The notes under the pieces were generated by a model. The model was given only the letters and a program-made list of their open reading frames with translations, searched no databases and had not been told where the DNA came from. Of a stretch of 64,000 nucleotides of DNA, positions 1 to 64,000 are shown piece after piece (the first letter of the stretch is position 1; every line of letters begins with the position of its first letter). The translations under genes were made by a program, and so were the position numbers. The stretch comes from Halomonas chromatireducens. GTDB lineage: Bacteria; Pseudomonadota; Gammaproteobacteria; Pseudomonadales; Halomonadaceae. The stretch is taken from positions 1,520,545-1,584,544 of the forward strand of contig NZ_CP014226.1 in assembly GCF_001545155.1 (NCBI RefSeq), in the 5' to 3' direction.

Positions 1-617
1 TTTTCGACAGCGTTCTGCACCGCACGACCCACCAGCTCCGAGGTGCCGGGGTGGGCGGAGTGGCCCTTGACGATCACCGGGCAGCCGGCGGCCAGCGCCG
101 AGGCGGTATCGCCACCGGCTACGCTGAAAGCCAGCGGGAAGTTGCTGGCGCCGAACACGGCAACGGGGCCCAGCGGAATGTGGCGCTGGCGCAGGTCGGC
201 GCGGGGCATCGGCTCACGATCCGGCATGGCCGGGTCGAGGCGCACGTCGAGCCACTCGCCGGCGCGTACCACGCTGGCGAACAGGCGCAGCTGGCCGCAG
301 GTGCGTCCACGCTCGCCCTCGAGTCGTGCCCGGGGCAGGCCTGACTCGGCCATGGCGCGCTCGATCAGCTCGTCACCGATGGCCTCGATCTCGGCGGCGA
401 TGGTTTCCAGGAACGTGGCGCGCTGTTCAAGAGTGGTCTCGCGGTAGGCGCCGAAGGCCGCCTCGGCCAGTTCGCAGGCGCGCTCGACCTCGGCCTTGCT
501 TCCGCCGACGTAGGTGGGCGAAAGCCGCTCGCCGCTGGCGGGATTGACGGCATGGATGGGCTTGGAACTGCCGCTGACGGCCTCGCGGCCGATGAGCATC
601 TTGCCTTCCAGGGTCAT
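1..617 (-). CDS. 2,5-dioxovalerate (alpha-ketoglutarate semialdehyde) dehydrogenase, N-terminal part, cut by window edge
   Basis: The 205 visible residues are the NAD(P)-binding N-terminal part of an aldehyde dehydrogenase. The stretch [18 protein letters not shown] near residues 157-174, followed by [13 protein letters not shown], is typical of the alpha-ketoglutarate semialdehyde dehydrogenase branch, which oxidises 2,5-dioxovalerate to 2-oxoglutarate at the end of aldarate, pentose or hydroxyproline breakdown. The catalytic Cys and Glu lie beyond the window. The ATG at 617 has a GGAG eight bases upstream. The gene lies 73 bp after the TRAP large permease gene on the same strand and is probably the last gene of that operon, which points to a sugar acid as substrate (inference). 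The family call is firm; the exact substrate is not. Confidence 0.85.
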
Positions 618-690
618 AAGTAACTCCATATTGTCAGAGCGATTTGGCTTCGATGGCTGGGTGTTACGTCTCGAAGCACATTGAAATGAC

Positions 691-1974
691 TCAATTGCCG
701 CGTACGGCGGTGATATCGGGCAGCCAGGTGACGATGCCGGGGAAGGCGATCAGCATCACCAGCACAACCAGCAGCGCTGCGTAATACGGCAGCATGGCCT
801 TGACCAGCGCTTCCATCGATACCTTGCCCACCCCGCAGCCCACATAGAGGCAGGTGCCTACCGGCGGCGTCAGCAGCCCGATGCCGAGAATGAAGGCCAT
901 CAGCACCCCGAAGTAGGCGGGATCGACGCCCACCGTGGTGACGATCGGCGTCAGCATCGGCGCCATGATCACCATGGCCGGGGTCAGGTCCATCACGAAG
1001 CCTACCAGCAGCAGCAGCGCGGCCACGATCATCAGCAGCCAGAACGGGTCCTGGGTGATCGCCTGCACCTGGCGCACCAGGGTCTGGGGCACCATGTTGA
1101 TGGTCAGGAACCAGGCGATCACCGTGGCGAAGGCCAGCAGCAGCAGGACCATGCCGGTCAGCCGGGCGGTGCGGATCAGCATGCCCCACAGGTCGCGCAG
1201 GCGGATTTCACGATAGAAGACCAGCGAGATGAACAGCGAGTAGAGCAGTGCGGCCACGGCCGCTTCGGTGGCGGTGAACACCCCGCCGATGATGCCGCCG
1301 ATCACGATCACCGGCAGCACCAGGGCCAGCCAGGCGGCCTTGAAGGCCTGCCACAGCAGGTCGAGGCGGAACTTGCGGGTCTGCCCGGCGCCGCCGAAGC
1401 TGGCCATGATGAAGGTGGTGACCATCAGCCCGAAGCCGATCAGCAGGCCCGGCACGATGCCGGCGATGAACAGGCGGCTGATCGACGTCTCGGTGACGAT
1501 GCCGAACAGGATCAGCGGAATTGATGGCGGAATGATGATGCCGATGACGGAGGAGACCGTGTTGATGGCAGTGGCCTGGGGAGCGGAGTAGCCCTGCTGC
1601 TTCATCGACGGGATCATCATCGCGCCGGTGGCGGCGGTGTCCGCCACCGCCGAGCCGCTGATGCCGCCGAAGAACATCGAGCCGGTGATCGCCACCTGCC
1701 CCAGGCCGCCGCGCACGAAGCCGACCAGCGCGCCGGCCAGCTCCATCAGCCGCCGGGCGATGCCGCCGGTGCTCATCACTTCACCCACCAGGATGAAAAA
1801 CGGTATCGCCAGCAGCGGGAAGTTGTTGACCCCGCGCACCGACTGTTCGATCAGGATCGACAGGGGGATGTCGGACATCACCGCCAGCACCACCGCGGCC
1901 ACGCCGAGGCCGAAGGCGATCGGCAGCCCCAGGGCGATGGAGGCGAACAGGATGCCAAGAAAGATCCACAGCAT
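691..1974 (-). CDS. TRAP transporter large permease subunit (DctM family)
   Basis: A 427-residue, strongly hydrophobic protein with about twelve predicted membrane segments; this is the usual DctM length. DctM carries the sodium-driven transport path of tripartite ATP-independent periplasmic transporters in the inner membrane. The repeats [22 protein letters not shown] (in two pieces here: [11 protein letters not shown] and GAMMIPSM, near 103-124) and [16 protein letters not shown] near 325-340 are family hallmarks. It starts 3 bp after the stop of the small permease gene, so the two are translationally coupled. The substrate cannot be read from this subunit; the downstream semialdehyde dehydrogenase and GntR-like operator suggest a sugar acid. 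Confidence 0.93.
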
Positions 1975-1977
1975 GCG

Positions 1978-2547
1978 TTACGTCTCCTGGCCGGTGCGAA
2001 TCAGGGTGAGACTGCGCCAGGCGCGCCAGATGGCCACGGCGCCGATGAAGGCCGCGCAGAGCACCAGCGACACATTGATCAGGTTCCAGGGCACGCCGAG
2101 GATGGCGGTACGCCCGGTGGAACGCGAGATCACGACATAGCCACCCCAGATCAGCACGCCCATCAGGGCGATGATGATCAGGTGCTGAATCAGGTAAAGA
2201 ACGTGTGCGGCACGCGGCTTGAGCTTGCGTACCAGGTAATCCACGGCGATGTGCTCGTAGCGGGCGAAGGCCGCCGCGGCGCCGATGAAGATCAGCCAGA
2301 TGAACAGCATGCGGGCCAGCTCATCGGCCCAGGGCAGCGAGCGGTTGAACAGCGCGCGGCCGATGACATTGGCCGATACCGAGACGATCAGCGCCACCAG
2401 GATGGTGGCGATCAGATGCTCCATGAGCACCGTCAGCCAGCGGAACAGGGCCGGCCCCTTGCGTGCCTCGAAGTCGAGCTCCAGCGCCTTGCGGTTGGGG
2501 TCGTCGAGGTACTCGGCGGGATCGGGTGGCGGGGTGGATGAGATCAT
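1978..2547 (-). CDS. TRAP transporter small permease subunit (DctQ family)
   Basis: A 189-residue protein with four hydrophobic segments and the central motif LPWADELARMLFIWLIFIGA typical of DctQ, the small membrane partner of DctM. The start at 2547 is chosen over an in-frame start at 2577 because GGAG lies six bases before it. It sits between the binding-protein gene (68 bp upstream) and the large permease (3 bp downstream). The N-terminal 30 residues are polar and acidic, as expected for a cytoplasmic tail. Confidence 0.9.
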   Translation of the reverse strand: MISSTPPPDPAEYLDDPNRKALELDFEARKGPALFRWLTVLMEHLIATILVALIVSVSANVIGRALFNRSLPWADELARMLFIWLIFIGAAAAFARYEHIAVDYLVRKLKPRAAHVLYLIQHLIIIALMGVLIWGGYVVISRSTGRTAILGVPWNLINVSLVLCAAFIGAVAIWRAWRSLTLIRTGQET

Positions 2548-2615
2548 GCAGTACTCCGGTGGCAAAGCAAGGGACACAGTTGCCCCCTGCTTTGCCCATC
2601 AGTCCAGGGAAGGAA

Positions 2616-3692
2616 TCACTCGTTGCCGGCGGCGTTGGCAATTTCCTGAATGCTGGCAATCAGGTCTTCACCGATACGCGGCGCCCACTCGTCGTAGACG
2701 GGCTGTACCGCTTCCTGGAAGGCGGCGATCTGGTCGTCGTCGAGGCGGGTGATCTGCATGCCGCGCTCCTCGAGCTGATCCCGCGACCAATCGTCGTATT
2801 CGGCAGCCAGCTGGATTTCATACTCGGCCGACTTGCGGGCTGCGTCCTGCACCAGCTCCTGATACTCCGGCGCCAGGCGATCCCAGGTACGCTCGGACAT
2901 CATCATGATGAAGGGGGTGTAGACGTGGCGTGTCTCGGAGCCGTAGTCCTGCACCTCGTGGAAATTGGAGGTCAGGATGGTGCTCCAGGGGTTCTCCTGG
3001 CCGTCGACCACGCCCTGTTCCATGGCCGAGAACAGCTCGCCGAAGGCCATCGGCGTGGGGTTGGCGCCGAGCGTCTCCCAGATGGAGAGATGCACCGGGT
3101 TTTCCATGGTGCGTACGCTCAGGCCGCGTACGTCCAGGCCGGCCACGTCGTCAGGCGATGCCACCGGGCGTGCGCTGTTGGAGAGCTGACGATAGCCGTT
3201 CTCGGAGAAGGTCAGTGCCTTGATGCCGGTGCCCTCGAAGGCGTCGAGCATCTCCTGTGCCACGTCGCTGTTCATGACGGCGATGGCGGCTTCACGGGTA
3301 GGCAGCAGGAACGGCAGATCGAACACCGCCAGTTCCGAGACGTAGGTGGTGGCCGGCGACGAGGAGGGATAGGACATGTCCAGGGTGCCGGTCTGGAGCA
3401 TCTCCATCATCTGCACGTCGTCGCCCAGTTGGCTGTTGGGGAAGATATTGACGGTGATGCGGCCGTCGGTGCGCTGGGCAAGGATGTCGGCGAAGTAGCG
3501 GCTGGAGAGGTACTGCGGTGAGGTCTCGGCCAGGCCGATGCCCATGCGGATGGTATGGCTGCCGTGATCGTCGAGCACGGCGCCGTCGATGGCGGGCGGA
3601 TCGGACAGCTCCGGTGATTGGGCATGCGCCATGCCGAGAGTGAGCGTGGCCGCGCCGGCCAGGGGGAGCGTGCTGCGCCAGTAGCGTGTCAT
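2616..3692 (-). CDS. TRAP transporter substrate-binding protein (DctP family)
   Basis: A 358-residue periplasmic binding protein. An N-terminal signal peptide (MTRYWRSTLPLAGAATLTLG, cleavage after AHA near residue 24) is followed by HTIRMGIGLAETSPQY and the family region TPMAFGELFSAMEQGVVDGQENPW, where DctP proteins contact the carboxylate of the ligand through a conserved Arg. The ATG at 3692 follows a GGAG; an upstream in-frame start would bury the signal peptide. First gene of the dctP-dctQ-dctM-dehydrogenase operon, so its promoter region at about 3,810-3,870 should control the whole set. Ligand not determinable by eye; a uronate or aldarate is a guess from context. Confidence 0.92.
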   Translation of the reverse strand: MTRYWRSTLPLAGAATLTLGMAHAQSPELSDPPAIDGAVLDDHGSHTIRMGIGLAETSPQYLSSRYFADILAQRTDGRITVNIFPNSQLGDDVQMMEMLQTGTLDMSYPSSSPATTYVSELAVFDLPFLLPTREAAIAVMNSDVAQEMLDAFEGTGIKALTFSENGYRQLSNSARPVASPDDVAGLDVRGLSVRTMENPVHLSIWETLGANPTPMAFGELFSAMEQGVVDGQENPWSTILTSNFHEVQDYGSETRHVYTPFIMMMSERTWDRLAPEYQELVQDAARKSAEYEIQLAAEYDDWSRDQLEERGMQITRLDDDQIAAFQEAVQPVYDEWAPRIGEDLIASIQEIANAAGNE

Positions 3693-3813
3693 GGCGAATT
3701 CTCCAAGGATTGTCGTTGTTGAAATAGGGTCATCGAAGCGTCTTGCAGAGTGCCTGTGCCTGGTCAAGGTGACCCGTCGACCAGGCCAATCGAATGGGAG
3801 GTGGCAAACACCT

Positions 3814-3827
3814 TGTTACCGGTAACA
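3814..3827. promoter_or_regulatory. GntR-type (LacI family) operator palindrome
   Basis: TGTTACCGGTAACA is a perfect 14-bp palindrome about 120 bp upstream of the dctP start. It matches the core of the operator I recall for the LacI-family gluconate repressor GntR/IdnR of Enterobacteria. It lies just downstream of a candidate promoter, a good position for repression. No LacI-family gene is in the window. Confidence 0.7.
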
Positions 3828-3839
3828 TTCGATGCATTG

Positions 3840-3868
3840 AGGCTAGCCATAGCAACGAAAGGTGTCAA
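3840..3868 (-). promoter_or_regulatory. Candidate sigma-70 promoter of the TRAP operon
   Basis: On the minus strand a perfect -35 box TTGACA (3868-3863) is followed after 17 bp by TAGCCT (3845-3840), a weak -10 box. The expected start point near 3833 would put the GntR-like palindrome at about +6 to +19. The -35 is convincing, the -10 is not. Confidence 0.45.
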
Positions 3869-3925
3869 CGCTTATAGCGCCAACACCAACTAGACTTTAG
3901 TGGCATGCAGGATGGCAAGCGCAGC

Positions 3926-5056
3926 TCAGGGGGCGTCGAGAAAGACACCCGACTCGTACAGGGCCCTCCCCACGGCTGCCAGCATCTGTTCAGAACGCGC
4001 CACGTTGAGAACACCGCGGGTACAGGCCACGATGACAGCCCGCTGCCGCGCACTCTCCTCCCCTTGGCTTGCGATACCGGCATCACAGGTGCGCCGGTGC
4101 TGGGTGCCGGTCTTGTGGGCGAACCGTATGTCACGCCCCATTCCCGCCTTGAGTCGTCTTTCCCCGCTACTGGTGCGTGACAGTATCGCCAAGAGTTCCG
4201 CCGTGGCTTCGTCCCCCAGCGCCCTGCCCTCTCCCAGCGCAGCAAGTAGGTCGGCGAAGGCATCGAGCCGACCGGCGTTGAGGTCGGTTGCATAGTACGC
4301 CTGGAAGGCGTCATCCAACGAAGTGAGCTGCAGCGAATCATGCGCAACGCCCAGCCACCTGGCGAGCCACCGCAGTCGCTGCTCATCGCTTTCCAGCTTG
4401 CGCAGCTCGATGAAGTCGAGCCCCGTCAGACCGAAGGCATCGGGATGGAGCTGGCGGTAGACATGGCGGCGAACGTCCACCAGGGTGGTGATTGGTCCCA
4501 GTCCGTCAGGGTCTTTCACCAAGGACTGGGCCCGCCGATTGACGCTGTCGAGGCCAAGAAAATCGATCAGCATGTCGCTGGCCGTGTTGTCACTGACCGT
4601 CAGCATCGGCTCGAGCAGCTCCCGCAGCGTGAGTTCACTGCCGGGAGCGGCCCAGTTGGTAGGCCCCGCGCCGTCGACGTAATGGCTTTCGTACAGCACC
4701 AGGCGATCGTCCAGTGTCGCGCTGCCCGCCTCGACACGAGCCATCAGCTCGATGGCCACCGGTACCTTGACCAGTGACGCCAGGTACCAGGGTTCACGGT
4801 CGCGCCAGCCGTAGCGAGCCTCCTGCCCTGCATTGTCCAGTTTCCAGATATGGACACCCAGTTCGCCGTCGAAGCCCGCTTCGAGCAGGGCCAGTCGAGC
4901 GTCAAGCCGCTTGGCCCAAGCCGGTACAGTCGCGACACTGGCTTCGAGCCGATCCGTCCAGCCGGCACCGGACGCGGCCCACAGCGGAGCCGCCAGCAGC
5001 GAGAAGGCAAACAGCGCAAGCAGCGGCAAGTGCGGCGGAAGAATCCATCGAGACAT
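3926..5056 (-). CDS. Secreted class A beta-lactamase-like serine hydrolase
   Basis: A 376-residue protein with a signal peptide (residues 1-28) and the three signatures of penicillin-recognising serine enzymes: SLVK at 94-97 (catalytic Ser94 and Lys97), SDN at 155-157 and KTG at 315-317. It is longer than true class A beta-lactamases (about 290 residues), and I see no clear Omega-loop Glu166 motif, so it fits the beta-lactamase2 hydrolase family of uncertain substrate better than a resistance enzyme. The start at 5056 is the last ATG before the signal peptide; its ribosome site is weak. It follows the membrane protein gene by 35 bp on the same strand and may be co-transcribed with it. Confidence 0.82.
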   Translation of the reverse strand: MSRWILPPHLPLLALFAFSLLAAPLWAASGAGWTDRLEASVATVPAWAKRLDARLALLEAGFDGELGVHIWKLDNAGQEARYGWRDREPWYLASLVKVPVAIELMARVEAGSATLDDRLVLYESHYVDGAGPTNWAAPGSELTLRELLEPMLTVSDNTASDMLIDFLGLDSVNRRAQSLVKDPDGLGPITTLVDVRRHVYRQLHPDAFGLTGLDFIELRKLESDEQRLRWLARWLGVAHDSLQLTSLDDAFQAYYATDLNAGRLDAFADLLAALGEGRALGDEATAELLAILSRTSSGERRLKAGMGRDIRFAHKTGTQHRRTCDAGIASQGEESARQRAVIVACTRGVLNVARSEQMLAAVGRALYESGVFLDAP

Positions 5057-5091
5057 GGCGGATACCCGTTGCAAGGCGATGAATGAACCCG

Positions 5092-6213
5092 TCAGACGTA
5101 CTTGCGGAACCAGCGAGTCAGGCTGATCCAGCCCGCCGTGGCGAGCACCAGCGCCAGGCCAAAGCCCAGCACCTGCGGGTAACTGAACACCTGCCAATAC
5201 CCCAGCAGGAAGCGAAAGATCAGGAAGATCACGACGATATGGAAAATGAAAGCCATCAGCGCATCTGAGCCGACCACGGTGATCGGTTTCAGCCAGGCTG
5301 CCGCCGTGCCTCCTCCCAGCAGGCAGAGCGCGAGGATGACCAGCGCGCCACCCACGCTGAACAGCATGAAGGGCAGCTCCGGAGGGTGCTTGCCGACGTT
5401 CCAGGCCACCGCCACCAGCGCCTCGCCGAGCCCGGGCAGCGACACCGCCACGAACCCCATCAGCAGCGCCGCCCCGATGCCCGCCAGCCCCAGTACCAGC
5501 CAGCGACGCGCCGCTGGCTGCCAGTAACAGCGCAGCACTGCCTCACCGATAAGCAGCCCCACCATCACCAGCGGTAGCCGCGAGAGCTGGCCCCAGGTGT
5601 AGTGATCGGCATCCTCGACCAGTATCGCCTTGAGCGGTTCGATGCCCCAGAAACCGAAGTGGCGCTCGAGCCACCCCGCCAGCAGAGCCACCAGCAGAGG
5701 GCTCGCCAGGCGCGACCAGAGTGGCATCCTGCGCCACAGGGGCAGCACCCAGGGGATCCACAGCAGTGCGATGGCATAGAAGCCGAGGATCTCGACCCAG
5801 ATGGGAAAGCGCTGGTAAAGCAGGGTATCGAGAATGTCCTCCGGGGCGTAGAGCGGCATCATCTCAACGACGGTCAGCACCTTGTACCAGAAGAGCACCT
5901 GAAGCCCACGAAGCATCAGCTTCAGGCGCCGTCGCGGCCAGTCGGGGCTATCGCACTTCGGCAGGAAGGCCACGGCCAGGGCGATACCGAAGACGGTGAT
6001 GAACAGCGAGGAGGAGAACTTCGTCAGCAGGTGGATCGGCACCATTCCCCAGTCGGGGACCTGCCGAATGCCCAGCAAGCCGCTGACGGCATGACTGACG
6101 ATCATCAGCGCAATGGCAAACCCGCGCGCCAGATCGATCGCCTCGATACGCCCCGGCGATGGCGGCAGTACCGGGCGCTGCGCCAAGATCCCCCTCAATG
6201 CCTTCCTTAGCAT
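5092..6213 (-). CDS. Multi-pass membrane protein of the DUF1624 / acyltransferase-like family
   Basis: A 373-residue integral membrane protein with about ten hydrophobic segments. The N-terminal RIEAIDLARGFAIALMIVSH (residues 22-41) is the signature shared by heparan-alpha-glucosaminide N-acetyltransferase-like (DUF1624) and related DUF418/OpgC proteins; the His in segment 1 is the one thought to be acetylated in that family. The role may be to acylate a periplasmic glycan or small molecule, but nothing here fixes the substrate. ATG at 6213, with AAGGA ten bases upstream. Upstream is a lipoprotein gene on the same strand, downstream the secreted serine hydrolase, so a cell-envelope theme is plausible. 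Confidence 0.72.
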   Translation of the reverse strand: MLRKALRGILAQRPVLPPSPGRIEAIDLARGFAIALMIVSHAVSGLLGIRQVPDWGMVPIHLLTKFSSSLFITVFGIALAVAFLPKCDSPDWPRRRLKLMLRGLQVLFWYKVLTVVEMMPLYAPEDILDTLLYQRFPIWVEILGFYAIALLWIPWVLPLWRRMPLWSRLASPLLVALLAGWLERHFGFWGIEPLKAILVEDADHYTWGQLSRLPLVMVGLLIGEAVLRCYWQPAARRWLVLGLAGIGAALLMGFVAVSLPGLGEALVAVAWNVGKHPPELPFMLFSVGGALVILALCLLGGGTAAAWLKPITVVGSDALMAFIFHIVVIFLIFRFLLGYWQVFSYPQVLGFGLALVLATAGWISLTRWFRKYV

Positions 6214-6235
6214 GAAACGATTTCCTTATCCGCGC

Positions 6236-6607
6236 TCACTCAGGGGCGCTCAACGGCTCGACATGTTCCAGTGTCAGCCGACGTCCTTCCGTTGCCGAAT
6301 ATTCGAAATGGCCGACAACACGCACTCGCTCATCCAGGTGCGGTGCGATCTCCTCATGGGGGAAGATTTCCACGCGGTTGAGATCCTGATCCTCGACCCA
6401 GTAGTGCAAGGGATCTTCAAAACGCCGCACGACACCCTCCGTGGCAACCGTGGCACCATCATGGGCCGCCGGGTTTGCTGCCAGCACGGATAGCGTGACT
6501 TCCGCGTTGCCCTCATCCCCTCCACAGGCCGCCAGCAACAGCAAGCAGGCGCCGGCAATTGGCCCGGCGCGCCACGTCACCATGCCTGGGGTTCGTAGAC
6601 GATGCAT
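6236..6607 (-). CDS. Small lipoprotein, OB-fold-like
   Basis: A 123-residue protein with a lipobox LAAC near residue 27 after a hydrophobic signal, so it should be processed by signal peptidase II and anchored by lipid. The mature part (about 95 residues) contains alternating beta-like stretches such as GATVATEGVVRRFEDP and RVRVVGHFEYS, which resemble OB-fold domains of small periplasmic proteins. GGAGG lies five bases before the ATG. No function is recognised. It ends 22 bp before the membrane acyltransferase-like gene on the same strand. Confidence 0.75.
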   Translation of the reverse strand: MHRLRTPGMVTWRAGPIAGACLLLLAACGGDEGNAEVTLSVLAANPAAHDGATVATEGVVRRFEDPLHYWVEDQDLNRVEIFPHEEIAPHLDERVRVVGHFEYSATEGRRLTLEHVEPLSAPE

Positions 6608-6671
6608 GTGGACCTCCTTCGACCGCCGGCAACGCCGACGGCCAAATCGTAACGGATGATAGCCAGTTATC

Positions 6672-7367
6672 TCAGCGGGGCAGTACCAGCGTCAGGCCCG
6701 GCCAGACCAGGTCCGGATTGCGCAACACATGAGCATTGGCTTCATGAATCGCCTCCCAGCGATTGCTGTTGCCATAATAGCGCCCCGCGATACCTGCCAG
6801 GGTCTCTCCCCGCCGCACCTCGTATAGCGTATCACCGCGACCACGAGCGACCAGTGCCTGGTCTCGTGCCAATTCCGCAATGAGCTGGTCGATGTTCTCT
6901 TCCAGCGCTGCATCGCTGCCGCCGGCCTGAAGCAGCTCACTGCGCGCAGAACGAATCGCCTCAGCCGTGAGACGAGCCGAGTTGACGGCAGAATCGAGAT
7001 CGAGGTCGCCACCCTCCTCTTGTGGCAGGCGCGCGCGCAGTGCGGTCAGCTCACGCTGGGCCTGGCGCAACTGAGCCCCGCGCTCTTCCAGGCGGGCCGT
7101 CAGCTCATCGGCTTGCGCATCCGTGGCCTGCTCGTCGTTAGTCTCGTCATCCGCATCTTCTGTCACCTCGTTCTCTTCAACGGGGGCGTCCGTCGACTCC
7201 ACCGTTGTTTCGTCGGTCTGCTGGGCCGCTTCGGCATCACCCGCCTCCTCATCCTGCTGAGCGATGGCTGTTCCCGAGAGGGCGAACACCAGCAGGCCGG
7301 CGCTCACCAAACGGGTAACCGTCCCGAGTTGTTTCGGCCCCGTCGACGTAAGGAAAAGATCGTTCAT
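6672..7367 (-). CDS. LysM-domain periplasmic protein with acidic linker and coiled coil
   Basis: A 231-residue protein. A signal peptide (to about residue 36) leads into a very acidic stretch rich in Glu, Asp and Thr (about 37-80), then a helical, coiled-coil-like part (about 82-115), a second helical part, and a C-terminal LysM domain (about 182-231: YEVRRGETLAGIAGRYYG ... NPDLVWPGLTLVLP). LysM domains bind peptidoglycan glycan chains, so the protein probably sits on the cell wall. The start at 7367 has GAGAGGTG upstream; the longer frame begins without a signal peptide. The acidic linker fits a halophile. No enzymatic domain is visible. Confidence 0.8.
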   Translation of the reverse strand: MNDLFLTSTGPKQLGTVTRLVSAGLLVFALSGTAIAQQDEEAGDAEAAQQTDETTVESTDAPVEENEVTEDADDETNDEQATDAQADELTARLEERGAQLRQAQRELTALRARLPQEEGGDLDLDSAVNSARLTAEAIRSARSELLQAGGSDAALEENIDQLIAELARDQALVARGRGDTLYEVRRGETLAGIAGRYYGNSNRWEAIHEANAHVLRNPDLVWPGLTLVLPR

Positions 7368-7634
7368 AGCGACACCTCTCTGCAACGGTTCTGACAGCAT
7401 TGTCTTGTTCTTGATCGTCAAACGCCTTCCTGCAAAGGACGATGCCCCGACAGCGCAGGCGTGCAGGCGTTGCTCATGGGTCAAGTATGGACAGCCATGG
7501 CTAAAGTTTCTCGTCGAGGCTTCAACGTAAATCAGGTCAGCCTGTTTCAGAAGAGCTGCATTCGCCTTCTTAGGCCTGAAACGAGCACTACACATTTCTT
7601 TACGCAAATATCTTGCTATTCTTCCAGTCATAGA

Positions 7635-7672
7635 CAAATATATTTGCAGGCATGCCGCAACAGCATGTCTGC
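7635..7672 (+). promoter_or_regulatory. Palindrome and leader hairpin upstream of the amino acid ABC operon
   Basis: CAAATATATTTG at 7635-7646 is a perfect 12-bp palindrome. It abuts a hairpin with ten-base arms (7646-7655 and 7663-7672, one G.U pair, seven-base loop) ending 31 bp before the binding-protein ATG. These are the only clear structures in the 336-bp divergent region between the LysM gene and the ABC operon. Function unknown; an operator and a leader structure are both possible. Confidence 0.4.
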
Positions 7673-7703
7673 GCCATACAACAACGACAAGAGGAAAAAA
7701 ATC

Positions 7704-8441
7704 ATGAAACAGTTGCTTACCTGGTCCGCTCTCGGTCTGTCACTGGCCATTGCCTCTGCCGCCACAGCCGACAAGCTCATCGTCGCAACCGACACCGCTT
7801 TCGTGCCCTTCGAGTTCATGCAGGATGGCGAATACGTCGGCTTCGACATCGACATGTGGGCCGCCATCGCCGAAGAAAATGGATGGGAGTACGAGCTCCG
7901 TCCCATGGACTTCTCGGGCATCATCCCCGCGCTGCAGACCAATCAGGTCGACGTTGCCCTGGCCGGCATCACCATCCGCGAGGACCGAGCCGAGGTCATC
8001 GATTTTTCCGACGGCTACTACGACAGCGGTTTCACCCTGATGGTCCCGATCGATAGCGAGATCGAAACCACCGATGACCTGGCCGGCAAGAGAATTGCCC
8101 TGCGCATGGGCACCTCTGCCGCCGACTATGCCCAGGAGCACTTCAACGAGACCGAGCTACGCCTGCTGCCCAATATCGACAACGCCTATCTGGAACTGCG
8201 CTCGGGCCGCGTCGACGCCGCCATGCACGACACACCCAACGTGCTCTATTACATCGCGACCGCCGGCGATGGCGAGGTCAAGGCCGTCGGCGAGCAGATG
8301 ATGGCTCATGAGTACGGCATCGGCTTTCCCAAGGGCAGCGAGCTGGTCGAAGACGTGAACGCATCGCTCGCCGCCATGCGTGACGATGGCCGCTACGACG
8401 AAATCTATGAAAAGTGGTTCGGTTCCCGTCCGGGTGAGTGA
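7704..8441 (+). CDS. Polar amino acid ABC transporter substrate-binding protein (GlnH-like)
   Basis: A 245-residue family 3 solute-binding protein. Signal peptide 1-22, then [21 protein letters not shown] and [14 protein letters not shown], the classic start of glutamine/arginine/histidine-type binding proteins; [10 protein letters not shown] and the Asp in AAMHDTPN near 170 belong to the ligand pocket. AAGAGG lies upstream of the ATG at 7704; the longer frame has no ribosome site. First gene of a binding protein-permease-ATPase operon. Its close likeness to E. coli GlnH suggests glutamine, but amino acid specificity cannot be read reliably. Confidence 0.9.
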
Positions 8442-8494
8442 AGCCGTTCGTCACACTCCCTCAACGACGCCCCTGACGAGATCCGAGGTATACG

Positions 8495-9151
8495 ATGAAT
8501 ACAGATTGGTCCGTCATCGCCACCTTCATGCCGCAGTTGCTGAACGGTGCCAAGATGACCCTTTTCATCACCCTGGTCGGGCTGTCCGGCGGCATGGTGG
8601 TCGGCGCAATAGCCGGCCTCATGCGCACCTACGGCAACTGGCTGCTCAACTACACGGCTATGATCTACATCGAGGTGATCCGCGGAACGCCGATCGTGGT
8701 TCAGGTGATGTTCCTTTACTTCGCGCTGCCGGTGCTGGCCAGTATTCGCATCGACCCTCTGACGGCGGCGATGATCGCCATCATCATCAATGCCGGTGCC
8801 TATATCGCCGAGATCGTCCGTGGTTCGCTGCAATCGATCAGCCGAGGGCTTGCCGAGGCCGGTCTGGCGCTCGGCCTGCCGCGATGGAAGGTACTGGTGC
8901 ATATCGTCGGTCCGCTGGCGTTTCGCCGGCTGATTCCCCCGCTCGGCAACCAGTTCATCATCAGTCTCAAGGACACGTCGCTGTTCATCGTGATCGGTGT
9001 CAGTGAGCTGACCCGGACCGGCCAGGAGATCATGGCAGCCAATTTCCGTGCCGTGGAGATATGGAGCGCCATCGCGGTGATGTACTTGATCATGACGGGT
9101 TCCCTCACCCTGATGCTGCGCTACATCGAGAGAAGGATGAAGATCCTATGA
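8495..9151 (+). CDS. Polar amino acid ABC transporter permease (GlnP-like)
   Basis: A 218-residue inner-membrane permease of the His/Glu/Gln/Arg/opine (HEQRo) class. It has about five membrane segments, the entry motif [18 protein letters not shown] (residues 66-83) and the EAA loop [25 protein letters not shown], where the ATPase docks (shown here in pieces: [18 protein letters not shown], near 123-147). It begins 53 bp after the binding-protein gene and overlaps the ATPase gene by four bases (ATGA). The protein is complete. Confidence 0.92.
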
Positions 9152-9589
9152 GCATCATCGAATTCAAGAACGTCTCGAAGCATTTCGGTGCGCTCAAGGT
9201 ACTCGACGAAGTGGACCTCACGATTGACCAGGGCGAAGTGGTCGTATTGATCGGACCCTCCGGGTCGGGAAAATCGACCCTGCTGCGTTGCATCAACGGC
9301 CTGGAAATGATCACCGGCGGCGACCTTCTGGTAGACGACATCAGCGTACTGGCTGGCTATGCAAAGCTGCGCGAGATTCGCCAGGAAGCCGGCATGGTGT
9401 TCCAGCAGTTCAACCTCTTCCCTCAGCTGACGGCGCTGGACAACGTCGCCTTCGGACCCAAGCATGTCCGCGGACAGTCCACGCAGGCGGCCAGGACCCA
9501 GGCCTTGGCGCTGCTCGACAAGGTCGGGCTCAAGGATCGCGCCGACCACTTCCCCAACGAGCTCTCGGGGGGACAACAGCAGCGAGTCG
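9148..9589 (+). pseudogene. Truncated polar amino acid ABC ATPase (GlnQ-like)
   Basis: The first 147 or so residues of a GlnQ-type ATPase (family about 240): Walker A GPSGSGKST near 35-43, the Q loop GMVFQQFNLFPQ, and the signature LSGGQQQRV near 139-147. Directly after the signature the sequence changes to the complement of a permease gene, so the Walker B Asp/Glu, D loop and H loop are missing and the product cannot hydrolyse ATP. The open frame happens to run on to 9780 through antisense permease sequence. The break falls in CGAGTCG (9583-9589), which fits both genes. Without this subunit the upstream importer would need another ATPase. Confidence 0.88.
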
Positions 9590-9693
9590 TTGAAGGTGGC
9601 CGCCGCCATGATCAGCAGCGGCAGGAACAGGTAGGCGAAGAAGACCACCACGTAGAAGCGCAGGCCGAAGGCCATCAATCGCTGCGAACTCAT
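9583..9693 (-). pseudogene. Truncated polyamine-type ABC permease (PotC-like), N-terminal 37 residues
   Basis: From the ATG at 9693 the minus strand encodes MSSQRLMAFGLRFYVVVFF and continues to AAATFNDS, the typical first membrane segment of PotC/YdcV-type permeases (normal length about 265). It then passes into antisense of the GlnQ-like gene, so about 85% of the gene is gone. The start overlaps the stop of the PotB-like gene (ATGA), the normal arrangement for this pair, which shows that a full gene once followed here. Confidence 0.85.
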
Positions 9694-10577
9694 TTGGCAA
9701 TGTCCCCCAAGCCCACCTTGAAAATCTTCATCACCAGCGACATGAAGCCGATGCATAGCACCAGCAGCAGGAAGGCGTAGGCCGCCCCTTGGTTCCAGTT
9801 GCCGCCCTCGAAGAACCAGTTGTAGATGATCTGGGTAAACCAGCGGCTGCCGGGCGAGCCCAGCAGCGCCGGCACCGCGTAGCTGCCGGCGGCGAGCATG
9901 AAGGTCATGATGCAGCCGGTGGCGATGCCCGGCTTGGCATGGGGAATCACGATGCGCCGGTGGGTGCGCACGGTGCCGGCGCCCAGGTCCCGCGCCGCGC
10001 GCACCTGGTTGTCGTCGAGGCTCTCGATGGCGTTGTAGACCGGAAAGACCATGAACAGGATGTAGGCGTAGACCATGCCCACCATCACTCCCGCGTCACC
10101 GCTGAGAAAGCGGATCGGGCGGTCGATCAGGCCCAGCATCAGCAGGACCTCGTTGAGGGGTCCGCGAAACGCCAGGATGATGAACCAGGAGTAGGTGCGC
10201 AGGATCTCGTTGATCCAGAAGGGAATGATCAGCAACAGGATACAGAGCGCCGCCTGGCGTGGGGTGGCCACCTTGGCCAGATACCAGGCCAGCGGATAGC
10301 TGACGATAAGGGTCAACACCGTGACCAGTACGCTCGACCAGAGGGTCTTGAAGAAGATGGCGCGATGGATATCGTTGTTGAACAGCGTCGCGTAGTTGGC
10401 GATGGTCAACCGATCCTCTGGCCCCCCGACCTGGGCCGGCAGCAGGTTGGGTCGCAGCGAATAGTCGATCATCTGCAGCTGCGGCAGGGTCACCATCACG
10501 ATCAGCCAGATGCCGAGCAGCGTGAGGATGGCTACCGCCAGCGGCCCACCGAAACGAGCGCTAAGCTGACGAAACAT
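9690..10577 (-). CDS. Polyamine-type ABC transporter permease (PotB-like)
   Basis: A 295-residue permease with six membrane segments and the EAA loop AARDLGAGTVRTHRRIVIPH followed by AKPGIATGCIMTF, as in PotB/PotH. It would form the membrane channel together with a PotC-type partner. The ATG at 10577 lies within the last codons of the ATPase gene (17-bp overlap), a tight coupling common in these operons. The partner gene downstream is truncated, so the transporter is probably non-functional unless a second PotC-like protein is supplied. Ligand class (polyamine or related amine) follows from the family only. Confidence 0.88.
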   Translation of the reverse strand: MFRQLSARFGGPLAVAILTLLGIWLIVMVTLPQLQMIDYSLRPNLLPAQVGGPEDRLTIANYATLFNNDIHRAIFFKTLWSSVLVTVLTLIVSYPLAWYLAKVATPRQAALCILLLIIPFWINEILRTYSWFIILAFRGPLNEVLLMLGLIDRPIRFLSGDAGVMVGMVYAYILFMVFPVYNAIESLDDNQVRAARDLGAGTVRTHRRIVIPHAKPGIATGCIMTFMLAAGSYAVPALLGSPGSRWFTQIIYNWFFEGGNWNQGAAYAFLLLVLCIGFMSLVMKIFKVGLGDIAK

Positions 10578-11736
10578 GAGCGCCTCCCGCTGCGGTACGG
10601 CTTTCCACCATCTCGCCGGTGGTTTCGTCGACCACGGCGCTGCCATCATCGGGCAGCACCACCGCGTCCGCCGGGTCATAGCCGAACGTCATTCGCTGGC
10701 CTACGGTGAGCGAGTCGGCATACTGGCGTGAGACCTCATGGCCAAGCTGGACCCGCAGCTTCTCGCCGGAGGCCGTCAGTCGCGTCTCCAGCATCACCGA
10801 GGCGCCTTCGAAATGAACCGCCTCGATTTCCCCCTCGAGCCGAGGCCCGGCGGCATCGGCGGCCACCGGCTTGAGATGCTCGGGTCGAACGTAGAGCGCC
10901 ACCCGGTCGCCGTTCCCCAGGCTAACGCCCTCCCCCGCGCTGCCGACGAGTTCGCCCAGCGCACCACCGTCGAGACGAACCCGCTGCCCTTCCCGGTCCA
11001 CGAGCCTGCTCTCGAGACGATTGTTCTCGCCGACAAAGGCGGCGACGAAGCCCGTCGCCGGGCTGCGATAGAGCGTCATGGGATCGGCAACCTGCTGTAT
11101 CCGCCCCGCCGACATGACCGCCACCCGGTCGGACATGGTCAGCGCCTCACCCTGATCGTGGGTGATATAGATGAACGTAATACCGGTCTTGCGCTGGATG
11201 GACTTGAGCTCGGCCCGCATATGCTGGCGCAGCTTCAGGTCCAGCGCCGAGAGAGGCTCGTCGAGCAGCAGCACCCGGGGCGCCACCGCCCGCGCCCCGG
11301 CGATGGCCACTCGCTGCTTCTGGCCGCCAGAGAGCTCGGTCACCTGCTTGGGGCCGCTGCCCTCGAGGGCGACCAGCGCCAGCAATCGCTCGGACGTCTC
11401 ACGGCGCTGCTTCTTGCCGACACCGCGTACTTCAAGGCCGAACTCGATGTTCTCGAATACCGTCATCAGCGGAAAGAGCGCCAGGTTCTGGAAAATCATC
11501 GCCGTGGGGCGACGGTTGACCGGGACGCCGGCGACCGGCTCCTCGCCGATGAAGACCTGCCCCTGGCTCGGCACGAGGAAGCCACTGACAATATTGAGCA
11601 GGGTCGTCTTGCCACACCCCGAAGGGCCGAGGAAGCTAAAGAACTCCCCCGAGCCGATCGTAAGCGATGTCTTCTCGATGGCGGTGAAGTCGCCGAAGCG
11701 CATCACCACCTCATCCAATCTAACGCTACCGTCCAT
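10561..11736 (-). CDS. Polyamine-type ABC transporter ATPase (PotA-like)
   Basis: A 391-residue ATPase: Walker A GPSGCGKTT near 38-46, Q loop IFQNLALFP, signature LSGGQKQRV near 139-147, Walker B VLLLDEPLSALD, switch His in ITHDQGEA, and a C-terminal TOBE region (about 290-360) with YVRPEHLKP. All catalytic elements are present. An odd detail is RVAIAGARAVAPRVLLL, where most relatives have RVAIARAL; the spacing is kept, so activity should be too. The C-terminal tail beyond TOBE is acidic and longer than in E. coli PotA. It is separated from the upstream binding-protein gene by 263 bp with two hairpins. Confidence 0.92.
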   Translation of the reverse strand: MDGSVRLDEVVMRFGDFTAIEKTSLTIGSGEFFSFLGPSGCGKTTLLNIVSGFLVPSQGQVFIGEEPVAGVPVNRRPTAMIFQNLALFPLMTVFENIEFGLEVRGVGKKQRRETSERLLALVALEGSGPKQVTELSGGQKQRVAIAGARAVAPRVLLLDEPLSALDLKLRQHMRAELKSIQRKTGITFIYITHDQGEALTMSDRVAVMSAGRIQQVADPMTLYRSPATGFVAAFVGENNRLESRLVDREGQRVRLDGGALGELVGSAGEGVSLGNGDRVALYVRPEHLKPVAADAAGPRLEGEIEAVHFEGASVMLETRLTASGEKLRVQLGHEVSRQYADSLTVGQRMTFGYDPADAVVLPDDGSAVVDETTGEMVESRTAAGGAHVSSA

Positions 11737-11875
11737 TCAATCGTTGCCTTCTTGAACTGAATGCCGAAGTGACAGCTGCTGACTCTCCCCTCGGCAAAAC
11801 GGCACGTCAGCGCAATCGCTGACCACAAAGGCGTGGACCTGGCACTTCAATTGCGGCCTGCGCGTCGGATAGGAA

Positions 11876-11919
11876 CAACATCCCTGTTGCCTATCCTCGA
11901 TCGACATCCCTGTCGATCG
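11876..11919. other. Two adjacent hairpins with the same TCCC loop between potD-like and potA-like genes
   Basis: The first hairpin has arms CAACA/TGTTG (11876-11889). The second has perfect nine-base arms CGATCGACA/TGTCGATCG (11898-11919). Both enclose the tetranucleotide TCCC and both are flanked as ACA-TCCC-TGT. They lie in the gap between the binding-protein gene and the rest of its operon. There is no T tract, so they look more like an mRNA-stabilising or processing structure that allows extra binding protein to be made than a terminator (inference). Confidence 0.55.
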
Positions 11920-11999
11920 CCGCGCGCCGCTGCATTCCGTGCCAGCGCCTTTGCGATGTCAGCCTCTTGCGCTACGTGCCTCTATGCTTATGACCCAAC

Positions 12000-13115
12000 T
12001 CACGCGCTCAAATAGCGATCCTGGTACTCATTGCGCAGCGCCACGTACCAGGGCTCCTGGATCGGCCACCACCAGAGGTTGGCCAGATCCTCTTCGCTGT
12101 AGGAGTCGGTGAAGAACTGACGCGTCTCCTCGGGCAGCAGCTCGGTAGCGCCCTTGGAGGTTGAGTTGTAGCCGGTGGCCTTGACGAACATGGCTCCGGC
12201 CTCGGGGGTGTAATACCAGTTGATCAGCTCGTAGACGGCATCGGGGTTCTGGGCGTTCTTGGGAATCACGAAGCCTTCCATCCAGGCCAGGGCCCCCTCC
12301 TTCGGTGCGCCGTAGGCAATGTCCTCACCCTCCTGCTGCAGGCGGAAGGCGGTGGAATCCCAGGTCTGGCCGATGATGGCGCCATTGGTACGGAAAGCGG
12401 CCTGGGCCTCGTTCTCGGTATCCCAGAACTGGGCCAGCATATGCTTGTGCTTGGCCGCCTCTTCGAGGATGACGTCGAAGTTGGCACGCATCGCCTCTTC
12501 GGACTTGTAGGAGTCGAGCATGGGGAACGGCAGCCTGCCTTCACGCTCCAGCCACAGCCCGACACCCACCAGCGCCGAGTGGCCACGAACCGTTACGCCC
12601 TGGCCATGATCGGGATTCCACAGGTCGGCATAGCTGAGGTTGGCACGATCCACATCGGCGAAACGACGATGCCAGGTAATAGCCTCGGTCCCCCAGTCGC
12701 TGGGAGCGAAGAAGCGCTTGCCATCCACCACGCCGCCGACCTCGGAGCCCTCGATGGCACTATCCAGCGCACCATCCCAATTGATCCGTGACTCGTCCAG
12801 CGGTTGCACCAGGTCATAGTCGAGGTAGCCCGGCACCCGGTCCACCGTGGGCATGATCACGTCGAAGCCGCTTCCATCGGTGGCCCGCAGCGAGTTCATC
12901 AGCTCGTCGTTGGTGCCATAGGGCGTGAAGGTGGCGCGTATGCCGGTCTTCTCGGTGAAGTCGGCCAGCATTTCATCGGTGAAATAGCCGGCCCAGGCGT
13001 AGATACGCAGGGTCTGGTCCTGGGCCAGGACCTTGTTGATGTAGAACGACGGCACGGTAGCGACCGCACCAGCGGCCAGGGTACCTTGCAGGAAACGGCG
13101 ACGAGTGAACGACAT
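12000..13115 (-). CDS. Polyamine-type ABC transporter substrate-binding protein (PotD/PotF-like), Tat-exported
   Basis: A 371-residue periplasmic binding protein. The N-terminus MSFTRRRFLQGTLAAGAVA is a twin-arginine signal, unusual among PotD proteins of enteric bacteria but common in this lineage. The mature part begins QTLRIYAWAGYFTDEML and contains FDVIMPTVDRVPGY and WWWPIQEPWY, all PotD-like. GGAG lies upstream of the ATG at 13115. First gene of the operon continued by the ATPase and permeases. A TetR/BetI-like inverted repeat lies 124 bp upstream. Putrescine/spermidine or a related amine is the likely ligand. Confidence 0.88.
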   Translation of the reverse strand: MSFTRRRFLQGTLAAGAVATVPSFYINKVLAQDQTLRIYAWAGYFTDEMLADFTEKTGIRATFTPYGTNDELMNSLRATDGSGFDVIMPTVDRVPGYLDYDLVQPLDESRINWDGALDSAIEGSEVGGVVDGKRFFAPSDWGTEAITWHRRFADVDRANLSYADLWNPDHGQGVTVRGHSALVGVGLWLEREGRLPFPMLDSYKSEEAMRANFDVILEEAAKHKHMLAQFWDTENEAQAAFRTNGAIIGQTWDSTAFRLQQEGEDIAYGAPKEGALAWMEGFVIPKNAQNPDAVYELINWYYTPEAGAMFVKATGYNSTSKGATELLPEETRQFFTDSYSEEDLANLWWWPIQEPWYVALRNEYQDRYLSA

Positions 13116-13238
13116 GACGGGTCTCTCCATGAGGGCTCTGACATTGGGATATCGAGACCAGTGGTCTTCGCCGCCACCGATCTCGCGATGCGCCAATTCA
13201 AGTTTCACGCTAATTCATTACGGCGGGATGAACATTTC

Positions 13239-13256
13239 ATTGAATGACCGTTCAAT
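13239..13256. promoter_or_regulatory. TetR/BetI-type inverted repeat upstream of the polyamine-type operon
   Basis: ATTGAA and TTCAAT face each other across six bases, and another TTGAA follows at 13261. The 19-bp site agrees at 16 positions with the BetI operator of E. coli as I remember it. No TetR-family gene lies in the window, so the cognate repressor would act from elsewhere. Confidence 0.45.
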
Positions 13257-13328
13257 ACCGTTGAACTAGGTTAGCACTCTGTGAGAAAAGGTCCGTATGT
13301 CGTTTCAACGTTTATCGTAATTGAGCCC

Positions 13329-14408
13329 TCAGCTCGCCTGTATGGCAACCTTCAGTACGCCGTCGCGCTGATGTGAAAAGAGGTCGTAGGCTTCGGTGAT
13401 CTGCTCCAGTGGATAGCGATGGGTCACCATGGGCCCCAGGTCGATTCGGCCTGACTCGATCACCTGCATCAGCCGACGCATCCGCTCCTTGCCGCCAGGG
13501 CAGAGCGACGTGACGATCTTGTGATCGCCTAGTCCGGCACAGAAAGCATCCAGCGGGATGGTGAGGTCGCCGGAATAGACGCCGAGACTCGAGAGCGTGC
13601 CGCCTGGCTTGAGTACGCGCAGCGCCGATTCGAAGGTGGACTGTAGACCGAGCGCCTCGATGGAGGCGTCGACCCCACGACCGCCGGTGAGCTTGAGGAT
13701 TTCCGACACCACGTCGACCTTGCGGAAATCGAGTGTGATATCGGCCCCCATCTGGCGCGCCATCTCGAGCCGCTCGTCGACGCCATCCACGGCAATGATC
13801 AAGCCTGCCCCGCGCAGCCGAGCCCCGGCGGTGGCGCATAGGCCAATGGGTCCCTGGGCGAATATGGCCACCGAATCGCCAATCTTGATGCCAGCCGATT
13901 CCGCCCCGGCGAAGCCGGTCGACATGATATCGGGACACATCAGTACCTGCTCGTCGGTGAGGCCATCCGGCACCGGCGAGAGATTGGCCTGGGCGTCCGG
14001 CACCAGCAGGTACTCCGCCTGGGCGCCATCGATGGTGTTGCCGAAGCGCCAGCCACCCATGGGCTTGTAACCATGGCTGTGGTGACCGCCATCCTGGGCA
14101 CTACAGCCATCCTGACAGGCGTAGGAAGTAAAGCTCGGGCAGATGGCACCGGCAATGACCCGCTGGCCCTCGGTGTAGCCCTGCACGTTGGCGCCAAGCT
14201 TCTCGATCACCCCCACCGGTTCATGACCAATGGTCAAACCCTTCTCTACCGGGTACTCCCCCTTGAGGATATGGACATCCGTACCGCAGATGGTGGTGGT
14301 AGTGACGCGAACAAGGGCATCGTTGGGACCGACTGCCGGAATCGGCTTGTCATCGATCTCGATGCGCCCCGGCTCGACGAAGATGGCGGCTTTCATCATG
14401 GCTGGCAT
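13329..14408 (-). CDS. Zinc-dependent alcohol dehydrogenase (MDR superfamily)
   Basis: A 359-residue medium-chain dehydrogenase/reductase. The catalytic zinc ligands are visible as ICGTDVH (Cys about 40) and GHEPVG (His/Glu about 62-63); the NAD(P) site is AIFAQGPIGLCATAGARLRG (about 180-199). The structural-zinc loop is unusual: CPSFTSYACQDGCSAQDGGHHSHG has Cys-x7-Cys-x3-Cys and a His cluster (written here in full only as CPSFTSYAC and QDGCSAQDG) in place of four closely spaced Cys, as in the isopropanol/formaldehyde-dehydrogenase-like branch. The ATG at 14408 follows AGGAGTGACC; a second ATG lies two codons on. It is transcribed alone. Substrate unknown. Confidence 0.85.
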   Translation of the reverse strand: MPAMMKAAIFVEPGRIEIDDKPIPAVGPNDALVRVTTTTICGTDVHILKGEYPVEKGLTIGHEPVGVIEKLGANVQGYTEGQRVIAGAICPSFTSYACQDGCSAQDGGHHSHGYKPMGGWRFGNTIDGAQAEYLLVPDAQANLSPVPDGLTDEQVLMCPDIMSTGFAGAESAGIKIGDSVAIFAQGPIGLCATAGARLRGAGLIIAVDGVDERLEMARQMGADITLDFRKVDVVSEILKLTGGRGVDASIEALGLQSTFESALRVLKPGGTLSSLGVYSGDLTIPLDAFCAGLGDHKIVTSLCPGGKERMRRLMQVIESGRIDLGPMVTHRYPLEQITEAYDLFSHQRDGVLKVAIQAS

Positions 14409-14552
14409 GGTCACTCCTGTTTGGGCTCTCTGCACTCAAGAATCTGCACCCATGGAAAAGGCACCCGTTAGGTTTGGCACAGAGCCCGGCCTTTCGCCTT
14501 GATTCATGTCAAGAGGATGGAAAGCCTGCAAAGATGAGCCTCATTAACGCGA

Positions 14553-14575
14553 CGCGCCGGCAAAAAGCCGGCGCG
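14553..14575 (-). terminator. GC-rich hairpin downstream of the NnrU gene
   Basis: Perfect nine-base arms CGCGCCGGC and GCCGGCGCG enclose a loop of five A (five T on the minus strand). It lies 25 bp past the stop of the NnrU gene. No T tract follows on either strand, so it may end transcripts with the help of Rho or protect the 3' end. Confidence 0.5.
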
Positions 14576-14599
14576 GTTGGAGACAGAAGCGAGGGAAAT

Positions 14600-15166
14600 T
14601 CACATGACCGGCACGCCGGTAATCCAGACGTGGAGATGAAAGGCGAAGAGATAATAGGCAATAAGGCCGCCAATTACGGTAATGGCCGTACCAGCCATGC
14701 GGGGCGTCGTCTGCGGAGCCGGCTGGCGCCGGCGCGCGGAGCGAAAGTCCAGCACCGCCCAGACCAGGAAGGCACCGAAAAAGACGATATCACCCAAGCG
14801 GCCGTTGGCCAGCAAGTGGGCCAAGGCCCACACCTTGACCGCCAGCACCATCGGATGGCCCAGCTTGGCCTTGATATGATTGCCAGGGACATAGGCAGCC
14901 ACCAGCAGGATAATGGCCGGAATCATCAGAAGCGCAACGGCATGGCGCAGCCCTGCGGGCGGAAACCAGACCCAGATGGGGTTGAGTCGCATCTGGCCGT
15001 AACCCCAGATGGCAATGGCCAGACCGATGATAGAGATCACCGAGAAAATGGCTTTCCAGCGCAGCTCCCCCATGCGCTGAATCTGTGTGCTACGCCAATC
15101 GTCAGCAAAGATGCGCACGGAGTGCATACCAAGAAAAATCAAGAGACCAAGAATCATCACGAACAT
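14600..15166 (-). CDS. NnrU family membrane protein
   Basis: A 188-residue protein with five or six membrane segments. The NnrU signature is clear: GHPMVLAVKVWALAHLLANG (residues 98-117) and WAVLDFRSARRR. The relatives include NnrU of denitrifiers and the isomerase-like Z-ISO group, which carry a haem bound by membrane His residues; H100 and H112 are candidates. A shorter start at 15166 is chosen because the protein then opens with the first membrane segment and has GGAAG upstream. It stands alone between two oxidoreductase genes; no other denitrification gene is near. Confidence 0.85.
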   Translation of the reverse strand: MFVMILGLLIFLGMHSVRIFADDWRSTQIQRMGELRWKAIFSVISIIGLAIAIWGYGQMRLNPIWVWFPPAGLRHAVALLMIPAIILLVAAYVPGNHIKAKLGHPMVLAVKVWALAHLLANGRLGDIVFFGAFLVWAVLDFRSARRRQPAPQTTPRMAGTAITVIGGLIAYYLFAFHLHVWITGVPVM

Positions 15167-15335
15167 GCCGGGGCTTCCTTTGCGTTGGGTATCGAACAGG
15201 TATCGAAACGGCTTTCGAAACAGCATGCAGCTTAACGACACCGACTCGTTACACCAAGGCCTCGGCAAAAGATTCGTCTGGCGCAGCGATGGACTTCGTC
15301 ATGCTAGAGTCATGGACTAGCGAGCCGGCGACTCG

Positions 15336-16826
15336 CTACCCGAGGCCCTCCGACCGGGACAAGGGACGATACGCCGGCCCCTCTATCACCTCGCCATCCG
15401 TGTCGAAGCGACTGCCGTGACAGGGGCAGTCCCAGGTAGACTCCTCCGGATTCCAATGCACGATGCATTTCAAATGTGGGCAAACAGCTGATAGCACCTT
15501 GAGTTCGCCGGCCTCGGTGCGATGGATGGCCAGTTTTTCGCCGCTTTTCGTGGCAACCCTGGCCTGCCCCGGTGCAATGCCATCGAAGGAGTCGATTCTT
15601 TCAGTTCCCAGATAGTCCCTGGCCAAGTGCTTGGTAACGGTGGCGTTCTCCTTTGCATACTGAAGCGCCGACTTGCCCGGCGTAACGCGTCGCGATGCGA
15701 AGCGGGCCTGCCAGGGGTTGTCGTGGTCAAGTATCTGGTCGGCGATGATTCGACCTGCCAACGCCCCCCACACCAAGCCATCAGCGGCGAAGCCGGTGGC
15801 CATGTAAAGATTGTCATGGCCATGCATCCGTCCGATATAGGGCAAGCCATCGGGCGAGCTGTACTGCTGGGCAGACCATTGATGGCTGAAGGTTTCGATC
15901 TCGAAGCGACTGCTAAGGTATTCGCGCAACAGTTGGTAGTGCTCTCCCTCATGCTCACCGGTCTTGTGCTTCTCGCCGACCACCATCAGGTATGGCGTGT
16001 CTCCATGACGATAACTGCGCAGTGAATGGAACGGGTCAAGCAGCCAGAAAATGCCCTCGGGGTACTCGCCACGTCTCAGCCTCGCTGCGACGGCATATTC
16101 CCGTGACACCAGCATACCCGCCTGCAACAGGCTGATACCCTTGGGAGTATGGGTCGCATAGACGATATGCCGGGCCGTGACGCTGGCAGTGTCAGTCTGC
16201 ACCAGGCCCTCCTTTGCATCCACCCGTCGCACGGGGCAATGTTCATGAATGGCCACCCCCATGCCGATCAAGACGGAAGCCAGGCCCTGAACGTAATGCA
16301 ACGGATTGAACTGGGCCTGGTCTGGGATACGAATGCCCCAGCTGTCAAAGGGCAATCCGGGACCTTCGGCTGATGCAACGTCGAGCCCCGCCCTGAGCAG
16401 TGCGTCACGCTCGTCGTTCAGGCTGTGGTCGCTGTGCTGCCTGTCGCCGGTCAGCAGACGATAGGCCGATTGACGGCGAAACTGGCACTCGATGGAGAAA
16501 CGCTTTATCAGCGCCTCGATATCATCGATTGCTTCGCTTCTCGCACACACGACGTCGGCTGCCACCTCATCGCCCCATTTCCTGCGCAATGCCGCCTGGC
16601 CTGAGGCCAGAGTGCTGTAGAGATTGCCCGTGGAGCCACCCGTCACACCACCGCCTACGCCCTTAGCCTCGAGTACGACGACTCGCTGTCCGGCCTCGAC
16701 CAGCGGCAGGGCCGTCGTCAGACCGGTAATACCAGCGCCGATCACTACCACATCGGCTTCAGCCTGCTCCTCCAGAGGGGCACAGACCGGCAATCCAAGG
16801 CTCCCCAGCCTCCATATCGCTTCCAT
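15336..16826 (-). CDS. FAD-dependent oxidoreductase with C-terminal Rieske [2Fe-2S] domain
   Basis: A 496-residue fusion. The N-terminal part is a DadA-like (D-amino-acid oxidase) flavoprotein with the dinucleotide site VVVIGAGITGLTTAL (26-40) and the flavin-binding GFAADGLVWGALAGRI near 350. The C-terminal part has a Rieske centre: Cys449-x-His451 and Cys467-x-x-His470 (CPHLKC ... CPCHGSRFD). Such fusions are cytosolic amine or amino-acid oxidoreductases of unknown substrate that pass electrons through the iron-sulfur centre. AGGAG lies before the ATG at 16826. Monocistronic by its surroundings. Confidence 0.88.
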   Translation of the reverse strand: MEAIWRLGSLGLPVCAPLEEQAEADVVVIGAGITGLTTALPLVEAGQRVVVLEAKGVGGGVTGGSTGNLYSTLASGQAALRRKWGDEVAADVVCARSEAIDDIEALIKRFSIECQFRRQSAYRLLTGDRQHSDHSLNDERDALLRAGLDVASAEGPGLPFDSWGIRIPDQAQFNPLHYVQGLASVLIGMGVAIHEHCPVRRVDAKEGLVQTDTASVTARHIVYATHTPKGISLLQAGMLVSREYAVAARLRRGEYPEGIFWLLDPFHSLRSYRHGDTPYLMVVGEKHKTGEHEGEHYQLLREYLSSRFEIETFSHQWSAQQYSSPDGLPYIGRMHGHDNLYMATGFAADGLVWGALAGRIIADQILDHDNPWQARFASRRVTPGKSALQYAKENATVTKHLARDYLGTERIDSFDGIAPGQARVATKSGEKLAIHRTEAGELKVLSAVCPHLKCIVHWNPEESTWDCPCHGSRFDTDGEVIEGPAYRPLSRSEGLG

Positions 16827-17082
16827 AACGACTCCTTTCGTCAGGGCAATGCATGCATGCTGCTACTAGGTATAGAAGGTAGTGGGGAGCGGTGCGAATC
16901 CGGATGCACCTGGATGTGTTTTCAAGCTGACAAACAGGTGAACGGGCTCTTACACAAGCCAACATTTTTCACGACCGTCCTTAACAACTTTCTTGCCATA
17001 AGCAGCCTCTCCCTCGCCCTACGCCTGCTATGTTGAAACAGCTCATCTGAGCATGGAATGCAATCGCAAAAGGGAGCAGAAC

Positions 17083-17574
17083 ATGAATATCAAGAGTGCC
17101 AACGAGCTTTTCGTCCGCCTGCTATCCGAAGCCAACAGTGGGGAAAAGCAGATGACTCGCGCGTTGCCCAAGATGGCGCGAGCGGCCCACGACCCCAAGC
17201 TGGTCGATGCCTTCAAGGAGCATCTCGAGGAGACCCAGGGTCAACTGGAGCGAATCGAGAAGGCGGCGGACTCCATTCCGGAGATACGGGTCAAGCGTAT
17301 CAAGTGCTATGCGATGGAGAGTCTGATCGAGGAAGGCCAGGAACTGATCGAATCCACCGAGAAAGGCCCCGTGCGTGATGCCGGCATGATCGGTGCCGCA
17401 CAGAAAGTGGAACACTTCGAAATCGCCGCCTACGGCACCCTGTGCGAGCTGGCCGAACAACTTGGCTATACCAAAGCCAAGGAAATCCTGGCCGAAACGC
17501 TCAAAGAGGAAAAAGCGGCCGATGACAAGCTATCAAAGCTGGCCAAGGCCGACGTCAATCGCAAGGCTGGCTGA
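17083..17574 (+). CDS. DUF892 (YciE/YciF-like) ferritin-like protein
   Basis: A 163-residue all-helical protein of the DUF892 family, known from E. coli YciE and YciF and linked to stress. Metal-binding positions expected for a four-helix ferritin-like fold are visible as E34-K-Q style pairs early (SGEKQMTRALPKMARAA), EEG in the middle (ESLIEEGQELIE) and KVEHFEIAAYGTL near 112-124. The start at 17083 has AAAAGGGAG upstream; the frame extends ten codons further without better support. The two small genes 420 bp downstream may belong to the same stress theme, but the distance argues against one operon. Confidence 0.85.
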   Translation: MNIKSANELFVRLLSEANSGEKQMTRALPKMARAAHDPKLVDAFKEHLEETQGQLERIEKAADSIPEIRVKRIKCYAMESLIEEGQELIESTEKGPVRDAGMIGAAQKVEHFEIAAYGTLCELAEQLGYTKAKEILAETLKEEKAADDKLSKLAKADVNRKAG

Positions 17575-17995
17575 GCCGACAAAATCATTATCCCTGGCTG
17601 TTCTGGATGCAAGCCAATACCCCGGCTGCCCTTTTCTCACAGATTTGCGAGCAGTCGATTTATATTGATCTCCCGTGACGCCGGAAGTGCAAGCTTCAAG
17701 CGGCACTATTATACAACTGAACGTGCAACTCGCCCGCGTCAGCCTTGCGCCGGGAAACTCCCAATACCGAGCGGGATGGTACAGTGGATCTCGGTAAGGT
17801 CAGCCGCTAACTCCGCCTGGAACCAGGGCTATGGAGGGCGATTCCTTCATAGATGTTGAGAGTGTAGGTGTTGCAAGCGCGGAGCTGCTATTGGGCTTGG
17901 ACAAGGTATGACGAGCCAACGCCGGCCGGCCCGCTTGACTGATGGGTGATGGGCATCCATACCTAAGCGGAATGCCCAAACGAAAAGGAGTTCGT
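17575..17995. other. 421-bp stretch without a supported gene
   Basis: Only short frames without ribosome sites occur. A 26-codon frame beginning near 17830 reads through acidic residues but has no homologue I know. No terminator with a T tract, tRNA or repeat was seen. The last 20 bp carry the AAAAGGAG site of the next small gene. Confidence 0.6.
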
Positions 17996-18184
17996 ATGCT
18001 ACGTTTGCTCGCGTTGGCTGCCGGCGCATATTGGCTGCGCAAGCCTGAAAATCGCAAACTCGCCGAAGACAAGCTGAAAGAGGCCTGGAATCGTGTCATG
18101 CATGGACCTGACAAGCGCAAGCAAGACATCAGGCCATATCAAACCTCACAGCGACCCAACCCTGAGCGTGATCAAGATCTTTAA
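17996..18184 (+). CDS. Small hypothetical protein, paralogue of the next gene
   Basis: A 62-residue protein starting at an ATG with a strong AAAAGGAG six bases upstream. Residues 1-16 are hydrophobic (MLRLLALAAGAYWLRK), followed by KPENRKLAEDKLKEAW, a basic-acidic helix, and a polar tail. The motif WLRKP-N-(R/A) recurs in the small gene 45 bp downstream, so the two are a duplicated pair. A short membrane-associated helix plus charged helix is what can be seen; function unknown. Confidence 0.6.
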   Translation: MLRLLALAAGAYWLRKPENRKLAEDKLKEAWNRVMHGPDKRKQDIRPYQTSQRPNPERDQDL

Positions 18185-18229
18185 CGCTCTAGCCAACAAT
18201 CTCAATCTCACTCAGGCAGGGAGGTCTGT

Positions 18230-18394
18230 ATGAGAAAATGGATCTTGCTCGCCGTCATCAATTGGTTGAGAAAGCCTGCGAACCGAGCCAAGGCGAAAAA
18301 CGCCTGGAGCGGCATGCGCGGAAAGAAAACTGATAAACGGCAATCCGGAAGGAGTACGAATCGACGCCCGGGGGACCGCTCCGACAAGCGATGA
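18230..18394 (+). CDS. Small hypothetical basic protein, paralogue of the preceding gene
   Basis: A 54-residue protein not listed by length filters. GGGAGG lies six bases before the ATG at 18230. It begins MRKWILLAVINWLRKPANR, repeating the hydrophobic segment plus WLRKP-NR seen in the upstream gene, then becomes very basic (AKAKNAWSGMRGKKTDKR) with a tail rich in Arg and Ser. The like start and tandem position support a real duplicated gene. It might be a small membrane-bound stress protein; no function is known. Confidence 0.6.
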   Translation: MRKWILLAVINWLRKPANRAKAKNAWSGMRGKKTDKRQSGRSTNRRPGDRSDKR

Positions 18395-18534
18395 CTCGAG
18401 GGCAGCCGGGGCGACACCCCGGCGGAAGGGACCCACCCAAGAGGCATGGCGGGCGGCGACTCGCCAGGCCGCCGCAGCATTGCTATGTATGTTGCTATAC
18501 ATCAGAGGGAAGACATCATCGGGAGGGCAACACA

Positions 18535-18780
18535 TTGACCCACCATGAAAAGACCGTGATGGCCTTCGACGACCAGGGCCGTGAGTACATGATCGACGTG
18601 TTCGTCAGCACACGTGAGCTCAGCGAAATGCAGCATACGGGCGCCACGCACGGTGCTCCCACCTTCCGCACTCACGATGGCCACGACGTGACCTACCTCG
18701 GCAACGGTGAGTTCATGGTCATGGTGTCGGGAGAGGAAGGTGGCGTGACGGTCCGGACTGATGACTCGGCCTTCGTTTAA
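18535..18780 (+). CDS. Small hypothetical protein, TTG start
   Basis: An 81-residue acidic protein, TTG at 18535 preceded by GGGAGG at seven bases; the next candidate, ATG at 18559, has no ribosome site. It is rich in His, Asp, Glu and Thr: DDQGREYMIDVFVSTRE, PTFRTHDGHDVTYLGNGEF, MVSGEEGGVTVRT. The pattern of short beta strands looks like a small all-beta domain. Related short proteins of unknown role occur in Halomonas and Pseudomonas genomes as far as I recall. No operon partner: the next gene has its own promoter region. Confidence 0.6.
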   Translation: MTHHEKTVMAFDDQGREYMIDVFVSTRELSEMQHTGATHGAPTFRTHDGHDVTYLGNGEFMVMVSGEEGGVTVRTDDSAFV

Positions 18781-18828
18781 GGGCCCCGCCAAGCATGACG
18801 TATGGTGTGGGGGCTGAGCGGTTAGGGC

Positions 18829-18876
18829 TTGACAGAACCGTTCCTTTTATAGAACGTTCGTTAAAAGGAACGGTTC
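18829..18876 (+). promoter_or_regulatory. Promoter with three evenly spaced GAAC(N)GTTC operators upstream of the XRE-azlCD operon
   Basis: A -35 box TTGACA (18829-18834) is followed by a 42-bp symmetric block. Its outer arms GAACCGTTCCTTTTA (18835-18849) and TAAAAGGAACGGTTC (18862-18876) are a perfect 15-bp inverted repeat around a central GAACGTTC (18852-18859). It can also be read as three small palindromes with centres about 16.5 bp apart. The block covers the -10 region and ends 13 bp before the regulator ATG, so autorepression by the XRE protein is likely (inference). Confidence 0.75.
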
Positions 18877-18889
18877 GGAACCCACCATC

Positions 18890-19417
18890 ATGGACAAGCT
18901 CTCACTCGGTACGCTGGGCCAGCACCTGCAGACCCTGCGCCTGGCGCAAGGCTGGTCGCTCTCGCAGCTGGCCGCCGCCGCCGGCATCGCCAAGTCGAAC
19001 CTGTCGCGCCTGGAGCAGGGCAACGGCAACCCCACCCTGGATACCATCTGGCGCCTGGCAGTGCAGTTGAAGGTCCCCTTCGGCACTCTTGTTGCCCCCA
19101 TCGCCGTGCCGCTTGGCGAGGATGGCGTGGAGGTGCGCCTGCTCGACCAGGGCAAGGATCACCCCCAGGTGGATGCCTACTGGATGCGCTGCGCGCCCCA
19201 CACCACGCGCCACGCCGAGTCCCATACCCCGGGTGCCCGGGAATCCCTCACGCTTATCAGCGGCACGCTGGAGGCCGGGCCGGAAGGCGCCACCAAACGC
19301 CTCTCGGCCGGCGACACCCTCACCTTCGCCGCCGATCGCCCGCACCTCTATCGCACCCGGGACACCTGGGCCACGCTGCTGCTCAGCGTCGTCTATCACG
19401 AGGAGACCACCTCATGA
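18890..19417 (+). CDS. XRE family transcriptional regulator with C-terminal cupin domain
   Basis: A 175-residue regulator. The helix-turn-helix spans about residues 9-63 (LGQHLQTLRLAQGWSLSQLA, then GIAKSNLSRLEQGNGNPTLD). The cupin domain (about 100-170) carries HAESHTPGARESLTLISG and SAGDTLTFAADRPHLYR, a small-molecule pocket. Members of this type sit beside azlCD in many proteobacteria and are thought to sense the amino acid that is exported. It overlaps azlC by four bases, so it is the first gene of the operon. The large inverted repeat directly upstream is its probable own binding site. Confidence 0.88.
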   Translation: MDKLSLGTLGQHLQTLRLAQGWSLSQLAAAAGIAKSNLSRLEQGNGNPTLDTIWRLAVQLKVPFGTLVAPIAVPLGEDGVEVRLLDQGKDHPQVDAYWMRCAPHTTRHAESHTPGARESLTLISGTLEAGPEGATKRLSAGDTLTFAADRPHLYRTRDTWATLLLSVVYHEETTS

Positions 19418-20145
19418 GCCTGCAAGCCTCGTCTTCGCCGTCCCGCGCCTGGTTGACGGGCATGCGCGAGGCCATTCCGCTGCTCGGCGGCTATGTGCCG
19501 GTGGCCATCTCCTTCGGGCTGATTGCCACCCAGGCTGGCTTCAGTGCCTGGGAAGCCGTGCTCATCTCGACGCTGATCTATGCCGGCGCCTCCCAGTTCC
19601 TGTTCGTCGGCATGGTCGCCGCCGGGGCGCCGCTGTGGCTGGTGGTGGCCATGACCCTGCTGATCAACGTGCGCCACGTGGTCTACGCCCCCAACCTGGC
19701 CCCCTGGCTGACGTCCAGCCGATGGTGGCCCTGGCTGATGCACGGCCTTACCGACCAGGTCTTCGCCGTGGCCCACGCACGCCTGCCCCAGCTGCCGGCC
19801 TCCCAGCGCCTCGGCTGGTTCACCGGCGCCGCCCTGCTGGCCTGGTTGAGCTGGATCGGTGGCACGGCGCTGGGCGCGGTGGCCGGCGGCGAACTTGTCG
19901 CCCGCTGGGCCCTGATGGGTGAGATCCTGCCCTTCGCCCTGCCCGCCCTCTTCCTGGTACTGATAGCGCCCCGCTTCACCTCGCGGCGCTGGAGCCTGGC
20001 CCTGGCCATCACCATCGGCATCGCCCTGCTGCTGACCATGAGCGGACTCACCAACGTGGCGATTCCGCTTGCCGCCGTCTGCGGCGCGCTGTGCTTCTAT
20101 AGCGTGAAGTTCATCACCACAGGGAAAGGAGAACGCAATGAGTAG
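19414..20145 (+). CDS. azlC: Branched-chain amino acid exporter, large subunit AzlC
   Basis: A 243-residue membrane protein with about seven hydrophobic segments. It carries the AzlC features GMREAIPLLGGYVPVAISFG (14-33) and the conserved NVRHVVYAP near 86-94. AzlC with AzlD (like YgaZ and YgaH) exports branched-chain amino acids or methionine through the inner membrane. Its ATG overlaps the stop of the regulator gene, and its end overlaps azlD by eight bases. Confidence 0.92.
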   Translation: MSLQASSSPSRAWLTGMREAIPLLGGYVPVAISFGLIATQAGFSAWEAVLISTLIYAGASQFLFVGMVAAGAPLWLVVAMTLLINVRHVVYAPNLAPWLTSSRWWPWLMHGLTDQVFAVAHARLPQLPASQRLGWFTGAALLAWLSWIGGTALGAVAGGELVARWALMGEILPFALPALFLVLIAPRFTSRRWSLALAITIGIALLLTMSGLTNVAIPLAAVCGALCFYSVKFITTGKGERNE

Positions 20146-20485
20146 CGCCCTCTGGGTCGCCGTCCTCGCTTCGGCACTGGGTACCCTGCTGATGCGATTA
20201 CTGCCTCTGGTGTGGATGCAGCGTCGCCTGGAACGGCAAGCCAACGGCGACAGCCTGGAGGCGATGCCCCAGTGGCTGAGCCTGCTAGGCCCGTTGATGA
20301 TTGCCGCCGTCTTCGGGGTCTCGCTGATGCCGGTAGCGCCTGGCGCCCTCTCCTGGCTGGCCACCCTCATCGGCGTCTTGGCAACCCTGGCTGTCTGGTG
20401 GCACAAGCGTACACTGGGCTGGCCGGTCGCAGCCGGGGTAACGGCCTATGGTGTGGTGGTGATGCTGGCGGGCCTGGCGTCCTAG
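20138..20485 (+). CDS. azlD: Branched-chain amino acid exporter, small subunit AzlD
   Basis: A 115-residue membrane protein with four hydrophobic segments, the normal length for AzlD. LGTLLMRLLPLVWMQRRL near 11-28 and the later PLMIAAVFGVSLMP fit the family. It starts inside the end of azlC with GGAGAACG upstream. Last gene of the regulator-azlC-azlD operon. Confidence 0.9.
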   Translation: MSSALWVAVLASALGTLLMRLLPLVWMQRRLERQANGDSLEAMPQWLSLLGPLMIAAVFGVSLMPVAPGALSWLATLIGVLATLAVWWHKRTLGWPVAAGVTAYGVVVMLAGLAS

Positions 20486-20562
20486 CGGGATCGTGAGAGT
20501 TTCCGGCCGTTGGACTAGCCCGAGTCGCGCGCCATCTGTCCGCCTTCGCCATGGAGAGCACC

Positions 20563-22293
20563 ATGACCGACACTGACCAGCCCCCTGCCACCGACAAGCG
20601 CCGCCGCCATGCCGTGGCCCGATGCATAGGGCCACTACCCCTGCTGCTCGCCCTGCTGCTGGGGGCCGCACCGGCCGCAGCCAGCTGCCCCGAGCCGTCC
20701 AGCACCGACCTGGCCGCCATCAAGGGCCATGGCGAGCATCCGGCCCTGCCTTCCGGCCACGAGGTGATCGCCGATGGCGTGGTGACCGGGGAGTTCCTCG
20801 GCCGCGAACGGCTGGACGGTTTCTATCTGCAACAGGCGACCGAGCATGGCCCTGTCGGCCTGTTCGTCTATATGCCCAGCGCAACGCCAAGCGACGCGGC
20901 GCTTATCGCTCCCGGCACGCACCTGCAGCTCCACGCCAGCACCGGCGAGTACCGCGGCCAGATCCAGCTGCAGCGGGTCGAGCGGATCGAGCCCTGCGCC
21001 CGCGACCAACTGCCCGAGCCGTTGACGGTGAACTGGCCGCTCAGCGAGGAGCAGCTGTCACGGAAGGAGGGTCTGCTGCTGGCGTTTCCGCAGGCCCTGA
21101 CCGTCACCGGCAACTACGAGCTCGCCCGCTACGGCAGCCTTGCGCTTGCCGCCGAACGCCTGTTCCGCCCCACCAATACCCCCGGCGAGACCCAGCAGCG
21201 GGATAGCCTCGTGCTGGACGACGGCAGCTACCGCGCCTTTCCGACCCCCATTCCCTATCTGGATGCGGATGGCACCCGCCGCGTCGGCAGCAGCGTCGAG
21301 GGGCTGACCGGGATACTCACCTACGCCTTCGACGCCTACCGCCTGCACCCGACCCTGGAGCCATACTTCGAAGACGCCAACCCGCGCCCGGGTCCGCTGC
21401 CTGAGCCGGGAGAGCGGCTGCGGGTGGCGACCTTCAACGTCGAGAACTACTTCACCACACTCGGCCAGCGCGGCGCCGCCAACGCCGAAGAGCTGGAACG
21501 CCAGCGAGCCAAGCTCGCCGCAGCGGTTGGGGGCCTGCAGGCCGACATCCTGGCCCTGGTGGAGGTCGAGAACGAGCCACGCGCCCTGGCCGACCTGGTC
21601 GAACAGCTGAGCGAGCGGACCGGAGTCCGCTATCGAGCGGTCGGTGGGGATGCCAATCGTGGCAGCGATGCCATCAAGCTCGCCCTGATCTACCGGCCGG
21701 ACCGGGTAGAAGCCGTGAGCGAGCTCTATGCCGACGACGACCCCACCCATCACCGCCCACCGCTGGCGGCCTTCTTCCGCAGCCTGGACGGCGGCCCCGC
21801 CTTCGGCGTCGTCACCGCCCACTTCAAGTCCAAGACCGGCTGCCCGCCCCGGGGCGATATCGACCGGGGCCAGGGCTGCTGGAACCAGCGCCGGGTGGAG
21901 CAGGCACAGGCCATGAACGGCTTCCTGGGCCGCCTCGCTGCCGCCGAGGGGCACGAGCGCCTGCTGCTGATCGGCGACCTCAACGCCTACGGCGCCGAGG
22001 ACCCGATCCGCACCCTGACCCACGCAGGACTGGTCAATCTGATGGCCCGAAAGCTGCCGCCGGAGCTCCGCTATAGCTATGTGTTCCGCGGTGAGTCGGG
22101 CTACCTGGATCATGCCCTGGCCAGCCCCGAACTGGCCGCGGCAGTGACAGAGGTGCGGCCGTGGCCCATCAATGCCGACGAGCCGCCTTTCCTCGGCTAC
22201 GACGGACCGGACAACGCAACGCCCCACTTCAGCCCCGACCCCTTCCGCTCCTCGGACCACGACCCGATCGCGGTGGATCTGGAGTGGCGTTAG
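20563..22293 (+). CDS. Secreted ExeM/NucH-type endonuclease
   Basis: A 576-residue protein. After a polar start and a hydrophobic signal (about 22-42) comes an OB-fold-like N-terminal region (about 60-280), then an endonuclease/exonuclease/phosphatase domain: LRVATFNVENYF (about 287), ILALVEVENE (catalytic Glu), GVVTAHFKSK, LLIGDLNAYG and the closing SSDHDPIAVDL, all catalytic motifs present. ExeM-type enzymes are extracellular DNases that provide phosphate from DNA or shape biofilm. The ATG at 20563 is preferred over 20551 because GGAGAGCACC precedes it. The pair of Cys around CPPRGDIDRGQGCW is typical for the family. Monocistronic. Confidence 0.9.
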   Translation: MTDTDQPPATDKRRRHAVARCIGPLPLLLALLLGAAPAAASCPEPSSTDLAAIKGHGEHPALPSGHEVIADGVVTGEFLGRERLDGFYLQQATEHGPVGLFVYMPSATPSDAALIAPGTHLQLHASTGEYRGQIQLQRVERIEPCARDQLPEPLTVNWPLSEEQLSRKEGLLLAFPQALTVTGNYELARYGSLALAAERLFRPTNTPGETQQRDSLVLDDGSYRAFPTPIPYLDADGTRRVGSSVEGLTGILTYAFDAYRLHPTLEPYFEDANPRPGPLPEPGERLRVATFNVENYFTTLGQRGAANAEELERQRAKLAAAVGGLQADILALVEVENEPRALADLVEQLSERTGVRYRAVGGDANRGSDAIKLALIYRPDRVEAVSELYADDDPTHHRPPLAAFFRSLDGGPAFGVVTAHFKSKTGCPPRGDIDRGQGCWNQRRVEQAQAMNGFLGRLAAAEGHERLLLIGDLNAYGAEDPIRTLTHAGLVNLMARKLPPELRYSYVFRGESGYLDHALASPELAAAVTEVRPWPINADEPPFLGYDGPDNATPHFSPDPFRSSDHDPIAVDLEWR

Positions 22294-22477
22294 GTGGGAG
22301 CTGATCTTACCCTGTATTCGTAGACACCGGTCTATGCGACTTTCCTGGCCTCGAGAAGGCCTCGGGACTGATCTTCGCCGTGGCCAAGTGCCTCGGCTAA
22401 CTGGTCTGCTCGTCGCACAACATGTCGACCAACCATGCGGAAGGGGCAGAACGGAAGTTGGCGGATTCTGGACAGAC

Positions 22478-22507
22478 AAACTAAACTAGACCAATTTAGT
22501 TTAGTTT
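22478..22507. promoter_or_regulatory. Inverted-repeat operator upstream of the toxin-antitoxin pair
   Basis: AAACTAAACTA (22478-22488) and TAGTTTAGTTT (22497-22507) are a perfect 11-bp inverted repeat with an eight-base spacer. Each arm itself repeats CTAAA-like pentamers. It lies 20 bp before the antitoxin ATG and probably overlaps the promoter, the usual place for binding of the Phd/VapB antitoxin and its complex. Confidence 0.7.
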
Positions 22508-22527
22508 ATGAGCCTCAGGAGCCAAAC

Positions 22528-22779
22528 ATGGATATCGTGAATATCCACGAAGCCAAGACCCATCTCTCACGTCTGCTGGCTCGCGCCGCCCAGGGAGAAA
22601 CAGTGGTGATCGCCAAGGCAGGCCATCCCATCGCCAAGCTGACGCCCATGGATGCCCCGGCAAGCGGTCAGAGTCAGCGCCTGGGCTTCCTGAAAGGCGC
22701 TTTCGAGATCCCCAAGGACTTCGACACCATGGGAGGCGACACCATCGCCGACGAGTTCGGAGGCGAGCCCACCACATGA
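22528..22779 (+). CDS. Type II antitoxin, Phd/YefM family
   Basis: An 83-residue protein starting MDIVNIHEAKTHLSRLLARA, the N-terminal DNA-binding signature of Phd/YefM antitoxins, followed by GETVVIAKAGHPIAKLTP. The C-terminal part (about 55-83: FEIPKDFDTMGGDTIADEF) is the acidic, flexible toxin-binding tail. Start at 22528, after AGGAG. It overlaps the toxin gene by four bases. As antitoxin it should repress its own operon through the inverted repeat at 22478-22507. Confidence 0.9.
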   Translation: MDIVNIHEAKTHLSRLLARAAQGETVVIAKAGHPIAKLTPMDAPASGQSQRLGFLKGAFEIPKDFDTMGGDTIADEFGGEPTT

Positions 22780-23162
22780 TCCTGCTGTTGGATACCCACC
22801 TGCTGCTGTGGGCGGCCTCACAGCCCGAACAGCTCTCCGAAGCGGCACATGCGCGGCTTCTCGACGAATCCAACGAACTCTGGTTCAGTTCGGCAAGCAT
22901 ATGGGAAGTCACCATCAAGGCCGGCCTCGGCCGAGAGGACTTCAGGGTCGACCCCTATTTGCTACGCCGGGGTCTAGCGGATAACGGCTATATCGAACTA
23001 CCCATTACCAGCGGCCATGCTCTGGCCGTGCACCACCTGCCCCCCATCCACCGCGACCCTTTCGACCGCATGCTGATCGCCCAGGCGGAAAGCGAAGGCA
23101 TCCTGCTGCTCACGGCAGACTCAACAGTGGCACGCTACCCCGGCCCGATCCAGTTGGTTTGA
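22776..23162 (+). CDS. Type II toxin, PIN-domain RNase (VapC family)
   Basis: A 128-residue PIN-domain protein. Acidic catalytic residues are all visible: LLLDTHLLLW (Asp6), SASIWEVTIK (Glu), HRDPFDRMLIAQA (two Asp) and LLTADSTVA (Asp). The PhdYefM-linked VapC subgroup to which it belongs cuts RNA and stops growth when the antitoxin is lost. Translationally coupled to the antitoxin by ATGA. The pair looks intact. Confidence 0.92.
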   Translation: MILLLDTHLLLWAASQPEQLSEAAHARLLDESNELWFSSASIWEVTIKAGLGREDFRVDPYLLRRGLADNGYIELPITSGHALAVHHLPPIHRDPFDRMLIAQAESEGILLLTADSTVARYPGPIQLV

Positions 23163-23201
23163 CCCTCTCACCACTCCTGCCCCGCCCCCTGTTCCAAGGG
23201 A

Positions 23202-23444
23202 TCAGCGACGCCGGCGTCCCAGGTCGATGTCATCGCGGTTGGTGGCCGCCCCGACGGCAGCGCCTAGGCCGCCACCGATCACCGCCCCCTTGGTCATGTT
23301 GCCGCCGGTCATGGCCGCGGTGCCGGCGCCGGCGGCCGCCCCCAGGCCGGCGCCACTCAGCGCTCGCTCGCCAGTGGTGGTGCCGCAGCCAGTGAGTCCC
23401 AGAGCCAGCACGCCGGTCAACAGCCCGATAGATAGCATTCGCAT
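23202..23444 (-). CDS. Glycine-zipper lipoprotein
   Basis: An 80-residue protein with a lipobox LTGC near residue 20 and a glycine-zipper core (GAGLGAAAGAGTAAMTGG and GAVIGGGLGAAVGAATN), the hallmark of YMGG/OmpA-like small outer-membrane lipoproteins. The basic tail RDDIDLGRRRR is odd for a surface lipoprotein. It has GGGAGG upstream of the ATG at 23444. It converges with the toxin gene with 39 bp between. Function unknown; relatives are envelope-stress proteins. Confidence 0.82.
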   Translation of the reverse strand: MRMLSIGLLTGVLALGLTGCGTTTGERALSGAGLGAAAGAGTAAMTGGNMTKGAVIGGGLGAAVGAATNRDDIDLGRRRR

Positions 23445-23465
23445 ATCATTTCCCTCCCAACAGGG

Positions 23466-23600
23466 TTAATCGTGATCAATCATCCAGTTTGATTTCTTCG
23501 GCAACCGGGCGACCACCCGGTCTTCGGTATCCACCTCGACGCCTTAGCCGGGGCGCAAGTCGTCGAAACCGCGCAGCACGGCATCGAACTCGCGTGCCAT
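23466..23600 (-). pseudogene. Small gene with an in-frame TAA at codon 19
   Basis: From an ATG at 23600 with GGAGG at five bases, the frame gives MAREFDAVLRGFDDLRPG, then TAA (23546-23544), then continues without shift as GVEVDTEDRVVARLPKK to a second TAA at 23468-23466. Both parts have coding-like composition and read as one 44-residue acidic protein. A nonsense mutation, or an error in the sequence, is the simplest view. If it is real, only an 18-residue peptide is made. It lies 21 bp upstream of the glycine-zipper lipoprotein gene on the same strand. Confidence 0.55.
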
Positions 23601-23787
23601 GGGGAATCCTCCGGTTGCCGATTCGCTGTAGACCTTATACATCACCAGAAGGGAGACGGTTCATGTACCGGATAATGATCCACACTCTTTGAGAATTTCA
23701 GGCACTTGAGTATCGAAATGGCGACAGCTGATCGCATCCGGGTGGCGAGCTGTGAGGATGGTAGCGTAGCAGCTTGGGCGAGCCGCC

Positions 23788-23918
23788 AACCCGCAATTGG
23801 ACGACGGACTAACCTGCAATTGGACGGCGACATAACCTGCAATTGGACGGCGACATAACCTGCAATTGGACGCTGACACAACCCGCAATTGGACGCTACA
23901 ATAACCAGCAACTGGACG
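23788..23918. repeat. Six tandem copies of a 23-bp repeat with core GCAATTGGACG
   Basis: The core GCAATTGGACG starts at 23793, 23816, 23839, 23862, 23885 and at 23908 (last copy GCAACTGGACG): exactly 23 bp each time. The preceding AACC is also kept, and copies two and three are identical over the whole unit. CAATTG in each core is a palindrome. The array stops 17 bp before the ATG of the AAA ATPase gene, covering its promoter or leader. The 23-bp period is a little over two DNA turns, so bound proteins would lie on nearly one face. Confidence 0.9.
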
Positions 23919-23934
23919 ATGCTGGAGATCAGAC

Positions 23935-25233
23935 ATGGCCACGTCTTACCTGCCCCGACTGATTCGTGACCGTGTCGTGGAATCGCTCGCCGATACCCCG
24001 GTGGTCTGCCTGCTGGGTCCCCGGCAAGTCGGCAAGACAACTCTCGCCAAGCGCATCGAGCCCGAGCGGGCCTATTTCACTCTAGATGAACCCACCCTGC
24101 TGGAGGCGGCCCAACAGGACCCGCTCGGTTTCATCGAAGGCTTGCCGGAGCGTGTTACCTTGGACGAGGTCCAGCGGGCCCCGGAGCTGCTGCTGGCTAT
24201 CAAATCCGTGGTGGACCGGGACCGCTCGCCAGGCCGCTTCCTGCTCACCGGTTCCGCCAACCTTCTGCTGCTGCCCAAGGCTCAGGACTCCCTGGCCGGT
24301 CGCATGGAGGTGATCTACCTACACCCTCTGTCCGAACAAGAAAAACGTATCAGCCAGTTCTCCCTACTGGCCAGCCTCCTGGAGGGGAATCTCTCCCCCA
24401 GGATGGTGGCCGACACCACGCCGCTCCCCCCTGCAGCGGAGATCATCTGCCAGGGCGGCTACCCCGAGCCGAACCGTCGCCCTCCCCACCGAGCACGGCA
24501 GTGGTACCGCCAGTACCTCAACGCCATCGTCCAACGTGACGTGAGGGACATCGCCGCCATCCATGACGAGGACGGGATGTTGCGCCTGGTGGAGCTGCTG
24601 GCCTATCGGACCGCCAGCCTGCTCAACGTCAGTACGCTTGGCAAGGAGTTGGGAATGGAGCGCGGCACGGTCGCCAAGTACCTGGGTATCCTGGAGCGGC
24701 TATTCCTGGTACGGCAGCTGCCCGCCTGGCACCGGAACCATGCTAAGCGGCTGATCAAGAGCCCCAAGTTGCACCTCATCGACACTGGCCTGGCCGCAGC
24801 CCTGACCCGATTGGCGACAGATCAGTGGTTGACCCAGGCCGAGCGCTTCGGCGCCCTGCTGGAGAGTCACGTGGTGGAACAACTGATGGCCCAGGCCACC
24901 TGGGTCGACCCCGAACTGCGCTTCTCCCACTACAGAGACAAGGATCAAGTAGAGGTCGACCTGATCATCGAGCGCGGCCAGGAACTCTGGGGCATGGAGG
25001 TCAAGCGTGCCGCGAGCGTGCAAGCCAAGGACGCCGCCGGCCTCGCCCGGCTCGCCGACCAAGCCGGCAAGCACTTCCGGGGAGGCATGCTGATCTATAC
25101 CGGACGCCACTGCCTGAAACTGAAGGTGCCTGGCTGCTACGCCGTGCCCATCGGCATGCTGTGGGGAGAAGAACCCGGCCAGGCGATCTCCAGCGAGGCC
25201 GCATTGCGGGTGCTGACCGGCCAGGAGCCGTGA
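23935..25233 (+). CDS. AAA family ATPase with DUF4143 domain
   Basis: A 432-residue protein. N-terminal AAA_14 domain with Walker A GPRQVGKTTL (28-37) and Walker B-like VTLDEVQRAPELL (about 78-90); C-terminal DUF4143 domain (about 205-370), which ends in a restriction-like fold with FSHYRDKDQVEVDLIIERG and MEVKRA: D-x-D ... E-x-K, the pattern of PD-(D/E)xK nucleases. GGAG lies before the ATG at 23935. The family is widespread in accessory regions and its biological role is unsettled. The 23-bp repeat array directly upstream is probably part of its control. Confidence 0.85.
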   Translation: MATSYLPRLIRDRVVESLADTPVVCLLGPRQVGKTTLAKRIEPERAYFTLDEPTLLEAAQQDPLGFIEGLPERVTLDEVQRAPELLLAIKSVVDRDRSPGRFLLTGSANLLLLPKAQDSLAGRMEVIYLHPLSEQEKRISQFSLLASLLEGNLSPRMVADTTPLPPAAEIICQGGYPEPNRRPPHRARQWYRQYLNAIVQRDVRDIAAIHDEDGMLRLVELLAYRTASLLNVSTLGKELGMERGTVAKYLGILERLFLVRQLPAWHRNHAKRLIKSPKLHLIDTGLAAALTRLATDQWLTQAERFGALLESHVVEQLMAQATWVDPELRFSHYRDKDQVEVDLIIERGQELWGMEVKRAASVQAKDAAGLARLADQAGKHFRGGMLIYTGRHCLKLKVPGCYAVPIGMLWGEEPGQAISSEAALRVLTGQEP

Positions 25234-25348
25234 GTTTGCTCGGAGCAGCGGAAAGAGGAAGACAGGAAAAACATGGTGGGCCCAGCTTCACTCGAAAACA
25301 TGCATTTAACCAACTGGAATTAAAAAACATTCTTCAATTTGTTTATTT

Positions 25349-25372
25349 GACATGCCCCCAGACATGCCCCCA
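25349..25372. repeat. Tandem 12-bp direct repeat GACATGCCCCCA
   Basis: Two perfect, adjacent copies (25349-25360 and 25361-25372). On the minus strand they read TGGGGGCATGTC twice. Repeats of this look often flank tyrosine-recombinase islands as arm-type sites, but no integrase is present here. It lies at the left edge of the A+T-rich island. Confidence 0.5.
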
Positions 25373-25411
25373 TCAACGAGCACCTGCTTGTTGCTACCTT
25401 GGGCTCTCTCT

Positions 25412-25566
25412 GTCACCCACACAATACGGTCTTTCGACAGCACGTGTTCACCGCTCCAGCGGTAGGCGCACAGCTTACCCTTCTCGGAGCCGCGGGAGTG
25501 GCCAATTAACATTGGCTTGTCTACTGGGTAGCCAAACAGGATGTGCTCAGGGACAGGCGCATGAAG
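25412..25566 (-). pseudogene. Decayed C-terminal fragment of a metallophosphoesterase gene
   Basis: The minus strand encodes HAPVPEHILFGYPVDKPMLIGH, continued by KGKLCAYRWSGEHVLSKDRIVWV (shown in pieces: PVPEHILFGYPVDKP, GKLCAYRW, DRIVWV). These match the end of the intact enzyme at 33020-33964 (PIPEHILPGYAGDKP, GKLCAYRW, DNMVWV), but about 27 residues between the two blocks are missing and no N-terminal half remains. The nucleotide sequences have diverged well, so this is an old remnant and not a fresh copy. The rest of 25234-25700 holds no supported gene. Confidence 0.7.
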
Positions 25567-25700
25567 TGCAATATGAAAGCAACAGGTGGCAATACACATT
25601 CGTCAGGTACAGAGAATACTTCTCAACCATCCGAGCAGTTTCACAAACGGTATCTGTCCATCACAGCTGTAGGTAAGGCCAAAAAAGTATTACGTCAGCA

Positions 25701-28700
25701 TTAATATTTATCATCAAAACTAATGAGATACTCCATCCTGTCTGCCTCTATCGCCAAAACAAAAGCAGTGAAAATAAACTCTTCGGATCCAAGACTATGA
25801 GCTGGGTGAAAAGCACGAGCCACGAGGCACCCATCTGGACGGACCAGGAAGCCGACCAGATCCACGTTGCGGTTCCGGAGCAATGTACACCGGAGCAACT
25901 TGTCACGTGAGAGATGTTTGACCGCATCCGAGCCAGCCACCATAGCTTCAAAATAGCAGTATCCAGCCCAATAGCTCACACGGATACGATGCTTTCTACG
26001 CCGATCTTCATCAAATTTAAAAATTAAATCCAATGACTTCACTCGTCGCTTGATGGACAAATCACCGGCCCAGTGAAAATGTTCACTGAGGTAAGCATTC
26101 ACCTGGGTCTCATTGATGGCTGGTAAAAGCTCATTCAGCGGCACTCTTTCTTGCCTGCGCTCTTCAGGGTGTCTGAAACGTCTGAACAGGCCTGCGATGT
26201 CGTCCTCGCAAGTGATATTTGAACCTCCAACAAGCATTTCCGCATCTCGAAACAGTTCGAACCCACCTTTCACGCGGATCGCATAGGTTCGGTATAAGGT
26301 GTCTCGGTATAGCGTGGCGAGACGCTCCAAAATCGATGGCGTGGTAGATTCGGCAAGGTTAATCAACTCGACCGCGTCCACTGCTGTCACCCGCAGCATC
26401 ATCTCACCACTGGAGCGGGCTGCATCCAGGCGTATGTTGAATCGCTGGTGTTCAATCCCGGGGATATTCACCGACACCGGAACCCGACTGTCCAACCTAG
26501 CACCCACTGCGGATTCGATTATTGCCTCGATATGTCGCACGGCCTCAGCACGCTGATTGGTATCTTTCTCTATTCTTTTTACGAGTCGCTGATTCGCCTT
26601 AATTGTGACAGGCCGCGCATAGGGCGATTCCAATAGCTCCAGCAACTGATCTGGAATTTCGTTGCGGTTAGACAGTTCTTTGGAAGTATCTACGAACTCA
26701 TCCATCGACTTTCCGGACCCCGCGATGTCGTGCAGAGACCCCATAAAGACGTTCAAGTTTTCACACAAAGCCCGAACCTGAATTGCTTCGATACTTTGCT
26801 TGACGAATGGAAAAGACACCTGAATGAAGTCATTCTCGCCAACGGCTAGCCCTTGATTTAGACCTAACAGCCTACGATGGGCAAGAGCCCCGACACGATC
26901 CACGCGGCCAGTTTTCTGCTCGATGCTAATTGGCGATGAGGACAGGCCATAATGGATCACGCTGTCGCAAAAAGTGTGTAGATCCTCACCTTCTTGGAAT
27001 ACGTCGGTCGATACCAGCAGCAGCGGATAACCCGGCATTCGGAATTTTCGCGCCTGGACGGAGCGATTAGCGGAGGTTTCTCCGTTCGCGCCAATGATCG
27101 GTGCGCTGGATGGTAGTTGATAGTTTAGCCATAACCGTAGCTCATCCTGAGTTTTGGAATAAACACCGGGCAGGTTGTTCTTGATTACCAAGTTCAGGTT
27201 GTCATTAAGAAGCACCAGCTCTCTGGCAGAGTTGAAGCCGACCTGAAAAAGCTGATCATCTAGCATACGGCATAGCGTGCGCAGCCATTCCTGGCGCCGG
27301 CTTTCATTGAGTTCGGCCTTCCCCAAACGCAAGCGGGCCAAGTATAAATCGATGAATGAATGACCACTGCGAAACGACTGGGCCACAAGCTGACGGTGAA
27401 TCTCGACCCGATGGATATGCTCGTAGAGATCCTTCTTACCCCCCTTTAAGGCTTCGGCCAGGTCACCCGAGGAACTAAAGAAATATCGGGTTTGGTTGTT
27501 TTTTTGCAGATGGGTGAAGAAAGTAGGTGATAAAAGTTTCTGACGAAGCTCACCTATGCCTTCCGGCCGATAACCCCCCGCACGTACCAAGCGCTGGAGA
27601 TAGGCCGATAGTTCGGCAAGGCCGGGCATTTTTGTATATTGTCGGGCCACTTCCTGCAGAAATGCCTGCTGTACGGCGAGGAACTGAGACAAGTCGTCGC
27701 CTTCCGGTACCGCGGCAACCGCAGCCAGTGCCTGATCCACGTGCTGCTCGCCCAGTTGATCGATTAAAGCTACCAAGTTCATGCCGAACAGGGTCTCGGC
27801 CACCCAAGTGGCCCAGTTGAACTCAAACAGCAAAATATTAGCGTTATTCTTTGAGATCAGCGACTTCTTCACCGCCTCAGGTGTCGGCCAGCGGCTGGAC
27901 TGATCGGAAAGCGACTGGCTCAGCTCCTTGGCCATTTCGCCGCGAAAGAACCAGTTGAAGATCGTGTCGTTCTTGGGCGGCAGGCGTTCTTCCTCTTCTC
28001 CATCGGCGGCCGAGGCCTCGCCGCCCGAGATATCTTCATCCCTGCGCTTTCGTGCCTCGTAATAAACTTCCCAGACGCGAGCCATAAAGCGCAACTGATC
28101 GGTCAGACCAGCCAGAGCGTTGGCGATATGCTGCCTCATCCAGGCATCGTACTCATCGTCCAGCTTCTGCTTGAGCTCGGTCACGCTCTTGACCCGGCGA
28201 ACGAAGATCAGCTGCTTGCGGCCTTGGGACAATGCCAGCCCGGCTGCTTGCCGCGAGACTTGGTCCATTTTAGGGTGCGGTAGGGACTGGCCAAAACCTT
28301 CCTCGCCAACGTAACTGTCGCGGATGGCAGCAATCAGGTGGCGATCTCTGGCATCGCTGTGGTTGCCAGGTATTTTTTCCCCGTCGAACTCCACGGGCCC
28401 TGAACGGGTGGTCTGAGCATAGCTCTCGAAAGAGGCCAGCAGCCCCATCTGGAATGAGGGATTGCCACCTTCTTTGTTCAATAGATCGCCGATGTGCTTC
28501 TGGACTAGTGCTGTAATCAACTTATGCTCGTCCGACTCGAAATCGATTTCGGCGCGCTCACCCTTGCGCCATTCCCTTCGATACATGTTCCGTGTATGGC
28601 GCTGCTCATGAATAACTAGCTCATTCAGACGTCTAACCATGAAATGCGCCATTGCATCTTTCAGGTGGGCTGTATCCTGCCAGAGCTCCTCATCGGGCAG

Positions 28701-29522
28701 TAGCTCCGCCTTGCCGACTAGGTTGAGTTGGTTGAAAAGGTGCGTCGGATTTAGATCGAATGGCGTAGCAGAGAGCAGTAGGGCCGCCTTCACTCGCTTG
28801 CGATAGGTCCCGCTCTCCTCCTGATTTGAACCAAGAATACGTGAAAGCACTTGATTTCTCGCACTACTTTCAAATGAGTGCTTCAGGTTGTGTGCCTCGT
28901 CGATGACTACAAGGTCAAAGGTAGGCAGCAGGTAGTTAAGGGCTCTGGCATAAGCCTTCTTGATGCATTCCTTCTTACGGCGCACATGGCCAAGCACTGT
29001 ATCTGGCACATGCTCCCTCAGCTCGTCTAAATGACGCTTCAAACCGTCTTCATCGTCCCCCATGGCTATGCTAAAACTGGACATGCGTACGAAGATATCA
29101 CCGTAGTATCCGGTGGTAGCTGCATGGATCAACTCATCGACATTGGCACAAGAAATCGACGGCGTACCTGCTTCGCCCTGGGGTGTGCGTATTCTGAAGT
29201 TATGTGTCTTGACATTGTTCTTGATGAAATTTGGGTGCTCGCGACCGTACCACTTGTCCTGCACGTTTCGGCTGGGACAGATATAGAGAACACGGTAGCC
29301 CGGATTAAAGTAACGCATCAAGGCGACCACACCAAGGGTAATATAGGTCTTACCCATACCGACCTCATCCGCTAAATAGCCCATCCCCACCTCGGGATGA
29401 ACCAGCATATTTTGCAATGCCACCGCGCCTTCCAACTGGAGCTTTCCCAGTGTTTCGAGCTGGCGATCACCACCACTGAAATCCAGAAGCTTACCGGCAG
29501 TGGTTAGGTCAATCGGCTGCAT
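25701..29522 (-). CDS. Large SF2 helicase, candidate defence-module motor
   Basis: A 1273-residue superfamily 2 helicase/ATPase. Motif I ADEVGMGKT (51-59), Ia-like YICPSRNVQDKW (80-91), motif II DEAH (208-211), III SATPF (251-255), IV-like KQLIFVRRVKSV (436-447), V STDVFQEGEDLH (838-849) and VI QKTGRVDRVG (869-878). About 390 residues, mostly helical, separate motifs IV and V, far more than in a standard SNF2/DEAD second domain. A C-terminal region of about 390 residues has no domain I know. ATG at 29522 with GAGG upstream, overlapping the end of the nuclease gene by 14 bp. Composition is A+T-richer than the flanking core genes, which suggests horizontal transfer. It resembles helicases of restriction-type defence clusters; exact family not identified. 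Confidence 0.85.
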   Translation of the reverse strand: MQPIDLTTAGKLLDFSGGDRQLETLGKLQLEGAVALQNMLVHPEVGMGYLADEVGMGKTYITLGVVALMRYFNPGYRVLYICPSRNVQDKWYGREHPNFIKNNVKTHNFRIRTPQGEAGTPSISCANVDELIHAATTGYYGDIFVRMSSFSIAMGDDEDGLKRHLDELREHVPDTVLGHVRRKKECIKKAYARALNYLLPTFDLVVIDEAHNLKHSFESSARNQVLSRILGSNQEESGTYRKRVKAALLLSATPFDLNPTHLFNQLNLVGKAELLPDEELWQDTAHLKDAMAHFMVRRLNELVIHEQRHTRNMYRREWRKGERAEIDFESDEHKLITALVQKHIGDLLNKEGGNPSFQMGLLASFESYAQTTRSGPVEFDGEKIPGNHSDARDRHLIAAIRDSYVGEEGFGQSLPHPKMDQVSRQAAGLALSQGRKQLIFVRRVKSVTELKQKLDDEYDAWMRQHIANALAGLTDQLRFMARVWEVYYEARKRRDEDISGGEASAADGEEEERLPPKNDTIFNWFFRGEMAKELSQSLSDQSSRWPTPEAVKKSLISKNNANILLFEFNWATWVAETLFGMNLVALIDQLGEQHVDQALAAVAAVPEGDDLSQFLAVQQAFLQEVARQYTKMPGLAELSAYLQRLVRAGGYRPEGIGELRQKLLSPTFFTHLQKNNQTRYFFSSSGDLAEALKGGKKDLYEHIHRVEIHRQLVAQSFRSGHSFIDLYLARLRLGKAELNESRRQEWLRTLCRMLDDQLFQVGFNSARELVLLNDNLNLVIKNNLPGVYSKTQDELRLWLNYQLPSSAPIIGANGETSANRSVQARKFRMPGYPLLLVSTDVFQEGEDLHTFCDSVIHYGLSSSPISIEQKTGRVDRVGALAHRRLLGLNQGLAVGENDFIQVSFPFVKQSIEAIQVRALCENLNVFMGSLHDIAGSGKSMDEFVDTSKELSNRNEIPDQLLELLESPYARPVTIKANQRLVKRIEKDTNQRAEAVRHIEAIIESAVGARLDSRVPVSVNIPGIEHQRFNIRLDAARSSGEMMLRVTAVDAVELINLAESTTPSILERLATLYRDTLYRTYAIRVKGGFELFRDAEMLVGGSNITCEDDIAGLFRRFRHPEERRQERVPLNELLPAINETQVNAYLSEHFHWAGDLSIKRRVKSLDLIFKFDEDRRRKHRIRVSYWAGYCYFEAMVAGSDAVKHLSRDKLLRCTLLRNRNVDLVGFLVRPDGCLVARAFHPAHSLGSEEFIFTAFVLAIEADRMEYLISFDDKY

Positions 29523-31584
29523 AATTATCCTCATTAGTTTCAGGGCGATATTCGCGCAAGAACTGCTCGCGATACCACTCGAAGAAACGACGGCTGCGCT
29601 CAGCATCGTTGCCAATCAGGCTTAATTTGTCGTTATTCTCGATGATCGCCGCTTTCTCTAGGCATTCCTGGAGGTAATGGTCAACCTGGGGCCTGCCCTG
29701 GTATTCTTGGCGCTGGTAAATCTGGACCAGGCAAAGCAGAGCTAGATAGACCGTGACCTGCTCCAGTTCTCGGCCTTCCTCATACAGGCTTTCCAACAGG
29801 GTGGGGAGACTGTCCATGCCGCGCCCGGTGAGATAGTAGTCGACCAGCCCCAGGCGCTCATCTTCCCAGGCCTCGTCCATGCGTCGGCGCAGATTCCTGA
29901 AGGCATGAAACAGCTCGGCGTATTCGGCGAAAAACTGGCGTCCGCTTTCTTCGTGCGGCAGACTTCCTACGCTTTCGGTCAACAAGCCCATCTCGCGAAG
30001 CTGGCGCTGCTTGAGGAACTCAATAACCTGGTTCCGCCGCATCTGGCTTAGACCGGAATAGATCTGCATGATCTCCTGCGGCGACAGGCGTGGTAGGTCC
30101 AGCGGCTTGTGGGTCCAGTTGATTTGCTGAACCATAACCTCGAAGGCGGGCATGGCGATTTCATTGAGCGGCCATTGAACTGCAACGCGAATGAAGCCGC
30201 TATTTTTGAGCAGGGTTTCGATGGTCTCAGGCTTGCATGCGACTGAAACAGTTTCCGTGCTCACCCGGATATCGGCCACCTGAACCGTACCCTCCGGAGA
30301 CAGGATGTCACAGATCAGCTCTTGCTCTGACTGCCGATCATCCAGTGAGGCGGTGAGCAGGCGTTGCTTCCAATCATATCTCAGCAACAGCACGGGTTTA
30401 CTGGCCCCGTCTTCCTGACCCTCTTCGCCCCCCGGTAGCCGGTCTTCCGGGCACCATTTGTCCGGCATCGAACTGATTGGCTTCAAAAAGCTGGTTGGGG
30501 CCGGCAGTTTGGTAAAAAAACCAGCCTCTTGGTTGTCATTGGTAGCGCGGTGTGTGAAGTTCACCGAGCCCACAAATACCCAGGACTGCACACCGTTGTA
30601 AAGGTGGTAGATCTTGGCGTGAGTGCTGCGATTCACAGGGGTTTTTAGACCCAGCTTTTTTTTCACTTCCGGTGACCAGCTAGCCCAGCAGATCCCATCA
30701 ACCTGCTCCAGCCGCTCGTAGTATTCTCGGTTACACAGTGCTTCTCCCTGGTCGTTTTCTGGCAAGAATATGTGTATCTCCTGTACGCCAAGATCGTTCA
30801 AAAAGTGTACGTGACCATCAAAGTCGGGGTTCTCGGCGAAATACGGAGAGATGATTTCCAAGGTCCAGTTATTATAGTAGCGTGACTGTTCGGCCAAGGC
30901 ATTGCGCATAAACATCATGAAAGCAGGCCGATGTTTTTGCGCCAGAGCGAGGCTCGTCAGACCATAGTAGGAGATTGGTCGCGCACCTTTTGAACTTCGG
31001 CAACGCTTTAGAAACCGCTGGATAAGCGGTAGCGCCTTGGCCGGGTCGTCCGGAAGTGCTCTGCTCCGTGCTGATAGCCAGTCGACGTCGGCACGAAGCT
31101 GATTTAAGAAACGTAGATTTGGCCGTCCGCTGACGACACGCTCCCAGTGTTGACACTCAATGTTCTCCCACCAGCCGGCAATACTCAGGTTGGCCGAAGA
31201 TGCGCCCACGCACAGGCTTTGCTCACCACTGTCTACGTTTTCCAGCAGCAGTAGCACCAGCTTTGCGTGAAAGGCTCTACGTTCGCCGCGTATGCCGTGA
31301 TGCAGGTATTCCATCGACGGTGACACCGTACCCTGCTGGCGAAACAGATCAAGATCGTAAAATACTTCCAATGGCAGGCCGGCATCGGACAACGCCTCGC
31401 GTACTTGGATAGACTTGATCCGCTGGTCTGAGGAAAAAGCCAGCCCTTGTTCGAGCATCAGCGGAATGATTTCCTGTTCGAAGAATTCAGGCTCGAAGCG
31501 ATAGGTGGTGAATACAGCCGCAACCACCTGCTCACTCTCCCCGATCTGATCCCGAAAGCCTTCTGAAATGGTGCTCAGCTCCAT
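29509..31584 (-). CDS. Phospholipase D-like protein with two HKD motifs, candidate nuclease
   Basis: A 691-residue protein. First HKD: FHAKLVLLLL (His106, Lys108) with VGASSANLSIAGW (128-138). Second: THAKIYHLYN (His322, Lys324) with VGSVNFTHRA and NQEAGF (338-356). Both motifs look complete, so one active site from two halves, as in PLD-type nucleases, is expected. The region after residue 370 is of unknown fold. Start at 31584, where GGAG precedes at six bases; an in-frame ATG at 31596 has a poorer site. It follows the 411-aa gene by 14 bp and overlaps the helicase gene, so the three are one operon. Most likely the cutting component of the module (inference). Confidence 0.85.
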   Translation of the reverse strand: MELSTISEGFRDQIGESEQVVAAVFTTYRFEPEFFEQEIIPLMLEQGLAFSSDQRIKSIQVREALSDAGLPLEVFYDLDLFRQQGTVSPSMEYLHHGIRGERRAFHAKLVLLLLENVDSGEQSLCVGASSANLSIAGWWENIECQHWERVVSGRPNLRFLNQLRADVDWLSARSRALPDDPAKALPLIQRFLKRCRSSKGARPISYYGLTSLALAQKHRPAFMMFMRNALAEQSRYYNNWTLEIISPYFAENPDFDGHVHFLNDLGVQEIHIFLPENDQGEALCNREYYERLEQVDGICWASWSPEVKKKLGLKTPVNRSTHAKIYHLYNGVQSWVFVGSVNFTHRATNDNQEAGFFTKLPAPTSFLKPISSMPDKWCPEDRLPGGEEGQEDGASKPVLLLRYDWKQRLLTASLDDRQSEQELICDILSPEGTVQVADIRVSTETVSVACKPETIETLLKNSGFIRVAVQWPLNEIAMPAFEVMVQQINWTHKPLDLPRLSPQEIMQIYSGLSQMRRNQVIEFLKQRQLREMGLLTESVGSLPHEESGRQFFAEYAELFHAFRNLRRRMDEAWEDERLGLVDYYLTGRGMDSLPTLLESLYEEGRELEQVTVYLALLCLVQIYQRQEYQGRPQVDHYLQECLEKAAIIENNDKLSLIGNDAERSRRFFEWYREQFLREYRPETNEDNYAAD

Positions 31585-31598
31585 CTTCCTCTCCATCC

Positions 31599-32834
31599 TT
31601 AACGCCGCTCTTGAGCCGCAATGCGCGCGTAGGAGCGCAGGAAGTAGTCGTAATCCCAGTGAGTTTGCAGTTCCTCGATTGGTGGCAAATGAGCAGTCTC
31701 GGCCTTGACACGTACCCTTAATCTGCCACTAGAACTTTCCTCCACCCAGGCGGCCCCACCGCGCCCAGTCATGATCTTCTTGTTCATGTCCAGCAGACAG
31801 CGCAAGGAGGCGAGGGTGTCGCCACTACGCAAGCGGACCCGTAATGCTTCCAGATCCGAGCCATATGGAACCCCAGTCAAGTCCGGGCCCGCTGGCAAGT
31901 GGTCGAAGCGGTAAATGAGATCAATAGCGCTCGCCATTGCTTCCAGTGGCTCATCATCCTGGCGGCGCAAGTAATTGAACAGCGCATTGGCCAGGACCAG
32001 CAGGCGCTCGATCTGGCTAACATTTTCCAAGGCTTGGCGCAGCTCCGGGGATTTGGTTTGCAGGCCAAGCTTGGCGACCAGGGTACCCATCCCAGCCTCT
32101 TTCAGGACGGATAGGTCCAGCGCTCGGCAAGTATCGTACAGCGCCAATTGGCAATGGTGTTTGCCTGACCCGCGCAGCAGAGCTGCTATCAGTGCATCCC
32201 TGACTTTATCGGCACTAATGGCTCGGACGAAGCGCATGTTTTCACGTTCCAGATCAGCGATGGCCACAGCCTTTCGCTGGCCGCGCAGAAAGTCGAAGTA
32301 CCAGTTCATACCTAGACCTTCACCTTGTCGAATCAGGTTATTCTCTATCAGACCGACGATTTCTAAACCTGTCTCGGTCAGCTCGCGCAAATCGCCACGA
32401 ACCAGGCCAGTCTCGCGCAGGGCGGTGGAATACAAACCCCAGATGCCGTAGCTAACCTGATCGCTGAGGATCAGGCTTTTCTGGTCGGTCCCGATACTGA
32501 TGGTCTTTCGATCATCACCCAGGCGCTTACGCACTCGGGTTATACCCATGATCTCGTGGTCATTGGCGCTACTGCGCAAATAGGCCGCTAACTGCTCGTA
32601 GCGAAGAAAATGCTGCTGCAAGACCTTTTGTCTATCGACAGGATTTAAATCACGGCACAGCTGATTTGACCAGTGAAAGCCCAAGAGGCCGACAGCAAAG
32701 ATCTTCCAGGATGAGGTGATAGTGGTTAAATTGCCTACCACACGGCGACCAAAGTGGGTCCACACCATCTCAAAACCCAAGGGGTCACGAGAGCCTTTGG
32801 GACGAGCCCGGTCATCTAAGAGAGATAAAAACAC
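31599..32834 (-). CDS. Unknown 411-aa protein, first gene of the helicase-HKD operon
   Basis: A 411-residue protein with no domain I can name. The N-terminal part (RARPKGSRDPLGFEMVWTHFGR, shown as RARPKGSRDPLGFE and MVWTHFGR, residues 9-30, then VVGNLTTITSS) looks like a conserved block; the remainder is mainly helical, with charged and hydrophobic residues alternating. No membrane segment or signal peptide. The frame opens with GTG at 32834 and a TAG lies four codons upstream, so the start cannot be much earlier; the ribosome site (AGGGG, about 12 bases away) is poor and a later start is possible. It may be the recognition or regulatory subunit of the module (inference from position only). 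Confidence 0.7.
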   Translation of the reverse strand: MFLSLLDDRARPKGSRDPLGFEMVWTHFGRRVVGNLTTITSSWKIFAVGLLGFHWSNQLCRDLNPVDRQKVLQQHFLRYEQLAAYLRSSANDHEIMGITRVRKRLGDDRKTISIGTDQKSLILSDQVSYGIWGLYSTALRETGLVRGDLRELTETGLEIVGLIENNLIRQGEGLGMNWYFDFLRGQRKAVAIADLERENMRFVRAISADKVRDALIAALLRGSGKHHCQLALYDTCRALDLSVLKEAGMGTLVAKLGLQTKSPELRQALENVSQIERLLVLANALFNYLRRQDDEPLEAMASAIDLIYRFDHLPAGPDLTGVPYGSDLEALRVRLRSGDTLASLRCLLDMNKKIMTGRGGAAWVEESSSGRLRVRVKAETAHLPPIEELQTHWDYDYFLRSYARIAAQERR

Positions 32835-32882
32835 TTCTTCAAACGCCCCTATTACCTAGTATCAAGGATATTCATGGGCAGG

Positions 32883-32911
32883 GGCATAATTGATGAATTT
32901 TATCTTATCAA
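32883..32911 (-). promoter_or_regulatory. Candidate promoter of the helicase-HKD operon
   Basis: On the minus strand TTGATA (32911-32906) and TATGCC (32888-32883) are 17 bp apart, 49 bp upstream of the GTG start. The A+T-rich surroundings fit a promoter; the -10 box is weak. Confidence 0.35.
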
Positions 32912-33019
32912 ACTATGCCAGGCTCCCACCATGAGCCATGAATTTGCCTGCTACACCCTATGTATTCCTTGCCACACCGCCGAGTAGACAAGCGCGAAAC
33001 TGGGCTCTTAATGTCAGAT

Positions 33020-33964
33020 TCACTCTCCCTCTACCCAGACCATGTTGTCGGCGGTTAGCTTGCCCTCACCCCGCCAGCGATAAGCACATAATTTCCCCTC
33101 AGCACTTCGCTGGGTACCACTAGCAGCAATGCTGTAGTCGAGGCAGGCAATGTACCGATTTAGTGGTTCCGGCTCACCAGTCATCCAGTAGTGGCCGACG
33201 AACAGCGGCTTGTCACCAGCGTAACCGGGCAAAATGTGCTCGGGTATCGGCGTATGAGGAATTGCTTCGATTTGGTCAGAGGGAACCATGGCAAGATCAC
33301 GATATGTGAGATGCTCCAATTCCCACCAGCGGGTACGGATATGCTGGTGTGGGTTACCGTCCTTGTCGAAGAACTCGTAGCCTGACGGCAATCGTAGCTC
33401 AAGCCCCTTTATCGCTGTTTCCAGTGCATCAGAAGGCTTTTTGCCTTTCTGGCATAGCGTCGGCCAAGCATCCTCAAGAATACGTTGCTGCTGATCCGTG
33501 TAATCGTTCAGGACTCGCAGCGAAGGCGGATGCCAGCAGGCATGGATCACACGTAGCCCTTCGAGATCCAAGTGAAGCGGGAGGGTCTTGAACCAGTCAA
33601 TATGCTGACGGTGGAGCTCGCTCCCCTCACCCACTTGCTCGAGATATGCTTGGTGCTGCCCATAATTCTTGTCGCTGTGGACGCGAAGGTACTGGTCAGG
33701 CTGCTGCGGATCGGGTGTTGCCCAGGCCACGGCATTGAACTCGTGATTGCCCATGACCGCAAGGGCTTGGCCGGCTTCCACCATGGCCTGGGCGATACGC
33801 ACTGTCTCGACCTGTTGGGGCCCACGGTCAATGAAGTCACCGAGGAAGATCACCCGACGCTCAGGGTGCGACCAGAGGCCATCCTTCTTCTGATAGTCCA
33901 GCGCTGCCAACAGGCGCTCAAGGGCATCGGCATGCCCATGAATATCACCGATCAGATCGTACAT
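33020..33964 (-). CDS. Calcineurin-like metallophosphoesterase (ApaH/PrpE-like)
   Basis: A 314-residue cytosolic phosphoesterase with the full metal set: GDIHGH (6-11), GDFIDRGP (about 41-48), GNHE (about 71-74), a His in VIHACWHPP and the final GHYW. The order resembles serine/threonine phosphatases and bis(5'-nucleosyl)-tetraphosphatases. The ATG at 33964 has GGGAGAG upstream; the longer frame lacks a site. It lies next to the candidate defence module, and a decayed relative lies on the module's other side. Substrate unknown: a nucleotide, RNA cap-like end or phosphoprotein are all possible. Confidence 0.85.
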   Translation of the reverse strand: MYDLIGDIHGHADALERLLAALDYQKKDGLWSHPERRVIFLGDFIDRGPQQVETVRIAQAMVEAGQALAVMGNHEFNAVAWATPDPQQPDQYLRVHSDKNYGQHQAYLEQVGEGSELHRQHIDWFKTLPLHLDLEGLRVIHACWHPPSLRVLNDYTDQQQRILEDAWPTLCQKGKKPSDALETAIKGLELRLPSGYEFFDKDGNPHQHIRTRWWELEHLTYRDLAMVPSDQIEAIPHTPIPEHILPGYAGDKPLFVGHYWMTGEPEPLNRYIACLDYSIAASGTQRSAEGKLCAYRWRGEGKLTADNMVWVEGE

Positions 33965-34028
33965 CGACTCTCCCATTAAATCAGTCGAATTTGCTCTACC
34001 CTCGCCTTTTGCCGATACCATAGCAAGC

Positions 34029-34298
34029 TTATAAAGCTTGATTGCCGACCATGGCACATATGGCCTGATCTAGGTCTGTCAATTGAGCCTCGGCGACCAG
34101 TTCGCTTCCGAACCATTCCCGCAGAGCGGCTCGTAGAGCTTCAGAAGGTCCCTCCCCGTCGACCAAGTGAGCCGCCAAGGTAGCGGCCACTCTGGCGTAC
34201 TCTTCAAAAGCCTCATTCTCGATACAACAAGTGCGCATGGGGTCATGCGTGAATAGCATCTGTGAAAGGCAGGGAGCCAGAATTTCTCGCTTTTTCAA
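34029..34298 (-). CDS. Small hypothetical protein, TTG start
   Basis: An 89-residue acidic protein. TTG at 34298 is preceded by GGGAGG at five bases, a strong site that decides the start. Residues 1-25 include CLSQMLFTHDPMRTCC; the rest is helical (EEYARVAATLAAHLV, SEALRAALREWFGSELV). No family recognised. Three Cys residues sit near the N-terminus. It ends 64 bp before the metallophosphoesterase on the same strand and may be co-transcribed with it. Confidence 0.55.
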   Translation of the reverse strand: MKKREILAPCLSQMLFTHDPMRTCCIENEAFEEYARVAATLAAHLVDGEGPSEALRAALREWFGSELVAEAQLTDLDQAICAMVGNQAL

Positions 34299-34447
34299 TA
34301 CTTCCTCCCAAAGATTTGTCGAAATGCTTCTTTCAAGAGCAGGGCGGCTTACGGTCCAGTAGGCAAGAGGTTACCGAGCCAATGCGACACATTGCGTCGC
34401 AAGAAGCCTTATTAGCCTACCGAGAGATTGGAATCGTCCTGCCTACG

Positions 34448-34472
34448 CGATACGACACGAATTGTCGTATCG
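34448..34472. promoter_or_regulatory. 10-bp perfect inverted repeat, likely operator of the WYL regulator
   Basis: CGATACGACA (34448-34457) and TGTCGTATCG (34463-34472) face each other over five bases, 40 bp upstream of the ATG of the metallopeptidase-like gene and 150 bp upstream of the divergent small gene. Autorepressing WYL proteins of defence islands commonly bind one such repeat before the operon they belong to, so the WYL protein encoded at 35218-36237 is the natural candidate (inference). Confidence 0.65.
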
Positions 34473-34512
34473 ACAGATGACCATGACGCAAGTCTCACTA
34501 CGAGGGAACGTC

Positions 34513-35154
34513 ATGAGTCATATCGCAAGCTGTGCTTCAGTAAGCTGGACCTCATCCAATGTGGACGCCGCACAGGTAAGTGCTTGGCAGCAGGATCATC
34601 ATGATTGGTTAGACACCAAGCCAGTCACAGCGGCCCTGGCCGAGTCGCTGCAGGTGGTGGCAATTAATGACGACCGCCTCGCTACGGCCACGACCGACGG
34701 TCGCCGCCTGATGATCAACCCCACCTGGAGCGCCTCCTTGAGCGAGTCGCAGCGGCGCCGAGTCCATGAGCATCTGGTCTGGCATGCGGCTGCTGGTGAT
34801 TATCGACCGCATTACAGTAAGGACACGCACCGCTGGCATCTCGCTTGCGATCACTCGATCAACGCACAGTTACTCCAACTCGGAGGAGACATCCCACTGG
34901 ACACCGTGATGTTTCCTGTTGCGGCCACCTGGCGGCGCGAAGAGGTATATACCTGGCTCGACGGTCACCCACGCCCAGCAGAGGAGCAAAGTCCAGACCA
35001 GCTGATATGGCAGGCAGGGGTTACCTCGTTACACGCTGATCTCACGGAGCTGGACAGCCACTGGCAGCAGCATATCCGTGCTGTCGTGCAGCGCTTCCTC
35101 GGCACACCGTGCTTACCGGATAGAGTCGCTGCATGGCTACTCGGTAACAGATGA
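34513..35154 (+). CDS. DUF2201-like putative metallopeptidase domain protein, active-site Glu replaced
   Basis: A 213-residue protein resembling the N-terminal metallopeptidase-like domain of DUF2201/VWA-linked proteins: LMINPTWSASLSESQRRRV, HLVWHAAAGDY and the later RWHLACDHSINAQLLQLGG with PLDTVMFP. In active relatives the helix reads HExxH; here it is HLVWH, so the Glu is Leu and peptidase activity is doubtful. The VWA partner domain usually found downstream is absent. ATG at 34513 with GAGGGAACG upstream; the frame is open further up but starts with TTG inside the palindrome. First gene after the operator; the WYL regulator follows by 63 bp. Confidence 0.6.
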   Translation: MSHIASCASVSWTSSNVDAAQVSAWQQDHHDWLDTKPVTAALAESLQVVAINDDRLATATTDGRRLMINPTWSASLSESQRRRVHEHLVWHAAAGDYRPHYSKDTHRWHLACDHSINAQLLQLGGDIPLDTVMFPVAATWRREEVYTWLDGHPRPAEEQSPDQLIWQAGVTSLHADLTELDSHWQQHIRAVVQRFLGTPCLPDRVAAWLLGNR

Positions 35155-35217
35155 TTTACATCCACAATTCCCTTAGGCTGCACCTAACCGAGCTCAGCGA
35201 CACAACACGGAACGCCA

Positions 35218-36237
35218 ATGTCCGAGATACGCGATACCCTATTCCGCTACCTGACCATGCTGCAGTTGATTCCTCGCAGCCCAGGTCGGGTCAGCACCCC
35301 GGTACTCCTGGAAAAGCTCAGCGAGCGAGGGTTCAACATCGACGCGCGCTCTCTCCAACGTGACCTGCGCGACAAGTTGGCACTGCATTTTCCCCTCGGC
35401 TGCGACGATAGCCAGAAGCCCTACCGCTGGTATTTTGACCGCAACTTTAACTGCAACCTGCCAGCCCTCGATGTTCCAGGTGCACTTACCCTTGTATTGG
35501 CAGAAGAGTATCTCAAGGGCCTGCTTCCATCGGTGGTAATCGGCCAGCTCTCCCCACAGTTTCGTGATGCGCGTCAATTACTCGACGACCTGGAGCAGAA
35601 TGGGCTGAGCCGCTGGGCACGCAAGGTACGGGCCATTCCCAACGGTAAGGCGCTGGTTCCTGCCCCGCTGCGCGAGGCGACCTGGCAGACAGTCTCGGAC
35701 GCGCTTCTGGCGCAGCGCGCCATCGATGTCACCTATCTCTCACGCAGCGCGGAAGAAGAAAAGCACTTCACCCTCCACCCGCAGGGCCTGGTCAGCCGCC
35801 ACAGCGTGACCTACCTGCTCGCCACGGTGAACGACTACGACGATATTCGGCAGTTCGCCATGCATCGCATCGAGCAGGTCAGTCTCAGTGATGCGGCCTG
35901 GCGGCCGTGCCATGATTTCGACTTGGACACTTACATTGCAAGAGGCGCTTTCGGCTATCTGCAGAGCAAGGCTCCCATCAAGCTGGTTGCCCATATTGCC
36001 CCTCAGGTGGCCTGGCTGCTCAGCGAAACACCGCTCTCCGAGGTGCAGCAACTGACACCCCTTCCCGGCAGCAGCTGGCACTGCCTGGAAGCGGAGGTTC
36101 CCGACGATCAACAAACCCAGTGGTGGCTGATGGGTATGGGCGCCAACGTGGAGGTGCTTGAGCCAGTCACTTGGCGAACCGAGATCTACGCTGCTGCCAA
36201 GTCCATTGTCGAGCGTGGAGAGACGTTAAATGAATGA
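35218..36237 (+). CDS. WYL domain-containing transcriptional regulator
   Basis: A 339-residue regulator. The N-terminal winged helix (about 1-75: LFRYLTMLQLIPRSPGRVST, then LQRDLRDKL) binds DNA; the WYL domain (about 140-215) shows the R-A-I-D-V-T-Y core, HPQGLVSRHSVTYLLA and FAMHRIEQVSLSD; a WCX-like C-terminal part follows to 339. WYL regulators of this layout (BrxR/CapW type) control defence clusters and sense nucleotides or DNA damage products. It overlaps recC by eight bases, so recC and recB may be transcribed with it. The likely operator is the repeat at 34448-34472. Confidence 0.85.
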   Translation: MSEIRDTLFRYLTMLQLIPRSPGRVSTPVLLEKLSERGFNIDARSLQRDLRDKLALHFPLGCDDSQKPYRWYFDRNFNCNLPALDVPGALTLVLAEEYLKGLLPSVVIGQLSPQFRDARQLLDDLEQNGLSRWARKVRAIPNGKALVPAPLREATWQTVSDALLAQRAIDVTYLSRSAEEEKHFTLHPQGLVSRHSVTYLLATVNDYDDIRQFAMHRIEQVSLSDAAWRPCHDFDLDTYIARGAFGYLQSKAPIKLVAHIAPQVAWLLSETPLSEVQQLTPLPGSSWHCLEAEVPDDQQTQWWLMGMGANVEVLEPVTWRTEIYAAAKSIVERGETLNE

Positions 36238-39200
36238 GAAAAGCCCGTCCACCACACAAGGGCTTATCGTGCTGCAGGGCAACCGCATGGAGGACCTTCG
36301 CGACCTCACCCTGCAGTTGCTCGGTCGCCGGCCGCTCCACCCGCTGGCGCGCACCCTCTTCCTGGTCCAGAGCAACGGCATCGCTCAGTGGCTGAAGACC
36401 TCTATCGCCGAGCGTCAGGGAGAGCCGGGGTATGGCATCTGCCTAGGAACTGAGGTTGCCCTTCCCGCTAGGTTTCAGTGGCAGGCCTATCGCAGCGTGA
36501 TCGAGGCGGTGGAAGGGCCCGGCCAGGTGCCCACCACCTCCCCCTTCGACAAGACCCGCCTTCGCTGGCGCCTGATGGCGCTGCTGCCGGATGTACTCGA
36601 CGACCCACTCTTTGCGCCCCTGGCACGCTACCTGCGCGATGACGACGAGAAGCGCAAGCACTACCAGCTGGCGGAGCGTCTGGCCGACCTCTTCGACCAG
36701 TACCAGGTCTACCGCGCCGACTGGCTCAACGCCTGGGAGGTGGGCGAGGATGTGCTGACGCTGCCGGGCAATCGGACGATACCGGTACCCGACGAGCAGC
36801 GCTGGCAGCCCGCCCTGTGGCGCATGATCAGCGCTGAGCTCACCGACGAGCAGGCCCATAGCCACCGCGGCGCGGTCCACCGCCGCTTCATGGCCGCCGC
36901 CGAGCAGCTCGGCGAGCGCCCGGCTGACCTTCCTCCACGCATCGTGATCTTCGGCATCACCTCCCTGCCCCAGCAGACCCTGGAGGTGCTGGCGACGCTC
37001 TCCGGCGTCTGCGAGGTGGTGCTGTGCCTGCTCACCCCCTGCCAGTTCTACTGGGGCGAGATCATCGAGACTCAGGAGGTGCTGCGCCGCTACGTGCGCC
37101 AGCAGCGCCGCCAGGGCATGCCCGCCGAGCTTCACCACTCCCCCGAGCAGCTCCATTTGCATGCCCACCCGCTGCTAGCCGCCTGGGGCAAGCAAGGGCG
37201 CGATTACCTGCAGCTGCTCAGCGAGCACGACCAGACCGACGTGGCCGCCATGAACGCGCTGCTCGACCGGTCCGTAGACCTCTTTCTGCCGCCGCCCAGC
37301 GACACCCTGCTCGGCCAGCTTCAGGACGATATTCTCAACCTGCGCTCGCTGCATGAAACCCAGGGCACCTGGCCGGCACTGGATCCGGCGCAAGACGCCT
37401 CGATTCGGTTTCACCTCTGCCATAGCCCCCAACGTGAGCTGGAGGTACTCCACGACCAGCTGCTGGCCGCCTTTGCCGAGGACGCCACCCTGGAGCCCCG
37501 GGACATCATGGTCATGGTGCCCGACATCAACGACTACGCCCCCTATATCGATGCGGTATTCGGGCAGTTCGCCCCCGGCGAGCGGCGCCACCTCCCCTAC
37601 CACGTGGCCGACCAGCAGCAGCGCCACCGGGAGCCCATGCTGGTCGCGCTGGAGACCCTGCTGTCGCTGCCGAAGATGCGCTTTCGCGCCAGCGAGATCC
37701 TCGACCTGCTGGACATCCCCCCGCTGCGTGAGCGCTTCGGCCTTGCCGAGAGCGATCTGCCCACGCTGCAGCGCTGGATTCGCGAGGCCAACGTGCGCTG
37801 GGGCCTGGACGCCGCGCAGCGCAGCGAGCTCGGCCTGCCGGAGCATGACGAGCTGCATACCTGGCGCTTCGGGCTGGAGCGCATGCTGCTGGGCTATGCG
37901 GTGGGCGAGGCCAGCGAAGAGGGCGACGACTGGGGCGACATCGTGCCCTATGACGAAGTCGCCGGCCTGGACGCGGCGCTGGTTGGCCCGCTCTACCGGT
38001 TGATCCTGACCCTTGGCGAGTGGCGCCACCGCCTAAATGAGCCGAAAACCGCCATGGAGTGGGAGTCGACTCTCTCGGCCATGCTGGCGGAGACGCTGAC
38101 GCCCACCACCAGCGCCGAGCAGGCGCTGCTGGGACGGATTCAAATGGCCCTGGAGGCGTGGCTGGAAGAAATCGCCGACGCCGAAGTGGCGGTCAGCCTG
38201 CCGCTGGCCGTGGTGCGGGAAAGCTGGCTCGGCCGCATCGACGAGCCGCAGCTCTCCCAGAGTTTTTTGATGGGGCGGATCACCTTTGCCACCCTGATGC
38301 CGATGCGCGCCATTCCCTTCCGCCATGTGGTCCTGCTGGGGATGAGCGATGGCGCCTATCCGCGCCGCGCTGAGACCCTGGATTTCGACCTGATGGCCAT
38401 GCGCGGCCACTATCGCGCCGGCGACCGCTCACGCCGCGACGACGACCGCTATCTGTTCCTGGAGGCGCTGCTCTCGGCCCGGGAGCGACTGATCATCAGT
38501 TGGTGCGGCAAGAGCCCCCAGGACAACAGCGAACAGCCTCCCAGCGTGCTGGTCGGCCAGCTACGCGACCACCTGGGCAAGGGCTGGCGCCTGCTCGATC
38601 AGCCACCCCACGCCGAACGCACCCCCGGCGACCACGACAAGATGGCCCAGGCGCTGCTCGCGGCAATGACCGCAGAGCATCCGCTGCAGCCCTTTGGTGC
38701 CGCCTACTTCCAGGCCACCTCGCCGCTGTTCACCTACGCGGATGAGTGGCAGGGGCTGCATGGTAGCGACCGGGCGAGCCTAGACGCACCCGACGAGCAG
38801 GTGGCGCTTCCCCGTTGGCACCCCGAAGGCCCCATTTCGCTGTCCAACCTGACCGGGCTACTGGCCGACCCAGTCAGCGCGCTGTTCCAGCAGCGGCTCT
38901 CCACCTCGATGCGCGATGACGACACCCTCACCGAGGACGACGAGCCATTTTCCTTTGCCGGGCTGAGCAAGTGGCAGCGACGCGAGGCGCTGGTGAAGCC
39001 GCTGGGCCAGCGCCTGGCCCACTCGCCGACGCTCGACCTCACCGAGGCATTCAGCCAGGAGGTAGAGCGCCAGCAGCGCGCCGGCCACTACCCTCCGGCA
39101 CCGGTCGGGCCCATCATCCGCGAGATGCTGCTGGAGCGACTGCCCGATGCCCTGATGGCCTACCGGGAGCTGCTGGAGCGCTACCCCTTCCCCCTCAGAG

Positions 39201-39880
39201 TCCCGCCGCGGCTTGCCTTCGATAGCGGTATCATGTTGCCGGGCCGTGCAGAGAGCAGCGACGGAGAAGGCGTGGATACCCTGCAGCTCGAGGATACACT
39301 CTCAGCACTGCACGGGACCGGCCCCGAACCCGACGCGGAGGTTGTGCAGATCGTGCTGCTGACCAGCCAGATCCATCAGGGCAGTGACCTGAACTGGCGC
39401 CATATCCTGCGCCACTGGCCGGCTCATCTGGCCCTGCAGCTGCACTACCCCGAGGCCTCCAGCTACCTGGTCTCGCCCAGCGGCACGCTGGAGATCCCGG
39501 GCATGACGGCAGAGCGGGCCGAGGCGCGCCTGAAAGACTTGATGGCCCAGTGGCTCGACGCCATGCAGGCCGTGACGCCGACCCACCCGACGCTCGCCTT
39601 TGCAGCGCTTTCTTGGTACCCGGCCGCCGGCGATGCCAGCTGGCCGCCCGACGACCTCCACCATCATCCGAAGCTGCGCAAGGAATGGGAGGAGAGCTGG
39701 GAGCACTTCCCCAAGCGCCATCCTCTGGTGCTGCGTGAGTTCCCTACGCTGGACGCGCTGCTCGGTGCCGACGGTTTTGGCGAGGCCAGCCGCACGCTCT
39801 ATGCCGACCTGCATACCTGGGTCACCACGGCACAGGCGGGCGCCGCCTGCGCCTCGACCTCAGAGGAGGAGACACCATGA
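36230..39880 (+). CDS. recC: Exodeoxyribonuclease V subunit RecC
   Basis: A 1216-residue protein of the expected RecC length. It begins LIVLQGNRMEDLRDLTLQLL with PLARTLFLVQSNGIAQWLK (short pieces: VLQGNRMEDL, LVQSNGIAQWL), the inactivated SF1 helicase-like N-terminal domain that forms the Chi-scanning channel; FATLMPMRAIPFRHVVLLGM near 680-700 and the C-terminal nuclease-like fold follow. RecC holds RecB and RecD together and recognises Chi during double-strand break repair. Overlaps the WYL gene by eight bases and recB by four. Confidence 0.95.
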   Translation: MNEKSPSTTQGLIVLQGNRMEDLRDLTLQLLGRRPLHPLARTLFLVQSNGIAQWLKTSIAERQGEPGYGICLGTEVALPARFQWQAYRSVIEAVEGPGQVPTTSPFDKTRLRWRLMALLPDVLDDPLFAPLARYLRDDDEKRKHYQLAERLADLFDQYQVYRADWLNAWEVGEDVLTLPGNRTIPVPDEQRWQPALWRMISAELTDEQAHSHRGAVHRRFMAAAEQLGERPADLPPRIVIFGITSLPQQTLEVLATLSGVCEVVLCLLTPCQFYWGEIIETQEVLRRYVRQQRRQGMPAELHHSPEQLHLHAHPLLAAWGKQGRDYLQLLSEHDQTDVAAMNALLDRSVDLFLPPPSDTLLGQLQDDILNLRSLHETQGTWPALDPAQDASIRFHLCHSPQRELEVLHDQLLAAFAEDATLEPRDIMVMVPDINDYAPYIDAVFGQFAPGERRHLPYHVADQQQRHREPMLVALETLLSLPKMRFRASEILDLLDIPPLRERFGLAESDLPTLQRWIREANVRWGLDAAQRSELGLPEHDELHTWRFGLERMLLGYAVGEASEEGDDWGDIVPYDEVAGLDAALVGPLYRLILTLGEWRHRLNEPKTAMEWESTLSAMLAETLTPTTSAEQALLGRIQMALEAWLEEIADAEVAVSLPLAVVRESWLGRIDEPQLSQSFLMGRITFATLMPMRAIPFRHVVLLGMSDGAYPRRAETLDFDLMAMRGHYRAGDRSRRDDDRYLFLEALLSARERLIISWCGKSPQDNSEQPPSVLVGQLRDHLGKGWRLLDQPPHAERTPGDHDKMAQALLAAMTAEHPLQPFGAAYFQATSPLFTYADEWQGLHGSDRASLDAPDEQVALPRWHPEGPISLSNLTGLLADPVSALFQQRLSTSMRDDDTLTEDDEPFSFAGLSKWQRREALVKPLGQRLAHSPTLDLTEAFSQEVERQQRAGHYPPAPVGPIIREMLLERLPDALMAYRELLERYPFPLRVPPRLAFDSGIMLPGRAESSDGEGVDTLQLEDTLSALHGTGPEPDAEVVQIVLLTSQIHQGSDLNWRHILRHWPAHLALQLHYPEASSYLVSPSGTLEIPGMTAERAEARLKDLMAQWLDAMQAVTPTHPTLAFAALSWYPAAGDASWPPDDLHHHPKLRKEWEESWEHFPKRHPLVLREFPTLDALLGADGFGEASRTLYADLHTWVTTAQAGAACASTSEEETP

Positions 39881-42800
39881 GCCAGCTGCCGCTTACGCTG
39901 CCCCTGCGCGGCAGCCAGCTGATCGAAGCCAGTGCCGGCACCGGCAAGACCTTCACCATCGCCCTGCTCTACGTGCGGCTGGTGCTGGGCCACGGCCAGC
40001 CGGACAGCGCGGCCAGCGCCCTCGACAACGGCTTTCCCCCCCCGCTGGTGCCGCCCGACATTCTGGTGGTGACATTTCCCGAAGCCGCCAGCCAAGAGCT
40101 GCGCGACCGCATTCGCGCCCGCCTGGTCCAGGCCGCCGAGGCGTTTCGCGCCACATCACCGGATGACGGCCTAGACCAGCGCGACCCACTGCTGGCCGCC
40201 CTGCGCGACGACTTTGTGCAGGATGCCTGGGCGAGCTGCGCCCGGCGCCTGACACTCGCGGCCGAATGGATGGATGACGCGGCCATCTCGACCATTCACA
40301 GCTGGTGTCAGCGCATGCTCAAGGAGCACGCCTTCGACAGCGGCAAGCTGTTCCGCCAGGAGTTGATCAAGGACCTGACCGAAGTCACCCGCGAGGCCGT
40401 GACCGACTACTGGCGCACACGGGTCTATCCGCTCAGCGAGCCGCTGGCCGCCGCCATGGTCAGCCTCTTCGATTCCCCCCAGGTGCTGCAAGAGAAACTG
40501 CGCAACCTGCTGCAGCGGGAGGACGCCACCCTGGTCTTCTGTGGGCAACCGCTTGAAGCCGGCGACTTCAGCGACATGCTGGCGCGCTTCAGCCAGAGCC
40601 GCGAGGCGGCTCGCCAGCATGAGGCCGAGGCTCGACAGGCCTATCGGGGCGATGCCGAGCAGATCCATGAGACGCTCCGCAAGCTCCGCGAGGCCATGAA
40701 TGGCACGGTGTTCAGGGGCGTCAAGGACGACGACACCTTCGAAGGCTGGCTCGCTGAACTCACCCAGTGGGGACGAGGTAACATTCCCCTCGACCAGGCG
40801 AAATTCGTGCAGAAACTCGCCAGCGGGCGCTTCAAGGTCAAGAAGGGCGCCGAAGTTCCCGAGCACGCGTTTTTCGATGCCTTGGAAGCGTGGCGCCTCA
40901 GCCATGAAGACAACGACACCCTCCAGCGCGAGCTGCTCCCCCAGGTGCTGGCCGATGCCCAAGACTGGGTCAGCCGGCGCCTGGCCGAGCAGCTAGCGGC
41001 CAATGCCCAGATGGGCTTCAACGACATGATTCGCGGGCTTTCCGAGGCATTGACCGGAGATGGCGGTGACGGCCTGGCTCGCCGCATCCGCGAGCAGTTC
41101 CCGGTCGCCATGATCGACGAGTTCCAGGATACCGACCCGGCCCAGTACCGCATCTTCGAGCGCATCTACCGGGTGGGCGCACCGGCCGCCTCGGAGGCAG
41201 CCAGCGATGCCCTCGATCTCCAGGATGACGCCCACAGGCCCACGGCACTGATCCTGATCGGGGACCCCAAGCAGGCCATCTACGGCTTTCGCGGCGGCGA
41301 TATCTACACCTACCTCTCAGCGCGCCAGGCCACCCTGGGCCACCACCACAGCCTGGATACCAACTTCCGTTCCAGCGACGCGGCCGTAGCGGCCGTCAAC
41401 CAGCTGTTCCTGCATGCGGAAAAGACCCATGAGCGCGGCGCTTTCCGCTTTGCCGACCCGGCGCTGCCGGCGGGCCAGAAAAAGAATGAGAGTAATCCCT
41501 TGCCCTTCCACAAGGTCGGGGCCAATGGGCGCAAGGAGATCCTGCACCTTGATGGCCAGCCGACCAGGGCGCTGGTGGGCTGGCTGCTGGAGAATGCCGA
41601 GGATGACGGCGGCTGCCTGAACAAGGACGCCTACCTGCGCGTGGCGTCGCGCCACTGCGCCAACCGCATTGCCGGCTGGCTCAATCAGGCCGGCGAGAAC
41701 GGTGCCGGTTTCGCCACCTCGGAAAAGGGCGAGTTCACGCCGCTCAAGGCCGGTGATATCGCCATTCTGGTGCGCGATCGCAAGGAGGCGGGCGCCATTC
41801 GCGACGCCCTCAGCGAGCGCGGCCTGACCAGCGTCTATCTCTCCGACCGCGACAGCGTCTTCGGCACCGCCGAGGCCCGCGACCTGCTCCGCTGGCTGAA
41901 GGCCATGGCAAACCCCGAGTCTGTCTCGACCCTGCGCACGGCACTGGCGACCGCCACCCTTGGGCTTCCGCTCGCCGAGCTGGATCGGCTGCAGCGGGAT
42001 GAGGCCGCCTGGGAACAGGCTCAGGAGCAGTTCATCGGCTATCGCCAGCGCTGGCAGCATCGTGGCATCCTCCCCGCCCTGCGCCAGCTGCTGCACGACT
42101 ACCGGATTCCGGCGCGGCTGCTTGACAGCGACCTGGGTCAGCGTCGGCTCACCAACCTGCTGCATCTGGCCGAGTGGGCCCAGCAGGCCAGCGACACCCT
42201 GGACGGCGACCACGCGCTGATTCGCCTGCTCGCCGAGCATGTGCAGGAGCCCGGCTATGATGAGCAGATCCTGCGGCTGGAGAGCGACGCCGACCTTATT
42301 CAGGTGGTCACGATCTTCAAATCCAAGGGGCTGGAGTACCCGGTGGTCTGCCTGCCGTTTCTATGTACCTACAAGGAGGTCACTGGCAAGTTCGGCACAC
42401 CGCTCTATCACCAGGATGACCAGCCGATGCTGGAGCTGGCCCCCAAGAAGGAGATGGCCAAGGAAGGCTTTGAACTGGCCGATGACGAGCGCCTCTCGGA
42501 AGAGGTGCGTCTGATCTATGTGGCGCTGACCCGCGCCCGCCACGCCACCTTCGTGGGACTGGCGCCGCTCAAGGTGGGCAACAGCAAGACGGCCACCCTG
42601 CACAAGTCGGCGCTGGGCTATCTGTTGGCCGGGGGAGAAAGCCTCCCGGATCTGGCGGGCCTGCGCGAGAAGTGGCAGCAGCTCAGCGACGACTGTGATG
42701 CCATCACCCTGGAGCCCGGCGAAAGCGCGCTGTCTCGCTACCAGCCCGTCACTACCGAAACACCCGGCAAGTCAGCACGCCGGCCCGGTCACCGCGCCTT

Positions 42801-43719
42801 TACCCCCTGGTGGATCGCCAGCTACTCGGCACTCCAGCAGAAAGGAGCGGCCGCCCCCGAGACCCCCGAAGCCGAGATCCTTGGCGAAGAGCATGCCGAG
42901 ACTCGCCAGGCCGCTACACCCCGGGACACCCGGGCGCCGGCGGCCGAGACGCTGCACGCCTTCCCCCGCGGCCCCGGGCCCGGCACCTTCCTCCACGGCA
43001 TCTTGGAAGCCCTGGCCAACCACGGCTTTGCAGGCGTGCTTGAGGACGAAGCGCTGCTGGCGCGCATGCTCCAGCGCTGCCGTCGACGCGGCTGGGAAGC
43101 GCATGTGCCGGCACTGGGAGAAGGCATCAAGCGCTGGCTGACCATCCCGCTGGCCCCCGAGGGCCAGAAGGGGCCAGTGCTGGCCAAGCTTGAGCGCTAC
43201 CGCGCTGAGCCCGACTTCTGGTTTGCCACCGCGGGCGCCATCACCCCGGCGATGGACAAGCTGACCCGGGAGTATCTCTTCCCCGGTGAGCCGCGCCCCA
43301 AGCTGGGCTACCAGCAACTCAACGGCCTGCTCAAGGGGTTCATTGATCTGTTGGCCGAGCATGAAGGGAAGGTCTATGTCATCGACTGGAAGTCCAACTG
43401 GCTGGGCGCGGATGATGACGCCTATCAGGAGACAGCCATGCAAGCGGCCATGCTCGACAAGCGCTACGACATGCAGCTGGCGCTCTACCTAGTGGCGCTT
43501 CACCGCCACCTGCGCCAAACCTTGCCCGACTACGACTACGACCGCCACGTGGGCGGTGCCATGCTGGTGTTTCTGCGTGGCATCGGCGCGCCCTCTCGCG
43601 GCGTAGCTCCGATCAAACCTCCCAAGGCGTTCGTCGAAGCCATGGACCGCTGCCTGGCCGGCCACTACGACACTACGCCCGAGCGTGATACTCAGCTCAC
43701 CATGGAGGGAACCGCATGA
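39877..43719 (+). CDS. recB: Exodeoxyribonuclease V subunit RecB
   Basis: A 1280-residue UvrD-type helicase-nuclease. Walker A ASAGTGKTFT (18-27), motif II IDEFQDTDPAQY (about 412-423), GDPKQAIYGFRGGD, motif V IFKSKGLEYPVV, motif VI YVALTRARHA, and the C-terminal nuclease motif VIDWKSNWLG (about 1168-1177) whose Asp and Lys are catalytic. All expected parts are present and the length is a little above the E. coli protein (1180). It overlaps recC and recD by four bases each (ATGA), so the three are made together. Loads RecA after Chi. Confidence 0.95.
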   Translation: MSQLPLTLPLRGSQLIEASAGTGKTFTIALLYVRLVLGHGQPDSAASALDNGFPPPLVPPDILVVTFPEAASQELRDRIRARLVQAAEAFRATSPDDGLDQRDPLLAALRDDFVQDAWASCARRLTLAAEWMDDAAISTIHSWCQRMLKEHAFDSGKLFRQELIKDLTEVTREAVTDYWRTRVYPLSEPLAAAMVSLFDSPQVLQEKLRNLLQREDATLVFCGQPLEAGDFSDMLARFSQSREAARQHEAEARQAYRGDAEQIHETLRKLREAMNGTVFRGVKDDDTFEGWLAELTQWGRGNIPLDQAKFVQKLASGRFKVKKGAEVPEHAFFDALEAWRLSHEDNDTLQRELLPQVLADAQDWVSRRLAEQLAANAQMGFNDMIRGLSEALTGDGGDGLARRIREQFPVAMIDEFQDTDPAQYRIFERIYRVGAPAASEAASDALDLQDDAHRPTALILIGDPKQAIYGFRGGDIYTYLSARQATLGHHHSLDTNFRSSDAAVAAVNQLFLHAEKTHERGAFRFADPALPAGQKKNESNPLPFHKVGANGRKEILHLDGQPTRALVGWLLENAEDDGGCLNKDAYLRVASRHCANRIAGWLNQAGENGAGFATSEKGEFTPLKAGDIAILVRDRKEAGAIRDALSERGLTSVYLSDRDSVFGTAEARDLLRWLKAMANPESVSTLRTALATATLGLPLAELDRLQRDEAAWEQAQEQFIGYRQRWQHRGILPALRQLLHDYRIPARLLDSDLGQRRLTNLLHLAEWAQQASDTLDGDHALIRLLAEHVQEPGYDEQILRLESDADLIQVVTIFKSKGLEYPVVCLPFLCTYKEVTGKFGTPLYHQDDQPMLELAPKKEMAKEGFELADDERLSEEVRLIYVALTRARHATFVGLAPLKVGNSKTATLHKSALGYLLAGGESLPDLAGLREKWQQLSDDCDAITLEPGESALSRYQPVTTETPGKSARRPGHRAFTPWWIASYSALQQKGAAAPETPEAEILGEEHAETRQAATPRDTRAPAAETLHAFPRGPGPGTFLHGILEALANHGFAGVLEDEALLARMLQRCRRRGWEAHVPALGEGIKRWLTIPLAPEGQKGPVLAKLERYRAEPDFWFATAGAITPAMDKLTREYLFPGEPRPKLGYQQLNGLLKGFIDLLAEHEGKVYVIDWKSNWLGADDDAYQETAMQAAMLDKRYDMQLALYLVALHRHLRQTLPDYDYDRHVGGAMLVFLRGIGAPSRGVAPIKPPKAFVEAMDRCLAGHYDTTPERDTQLTMEGTA

Positions 43720-45884
43720 GCGAGACCTCGCTGACTTCCCCCAACACGGCCTGGCCCTCGTCTGAACAGGCCCTAGCGGATCGCGAAGCGCTGCTGGCGC
43801 TGCTGTTTGCCTGGGCTGAGCTTGGCTGGATCCGTGACCTGGATGCTGCTCTGGCCCACCGCCTGGCACAGTTGGCACCCGAAGGAGATGCCAGCTGCCT
43901 GCTGGCAGCCATGCTGGTCAGTCATCAGGCCGGCCAGGGCCACCTGCTTGTGGATCTGACACAGGCCCATGAGCAGCCCACCACGCTGATAGCGGTGGAG
44001 CCAGGTGACGACGCACCGCCGACGCCGGAAGCCCTGCTGAGCCTGCTGGCGCCTGCTCGCTGGAGCCAAGCCTTGCGCGGCTGGTCGGCGGTCGGCAGCG
44101 GCCCGGGCAACAGCCCGCTAGTGCTGGAAGGGGAGCGCCTCTATTTGCGCCGCTACTGGCGTAATGAGCAGCAGGTGGCGAACGGCGTCGATACCCGGCT
44201 GGCGCTCGGCGAGGTTGTTGACGCCGCTACCCTGCGTCCGGTGCTGGACGTCCTGTTTCCCCCGGCCAGCCACTCTGCCGAACAAGCCGGTTCACAGAAA
44301 CTCGCCTGTGCGCTGGGGGCACGCGCGCCCTTCACGGTGATCACCGGCGGCCCCGGCACCGGCAAGACCACTACCGTGATTCGCTTGCTGGCACTGCTGC
44401 AGGTGCAGGCCATCGCCACCCGAGGCGCACCGCTGGCTATTCGGCTGGCGGCGCCCACCGGCAAGGCGGCCGCACGCCTGAGCGAGTCGATCCGCGACCA
44501 GATCGACGCCCTGGAAGGGCTGGACCTGCCCCACGCAGAGCAGGTGCGTGATGCCATTCCCCACGAGGTCTTGACGCTGCACCGCCTGCTGGGCGCCCGA
44601 CCGGATACTCGCCACTTCCGCTATCATCGGCTCAACCCGCTGCCGCTGGACATGGTCGCGGTGGACGAAGCCTCGATGGTGGATATCGACATGATGGCGG
44701 CCCTGCTCGACGCCCTGCCGCCCCATGCCCGCCTGGTGCTGCTGGGGGACAAGGACCAGCTGGCCTCGGTGGAGGCCGGCGCAGTACTGGGTAACCTTTG
44801 TGCCCGCGCAGAAGCAGGGCACTATCGCGAGGAGGTCACCCAATGGCTGGAAAGCGCCACCGGCGTGCCTGCCTGGTTCAAGGGCGACGCTCCCGCGCTG
44901 CTGGTGCTTCTGGAGTCGCTGCTGGAGCGACTACGGGAGCATGCCGGCACCACCTCCTTCGAAGGGGAGATGCTGCTCGGCAATCGGCGTGTCTATCTCG
45001 ACCTCATCTGGCCCGGAAAGCCGCTTTCCCAACGCGAGCTGACCACCTGGAGCGATCAGCGTCTGGCCGCCCTGCCGCTGTCGCCCCGTGTCGGCGACCT
45101 GCTGCGCCAGCACGCCAGCGATGCCTGGAGCCTGGCCGACAGTGACGGCAAGTACGCCAGGCTGCGCTTGCCGCTGCCCGCCGTGGAAAGAGTCGGCGCC
45201 CCCCGCACGCTGGCGGCTCCCCGCCCGGAATTCCACGACTTCGGCATTGCCGACCTGCCACCGCCCGATGCCGAACTCGCCCGCCGGCCCCTGCGTGCCC
45301 TGGAGATCGTGGCCTTCGATACCGAAACCACGGGCCTGGAACTGCGCCGCGGCGATACGGTCATCAGCATCGGCGCCTGCCGCATCGTCAATGCCCGGCT
45401 GCTGGCCAGCGACGTCTTCGACGTTCGGGTCGACCCCGGCAAGCCGATTCCCCCGGCCAGCACGGCCATCCACGGCCTCACCGATAGTGACGTCAGCGGC
45501 GCGCCTCCTCTGCCCGTCCTGCTGCCACGTTTTCGCAACTATATCGGCGACGCGGTGGTACTGGCTCACAACGCCGCCTTCGACCTGCTCGCCTTGCAGC
45601 CCCCGGGGGCCAGTGTCACCCTGGATATGCCAGTGCTGGACACCCTGCTCATATCGCGTGCGCTGGACGAGAGTCTTGACGGCCATGACCTGGACACCCT
45701 TGCCGACCGTTACAGCCTCAGGTTTCCCCCCGGAACGCGACATACCGCACTGGGCGATGCCCGGGTCACGGCTGAGCTGTGGCTGGCGCTGCTGCCGCGG
45801 CTCGAGGCGAGAGGCATCGAGACCCTGGAGCAGGCGCTTGCCCTTCAGGCCAGCGCCTTCGACAAGGAGGATGCCTGCACATGA
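43716..45884 (+). CDS. Chimeric ORF: RecD N-terminal half fused to DnaQ-like 3'-5' exonuclease C-terminal half
   Basis: A 722-residue open frame made of two unrelated halves. Residues 1 to about 380 are RecD: N-terminal domain, Walker A GGPGTGKTT (211-219), AAPTGKAAARL, motif II VDEASMVDIDMM and GDKDQLASVEAGAVLGNLC. RecD then needs motifs IV-VI (HKSQG, AITRA); none is present. From about residue 385 (AWFKGDAPALLVLLESLLER) the sequence is the kinase-like ATPase-fold part and DEDD exonuclease domain (FDTETTGLE near 530, HNAAFD, HTALGDARVT) of the Pol III epsilon-like nuclease that normally precedes the symporter-kinase found downstream. So recD has lost its 3' half and the exonuclease gene its 5' half. 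Helicase activity is lost; exonuclease residues are intact. Confidence 0.85.
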   Translation: MSETSLTSPNTAWPSSEQALADREALLALLFAWAELGWIRDLDAALAHRLAQLAPEGDASCLLAAMLVSHQAGQGHLLVDLTQAHEQPTTLIAVEPGDDAPPTPEALLSLLAPARWSQALRGWSAVGSGPGNSPLVLEGERLYLRRYWRNEQQVANGVDTRLALGEVVDAATLRPVLDVLFPPASHSAEQAGSQKLACALGARAPFTVITGGPGTGKTTTVIRLLALLQVQAIATRGAPLAIRLAAPTGKAAARLSESIRDQIDALEGLDLPHAEQVRDAIPHEVLTLHRLLGARPDTRHFRYHRLNPLPLDMVAVDEASMVDIDMMAALLDALPPHARLVLLGDKDQLASVEAGAVLGNLCARAEAGHYREEVTQWLESATGVPAWFKGDAPALLVLLESLLERLREHAGTTSFEGEMLLGNRRVYLDLIWPGKPLSQRELTTWSDQRLAALPLSPRVGDLLRQHASDAWSLADSDGKYARLRLPLPAVERVGAPRTLAAPRPEFHDFGIADLPPPDAELARRPLRALEIVAFDTETTGLELRRGDTVISIGACRIVNARLLASDVFDVRVDPGKPIPPASTAIHGLTDSDVSGAPPLPVLLPRFRNYIGDAVVLAHNAAFDLLALQPPGASVTLDMPVLDTLLISRALDESLDGHDLDTLADRYSLRFPPGTRHTALGDARVTAELWLALLPRLEARGIETLEQALALQASAFDKEDACT

Positions 45885-46093
45885 ACGAATCAAGGCGTGA
45901 AGCCCGAACTCATGCCCGGCTCATCGCCTTGATTTGCCTGGCCGTGCTTTTTTTCTCCCCCCCTCTGGTACTGATCTTCGACCGTCCCGCCGCGCAGGGC
46001 CTGTCCTGGCTGCCTCTCTATCTCTTCGTCATCTGGCTGATCGTGATTGGACTGGCAGCCTGGCTGATGGAACACCGGCAAGAGGATAGCTGA
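45881..46093 (+). CDS. Small two-segment membrane protein next to the symporter-kinase
   Basis: A 70-residue protein with two membrane segments (about 13-31 LIALICLAVLFFSPPLVLI and 43-62 LPLYLFVIWLIVIGLAAWLM) and charged ends. It overlaps the exonuclease gene by four bases and ends five bp before the symporter-histidine kinase gene. Small proteins of this size and place (DUF4212-like) accompany sodium:solute symporters, so it may be a helper subunit of the next protein. No motif fixes its role. Confidence 0.75.
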   Translation: MNESRREARTHARLIALICLAVLFFSPPLVLIFDRPAAQGLSWLPLYLFVIWLIVIGLAAWLMEHRQEDS

Positions 46094-46097
46094 CGCG

Positions 46098-48830
46098 ATG
46101 AGAACGGATCCGGTAGTGCTGACGGTGGCCTTCGGCTACCTGGCGCTGCTGTTCGTCATTGCTGCCTGGGGCGACCGGCGTGCCGAAAAGGGCCGCTCGG
46201 TGATCGGGTCGCCCACCGTCTACGCCCTCTCGATTGCGGTCTACTGCACCGCCTGGACCTTCTACGGCAGCGTGGGGCGTGCCGCGGAGTCTGGCCCCAG
46301 CTTCCTGTTGATCTACCTGGGGCCGACCCTGGCCATGCTCATGGCCCCCTTCATGATTCGCAAGATGGTGCGCATCGCCAGCACCCAGCGCATCACGTCC
46401 ATTGCCGACTTCATCAGTGCCCGCTACGGCAAGAGTTCGAGCCTCGGCGCCCTGGTGGCCCTGATCGCCCTGATCGGCATCACTCCCTATATCGCCCTGC
46501 AGCTCAAGGCCATCACCCTGAGCCATGCCGTACTGGTCAACTATCCGGAAGCCGCCGAATTCCAGCTGGCGGACGAGAGCTTCTGGGTCGACAAGTCCTT
46601 CTGGGTCGCCCTGGTCCTGGCGGTGTTCATCATCCTCTTCGGCACACGCCACCTCGATGCCAGCGAGCGTCACGAAGGCATGGTGGCGGCGATCGCCTTC
46701 GAGTCGCTGGTCAAGCTGGTCGCCTTCCTGACCGTTGGCGTATTCGTGGTGTTCGTGATGTTCAACGGCCCGATGGACCTGTTCAGCCAGGTGGCCGATA
46801 GCCCGCGACTGGTTGGCGCCCTGGGTCTGGATGCGGTGCCGGGCGGTGCCACCGGCTGGGTCGGCACCCTGGTGCTGGCGTTCCTGGCGTTTCTCACCCT
46901 GCCCCGGCAGTTCCAGGTGCTGGTGGTGGAGAACGTGGACGAACGCCACCTCCGGCGCGCCAGTTGGCTCTTCCCGCTCTACCTGGTCGCCATCAATCTG
47001 TTCGTGATTCCCATCGCCATGGCCGGCATGCTGCTGCCGGTCGGCAACAGCGACCCGGACAGCTTCGTGCTGACGCTGCCCCTCTCCGCAGGGCTGGAGG
47101 GCATACCGCTGCTGGTCTTCATCGGCGGTCTCTCGGCGGCAACCGGCATGGTCATCGTCGAGACCATCGCCCTCTCCACCATGGTCAGTAACCAGCTGGT
47201 GATGCCGCTGCTGCTGCGCTCCAAGCGCCTGCAGCTCAGCTCCCAGGGCGAGCTGGCCGGCTGGCTGCTGGGCATTCGCCGGGTAGCCATCGTGCTGATC
47301 CTGCTGCTGGGCTACCTCTACCATGCGCTGATCGGCGACTCCTATAGCCTGGTCACCATTGGGCTGGTCTCCTTCGCTGCCGCCGCCCAGTTCGCCCCCG
47401 CCCTGTTGATCGGCATGTACTGGCGGGGGGCAACCCGGCTGGGCGCCAGCCTGGGCTTGATCGCCGGCTTTCTCATCTGGGTCTACACCCTGCTGCTGCC
47501 GGGCTTTGCCCAGTCAGGGTGGCTGAACCCCGGCTTTGTCGAACAAGGCCTCTGGGGGCTGGGCTGGCTGCGCCCCTATGCGCTGTTCGGCCTCGAGGGT
47601 TGGGACATCTACAGCCACTCGCTGCTGTGGAGCATGCTGGCCAACGTCGGGATTCTGGTCGGCGTTTCCCTGTTTACCCGACAGAGTCCGCTGGAGCAGA
47701 CCCAGGCGGCGCTGTTCACCAATGCCATGAACCCGGGGCTGCAGCACACCTCCCTGTGGCGTGGCCAGACAACCCGCGGCGAGCTCCAGAGCCTGCTCAG
47801 CCGCTACCTGGGGGCCAACGCCACCGCCCGGATACTCGCCGACCAGAAGAGCAGCCGGGACAACTCCGATCCGGCCCCCCCGGCGATGATCGCCCGCGCC
47901 GAACAGGCCCTGTCGGGTGCACTGGGCAGCGCCTCGGCAAGGGTGCTGATCAATTCCGTGGTGCGTGGCGAGGCCCTGGACCTGGAGTCGATCCTCAGCA
48001 TTCTCGACACCACCTCCCAGACGCTCGAGTACAACCGCCGACTGGAACAGAAGTCCAACGAACTCGCCAAGATCGGCGAGGAGCTGCGTGCCGCCAACGA
48101 GCGACTACGCGAACTCGACCGATTGAAGGACGAATTCGTCGCCATGGTCAGTCACGAACTCCGGACGCCGCTCACCTCGATTCGCGCCTTTGCCGAAATC
48201 CTGCGCGACGGCAAGGACCTGCCGGAAGACAAGCGCACCCACTTCCTCGAAGTGGTGGTGCTCGAAAGCCAACGGCTCTCCCGCCTGATCGAGGAGATAC
48301 TCGACCTGGCACGGCTGGAGAGCGGCAGGCTGACCCTGACGCCGCAGCAACTGGACCTGGTGTCGCTGACCCGGCATAGCGTCGACGCCGTCCATCGCCT
48401 GCAGGAGGATCGCGGGGTGACGCTTCAAGTTGACATCGAGGTGGACGAGGCTCCGGTCATCGGCGACCCGGACCGCCTGGAGCAGGTCATCATCAACCTG
48501 CTCGACAACGCCGGCAAGTTTGCCGACGACGACGATCCACAGGTGCGTCTCCTGCTGACTCGACACGAGCAACACTATCGGCTCAGCGTGGAGGACAATG
48601 GCCCCGGTATCGCCGAAGAGGAGCGCGAGCGAGTCTTCGAGAAGTTCCACCAGATAAAACGCCTGAGCAGCAGCGCCGGCAAGGCCAAGGGACGCCCCAG
48701 GGGCAGCGGCCTGGGACTGCCGATCAGCCGGGGCATTGTCGTCCACCTGGGCGGCAGGCTCTGGGTAGAGGATGCCCCCCAGCTCCAGGGCGCCTGTCTG
48801 GTCATGGAGCTACCCCAGGCACCTGAGTGA
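46098..48830 (+). CDS. Sodium:solute symporter-type sensor histidine kinase
   Basis: A 910-residue fusion. Residues 1 to about 500 are a sodium:solute symporter domain with some 13 membrane segments (YCTAWTFYGSVGRAAESG, RITSIADFISARYG). A linker and coiled coil (about 640-680) lead to a HisKA domain with the phosphorylated His686 in MVSHELRTPLTS and a HATPase domain with NLLDNAGKF, DNGPGIAEEE and GSGLGLPISRGI. This is the CbrA-like plan that couples uptake or binding of a solute to a two-component pathway. No response regulator gene follows within the window, which is unusual for the subgroup. The preceding small membrane protein and (formerly intact) exonuclease are its usual neighbours. Confidence 0.9.
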   Translation: MRTDPVVLTVAFGYLALLFVIAAWGDRRAEKGRSVIGSPTVYALSIAVYCTAWTFYGSVGRAAESGPSFLLIYLGPTLAMLMAPFMIRKMVRIASTQRITSIADFISARYGKSSSLGALVALIALIGITPYIALQLKAITLSHAVLVNYPEAAEFQLADESFWVDKSFWVALVLAVFIILFGTRHLDASERHEGMVAAIAFESLVKLVAFLTVGVFVVFVMFNGPMDLFSQVADSPRLVGALGLDAVPGGATGWVGTLVLAFLAFLTLPRQFQVLVVENVDERHLRRASWLFPLYLVAINLFVIPIAMAGMLLPVGNSDPDSFVLTLPLSAGLEGIPLLVFIGGLSAATGMVIVETIALSTMVSNQLVMPLLLRSKRLQLSSQGELAGWLLGIRRVAIVLILLLGYLYHALIGDSYSLVTIGLVSFAAAAQFAPALLIGMYWRGATRLGASLGLIAGFLIWVYTLLLPGFAQSGWLNPGFVEQGLWGLGWLRPYALFGLEGWDIYSHSLLWSMLANVGILVGVSLFTRQSPLEQTQAALFTNAMNPGLQHTSLWRGQTTRGELQSLLSRYLGANATARILADQKSSRDNSDPAPPAMIARAEQALSGALGSASARVLINSVVRGEALDLESILSILDTTSQTLEYNRRLEQKSNELAKIGEELRAANERLRELDRLKDEFVAMVSHELRTPLTSIRAFAEILRDGKDLPEDKRTHFLEVVVLESQRLSRLIEEILDLARLESGRLTLTPQQLDLVSLTRHSVDAVHRLQEDRGVTLQVDIEVDEAPVIGDPDRLEQVIINLLDNAGKFADDDDPQVRLLLTRHEQHYRLSVEDNGPGIAEEERERVFEKFHQIKRLSSSAGKAKGRPRGSGLGLPISRGIVVHLGGRLWVEDAPQLQGACLVMELPQAPE

Positions 48831-48880
48831 CTCACAATCCCGCCCACTTCATGCGACAAGTCTGATTTTGCTGCATGTGC

Positions 48881-48907
48881 TAAAGAAACCCTCTCTTCCG
48901 CCGATAC
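48881..48907 (+). promoter_or_regulatory. Sigma-28 (FliA) flagellar promoter of the chemoreceptor gene
   Basis: TAAAGAAA, then 11 bases, then GCCGATAC: almost the textbook FliA promoter (TAAAGTTT-N11-GCCGATAA). It lies 211 bp upstream of the chemoreceptor ATG on the same strand and places the receptor in the flagellar class III regulon. Confidence 0.82.
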
Positions 48908-48993
48908 CTCTTTGTGCCAGGGAATGACGTAACAGCCAGCCCAGGCCCTCGGTCAGCCCGCTTATCCCAAAAAAACAAAAAGAATTCAGACAG

Positions 48994-49020
48994 CAAGGCC
49001 ATACGCATTTCGTGGCCTTG
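48994..49020 (+). other. Leader hairpin between the sigma-28 promoter and the chemoreceptor gene
   Basis: CAAGGCCA (48994-49001) and TGGCCTTG (49013-49020) form an eight-base stem with an 11-base loop in the long 5' leader. An A-rich stretch precedes it. Role unknown; could affect mRNA stability. Confidence 0.35.
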
Positions 49021-49118
49021 AAGCGCCGCTATGGCAAGACCGTTTGTTTCGTTTCGCTGCTTTGCCATGCACATGCAGACCAGCATAAAAGCACTGTCCT
49101 ATAGAGAGCCCCTACAAA

Positions 49119-51125
49119 ATGAAGCGACTCACTCGTCTATCACTCACGCAGAAGCTGCTGGGCGCGATCGGCCTGCCGTTACTGCTGGCATTCATCGCGC
49201 TGGGCCTGATCGTCAACACCCAGTTGAACAATGCCATTCCACCGATGCTGGAAGACACCAGTGCCCGACAGGTCGAAGCCCGGGCCAATGAAGTCGGCCG
49301 CTGGATCGAGGGTTACCGGACCCTGCTGTCCGGGCTAGCCAAGGACGAACGACTCGCCGAATCGGTGCCCGTGGAAGAGCACCTGGAGTGGCTGGCCAGC
49401 CGTCATCCGGGCGATGCCACCATCGAATCGTTCTACTTCGCCGACGCCAGCGGCGATACCGTGACCCATAGCGGCGCCAGGGCGGACATTTCCGGTCGCG
49501 GCTACTTCCAGGAGCTGGTTATCGATGGCACCACGGACCGGCTGCTGGCCGACCCGGTGCTCTCCCTGGTGAGCGGCCTGCCCACCGCGATAATTGCCGA
49601 GACGATCTTCGACGAGTCAGGAAGCCGCGTCGGGCTGCTGGGCATCACCCTGTCCATGGAAGCCGTCTCGGAGATCACCTCCGCCATCGACGTGGGCGAA
49701 GGTAGCTACGGCTACATGGTCGACAGCAGCGGCATGGTCGTGGCCCATCCCGACCCAGACCTGCGCATGAACCTCAACGTCACCGATGCCGACCAGGCCG
49801 GTTTCCAGGGTGTCAATGCACTGGGCCAGCGCATGCTCTCCGGTGAAGCCGGCATCGGCCAAGTGGTGTCACCCTTCGATGGCAACGTGACCATGGTCTG
49901 GAGCCCGATCCCAGGCACTGGTGGCTGGGCGCTTGCGGCGGCCATTCCCAGCAATGTCTTCACCGCTGTCTCGACGAACCTGCTGTTCTCCCTATTGATC
50001 GTGGGTGCAGTGATCCTGCTGGTGCTGCTTGTCATCGTCGGTTTCTCGGCGCGCAAGGCACTGGCGCCGATCAAGCAGACCGCCCAGGCCATGGCCGATA
50101 TCGCCCAGGGCAAGGGCGACCTGACCCGCCGGCTGACGGCCCACAGCCAGGATGAAGTGGGCGAGCTCGCCGTACAGTTCAACGGCTTCGTCGAGCGCAT
50201 GCAGCGAACCCTGCAGGAAGTCCGCGGGAACGCCCGTACCGTCCTCGCCGGTGCCAGCGACATGGCCGACGGCACCCAGGAACTCTCCTCGCGCACCGAG
50301 CAGGCCGCCGCCAACCTGCAGGAAACCTCGGCATCCATGGAGGAGATTCACTCCACCGTCTCGCACACCGCCCAGGCATCCGAGCAGGCCAACGGGCTGG
50401 CCACCAATGCCGCCGGGGTTGCCGAGCGCGGCAATGAGGCCATGACCGAGATGCAGGCCAAGATGGCATCCATCGACGCCTCGGCCAACAAGATCAGCGA
50501 CATCATCGGCCTGATCGACTCGATCGCCTTCCAGACCAACATTCTGGCGTTGAATGCCTCGGTGGAAGCTGCTCGTGCCGGCGAGCACGGCAGGGGCTTT
50601 GCCGTGGTCGCCCAGGAAGTCCGCAACCTCGCCAGCCGTTCAGCCGACGCCGCCAAGGACATTCGCGGACTGATCGATACTTCCGTCAAACACACCCAGG
50701 AAGGCAGCCAGATCGTCAAGGGTGCGGCAGAACGCATGCAGGAGCTGCGCCAGAGTGTGATTCAGGTCTCTGACGTGATCAGCGAAATCACCGCCGGCGC
50801 CCGCGAGCAGACGTCGGGAATCGAGCAGGTCAACACTGCTGTGGCGGAGATGGATACCATGACGCAGCAGAATGCCTCCATGGTGCATCAGAACGCCGGC
50901 CTGGCCGCCACCATGCGAGACAATGCCCGTCGCCTTGATGAGCTAATGTCCGAATTCATTCTCGGAGAAGCCGAATTGACCGAAGCGCGTCCAGGCCCGG
51001 CGGTGAACCGGCCAGCGCTTGCCCTGCCCTCGGCGGTCACTAACCCCTCGCAGCAGGCGGTGAAGCCAGCGTCCAAGCGTCAGCAGCCCGCACGCGAGCT
51101 GGAAGAGGATTGGGAGACCTTTTAA
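49119..51125 (+). CDS. Methyl-accepting chemotaxis protein with dCache-type sensor
   Basis: A 668-residue receptor. Membrane segment 1 at about 13-33, periplasmic dCache domain (about 34-285, with [15 protein letters not shown] and [10 protein letters not shown]), segment 2 at about 288-310, HAMP domain (about 311-365) and a cytoplasmic signalling domain whose conserved tip reads [20 protein letters not shown] near 473-492. It ends in EDWETF, the C-terminal pentapeptide type that tethers CheR/CheB in Tar-like receptors. Ligand unknown: dCache domains bind amino acids, organic acids or amines. The upstream sigma-28 promoter ties it to flagellar genes. Confidence 0.93.
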
Positions 51126-51156
51126 GGCGGCTGGAAGCAAGAGCCAATGAGCCGAG

Positions 51157-51178
51157 CCGCTTCCAGGGAGGGAAGCGG
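51157..51178 (+). terminator. Hairpin downstream of the chemoreceptor gene
   Basis: CCGCTTCC and GGAAGCGG form a perfect eight-base stem with a six-base loop, 31 bp after the stop. No T tract follows, so it is a weak or Rho-aided terminator or a 3'-end stabiliser. Confidence 0.45.
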
Positions 51179-51335
51179 AATACCAATAATCGCCTACGCT
51201 GTTTCCTGTTTTCACTGGGTAACTGGATGACGTGAAGTTCCTTTCGAGACCTGGACACCGCTTCTCCAGGTCATGGTAGCCTGGTGCCAGCAGCCATCGG
51301 TATGCAACAGGACGTCATGCACGGTGGAGGGTTCC

Positions 51336-52465
51336 TTATGGCTCAGGTGGCCCAGAGACTTGGCTGGCCAGCTGTGATTTGGCTTTCATGCCGAACCAGA
51401 GGGTGGCCAGGGCCACCAGGAGTATAGCCGGCAGCATGGCGAGATTCAGGGCTTCCCACCCCAGGTGGTGCAGCAGTTGCCCGGCCATCAGCGAGCCGAT
51501 GGCCACCAACGTGAAGATGATCAGGTCGTTGACCCCCTGTACCTTGCCCCGCTCGGCCTCGCTATGAACCGTGGAGAGCATGGCGCTGCCACCCACGAAC
51601 AGAAAGTTCCAGCCAACCCCCAGCAGCACCAGCGCCACCCAGAAGTGCGCCAGGCTGGTACCCAGGTTAGCCACCAGCACCGTGCCGATGAGCAGCGTCG
51701 CCCCGCTGAGCACGATACGCTGCACGCCGAAACGGGCAATCAGGCTGCCGGTCACGAAGGACGGCGCGAACATGCCCAGCACGTGCCACTGCATGATGAA
51801 GGCAACCTGGCTCATCTCGAAACCTCGGGCGCGCATCGCCAGCGGCGTGGCAGTCATCACCAATACCATGATGGCGTAGCCCACCGCGCCGGCCAGTACC
51901 GCTACCCTGAATTTGGGCTGGGTGGCGATGACCGCCATGGGGCGAGATTTCTCGCCGGGCTGGGGCTCGCCGCTGGCCGGTACGCGCAGCTGAGTCAGCA
52001 GGCCGATGGCCAGCAGCGCAAGGATGGCAATCACCAGATAAGGTCCACCGGAGGGCACGCTGGCGATCAGGCCGGTGGCTGCGCTGGCGTTCCAGGGGCC
52101 GAGGAAGGCGGCGGCAACCCCGCCAGCCATGACGAAGGAGATCGCCCGGCTGCGAAAGGCGGGACTTGCCACGTCGGCAGCGGCGAAGCGGTAGTACATG
52201 GCGAAGCCCTGGTAGAGCCCCAACAGGAGATTGCCGGCGCAAAACAGCCAGAAGGACCCCAGCGCAATGGCACCGAAGCTCAGCAGGCCACCGGCCACGC
52301 CACCCAGGCTGGCCCCGGTGATGAAGCCATGTCGACGACCCACCCGCTTCATGTAGAGGGACGCTGGCAGGGTCGAAACCACGGTGCCCAGCATCATCAT
52401 GGCGATGGGCAGCGTGGCCAGACCGGGATCGGGACTCAGCTGTTGGCCGACCACCCCACTCAGCG
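51336..52465 (-). pseudogene. MFS transporter gene with 5' end replaced by an IS66 remnant
   Basis: The frame encodes about 375 residues of a major facilitator transporter: LSGVVGQQLSPDPGLATLP, then the loop motif YMKRVGRRHGF and ten or eleven membrane segments to the end. Normal relatives start with a short tail and first membrane segment before GQQLSPDP. Here these are missing and the frame continues upstream into the complement of the IS66 transposase end, so no genuine start codon or first segment is left. Probably inactive. Transport substrate was not recognisable. The exact boundary may be off by some 15 bp. Confidence 0.75.
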
Positions 52466-52593
52466 TACGCCTATCTCCGAGACGTGCTGGAACGGCTGCC
52501 GACCCAGAAGGCCAGCCAGATCCACGAACTCCTGCCTCACCACTGGCAGCATACTGCCTGATCACTGACAAGCGGTGATGCCCGGTCGCTTAC
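52463..52593 (+). mobile_element. IS66 family remnant: end of TnpC and right terminal repeat
   Basis: From 52463 the plus strand encodes AYAYLRDVLERLPTQKASQ and then IHELLPHHWQ up to TGA at 52561, the characteristic C-terminus of IS66 transposase. The terminal repeat follows: 52574-52593 is the complement of GTAAGCGACCGGGCATCACC, with the GTAAGCG end shared by IS66 elements. Everything to the left (tnpA, tnpB, most of tnpC) is gone, and the remnant abuts the MFS gene. Confidence 0.85.
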
Positions 52594-52692
52594 TGGCATG
52601 TGGCTGTCGAGGTACAAAAAACCAGCAGCAGGAGCGCCAAAATTGCGTCGTCGTTGAATCAGTCCCGAGAAAGCCAAAAAAGGAAAAAGGGA

Positions 52693-52938
52693 ATGTCTAT
52701 TCAGAAAAATGACAGAAACTGTAATCTTGTCAAGACACTGTATCACGCCGCTCAGGGCGAGGCGCGCAGTCAGAGTCACGCGTCTGAAGCGAGATTGAAG
52801 TCGGACAAGTCGGCGCAGGATTTCTTTGACAATCTGTCGAAGGACTATAACGAGATTGCCTGTCAGGCACGCTTACTACTTAACAGGAAAACGTTATCAC
52901 CACATACACTTGACACTTATGAGACGAACGATGGTTAA
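52693..52938 (+). CDS. Small hypothetical protein in A+T-rich DNA, uncertain
   Basis: An 81-residue frame from an ATG at 52693 with AAAAAGGAAAAAGGG before it. Mixed polar protein (KTLYHAAQGEARSQSHASEA, DFFDNLSKDYNEIACQARLL) predicted helical. The base composition differs from the core genes, which suits DNA brought in with the IS66 insertion. No homologue recognised; could be spurious. The rest of 52594-52979 shows no other feature. Confidence 0.35.
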   Translation: MSIQKNDRNCNLVKTLYHAAQGEARSQSHASEARLKSDKSAQDFFDNLSKDYNEIACQARLLLNRKTLSPHTLDTYETNDG

Positions 52939-52979
52939 CACGCTGAATACATGGCTGCCTGCCAGGTGCCTATGATTTG

Positions 52980-54524
52980 CTAGGCACCGCTGTGACGCCT
53001 GGCTGCAGCATTTCTTTTCTTCGTCTGATACATCGCCCTGTCAGCGGCGTCGCAGAGCGCCATGGCGCTCTTGCCATGCTGGGGAAATGCCGCCACTCCG
53101 ATACTGAGCGTAAGAGTAATGGTATGACCATTCAGCACATCGAACCGGCTCGATGCCACTAGGTCGCATAGTCGTTCCGCTGCCTCTTGGCCTGCCTCGA
53201 ACGACATTTCGGGAAGAATCACCGTAAGCTCATCACCACCATAGCGAGCCAAAAAGTCTATCTTGCGCAACTTGTCCTTTATGAGATGGCTGATCTGCCT
53301 CAGCACCGCATCGCCAGCCAAGTGTCCATAGTTGTCATTGATATCTTTGAAATTGTTCAAATCAAGCCATAGCAGACTAAACGAGCGGTCATAGCGAGTG
53401 GCACGGGAGAGTTCATCCTCCAGGCGGCGGTTGAACGCACGCCGGTTGGGCAATCCCGTCAAGGCATCCTGCGTCGCCAATTCCTCCAGCTCCTGCTCCA
53501 GCCGCTTGCGTTCGGTGATATCGATGATGATTCCTTCCAGAAACTGTTCACCATCGATGGTCACCGCACGCCCCTGCTCCCAGCACCACACCAGGTCGCC
53601 ATTGCGCTTGCGAAGCTGATATTCAACGGCGAAGGGCTCCCCCTGCTCAATGGCCTGATCGACCTGGACATGGAGTCGTGCAAGATATTCCGGCTGGATG
53701 AGGCTGGCCCAGGCAACGCCCCGATTAGCCACCAGTTCCTCTGGCCGGTATCCCGTGAGTTCCAGGCAGGCGCTGGATACGAACCGCATGCTCCACTGGG
53801 CATCGTTCAGGCAGCGATAGGCCATGCCCGGCAGGTTGGCAATCAGTGTCCTCAGCTCCCGTTCACGCTTCTGCAGGGCCTGCTCGGCAGCACGCCTGGC
53901 AGTGACATCACGGCCGATGGCTACCGAGCCACAAACATGGCCGTGCTCATCGGTAAGCTGCCTGGAGTCCCAGGCGATGATTTTCTCCTCACCACTCTTG
54001 GTGAGGATGCTGGTCTCAAAGCCCTGGACCTCAGCCCCCTCGCTGAGGATCTGCTGAACTTCGCGGGCAATACTGCTGCGATAGTCAGGGTCCGGATATA
54101 GCAACTGCCAGATACCGTCACTGCCCAACACCTCATCACGGCGATATCCTGAGATACGTTCGGCGGCATCGTTCCACAACGTCACCCGTGCCTCACGGTC
54201 GAGACCATTGATCCAGACGTGCGCACTCTCGATAACACTTTCCCGAAACTGGCTCAGCGCATGAAGCTCCGCTCGCTGCTGCTGATTGCGCTGCAACAGC
54301 GCTGCGTCGGCCTTCCATTCTCGTCTCAACAGGAAAAACAGTGCGACGCTGGTCACGGCCACAAACCCCAACCCTTTCGCGGACTGGGCCTGAGTGAGCC
54401 AAGATGTTCCCGCCACACGCTCACCGAGCCACCAGTCGGACACCAAAATCCATACACTGGCCAAGAGTGCATAATAGAGCGTTATTCGTGCCGCACGGCT
54501 GGCGGGCGTAGCGGGTTTGTCCAT
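52980..54524 (-). CDS. Membrane-bound diguanylate cyclase with two PAS domains
   Basis: A 514-residue protein. Two membrane segments (about 13-33 and 52-70) are followed by a coiled linker, PAS 1 (about 95-215, IESAHVWINGLDREARVTLW), PAS 2 (about 225-345, with the PAC end DITERKRLEQ) and a GGDEF domain (about 346-510). The active-site loop is GGDEL instead of GGDEF; the first four catalytic residues are kept, and an inhibitory site RxxD (RKID) precedes at the right distance. It therefore should make cyclic di-GMP with product inhibition, though the Leu is unusual. ATG at 54524; an in-frame TTG further up is possible but has no site. Confidence 0.87.
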   Translation of the reverse strand: MDKPATPASRAARITLYYALLASVWILVSDWWLGERVAGTSWLTQAQSAKGLGFVAVTSVALFFLLRREWKADAALLQRNQQQRAELHALSQFRESVIESAHVWINGLDREARVTLWNDAAERISGYRRDEVLGSDGIWQLLYPDPDYRSSIAREVQQILSEGAEVQGFETSILTKSGEEKIIAWDSRQLTDEHGHVCGSVAIGRDVTARRAAEQALQKRERELRTLIANLPGMAYRCLNDAQWSMRFVSSACLELTGYRPEELVANRGVAWASLIQPEYLARLHVQVDQAIEQGEPFAVEYQLRKRNGDLVWCWEQGRAVTIDGEQFLEGIIIDITERKRLEQELEELATQDALTGLPNRRAFNRRLEDELSRATRYDRSFSLLWLDLNNFKDINDNYGHLAGDAVLRQISHLIKDKLRKIDFLARYGGDELTVILPEMSFEAGQEAAERLCDLVASSRFDVLNGHTITLTLSIGVAAFPQHGKSAMALCDAADRAMYQTKKRNAAARRHSGA

Positions 54525-55148
54525 GCGTACCAGGCTTCGTGGCACCAATCATCCACGGAGCGTAGAAGCGATGCCAACATTATCGGGGCTTTCCGAGGAG
54601 TCCAGAGCCCACTTTCTTCGCGCTAGTTTGCCATTGTTTCCTATCGTGAGTAAAAAAAGATGATGGATGCTAGCAGCCTCCCTATCAGCCACATCGACTA
54701 AGGTCTCATTGCCCTGCCACTGACCGACATCGAAGCTGGTGTCCGGAAACAAGCATTTTTGAAAATAGTCCTGACAAAAAAAAGGCCCCCGAGAGGGCCC
54801 AAGTGGAGCACGCCAGCTCACTCTGTATATCGCCTTCACGGATGGCGACGTTGAAACCGGTTGCAGGCCCAAAGTGCTCAGCCTGCCTTTTCTTTTACAT
54901 ACGAAAAACATGCCAATACTGGAATAATTAAATAAAAAACAACAGCTTACTGGAATCGCACAGCCACCCATACCTTGCCCCGCTGCTTTGCAGCAACTTC
55001 TCCGCACCACTTGAACTCACTATCGCCCAAGCCTGCTTCAATTCCGTGCAGTTACCGCTTCAATCGCCACAATGCCGATCCTTGTTGCCCTGTCACTGGC
55101 GTGTCTGCCGCCTGGGGTTCATCCAAGTGCAAGACGACGCGATGGCAG
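54525..55148. other. 624-bp stretch without a supported gene
   Basis: A 153-codon minus frame spans 54549-55010 but has many Cys, Ser and Arg, a skewed composition and no ribosome site, so I do not accept it. The stretch contains the terminator at 54771-54799 and is A+T-rich from 54880 to 54960. It may be a remnant of a lost gene. Confidence 0.55.
54774..54800 (-). terminator. Rho-independent terminator (minus strand)
   Basis: On the minus strand GGCCC, a six-base loop and GGGCC (54799-54784) are followed directly by eight T (54783-54776). A typical intrinsic terminator. The nearest minus-strand gene upstream (DUF503) ends 349 bp away, so it may have belonged to a gene since lost or may end a long DUF503/pirin transcript. 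Confidence 0.6.
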
Positions 55149-55430
55149 TTACAAGGTCTGCCGGGACACGTCGAGCACGCGACCATCAACCGTGCGTTGC
55201 AGCTTCTCCTCGATCTCGCTGCATAGAGAATCCACCTTCTGCTGCGAGATGCCGGTCACCACGAAGGTCCATTCGCTCGCTTCCAGCCGGTCGCGTTCGC
55301 CGCTCTCGCATACCGCCACAGCCGGGTTGCGGCCAAAGCGCTCATGAAGTCCGCCCATACGCTGGCGCTTCTCCTTGAGGGACGCACAGCCGGGCAGTGA
55401 AAGGTTCATGGTCAGGATGGTGCTGTGCAT
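55149..55430 (-). CDS. DUF503 family protein
   Basis: A 93-residue protein with the DUF503 signature in its N-terminal half: MNLSLPGCASLKEKRQRMGG (8-27), then NPAVAVCESGERDRLEASEW. Family members (YlxP-like) are small ferredoxin-fold proteins, near translation or ribosome-assembly genes in some bacteria; no precise role is known. GGACTCCC lies upstream of the ATG at 55430. It follows the pirin gene by 47 bp on the same strand. Confidence 0.85.
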   Translation of the reverse strand: MHSTILTMNLSLPGCASLKEKRQRMGGLHERFGRNPAVAVCESGERDRLEASEWTFVVTGISQQKVDSLCSEIEEKLQRTVDGRVLDVSRQTL

Positions 55431-55477
55431 GGGAGTCCTTCCGTTGATCGCGATCGCGCTCTAGCCGGGCATTCCCA

Positions 55478-56419
55478 CTAGACCTTCCACGGCAATGGCG
55501 CCGGCATCAACCGCTCACCCGACCATTGGGGAATGCTGCCAAAGCGCTCGCTGCCCGCCTCCCAGTCGCGCTGGGCCTCGGCGATCTCCGCCTTGCTGTG
55601 GCCGACGAAATTCCACCAGATCAGCACTTCTTCCCCCAGCGGCTCACCACCGATCAGAATGGCACGACCGCCTGCGCTCATCGACAACTCCACCTCATCG
55701 CGACCGCGGCCCAGGTAGGCCAGCTCATTGGCGACAAAGCGTTCTCCACCGATCTCGAGCTCACCGTCCAGGGGCAGTACGGCGTACTCGAAGTCATCTC
55801 GCAGTGGCAGACTGATCGTTGCGGCCCGGCTAGCCTCGAGGTCGAGCCCCACCAGCGGTGAGAACGTCAGGGGCGGCGCCCGGCGGCCGTCGAATTCACC
55901 GATAAGCAGGGTCAGCTCGACGCCGTGCGCCTGCCAGCGGGGCAGCTCCGCATAGTGATCGAAACGAGGCTCGGTATTACGGCTCGCCTCGGGCAGTGCA
56001 ATCCAGAGCTGGGCAGCATGCAGGTGGCTGGCGCCGGCCACCGACTCTTCGGTATGGCTGATGCCGCGCCCCGCGGTCATCAGGTTGACCTGCCCCGGTC
56101 GTATCACCTGCTCGCTGCCCAGGCTGTCGCGGTGCAACACCTCTCCCTCGATCATCCAGGTGAAGGTCTGCAGGCCGATATGCGGGTGCGGCCCGACGCG
56201 CAGGCCAGCGCTGTCGCTCTTGAAGACCGCCGGCCCGGCATGATCGAGGAAGCACCAGGCCCCCACCAGGCGCCGCTGACGTGAGGGCAGCACGCGATTG
56301 ACCGGAATACCGCCTACGTCAGCGGTGCGAGCCGAGACATGCTGAACCTGGCGTTTTCCGTCGACCAGCGGGCAATCCAGGGAGGATGAGAGGCTGCCTT
56401 CATTGACGAGATTGCTCAT
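55478..56419 (-). CDS. Pirin family protein
   Basis: A 313-residue bicupin of the pirin family. Metal ligands are visible in GPHPHIGLQTFTWMIEGE (HPHIG, two His near 76-78), H93 in VLHRDSLGSE and the Glu/His of TAGRGISHTEES. Bacterial pirins are Fe-dependent cytosolic proteins; some act as quercetin 2,3-dioxygenases, others bind partner enzymes. AAGGAGTG precedes the ATG at 56419. May form a transcript with DUF503. Confidence 0.9.
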   Translation of the reverse strand: MSNLVNEGSLSSSLDCPLVDGKRQVQHVSARTADVGGIPVNRVLPSRQRRLVGAWCFLDHAGPAVFKSDSAGLRVGPHPHIGLQTFTWMIEGEVLHRDSLGSEQVIRPGQVNLMTAGRGISHTEESVAGASHLHAAQLWIALPEASRNTEPRFDHYAELPRWQAHGVELTLLIGEFDGRRAPPLTFSPLVGLDLEASRAATISLPLRDDFEYAVLPLDGELEIGGERFVANELAYLGRGRDEVELSMSAGGRAILIGGEPLGEEVLIWWNFVGHSKAEIAEAQRDWEAGSERFGSIPQWSGERLMPAPLPWKV

Positions 56420-56562
56420 GGAACACTCCTTGAGGACGAAGTGAGTCTAGCTGCCGAGATGGTGTGGAGTGAAGCCTCGGCGAAACCCCGAGCGGTGATG
56501 CTCTCAGCATAGGCCTCGCCTACGCTGCCCACCCGGGACTTGACCAGACATTTGGCCACCGC

Positions 56563-57324
56563 TCACACCTCGATGACCAGGTCCGGCACGAACAGCGGCG
56601 GCTCGAACTCACCGGGGTAGCCCCCGGGGTTGGCAACGACCCGGGTACCGCCGTGCGCCATGTCCACCGGCTCATGCACATGGCCGTGAATCCACAGGTC
56701 GGCGCACCCCATCAACCCCGGTAGATGCGAGGCGAAGGCGGGCGACAGGGCGTCACCCCGGTAGCGCAGGGGGATGCATTCGGCCAGTGGCGCATGATGG
56801 CTGATCACCACCCGCGGCCCGACGAAGGGAACGGCCAGTTCCGCCTCGAGCCAGGCCAGGGCCTCGGCGTGCAGCCGCTGGCTCTCCAGGGGACTGAAGA
56901 TCTCCCCAACCGGCTGTTCGATGATGCTGAAATCCGGCATCAGCCAACGCGCTTTCTGCTCGGTCAGCGCCGGATCGTTGTCCGGCTCATCGGCGTAGAG
57001 AGCGAAGTCCGTCCATAGGGTGGTACCGTGGAAACGTACCCCGTTCAACGTCAGCGAACGGTTGTCGAGCAGATGGATGCCCAGTCGCTCGGCTTCCTGG
57101 GCGAGGGTGTGGCGCAGCACGGGCATGCTGGTGCCGTAGAACTCATGGTTCCCCGGCACATAGATAATCGGCTGGTCGGCAAAGCGCGCCGCGGCCCATG
57201 CCAGGCCCTCTGCCTCGCGGTGAATATCACCGGCGAGGATAACCGCGTCGGACGCCACCTCCGGCAGCTCCCGCCCCTCGTCGAAATGTTCCAGATGCAG
57301 GTCGGAAAGTATCCTGAGCCGCAT
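56563..57324 (-). CDS. Metallophosphoesterase (calcineurin-like)
   Basis: A 253-residue phosphoesterase with LSDLHLEHF (Asp8, His10), AGDIHRE, PGNHEFYG, ISHHAPL and HGHVHEPVD, the complete metal-binding set. This branch is unrelated in detail to the enzyme at 33020-33964. The motif NPGGYPGEF close to the end is typical of the group found beside helicase-free metabolic genes; its substrate is unknown. Monocistronic as far as can be seen; the 143 bp before the pirin gene hold nothing clear. Confidence 0.85.
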   Translation of the reverse strand: MRLRILSDLHLEHFDEGRELPEVASDAVILAGDIHREAEGLAWAAARFADQPIIYVPGNHEFYGTSMPVLRHTLAQEAERLGIHLLDNRSLTLNGVRFHGTTLWTDFALYADEPDNDPALTEQKARWLMPDFSIIEQPVGEIFSPLESQRLHAEALAWLEAELAVPFVGPRVVISHHAPLAECIPLRYRGDALSPAFASHLPGLMGCADLWIHGHVHEPVDMAHGGTRVVANPGGYPGEFEPPLFVPDLVIEV

Positions 57325-57438
57325 GACGCTCCCACCTTGTTCTTAGCAACGGGGCGATACCTCGCCCGTCCTTGTCACCCAGCATAAGCGGGAGCCGGAG
57401 CGTTTTGCCAGGTTGGGTAGCGCAGCGGCCCGGGCGGG

Positions 57439-59010
57439 TCAGCAGACCTGAGGGTCCAGCAACGCCATCAACGAAGCCACCTCGTCTGGGTCGGAAAGCG
57501 CATGAGAAAGCCTGGCGATGTCTTCTGCCAACGGACGATCCTGCTCAAGAGTCGGTGCATGGGTGCGAACCCAGGCACAGAAAGCCTGTGACGCTTGACT
57601 CAGCAAATGCGCCCCCTTCAGCTCGGCACCCTGTACCAGCACCAACGCTTCAATCGCCAATATTTGATAGAGATAATCGATACTGGTACTGGCGCGCCTT
57701 GCCGCGATCGTACCTAGCGGGACAATATCCTGGTTATCGGCATTGGTCGGGATCGATTGGATCGAGGCCGGGATTGCCTGACTACGCAACTCAGCCACTA
57801 GCGCCGTGGCAGTCACCTGGGCCCCCATGAACCCACTATGCAAACCGGTATCGCATGGCTGCATGAAGGCGGGAAGCCCCTTGCTTTTCAGCGGGTCGGT
57901 CACCCTTGCGATGCGTCGTTCGCTATACAGGGCCATCTGGATCAGCGCATTGTTGAGATGGTCACTGGCAAAAGCCAGGTGCTGGCCGAAAAAATTCCCG
58001 CCATGCAGGACAGTATCGTTGTCAGGAAACAGTAGCGGGTTGTCGGTCACCGCATTCAGCTCTAGCCGCACCGTCTGTGCGTGCTGCTCGACCACATCCC
58101 ACACCGCCCCCAGGGCCTGTGGTGCGCAGCGTAACGTGTAGGCATCCTGGGGCAGCGGGCGGTGCTGTTCGATGCCATTTTCCATTTCAGGAAGCGGCAC
58201 TGACGCTGCTTGCCACGCGGTAAGCAGTTGACTGCTTTCCGAAAGCGACCATAACCACTGATGCAATTTCCGTTGCCCCGGATGAGGACGCAGCTCCCCG
58301 ATCGCCGGGTGAAACGCCTCACGGTGCCCTTCGAGGAGCTCCGTGTAGAGCAAGACCAGCAGCGTACTGAGCTTTATCGCCCGCTGTGCGCCAGTGGCAT
58401 TCAAGGCGGCGATACCCACCGTGGTTGACGTGCCATTGACCAGCGAAATGGCATCTTTGCCCTGCAACAGAAGTGGCTGCCAGCCCAACTGCTGATGTGC
58501 TATCGCACTCTCCATCCACTCCCCGCCCTTAAGGCTCACTCTTCCCTCGCCGCTGAGAGCACGGGCCAAATGTGCCAGCGGGGTCAAGTCACCGCTGGCA
58601 CCAACGGTGCCGCGTGACGGCACCTCAGGAATCAAATCGGCTCGAAGCCAAGCGAGCAGCCTTTCGACGAGTGCCGGATTGGCGCCGGAATGACCACGCA
58701 CCAAGCTGATCGCTCGCGCAGCCATCATCGCACGGACATGAGGTCGCGACAGCGGTTCGCCGACACCACTGCACAGGTGGTAAACCAGGTTCTTCTGCAA
58801 AAGCGCCGACTGCATGGGGTCGACGTGCGTTGTCGCCAACGGACCATAGCCCGTCGTGACACCATAGATGAGCTGGCGCCGCTCGATGGCGTCGCAAAGA
58901 AATTCATGCGCCTTCTCGACGGCACGTCTATCACTCTCTGACAAAGCAAGCGCCATGTTTCCAAGCGCTATCGCCTCGATTTCATCCAGCGTCAACCGCC
59001 CGTCATGCAT
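57439..59010 (-). CDS. tal: Tyrosine ammonia-lyase for photoactive yellow protein chromophore
   Basis: A 523-residue member of the histidine/phenylalanine/tyrosine ammonia-lyase family. The MIO cofactor triad Ala138-Ser139-Gly140 lies in GTVGASGDLTPLAH; the catalytic Tyr is in IYGVTTGYGPL (Tyr49). The selectivity pair is His78-Leu79 in NLVYHL, as in tyrosine-specific enzymes, so it should form trans-p-coumarate from tyrosine. ATG at 59010 with AAGG upstream; the longer frame has no site. Third gene of the pyp-ligase-tal operon, 23 bp after the ligase. HutH is the alternative, but no other hut gene is near and context is decisive. Confidence 0.9.
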   Translation of the reverse strand: MHDGRLTLDEIEAIALGNMALALSESDRRAVEKAHEFLCDAIERRQLIYGVTTGYGPLATTHVDPMQSALLQKNLVYHLCSGVGEPLSRPHVRAMMAARAISLVRGHSGANPALVERLLAWLRADLIPEVPSRGTVGASGDLTPLAHLARALSGEGRVSLKGGEWMESAIAHQQLGWQPLLLQGKDAISLVNGTSTTVGIAALNATGAQRAIKLSTLLVLLYTELLEGHREAFHPAIGELRPHPGQRKLHQWLWSLSESSQLLTAWQAASVPLPEMENGIEQHRPLPQDAYTLRCAPQALGAVWDVVEQHAQTVRLELNAVTDNPLLFPDNDTVLHGGNFFGQHLAFASDHLNNALIQMALYSERRIARVTDPLKSKGLPAFMQPCDTGLHSGFMGAQVTATALVAELRSQAIPASIQSIPTNADNQDIVPLGTIAARRASTSIDYLYQILAIEALVLVQGAELKGAHLLSQASQAFCAWVRTHAPTLEQDRPLAEDIARLSHALSDPDEVASLMALLDPQVC

Positions 59011-59033
59011 GGTGAACCTTCCTCGATAGATTG

Positions 59034-60167
59034 TTACCAATCACTGAGCTTGCCCATGGTGTTGGTTGGCAAAGCATCACCGTAGGTGACGCTGACGGGG
59101 CGCTCGGCAGCGGGCCACCTGGCAATCAGTTGCGCAATATCTTGCGCCGCTGCAGGCTCCTGACCGCTAGCCGGCACAATGAATGCCTTCAAGCGCTGCT
59201 GCGCGGTATTGCCCGTGGTACGAATGGTGCACTCCTCGACGCTCGCCAACGACAGCAATCGCTGTTTGACATAGGAAAGGCTGACATTCACGCCGCCTAT
59301 CGAAACCACGCCGTCATGACGACCATTTAATGTAAATGTCGTGTCGCTGTGCCAGTCTGCCTTATCCAATAACGGAATGATGATATTGTCATCAACTCGT
59401 TTAATACTCTGATTATCATGGTGCTGCCAGTGGCACAGCAGTTGATAGGGCATGTCATGCTGCCAGCGGGTCGCCACACCGCCGGTTTCCGTGCTGCCGT
59501 ATATATCGAGCAATCCCATCAGACCTTGCTTGATCAAGCGGCCGGATGTCTCTGGCGATAACGGCGCCGTGGATGAAACGCCTGCGACGTGTTCTGGCCA
59601 CCCCGTGTTTGATCGCGCCAGGTAATCCCAGCGTGGAGGAACGCTAACAACGACGTCGCCAGATGATAAACTTGGCAAGGCAACACCGCTCACGGCCTTG
59701 CGCGGCACTCCCGCCACGCAGGGGAGCGCAACGCCCAGCATGAAGCCGTAAAGATGGTGCAACGGCAGCCAACTGATGACCCGTTGCATCGACATTACCG
59801 ATGCAAAATGCTGGGCCAGTGCGTTGGCCTCCGCCTCGATATGTTCCCAGCGGTGGAAATGAGCGCTGGGCGATCCGGTACTCCCTGAGGTACGGAAAGT
59901 CAGCCCTGACGTTTCAGTGATTGTTTCCGCCACGAAAGACGCCCAGTCATCAAAGCTGTATGTCATCAACAGGCGGTCTTCCAGACCAGTTTCATACAAG
60001 CAGAAAAACTCATTGACGCAGGCAGCAAGATGCAAACGTTCGAGCGAATCTATCTCCTGTAGCTCCTGCCAGCCAGGCACTGCCTCGCCCCGATATGCGG
60101 CCAGTTCAGCGCAAAACAGGGAGTGCATTACCGCTTTGCAATCTGCCTGGGTAAGCCATTGGGTCAT
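59034..60167 (-). CDS. pcl: p-Coumaroyl-CoA ligase-like enzyme for the PYP chromophore
   Basis: A 377-residue adenylate-forming enzyme. P-loop-like TSGSTGSPS (93-101), core motif YGSTETG (223-229), hinge-region GRHDGVVSIGG and the C-terminal Lys in TNTMGKL (Lys373) are all present. It is much shorter than plant 4-coumarate-CoA ligases (about 540), lacking roughly the first 130 residues, as seen in other PYP-associated ligases. Its expected job is to activate p-coumarate as CoA thioester for transfer to the PYP cysteine. AGGAATCC before the ATG at 60167. It lies between pyp (86 bp upstream) and tal. Confidence 0.85.
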   Translation of the reverse strand: MTQWLTQADCKAVMHSLFCAELAAYRGEAVPGWQELQEIDSLERLHLAACVNEFFCLYETGLEDRLLMTYSFDDWASFVAETITETSGLTFRTSGSTGSPSAHFHRWEHIEAEANALAQHFASVMSMQRVISWLPLHHLYGFMLGVALPCVAGVPRKAVSGVALPSLSSGDVVVSVPPRWDYLARSNTGWPEHVAGVSSTAPLSPETSGRLIKQGLMGLLDIYGSTETGGVATRWQHDMPYQLLCHWQHHDNQSIKRVDDNIIIPLLDKADWHSDTTFTLNGRHDGVVSIGGVNVSLSYVKQRLLSLASVEECTIRTTGNTAQQRLKAFIVPASGQEPAAAQDIAQLIARWPAAERPVSVTYGDALPTNTMGKLSDW

Positions 60168-60253
60168 AGATGGATTCCTGAGAAAGGCAGACTTTAACAG
60201 CGCAAACAGCCGACCTTAGTCATGACAAAGCAACCAAGGTCAGCCTCATTTTG

Positions 60254-60637
60254 TTATAGCCGCTTGACAAATATCCAGTACGAATCGCCAGTAAGCGCCT
60301 TTTTCATATGCACCTTTACCTTGGTGGGTTTCATTTTATAATCAAAAATATATTCAAACATGGTATTGAGATCATTATTCTTGACCCCTTCCTTGAAGCG
60401 GCCCTGAAATTCCTTGCTCTGCGTACAAGGTGCCACATCGGTAAAGAAGTTCTTGCCGATGACGCTTTTTGGATCACGGCCGGTGATGCTACCTTCCGCG
60501 GCATTGTACTGCATGATCTTGCCGGAGGCATCGAGCTGGATGGCCCCAAATGCAAGGGAATCCAGTTTCTTGTCATCCATTTTTGCCAGCGAGTTTTCAA
60601 TATCATCACTGCCGAAAGTCACTTTATCTAGTGCCAT
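60254..60637 (-). CDS. pyp: Photoactive yellow protein
   Basis: A 127-residue PAS-domain photoreceptor, closely similar throughout to the Halorhodospira halophila protein (125 residues), with a two-residue longer start. Chromophore Cys71 (APCTQS) and the pocket residues Tyr44, Glu48 (YNAAEG), Thr52, Arg54 (ITGRD) and Tyr100 are all kept, corresponding to Cys69, Tyr42, Glu46, Thr50, Arg52 and Tyr98. It should therefore bind p-coumarate and absorb blue light near 446 nm. ATG at 60637 with GGAG ten bases before. First gene of the operon with ligase and lyase. Its partner in signalling is unknown; the c-di-GMP enzyme at 52980 is not adjacent. Confidence 0.96.
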
Positions 60638-60687
60638 TTCCACAACTCCTGCGCCTGTCAATGGTTACTACCGTGTGGCAGAAATAG

Positions 60688-60718
60688 ATTATACTATAGC
60701 TATACAAAAGTCCTACAA
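60688..60718 (-). promoter_or_regulatory. Promoter of the pyp operon
   Basis: On the minus strand a perfect -10 box TATAAT (60693-60688) lies 51 bp before the ATG; TTGTAG (60718-60713) about 19 bp upstream is a possible -35. The region is very A+T-rich compared with the flanks. Confidence 0.55.
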
Positions 60719-60805
60719 ATCTATCACAGATTAGCAGCAGCCCTGCTCCTGAGCAAGCACTGGATACAATTGCAGGAAGCCCTGCTGGCCTCGACCGGCA
60801 AGGGG

Positions 60806-61172
60806 AGTGCCCGGCCCCAATCGACCTGAAAGCCATACGGCCCCTCCTCGTTACAGCGGCCGTCCACCCTTGGCTCAGTGCCCTTGAACATCCCGCAACC
60901 GAGCAGTTCGACGCTGCGCTGGAACGACTCGCTCAGGCACGACTGTCTCAGCCGCTAACCGCCAAGGACAAGGTGCTGGAGACGGCCAGGGCCGTGCTGG
61001 TGCTCCGCGGTGGACTGGCCCCCCTCTATGCCCGGGGACCGACCATCGAATCGGCGGGCATCTTTGTCTTCACTACGCCCCCCTGGAGGTGGGCGACCCC
61101 CAGGCAGTGCCGGTAATCGAGGTGACCCGCATCGCCAAGCTGGGCAAGACCAGTTGGGCAAAGGAACTCTGA
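60806..61172 (+). pseudogene. Decayed gene of unknown identity
   Basis: The plus strand reads as coding (IDLKAIRPLLVTAAVHPWLS, then LETARAVLVLRGGLAPLYAR), no start codon, then shifts frame near 61060 and goes on as LEVGDPQAVPVIEVTRIAKL up to TGA at 61170-61172. Good codon use in both parts shows a formerly intact gene. The IS3 remnant starts 44 bp later. I do not recognise the family. Confidence 0.5.
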
Positions 61173-61215
61173 CAGCGGGCTGGAGAATGCGGTGCTCAGC
61201 GACTGGGGGTCGCAG

Positions 61216-61320
61216 TGTAGTGGTCAAGTATTTTTGGCCACTGAGTTTTGAGCATTCCAATAGTTCTTTTCTGCCACATTCGGCGGCAGTCCATCGTTAT
61301 GCCTGTGCGGCCTTAGGCTA
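61216..61320 (-). mobile_element. IS3 family remnant: end of the transposase and terminal repeat
   Basis: On the minus strand RPHRHNDGLPPNVAEKNYW followed by NAQNSVAKNT and TGA looks like the C-terminus of an IS3-family OrfB (compare RPHQYNGGL-type ends). The outer end TGTAGTGGTCAAGTA with GGCCACT just inside (61216 onwards) is the likely terminal repeat. The rest of the element is absent; the inner end joins the AraC-type fragment. Confidence 0.6.
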
Positions 61321-61641
61321 CTGACGTGGATCGCCGAACACTACGACGAACCTTCGCCCGTGGCGTCCTTGATTGAGGTTTCAGGGCTTAGCGAGCGCAG
61401 CTTCCACCGTCGCTTCAGGAAGGCCACCGGCCTGACGCCCATGGAATACGTGCATACCCTGCGCCTGGAAGAGGCCAAGCAGATGCTGGAGGCAGAGAAG
61501 ACCCCCGTGGATGCCATCGCAGAGGCGGTGGGCTATGAAGATGGTGCCTTCTTCGGCCGGCTATTCCGGCGCAAGGTCGGCCTGACGCCGGCCCAGTACC
61601 GGCGACGCTTTGGTGGACTGCGCAAGGCCCTGGTGGGGTGA
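61321..61641 (+). pseudogene. C-terminal fragment of an AraC/GlxA-type regulator
   Basis: About 105 residues with the complete AraC DNA-binding domain: WIAEHYDEPSPVASLIEVSG, SERSFHRRFRKATGLTP, then EAVGYEDGAFFGRLFRRKVG and LTPAQYRRRF. GlxA-family regulators carry a DJ-1/PfpI-like sensor domain of about 200 residues before it, which is missing; the IS3 remnant lies where it should be. No ribosome site or good start codon. Probably not expressed. Confidence 0.75.
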
Positions 61642-61881
61642 GTTATCGCGAGCGAAACATGGCATTGGGCCGCTCACAGGTAACGGTGCTGCAATGGAGT
61701 GATGATCCTGGGCGGTCATTGAGCGCGGCATTAACGGCCGCTATGGGGGCGATAGGTCTATGCGGTATTGATATCAACTTAACTTGAGGTATTAGGCTCC
61801 GGATATTCGGCCGGCCTTGAATGGGCTGGCCAGGCATCGCCATCAGCGACGTTGTGTCGCGGGCATAAGGAGTCTTGGAAC

Positions 61882-62784
61882 ATGACAGCTACTACTCTTC
61901 TGCAATCCGATTTTCACGACAGGGCCCAGTGGGAGACATCGCCGCTCGACCTCGACGCCTACCTGGTGCGCATCGACTATCGCGGTTCGCTAGCGCCGAC
62001 GTTGGAGGCGCTGCGCGATCTGCAGCGGGCGCATCTCGAGGCGGTGCCCTTCGAAAATCTGGAGATCGCCACCGGCGGCGAGATTCGCCTCGACCTGGAG
62101 AGCCTGCAGGACAAGCTGGTGCGGCGGCGGCGCGGTGGCTACTGCCACGAACAGAACACCCTGTTCGGCACCGTGCTAGACCGACTCGGCTTTGTCGTGG
62201 AGGGACGCAGTGCGCGAATACTGATGGGCGATGCTGCGGACAAGGTGACACCCCTTGGGCACACGATCCTCAACGTGACCGTGGCGGGGGGGCAGTGGCT
62301 GGTCGATGTCGGGGTCGGCAACGTGGGGCCGCGTGAGCCGATATCGCTCGAGGAGGGTATCGAGGCACGCCATGGCCGCTGGGAATACCGTTTGGAGCGC
62401 TCACCGCTGGGGTACTGGCTGCTGCGTCACCGCCGCCATGACGGCTGGTTCAATCTCTACCAGTTCAGCGACGAGCCTTACTATCGTGCCGACTTTGAAG
62501 AGCAAAACTATCTCGTCTCCCATCATCCGGCCTCGCCGTTCGTGCGGCGCATCGTGGCCCAGCACAACGGGGCAGAGATGCGCCTGGCGTTAACGGACCT
62601 GGAGTTGAAGGTATTTCGTCCGGGTGAGGCGCCGGAACTGCATCGGATCGATGCAGACGCGCTGCCCCAGGTACTGCGCGAGCGGTTCGGACTGGTGCTC
62701 GCACCGGAGCAGGAGACCGCGTTGCTGCGGCGGGCCAAGTCGCTCGCCGAGATGTCATCTGAAGGCGAGCAACTCGGTACCTGA
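61882..62784 (+). CDS. nat: Arylamine N-acetyltransferase
   Basis: A 300-residue enzyme of the NAT family with the catalytic triad Cys88 in RGGYCHEQN, His127 in PLGHTIL and Asp142 in LVDVGVGN. The N-terminal VPFENLEI is also typical. NATs transfer acetyl from acetyl-CoA to arylamines and hydrazines in the cytosol. ATG at 61882 with AAGGAG upstream; the longer frame begins in the leader. The slightly unusual VDVGVG (usually VDVGFG) and GHT (usually THM or THR) leave the triad intact. Monocistronic. Confidence 0.9.
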   Translation: MTATTLLQSDFHDRAQWETSPLDLDAYLVRIDYRGSLAPTLEALRDLQRAHLEAVPFENLEIATGGEIRLDLESLQDKLVRRRRGGYCHEQNTLFGTVLDRLGFVVEGRSARILMGDAADKVTPLGHTILNVTVAGGQWLVDVGVGNVGPREPISLEEGIEARHGRWEYRLERSPLGYWLLRHRRHDGWFNLYQFSDEPYYRADFEEQNYLVSHHPASPFVRRIVAQHNGAEMRLALTDLELKVFRPGEAPELHRIDADALPQVLRERFGLVLAPEQETALLRRAKSLAEMSSEGEQLGT

Positions 62785-62917
62785 GGTCGGCCTTGGCTTG
62801 GTGTGCCTTTAAGTGTTATGGCGCCGATTGAGGACGTTTACCGACGAGCCGAATGGCGAGCAGGCTGTGAGCCTGGTGTACTGAGCCGATGGCGTCGGGT
62901 GACTCGTGACCAAATCG

Positions 62918-63376
62918 TCATGCGGGTTGGTAGTTGCCGGCATCGGCGGCAAAGCCGATGGCCAGCCGGTTCCAGGCATTGATGGTGCAGATGGCGAGGG
63001 TGAGGTCGGTCAGGCCCTTCTCCGAGAAGTGCTCGCGGGTAGCGTTGAACAGCGCCTCGTCGATGCCGCGGCCGGCAATGAGGGTATGGGCCTCGGCCCA
63101 GGCCAGGGCGATACGCTCGCGTTCGGTGTAGAAGGGCGTTTCGCGCCAGGCGCTCAGGGCATAGAGCCGCTGTTCGGTTTCACCGGCCTTGCGTGCGTCC
63201 TTGGTGTGCATGTCGATGCAGTGGGCGCAGCGGTTGATCTGCGAAACCCGGGTATAGACCAGCGCCAGCAGGCCATCGCCGAGTTCGCCATCTTCCGCTG
63301 TCTTGTGAACATGGTTCTGCAGGTCGAGCATGGCCTTGAGACCGGCGGGACTGGCGGAGAAATAATTCATGCGCAT
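62918..63376 (-). CDS. Carboxymuconolactone decarboxylase/AhpD-like protein
   Basis: A 152-residue helical protein with the AhpD-type redox motif Cys50-x-x-Cys53 and His57 in RCAHCIDMH, and LTLAICTINAWNRLAIGF near the end. Such proteins act as alkylhydroperoxidase-like peroxidases or repair partners in the cytosol. GGAG lies eight bases before the ATG at 63376. Its promoter would be shared by no other gene here. Confidence 0.88.
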   Translation of the reverse strand: MRMNYFSASPAGLKAMLDLQNHVHKTAEDGELGDGLLALVYTRVSQINRCAHCIDMHTKDARKAGETEQRLYALSAWRETPFYTERERIALAWAEAHTLIAGRGIDEALFNATREHFSEKGLTDLTLAICTINAWNRLAIGFAADAGNYQPA

Positions 63377-63456
63377 GGGTGGGGCTCCAGAAATGAATGG
63401 AGTCCCACCCTAGTCCGGCCGCTAGCGGCAGAATTGTAGTTTTTCGACCTGCTGGA

Positions 63457-64000
63457 TCAGTGCAGCTTCATGCGTGGGCGAATGAAGCGATTGAGCCCGT
63501 CCGAGAGCAGAATTAGCGCGGTCTTGGCCGTGCCGTGGATGGCGCGCTGGTGCATGCGATAGAGCGAGGCGTAGAAGAACTTGGCCAGTCGCCCCTCGAT
63601 AAACAGGCTGCGCGCCGAGGCGCCACGCATCAGGCTGCCGATCGCCTCGAAGTGGGCCAGTGAGATGAGCGAGCCGCGGTCGCGGTAGCGGAACGGCTTG
63701 AGCGTGCCGTTCTCGAGCCGGGCGACCAGGTTCTTGTAGAGCCGCTGGGCCTGCTGGTGGGCGGCCTGCGCCCGCGGTGGCACCATGGAGCCGTCCGGCT
63801 GCGGGCAGCTGGCACAGTCGCCGAAGACGAAGATATTGGGGTCATCGACGCTCTGCAGCGTCGGCTCGACCTTGATGCGCTGGTTGCGGTCCAGGGTCAG
63901 GCCCAGGTCGCGCAGCACCTCGGGCGCCTTGATGCCCGCGGCCCACACGTTGAGGTCCGTCTCGATGCGCTGCTCGTCGGCGGTAACGATGGCACCCTCC
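63457..64000 (-). CDS. ndh: Type II NADH dehydrogenase, C-terminal part, cut by window edge
   Basis: The last 180 residues of a flavoprotein of the NDH-2 family: NVWAAGIKAPEVL, the FAD-contact motif IFVFGDCASCPQPDG, VPPRAQAAHQQAQRL, then the C-terminal membrane-binding helix region KFFYASLYRMHQRAIHG. NDH-2 passes electrons from NADH to quinone without pumping protons. The end LILLSDGLNRFIRPRMKLH matches Pseudomonas/Halomonas Ndh. The N-terminal nucleotide-binding half lies outside. Confidence 0.9.
   Translation of the reverse strand, partial: EGAIVTADEQRIETDLNVWAAGIKAPEVLRDLGLTLDRNQRIKVEPTLQSVDDPNIFVFGDCASCPQPDGSMVPPRAQAAHQQAQRLYKNLVARLENGTLKPFRYRDRGSLISLAHFEAIGSLMRGASARSLFIEGRLAKFFYASLYRMHQRAIHGTAKTALILLSDGLNRFIRPRMKLH

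Follow-up and report, generated by a model that had tools for sequence, protein, structure and literature searches.

The locus analysed here raises the question of whether three adjacent minus-strand genes of Halomonas chromatireducens, lying within a window of 64,000 nucleotides, constitute an anti-invader system of their own and, if so, which tasks fall to their products. The genes are referred to as A (31599..32834, 411 aa, GTG start), B (29509..31584, 691 aa) and C (25701..29522, 1273 aa). Their longest frames extend over 31599-32834, 29509-31596 and 25701-29615 (the last from a TTG start), respectively; for B and C we adopted the internal ATG codons supported by homologues, i.e. Met5 of B (ATG at 31584) and Met32 of C (ATG at 29522). 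With these starts, A and B are spaced by 14 bp and B and C overlap by 14 bp, precisely as an earlier note on this DNA had described for the operon, and the B-C overlap of a second trio (L021, see below) likewise measures 14 bp. The A+T-richer composition claimed there was also recovered, the G+C content being 53.4% in the trio and about 63% in its flanks (62.6% over positions 1-25000 and 63.2% over 36230-64000). At third codon positions, GC3 is 0.59-0.64 in the trio genes and 0.85 in the nearby recC, and since the values of the metallophosphatase, DUF2201_N and WYL neighbours (0.61-0.71) resemble those of the trio, the foreign DNA probably extends beyond the trio itself. Scans of positions 25200-36300 returned three promoter-like sites (5.3 in shuffled sequences), none of them directly upstream of A, and 14 terminator-like sites (8.5 in shuffles, sd 2.4), all of whose listed coordinates are intragenic.

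The trio is conserved as a unit, a property on which the earlier reading depended: A, B and C recur in identical order and orientation in all eight examined loci with a long match to C. These are, besides the window, L021, L022, L023 (faecal contig MT835507, labelled as phage), L024 (a Vibrio plasmid), L025 (a Rhodoferax plasmid), L026 (a genome of the same taxonomic family) and L033; C is split into two frames in L021. The recurrence of the A-B-C order in distant bacteria is more than chance would explain. A second Vibrio plasmid, with a match nearly equal to that of L024, a fragment of C on a Komagataeibacter plasmid and a partial C match in genome G771 were left out of this comparison. The Komagataeibacter record contains neither A nor B, and this orphan fragment and the partial G771 match count against a strict unity of the trio.

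The distribution of the trio is rare and patchy. With the H. chromatireducens genome itself counted, A was identified in two genomes among the 90 of its genus (the other match lying at coordinates that fit the L022 contig), A and B in one each of 369 genomes of the class, and C in 3 of 398 genomes of the phylum, one of them being the partial G771 match. C also matched 33 of the 201 genomes of the family, of which only G000 and G065 gave long matches, the rest being short helicase matches. When 72,556 plasmid records were searched with the L025 proteins, A and B each matched the same three records, all of which were also found by C, and no plasmid record was matched by the H. chromatireducens B; plasmid typing classified the Vibrio trio plasmid as conjugative and the Rhodoferax one as mobilizable. 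The phage collection held one real match, MT835507, a second one spanning only 6% of C. Viral collections, queried with A, B, C and two single C proteins, held at least one relic of the trio, L084, which was found via B and consists of A and a shortened B beside integrase-like and Mu-like genes (named by eye); among the matches listed for C in the viral scan were two short helicase matches, L031 and L032.

Protein C carries Helicase_C and ResIII matches in Pfam together with a sub-threshold SNF2 match, and displays the motifs of an SF2/SNF2 helicase, namely Walker A, DEAH, motif III (as SATP), motif V and QxxGRxDR, which follows the pattern QxxGRxxR. That these motifs are intact, as had been claimed, agrees with the invariance of their key residues in 6 of 6 aligned C proteins (an alignment that left out L021 and L033), in which motif III is present as ATP. 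RapA and ISWI are the nearest solved sequences, and this kinship, together with the motifs, suggests a double-stranded DNA translocase, the activity characteristic of SNF2/RapA-type motors as a family. C contains long inserts relative to its L024 and L025 counterparts and a long C-terminal region; because the latter is also present in L026 (1230 aa), length alone fails to separate the branches described below.

In protein B, a PLD-like domain (Pfam PLDc_2) was recognised at residues 246-364, and the two HxK...SxN half sites that characterize PLD-superfamily nucleases were both found, H110/K112/S134/N136/E147 and H326/K328/S344/N346/E357, all of these residues being unchanged across the eight B proteins aligned (H326 and K328 correspond to the His322 and Lys324 of the earlier note, numbered from Met5). 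The claim of two HKD motifs therefore stands with regard to the H, K, S, N and E positions, and fails with regard to the textbook HxKxxxxD, whose Asp is missing from both halves of the H. chromatireducens protein, the conserved acid being a downstream Glu (Glu147 and Glu357). In BfiI/Nuc-type PLD nucleases, the residues employed are H, K, N and E. Searched against solved sequences, B gave a sole match at E 0.1, the restriction endonuclease 2c1l (E 9e-4), which we take to be BfiI, a PLD-type restriction enzyme. The predicted structure of B was an unusable model (mean pLDDT 36.4); from its sequence, B would be a nuclease that cuts DNA.

Protein A appears to be the most family-specific subunit of the trio. 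Searches of Pfam and NCBIfam gave no match at E 0.01, and no modified-base reader domain was recognised in A with Pfam, NCBIfam or PDB sequences. Its top match among PDB sequences, a ribosomal protein at E 0.003, was taken as chance. Structure prediction from a four-sequence alignment gave a poor model (mean pLDDT 51.9) without a fold match in the PDB at E 0.001 or better, and the serum albumins ranked in that search were dismissed as meaningless.

The earlier note had considered the operon a system of its own, a claim that was not supported by comparison with the PADLOC models, in which all three proteins match the candidate system PDC-M27: A matches PDC-M27A (E 7e-16, 56 bits), B matches PDC-M27B (E 1.5e-15, 55 bits) and C matches PDC-M27C (E 2e-69, 233 bits). 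The best-matching stretches are partial, and the A and B matches are weak; PDC-M27-like trios, as represented by L025 and L026 and, for A only, by L033, score 544-605 bits (three A proteins), 717-805 bits (two B proteins) and 1287-1918 bits (two C proteins). Profile-profile comparison nevertheless linked the A and B proteins of the two sets as homologues: A aligned with the A proteins of PDC-M27-like trios over 395 columns (probability 98.5%, E 2e-15), and the N-terminal part of B with its counterparts over 338 columns (probability 98.4%, E 8e-15). The H. chromatireducens genes also reproduce the three adjacent same-strand genes A-B-C of PDC-M27, with a gene order that agrees with that of PDC-M27-like trios, whereas their proteins are only 17-24% identical to those of the latter and A is some 50-60 residues shorter. 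On the basis of the three matches and the homology of A and B, we regard the trio as belonging to a candidate that has already been catalogued, of which it forms a divergent branch, rather than as wholly new, its proteins being distant relatives of PDC-M27A, PDC-M27B and PDC-M27C, and the low scores place it as a sister branch. A guilt-by-embedding preprint (Payne et al. 2024) is given as the source of the PDC candidates, among which PDC-M27, judging by its name, presumably belongs; PMC12988326 calls these candidates unvalidated in passages that do not name PDC-M27. Our literature searches returned no study of the trio and no experiment on PDC-M27.

Phylogenetic trees of A, B and C agreed in splitting the window, L021, L022 and L023 from L024, L025, L026 and L033, with full support in all three, whereas the branching within each clade differed among trees, mostly with weak support. 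Besides the H. chromatireducens trio, the first clade, which corresponds to the sister branch, comprises trios from a Halomonas, from a metagenome bin and from a faecal contig. In keeping with this, the scores of the L023 trio against PDC-M27 (32, 34 and 275 bits for A, B and C) resemble those of the H. chromatireducens trio, and its B reaches 43.9 bits with ZacB as against 34.2 bits with PDC-M27B. Pairwise identities are strongly correlated among the three proteins (r = 0.97-0.99 over eight loci and 28 pairs), a correlation largely driven by the two-clade split.

In H. chromatireducens, upstream of A lies an intact gene for a calcineurin-like metallophosphatase (33020..34057, minus strand), an accessory gene of the hotspot, followed on the plus strand by two genes of its backbone, coding for a DUF2201_N protein (34462..35154) and a WYL/WCX regulator (35218..36237); the end of the latter overlaps the start of recC, which lies 3.4 kb from the trio. 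Downstream of C lies what remains, after an internal deletion, of the 3' end of a metallophosphatase gene (25306..25599, minus strand). It is 40% identical to the intact gene in protein sequence (75 columns) and 71% identical in DNA (68 bp), which fits an old paralogous relic; a target-site duplication was rejected on the same values. The WYL gene occurs in 54 of 201 genomes of the family at E 1e-20. Among 20 WYL-centred regions (19 genomes, picked by WYL from the stronger matches), DUF2201_N adjoins WYL in 17 and recC in one, and neither A nor B is found in any; WYL and DUF2201_N were accordingly rejected as parts of the system. When ten of the larger proteins encoded in 6 of the 20 regions were scanned with PADLOC, matches at E 1e-15 or better were obtained for LeoA and LeoB together with a Type I methylase in L066, for a Druantia DruE-like protein (L064) and for UvrD/GajB-like helicases (L064 and L065), a generic helicase match; 4 of the 10, among them an SrfB protein, had no match at 1e-15. 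The trio thus looks like cargo in a variable defence hotspot with a DUF2201_N-WYL backbone.

Defence-like genes were also found beside other trios: 8 of 10 neighbouring proteins scanned match defence models at 1e-3. In L022 these are a NERD helicase and a fusion of the HKD+Snf2 type; L024 has SLATT and a reverse transcriptase of the DRT UG17 group; and in L023 two genes are IetA-like, one is ZorB-like (75 bits) and one weakly ZorA-like (30 bits). WYL genes accompany the trio in the window, L022, L023, L025, L026 and L033 (in L033 from another subfamily); none was seen in the L024 gene table, and L021 has little flank. WYL proteins can act as repressors. Their genes are described as regulating defence systems. 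No methylase was noticed near the trios in the flanking gene tables and open reading frames that were read.

Taken together, the trio is a real, rare and co-inherited operon that is probably directed against invaders. The reading that we favour, with confidence that is about even, is a horizontally acquired defence operon, a sister branch of PDC-M27 carried as cargo in a hotspot, in which C translocates, B cuts and A recognises or licenses. C would hydrolyse ATP and move along double-stranded DNA, as a SNF2/RapA-type motor rather than a true unwinder; the two half sites of B would fold into one PLD active site cutting DNA; and A would either recognise the invader or license B and C. On this reading, the trio would amount to an ATP-dependent PLD endonuclease of the SauUSI sort divided over three chains, one each for recognition, motor and nuclease, and lacking a self-marking methylase. 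The operon, the motifs, the conserved trio, the co-varying identities and the hotspot are read from sequence, and from them we infer all of the biochemical steps and the specificity.

Different evolutionary and functional scenarios might account for the same observations. The H. chromatireducens branch could be a distinct system, a three-chain, methylase-free DNA shredder in which A is a recognition subunit of a new kind that distinguishes invading from host DNA by something other than methylation marks (the topology of the DNA, its ends, replication forks or hypermodified bases may be such cues), a possibility that we consider rather unlikely. An abortive infection mechanism, in which sensing by A frees B for an attack on host DNA, RNA or membrane, with C acting as a DNA-structure sensor or switch, appears unlikely. 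In its favour, PLD-type proteins are not necessarily DNA-specific, self-protection by marking is not evident given that no methylase was noticed around the trios, and WYL genes, as defence regulators, accompany six of the eight. Against it, C retains complete translocase motifs, the sole solved sequence relative of B is a DNA restriction enzyme, and the WYL gene of H. chromatireducens is part of the hotspot backbone, not of the trio. An anti-plasmid function, or competition between the mobile elements that carry the trio, with phages as incidental targets only, would suit the conjugative and mobilizable plasmids that carry trios and the L084 relic beside integrase-like and Mu-like genes (again named by eye), but several copies lie outside plasmid records and beside anti-phage-like genes, and we judge it quite unlikely.

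Two further scenarios dispense with defence or with function altogether. The proximity of recC, 3.4 kb off at the WYL end, and the capacity of a SNF2/RapA-like motor with a nuclease to process DNA ends could point to an accessory module for repair or recombination tied to recBCD; the single recC-WYL adjacency in 20 related regions led us to reject a recBCD partner as the main reading, and the absence of the trio from nearly all sampled relatives, with its foreign composition, also makes such a role very improbable. Decay, with the genes retained through recent acquisition only, would be consistent with the metallophosphatase relic adjoining C, the split C of L021 and the shortened B of L084, but is hardly credible for the H. 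chromatireducens copy, which is full length with intact catalytic positions, the catalytic residues being invariant although the branches are only about 20% identical overall.

The divergent branch shows the trio to be more ancient and more widespread than strong matches to the PDC-M27 models suggest, pins down the invariant residues of subunit A, and makes two very different versions available for side-by-side comparison. If functional, the trio would also be a compact answer to the problem of restraining a PLD nuclease and a DNA motor without a self-marking methylase.

Several known systems couple comparable activities. Mokosh consists of the pair MkoA/MkoB or of the fused MkoC; no Mko model matched A or B, nor did one appear among the matches listed for C (25 of 30 families). 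For Dpd, the DpdE match reached 55 bits, against an equivalog cut-off of 500, and no deazaguanine gene was found among the eight window proteins scanned. DISARM, defined by the DrmA helicase, the DUF1998 protein DrmB, a DNA methyltransferase and DrmC (PMC9142583), resembles the trio in that an SF2 helicase is combined with a PLD protein (the helicase model DrmD gives C 55 bits, and DrmC gives B 17 bits), but these scores are far below the NCBIfam cut-offs, and among the eight window proteins scanned there was neither a DUF1998 protein nor a methylase, so that the combination DrmA/DrmB/methyltransferase/DrmC was not found. The partners of DISARM, Dpd and Mokosh are therefore missing from the scanned proteins, as the earlier note had argued. 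The PLD protein DrmC is described as dispensable (PMC9142583), by analogy with which B need not be essential. HKD nucleases are joined to SF2/SNF2 helicases in PbeA and in Type-2 BREX-related HKD-Swi2/Snf2 helicases (PMC10853773, PMC12839542), and similarly coupled in the HKD+Snf2 and PLD_Helicase entries of PADLOC; in PbeA and the Type-2 BREX-related systems, however, a fused protein is accompanied by ABC ATPase/DndE or DUF499/methylase partners, whereas the trio consists of separate genes with A, and no ABC ATPase-DndE or DUF499 protein was found among the eight window proteins scanned. Zac, for which our literature searches found no paper, is approached by B (38 bits with ZacB) and C (94 bits with ZacC), but A matches no Zac model, and for the H. 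chromatireducens trio the Zac scores are below those for PDC-M27. No methylated-base reader domain was recognised in A, B or C with Pfam or NCBIfam. The PLD nuclease site of B is shared with BfiI and with SauUSI, whose nuclease is of the PLD/HKD kind. In SauUSI, target recognition activates the helicase-like ATPase, translocation follows and the nuclease domains shred the DNA between sites (PMC7913695), all within a single chain, whereas in the trio the corresponding tasks would be distributed over three.

Downstream of the helicase gene of the candidate defence trio, the window carries an internally deleted relic of a metallophosphatase 3' end (25306-25599), the intact gene lying across the trio on its opposite side. 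The same flank holds a gene for an AAA_14/DUF4143 ATPase (23935-25233), immediately upstream of which a 23-bp unit is repeated in tandem in 5.7 copies (23788-23918), and a PIN-domain toxin and Phd/YefM antitoxin gene pair with a 4-bp overlap (22435-23162). At the hotspot backbone, the 3' end of the WYL regulator gene overlaps the start of recC by 8 bp (35218-36300) and, because of this overlap, the two may share a transcript; their adjacency was seen again in one of 20 related regions (L065).

Outside the window, the IMG/VR contig L084 retains a remnant of the first two trio genes (1463-4239), in which the shortened nuclease gene adjoins genes for Mu-like transposition and one that resembles an integrase gene, names that were assigned by eye. 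L022, a trio locus of the window's branch, has an ADP-ribosylglycohydrolase-like and a DUF4236-like gene (15829-20043) whose relatives, matched with E values of 9e-22 and 7e-8, lie close to the trio in L033 (15313-19139), a locus of the other branch. In L023, a faecal contig labelled as phage, the trio is followed (13083-18240) by an IetA-like AAA gene, a gene of 414 aa whose product had no match in either PADLOC or Pfam, a weakly ZorA-like gene and a ZorB-like gene, a set that possibly constitutes a Zorya-related arrangement.
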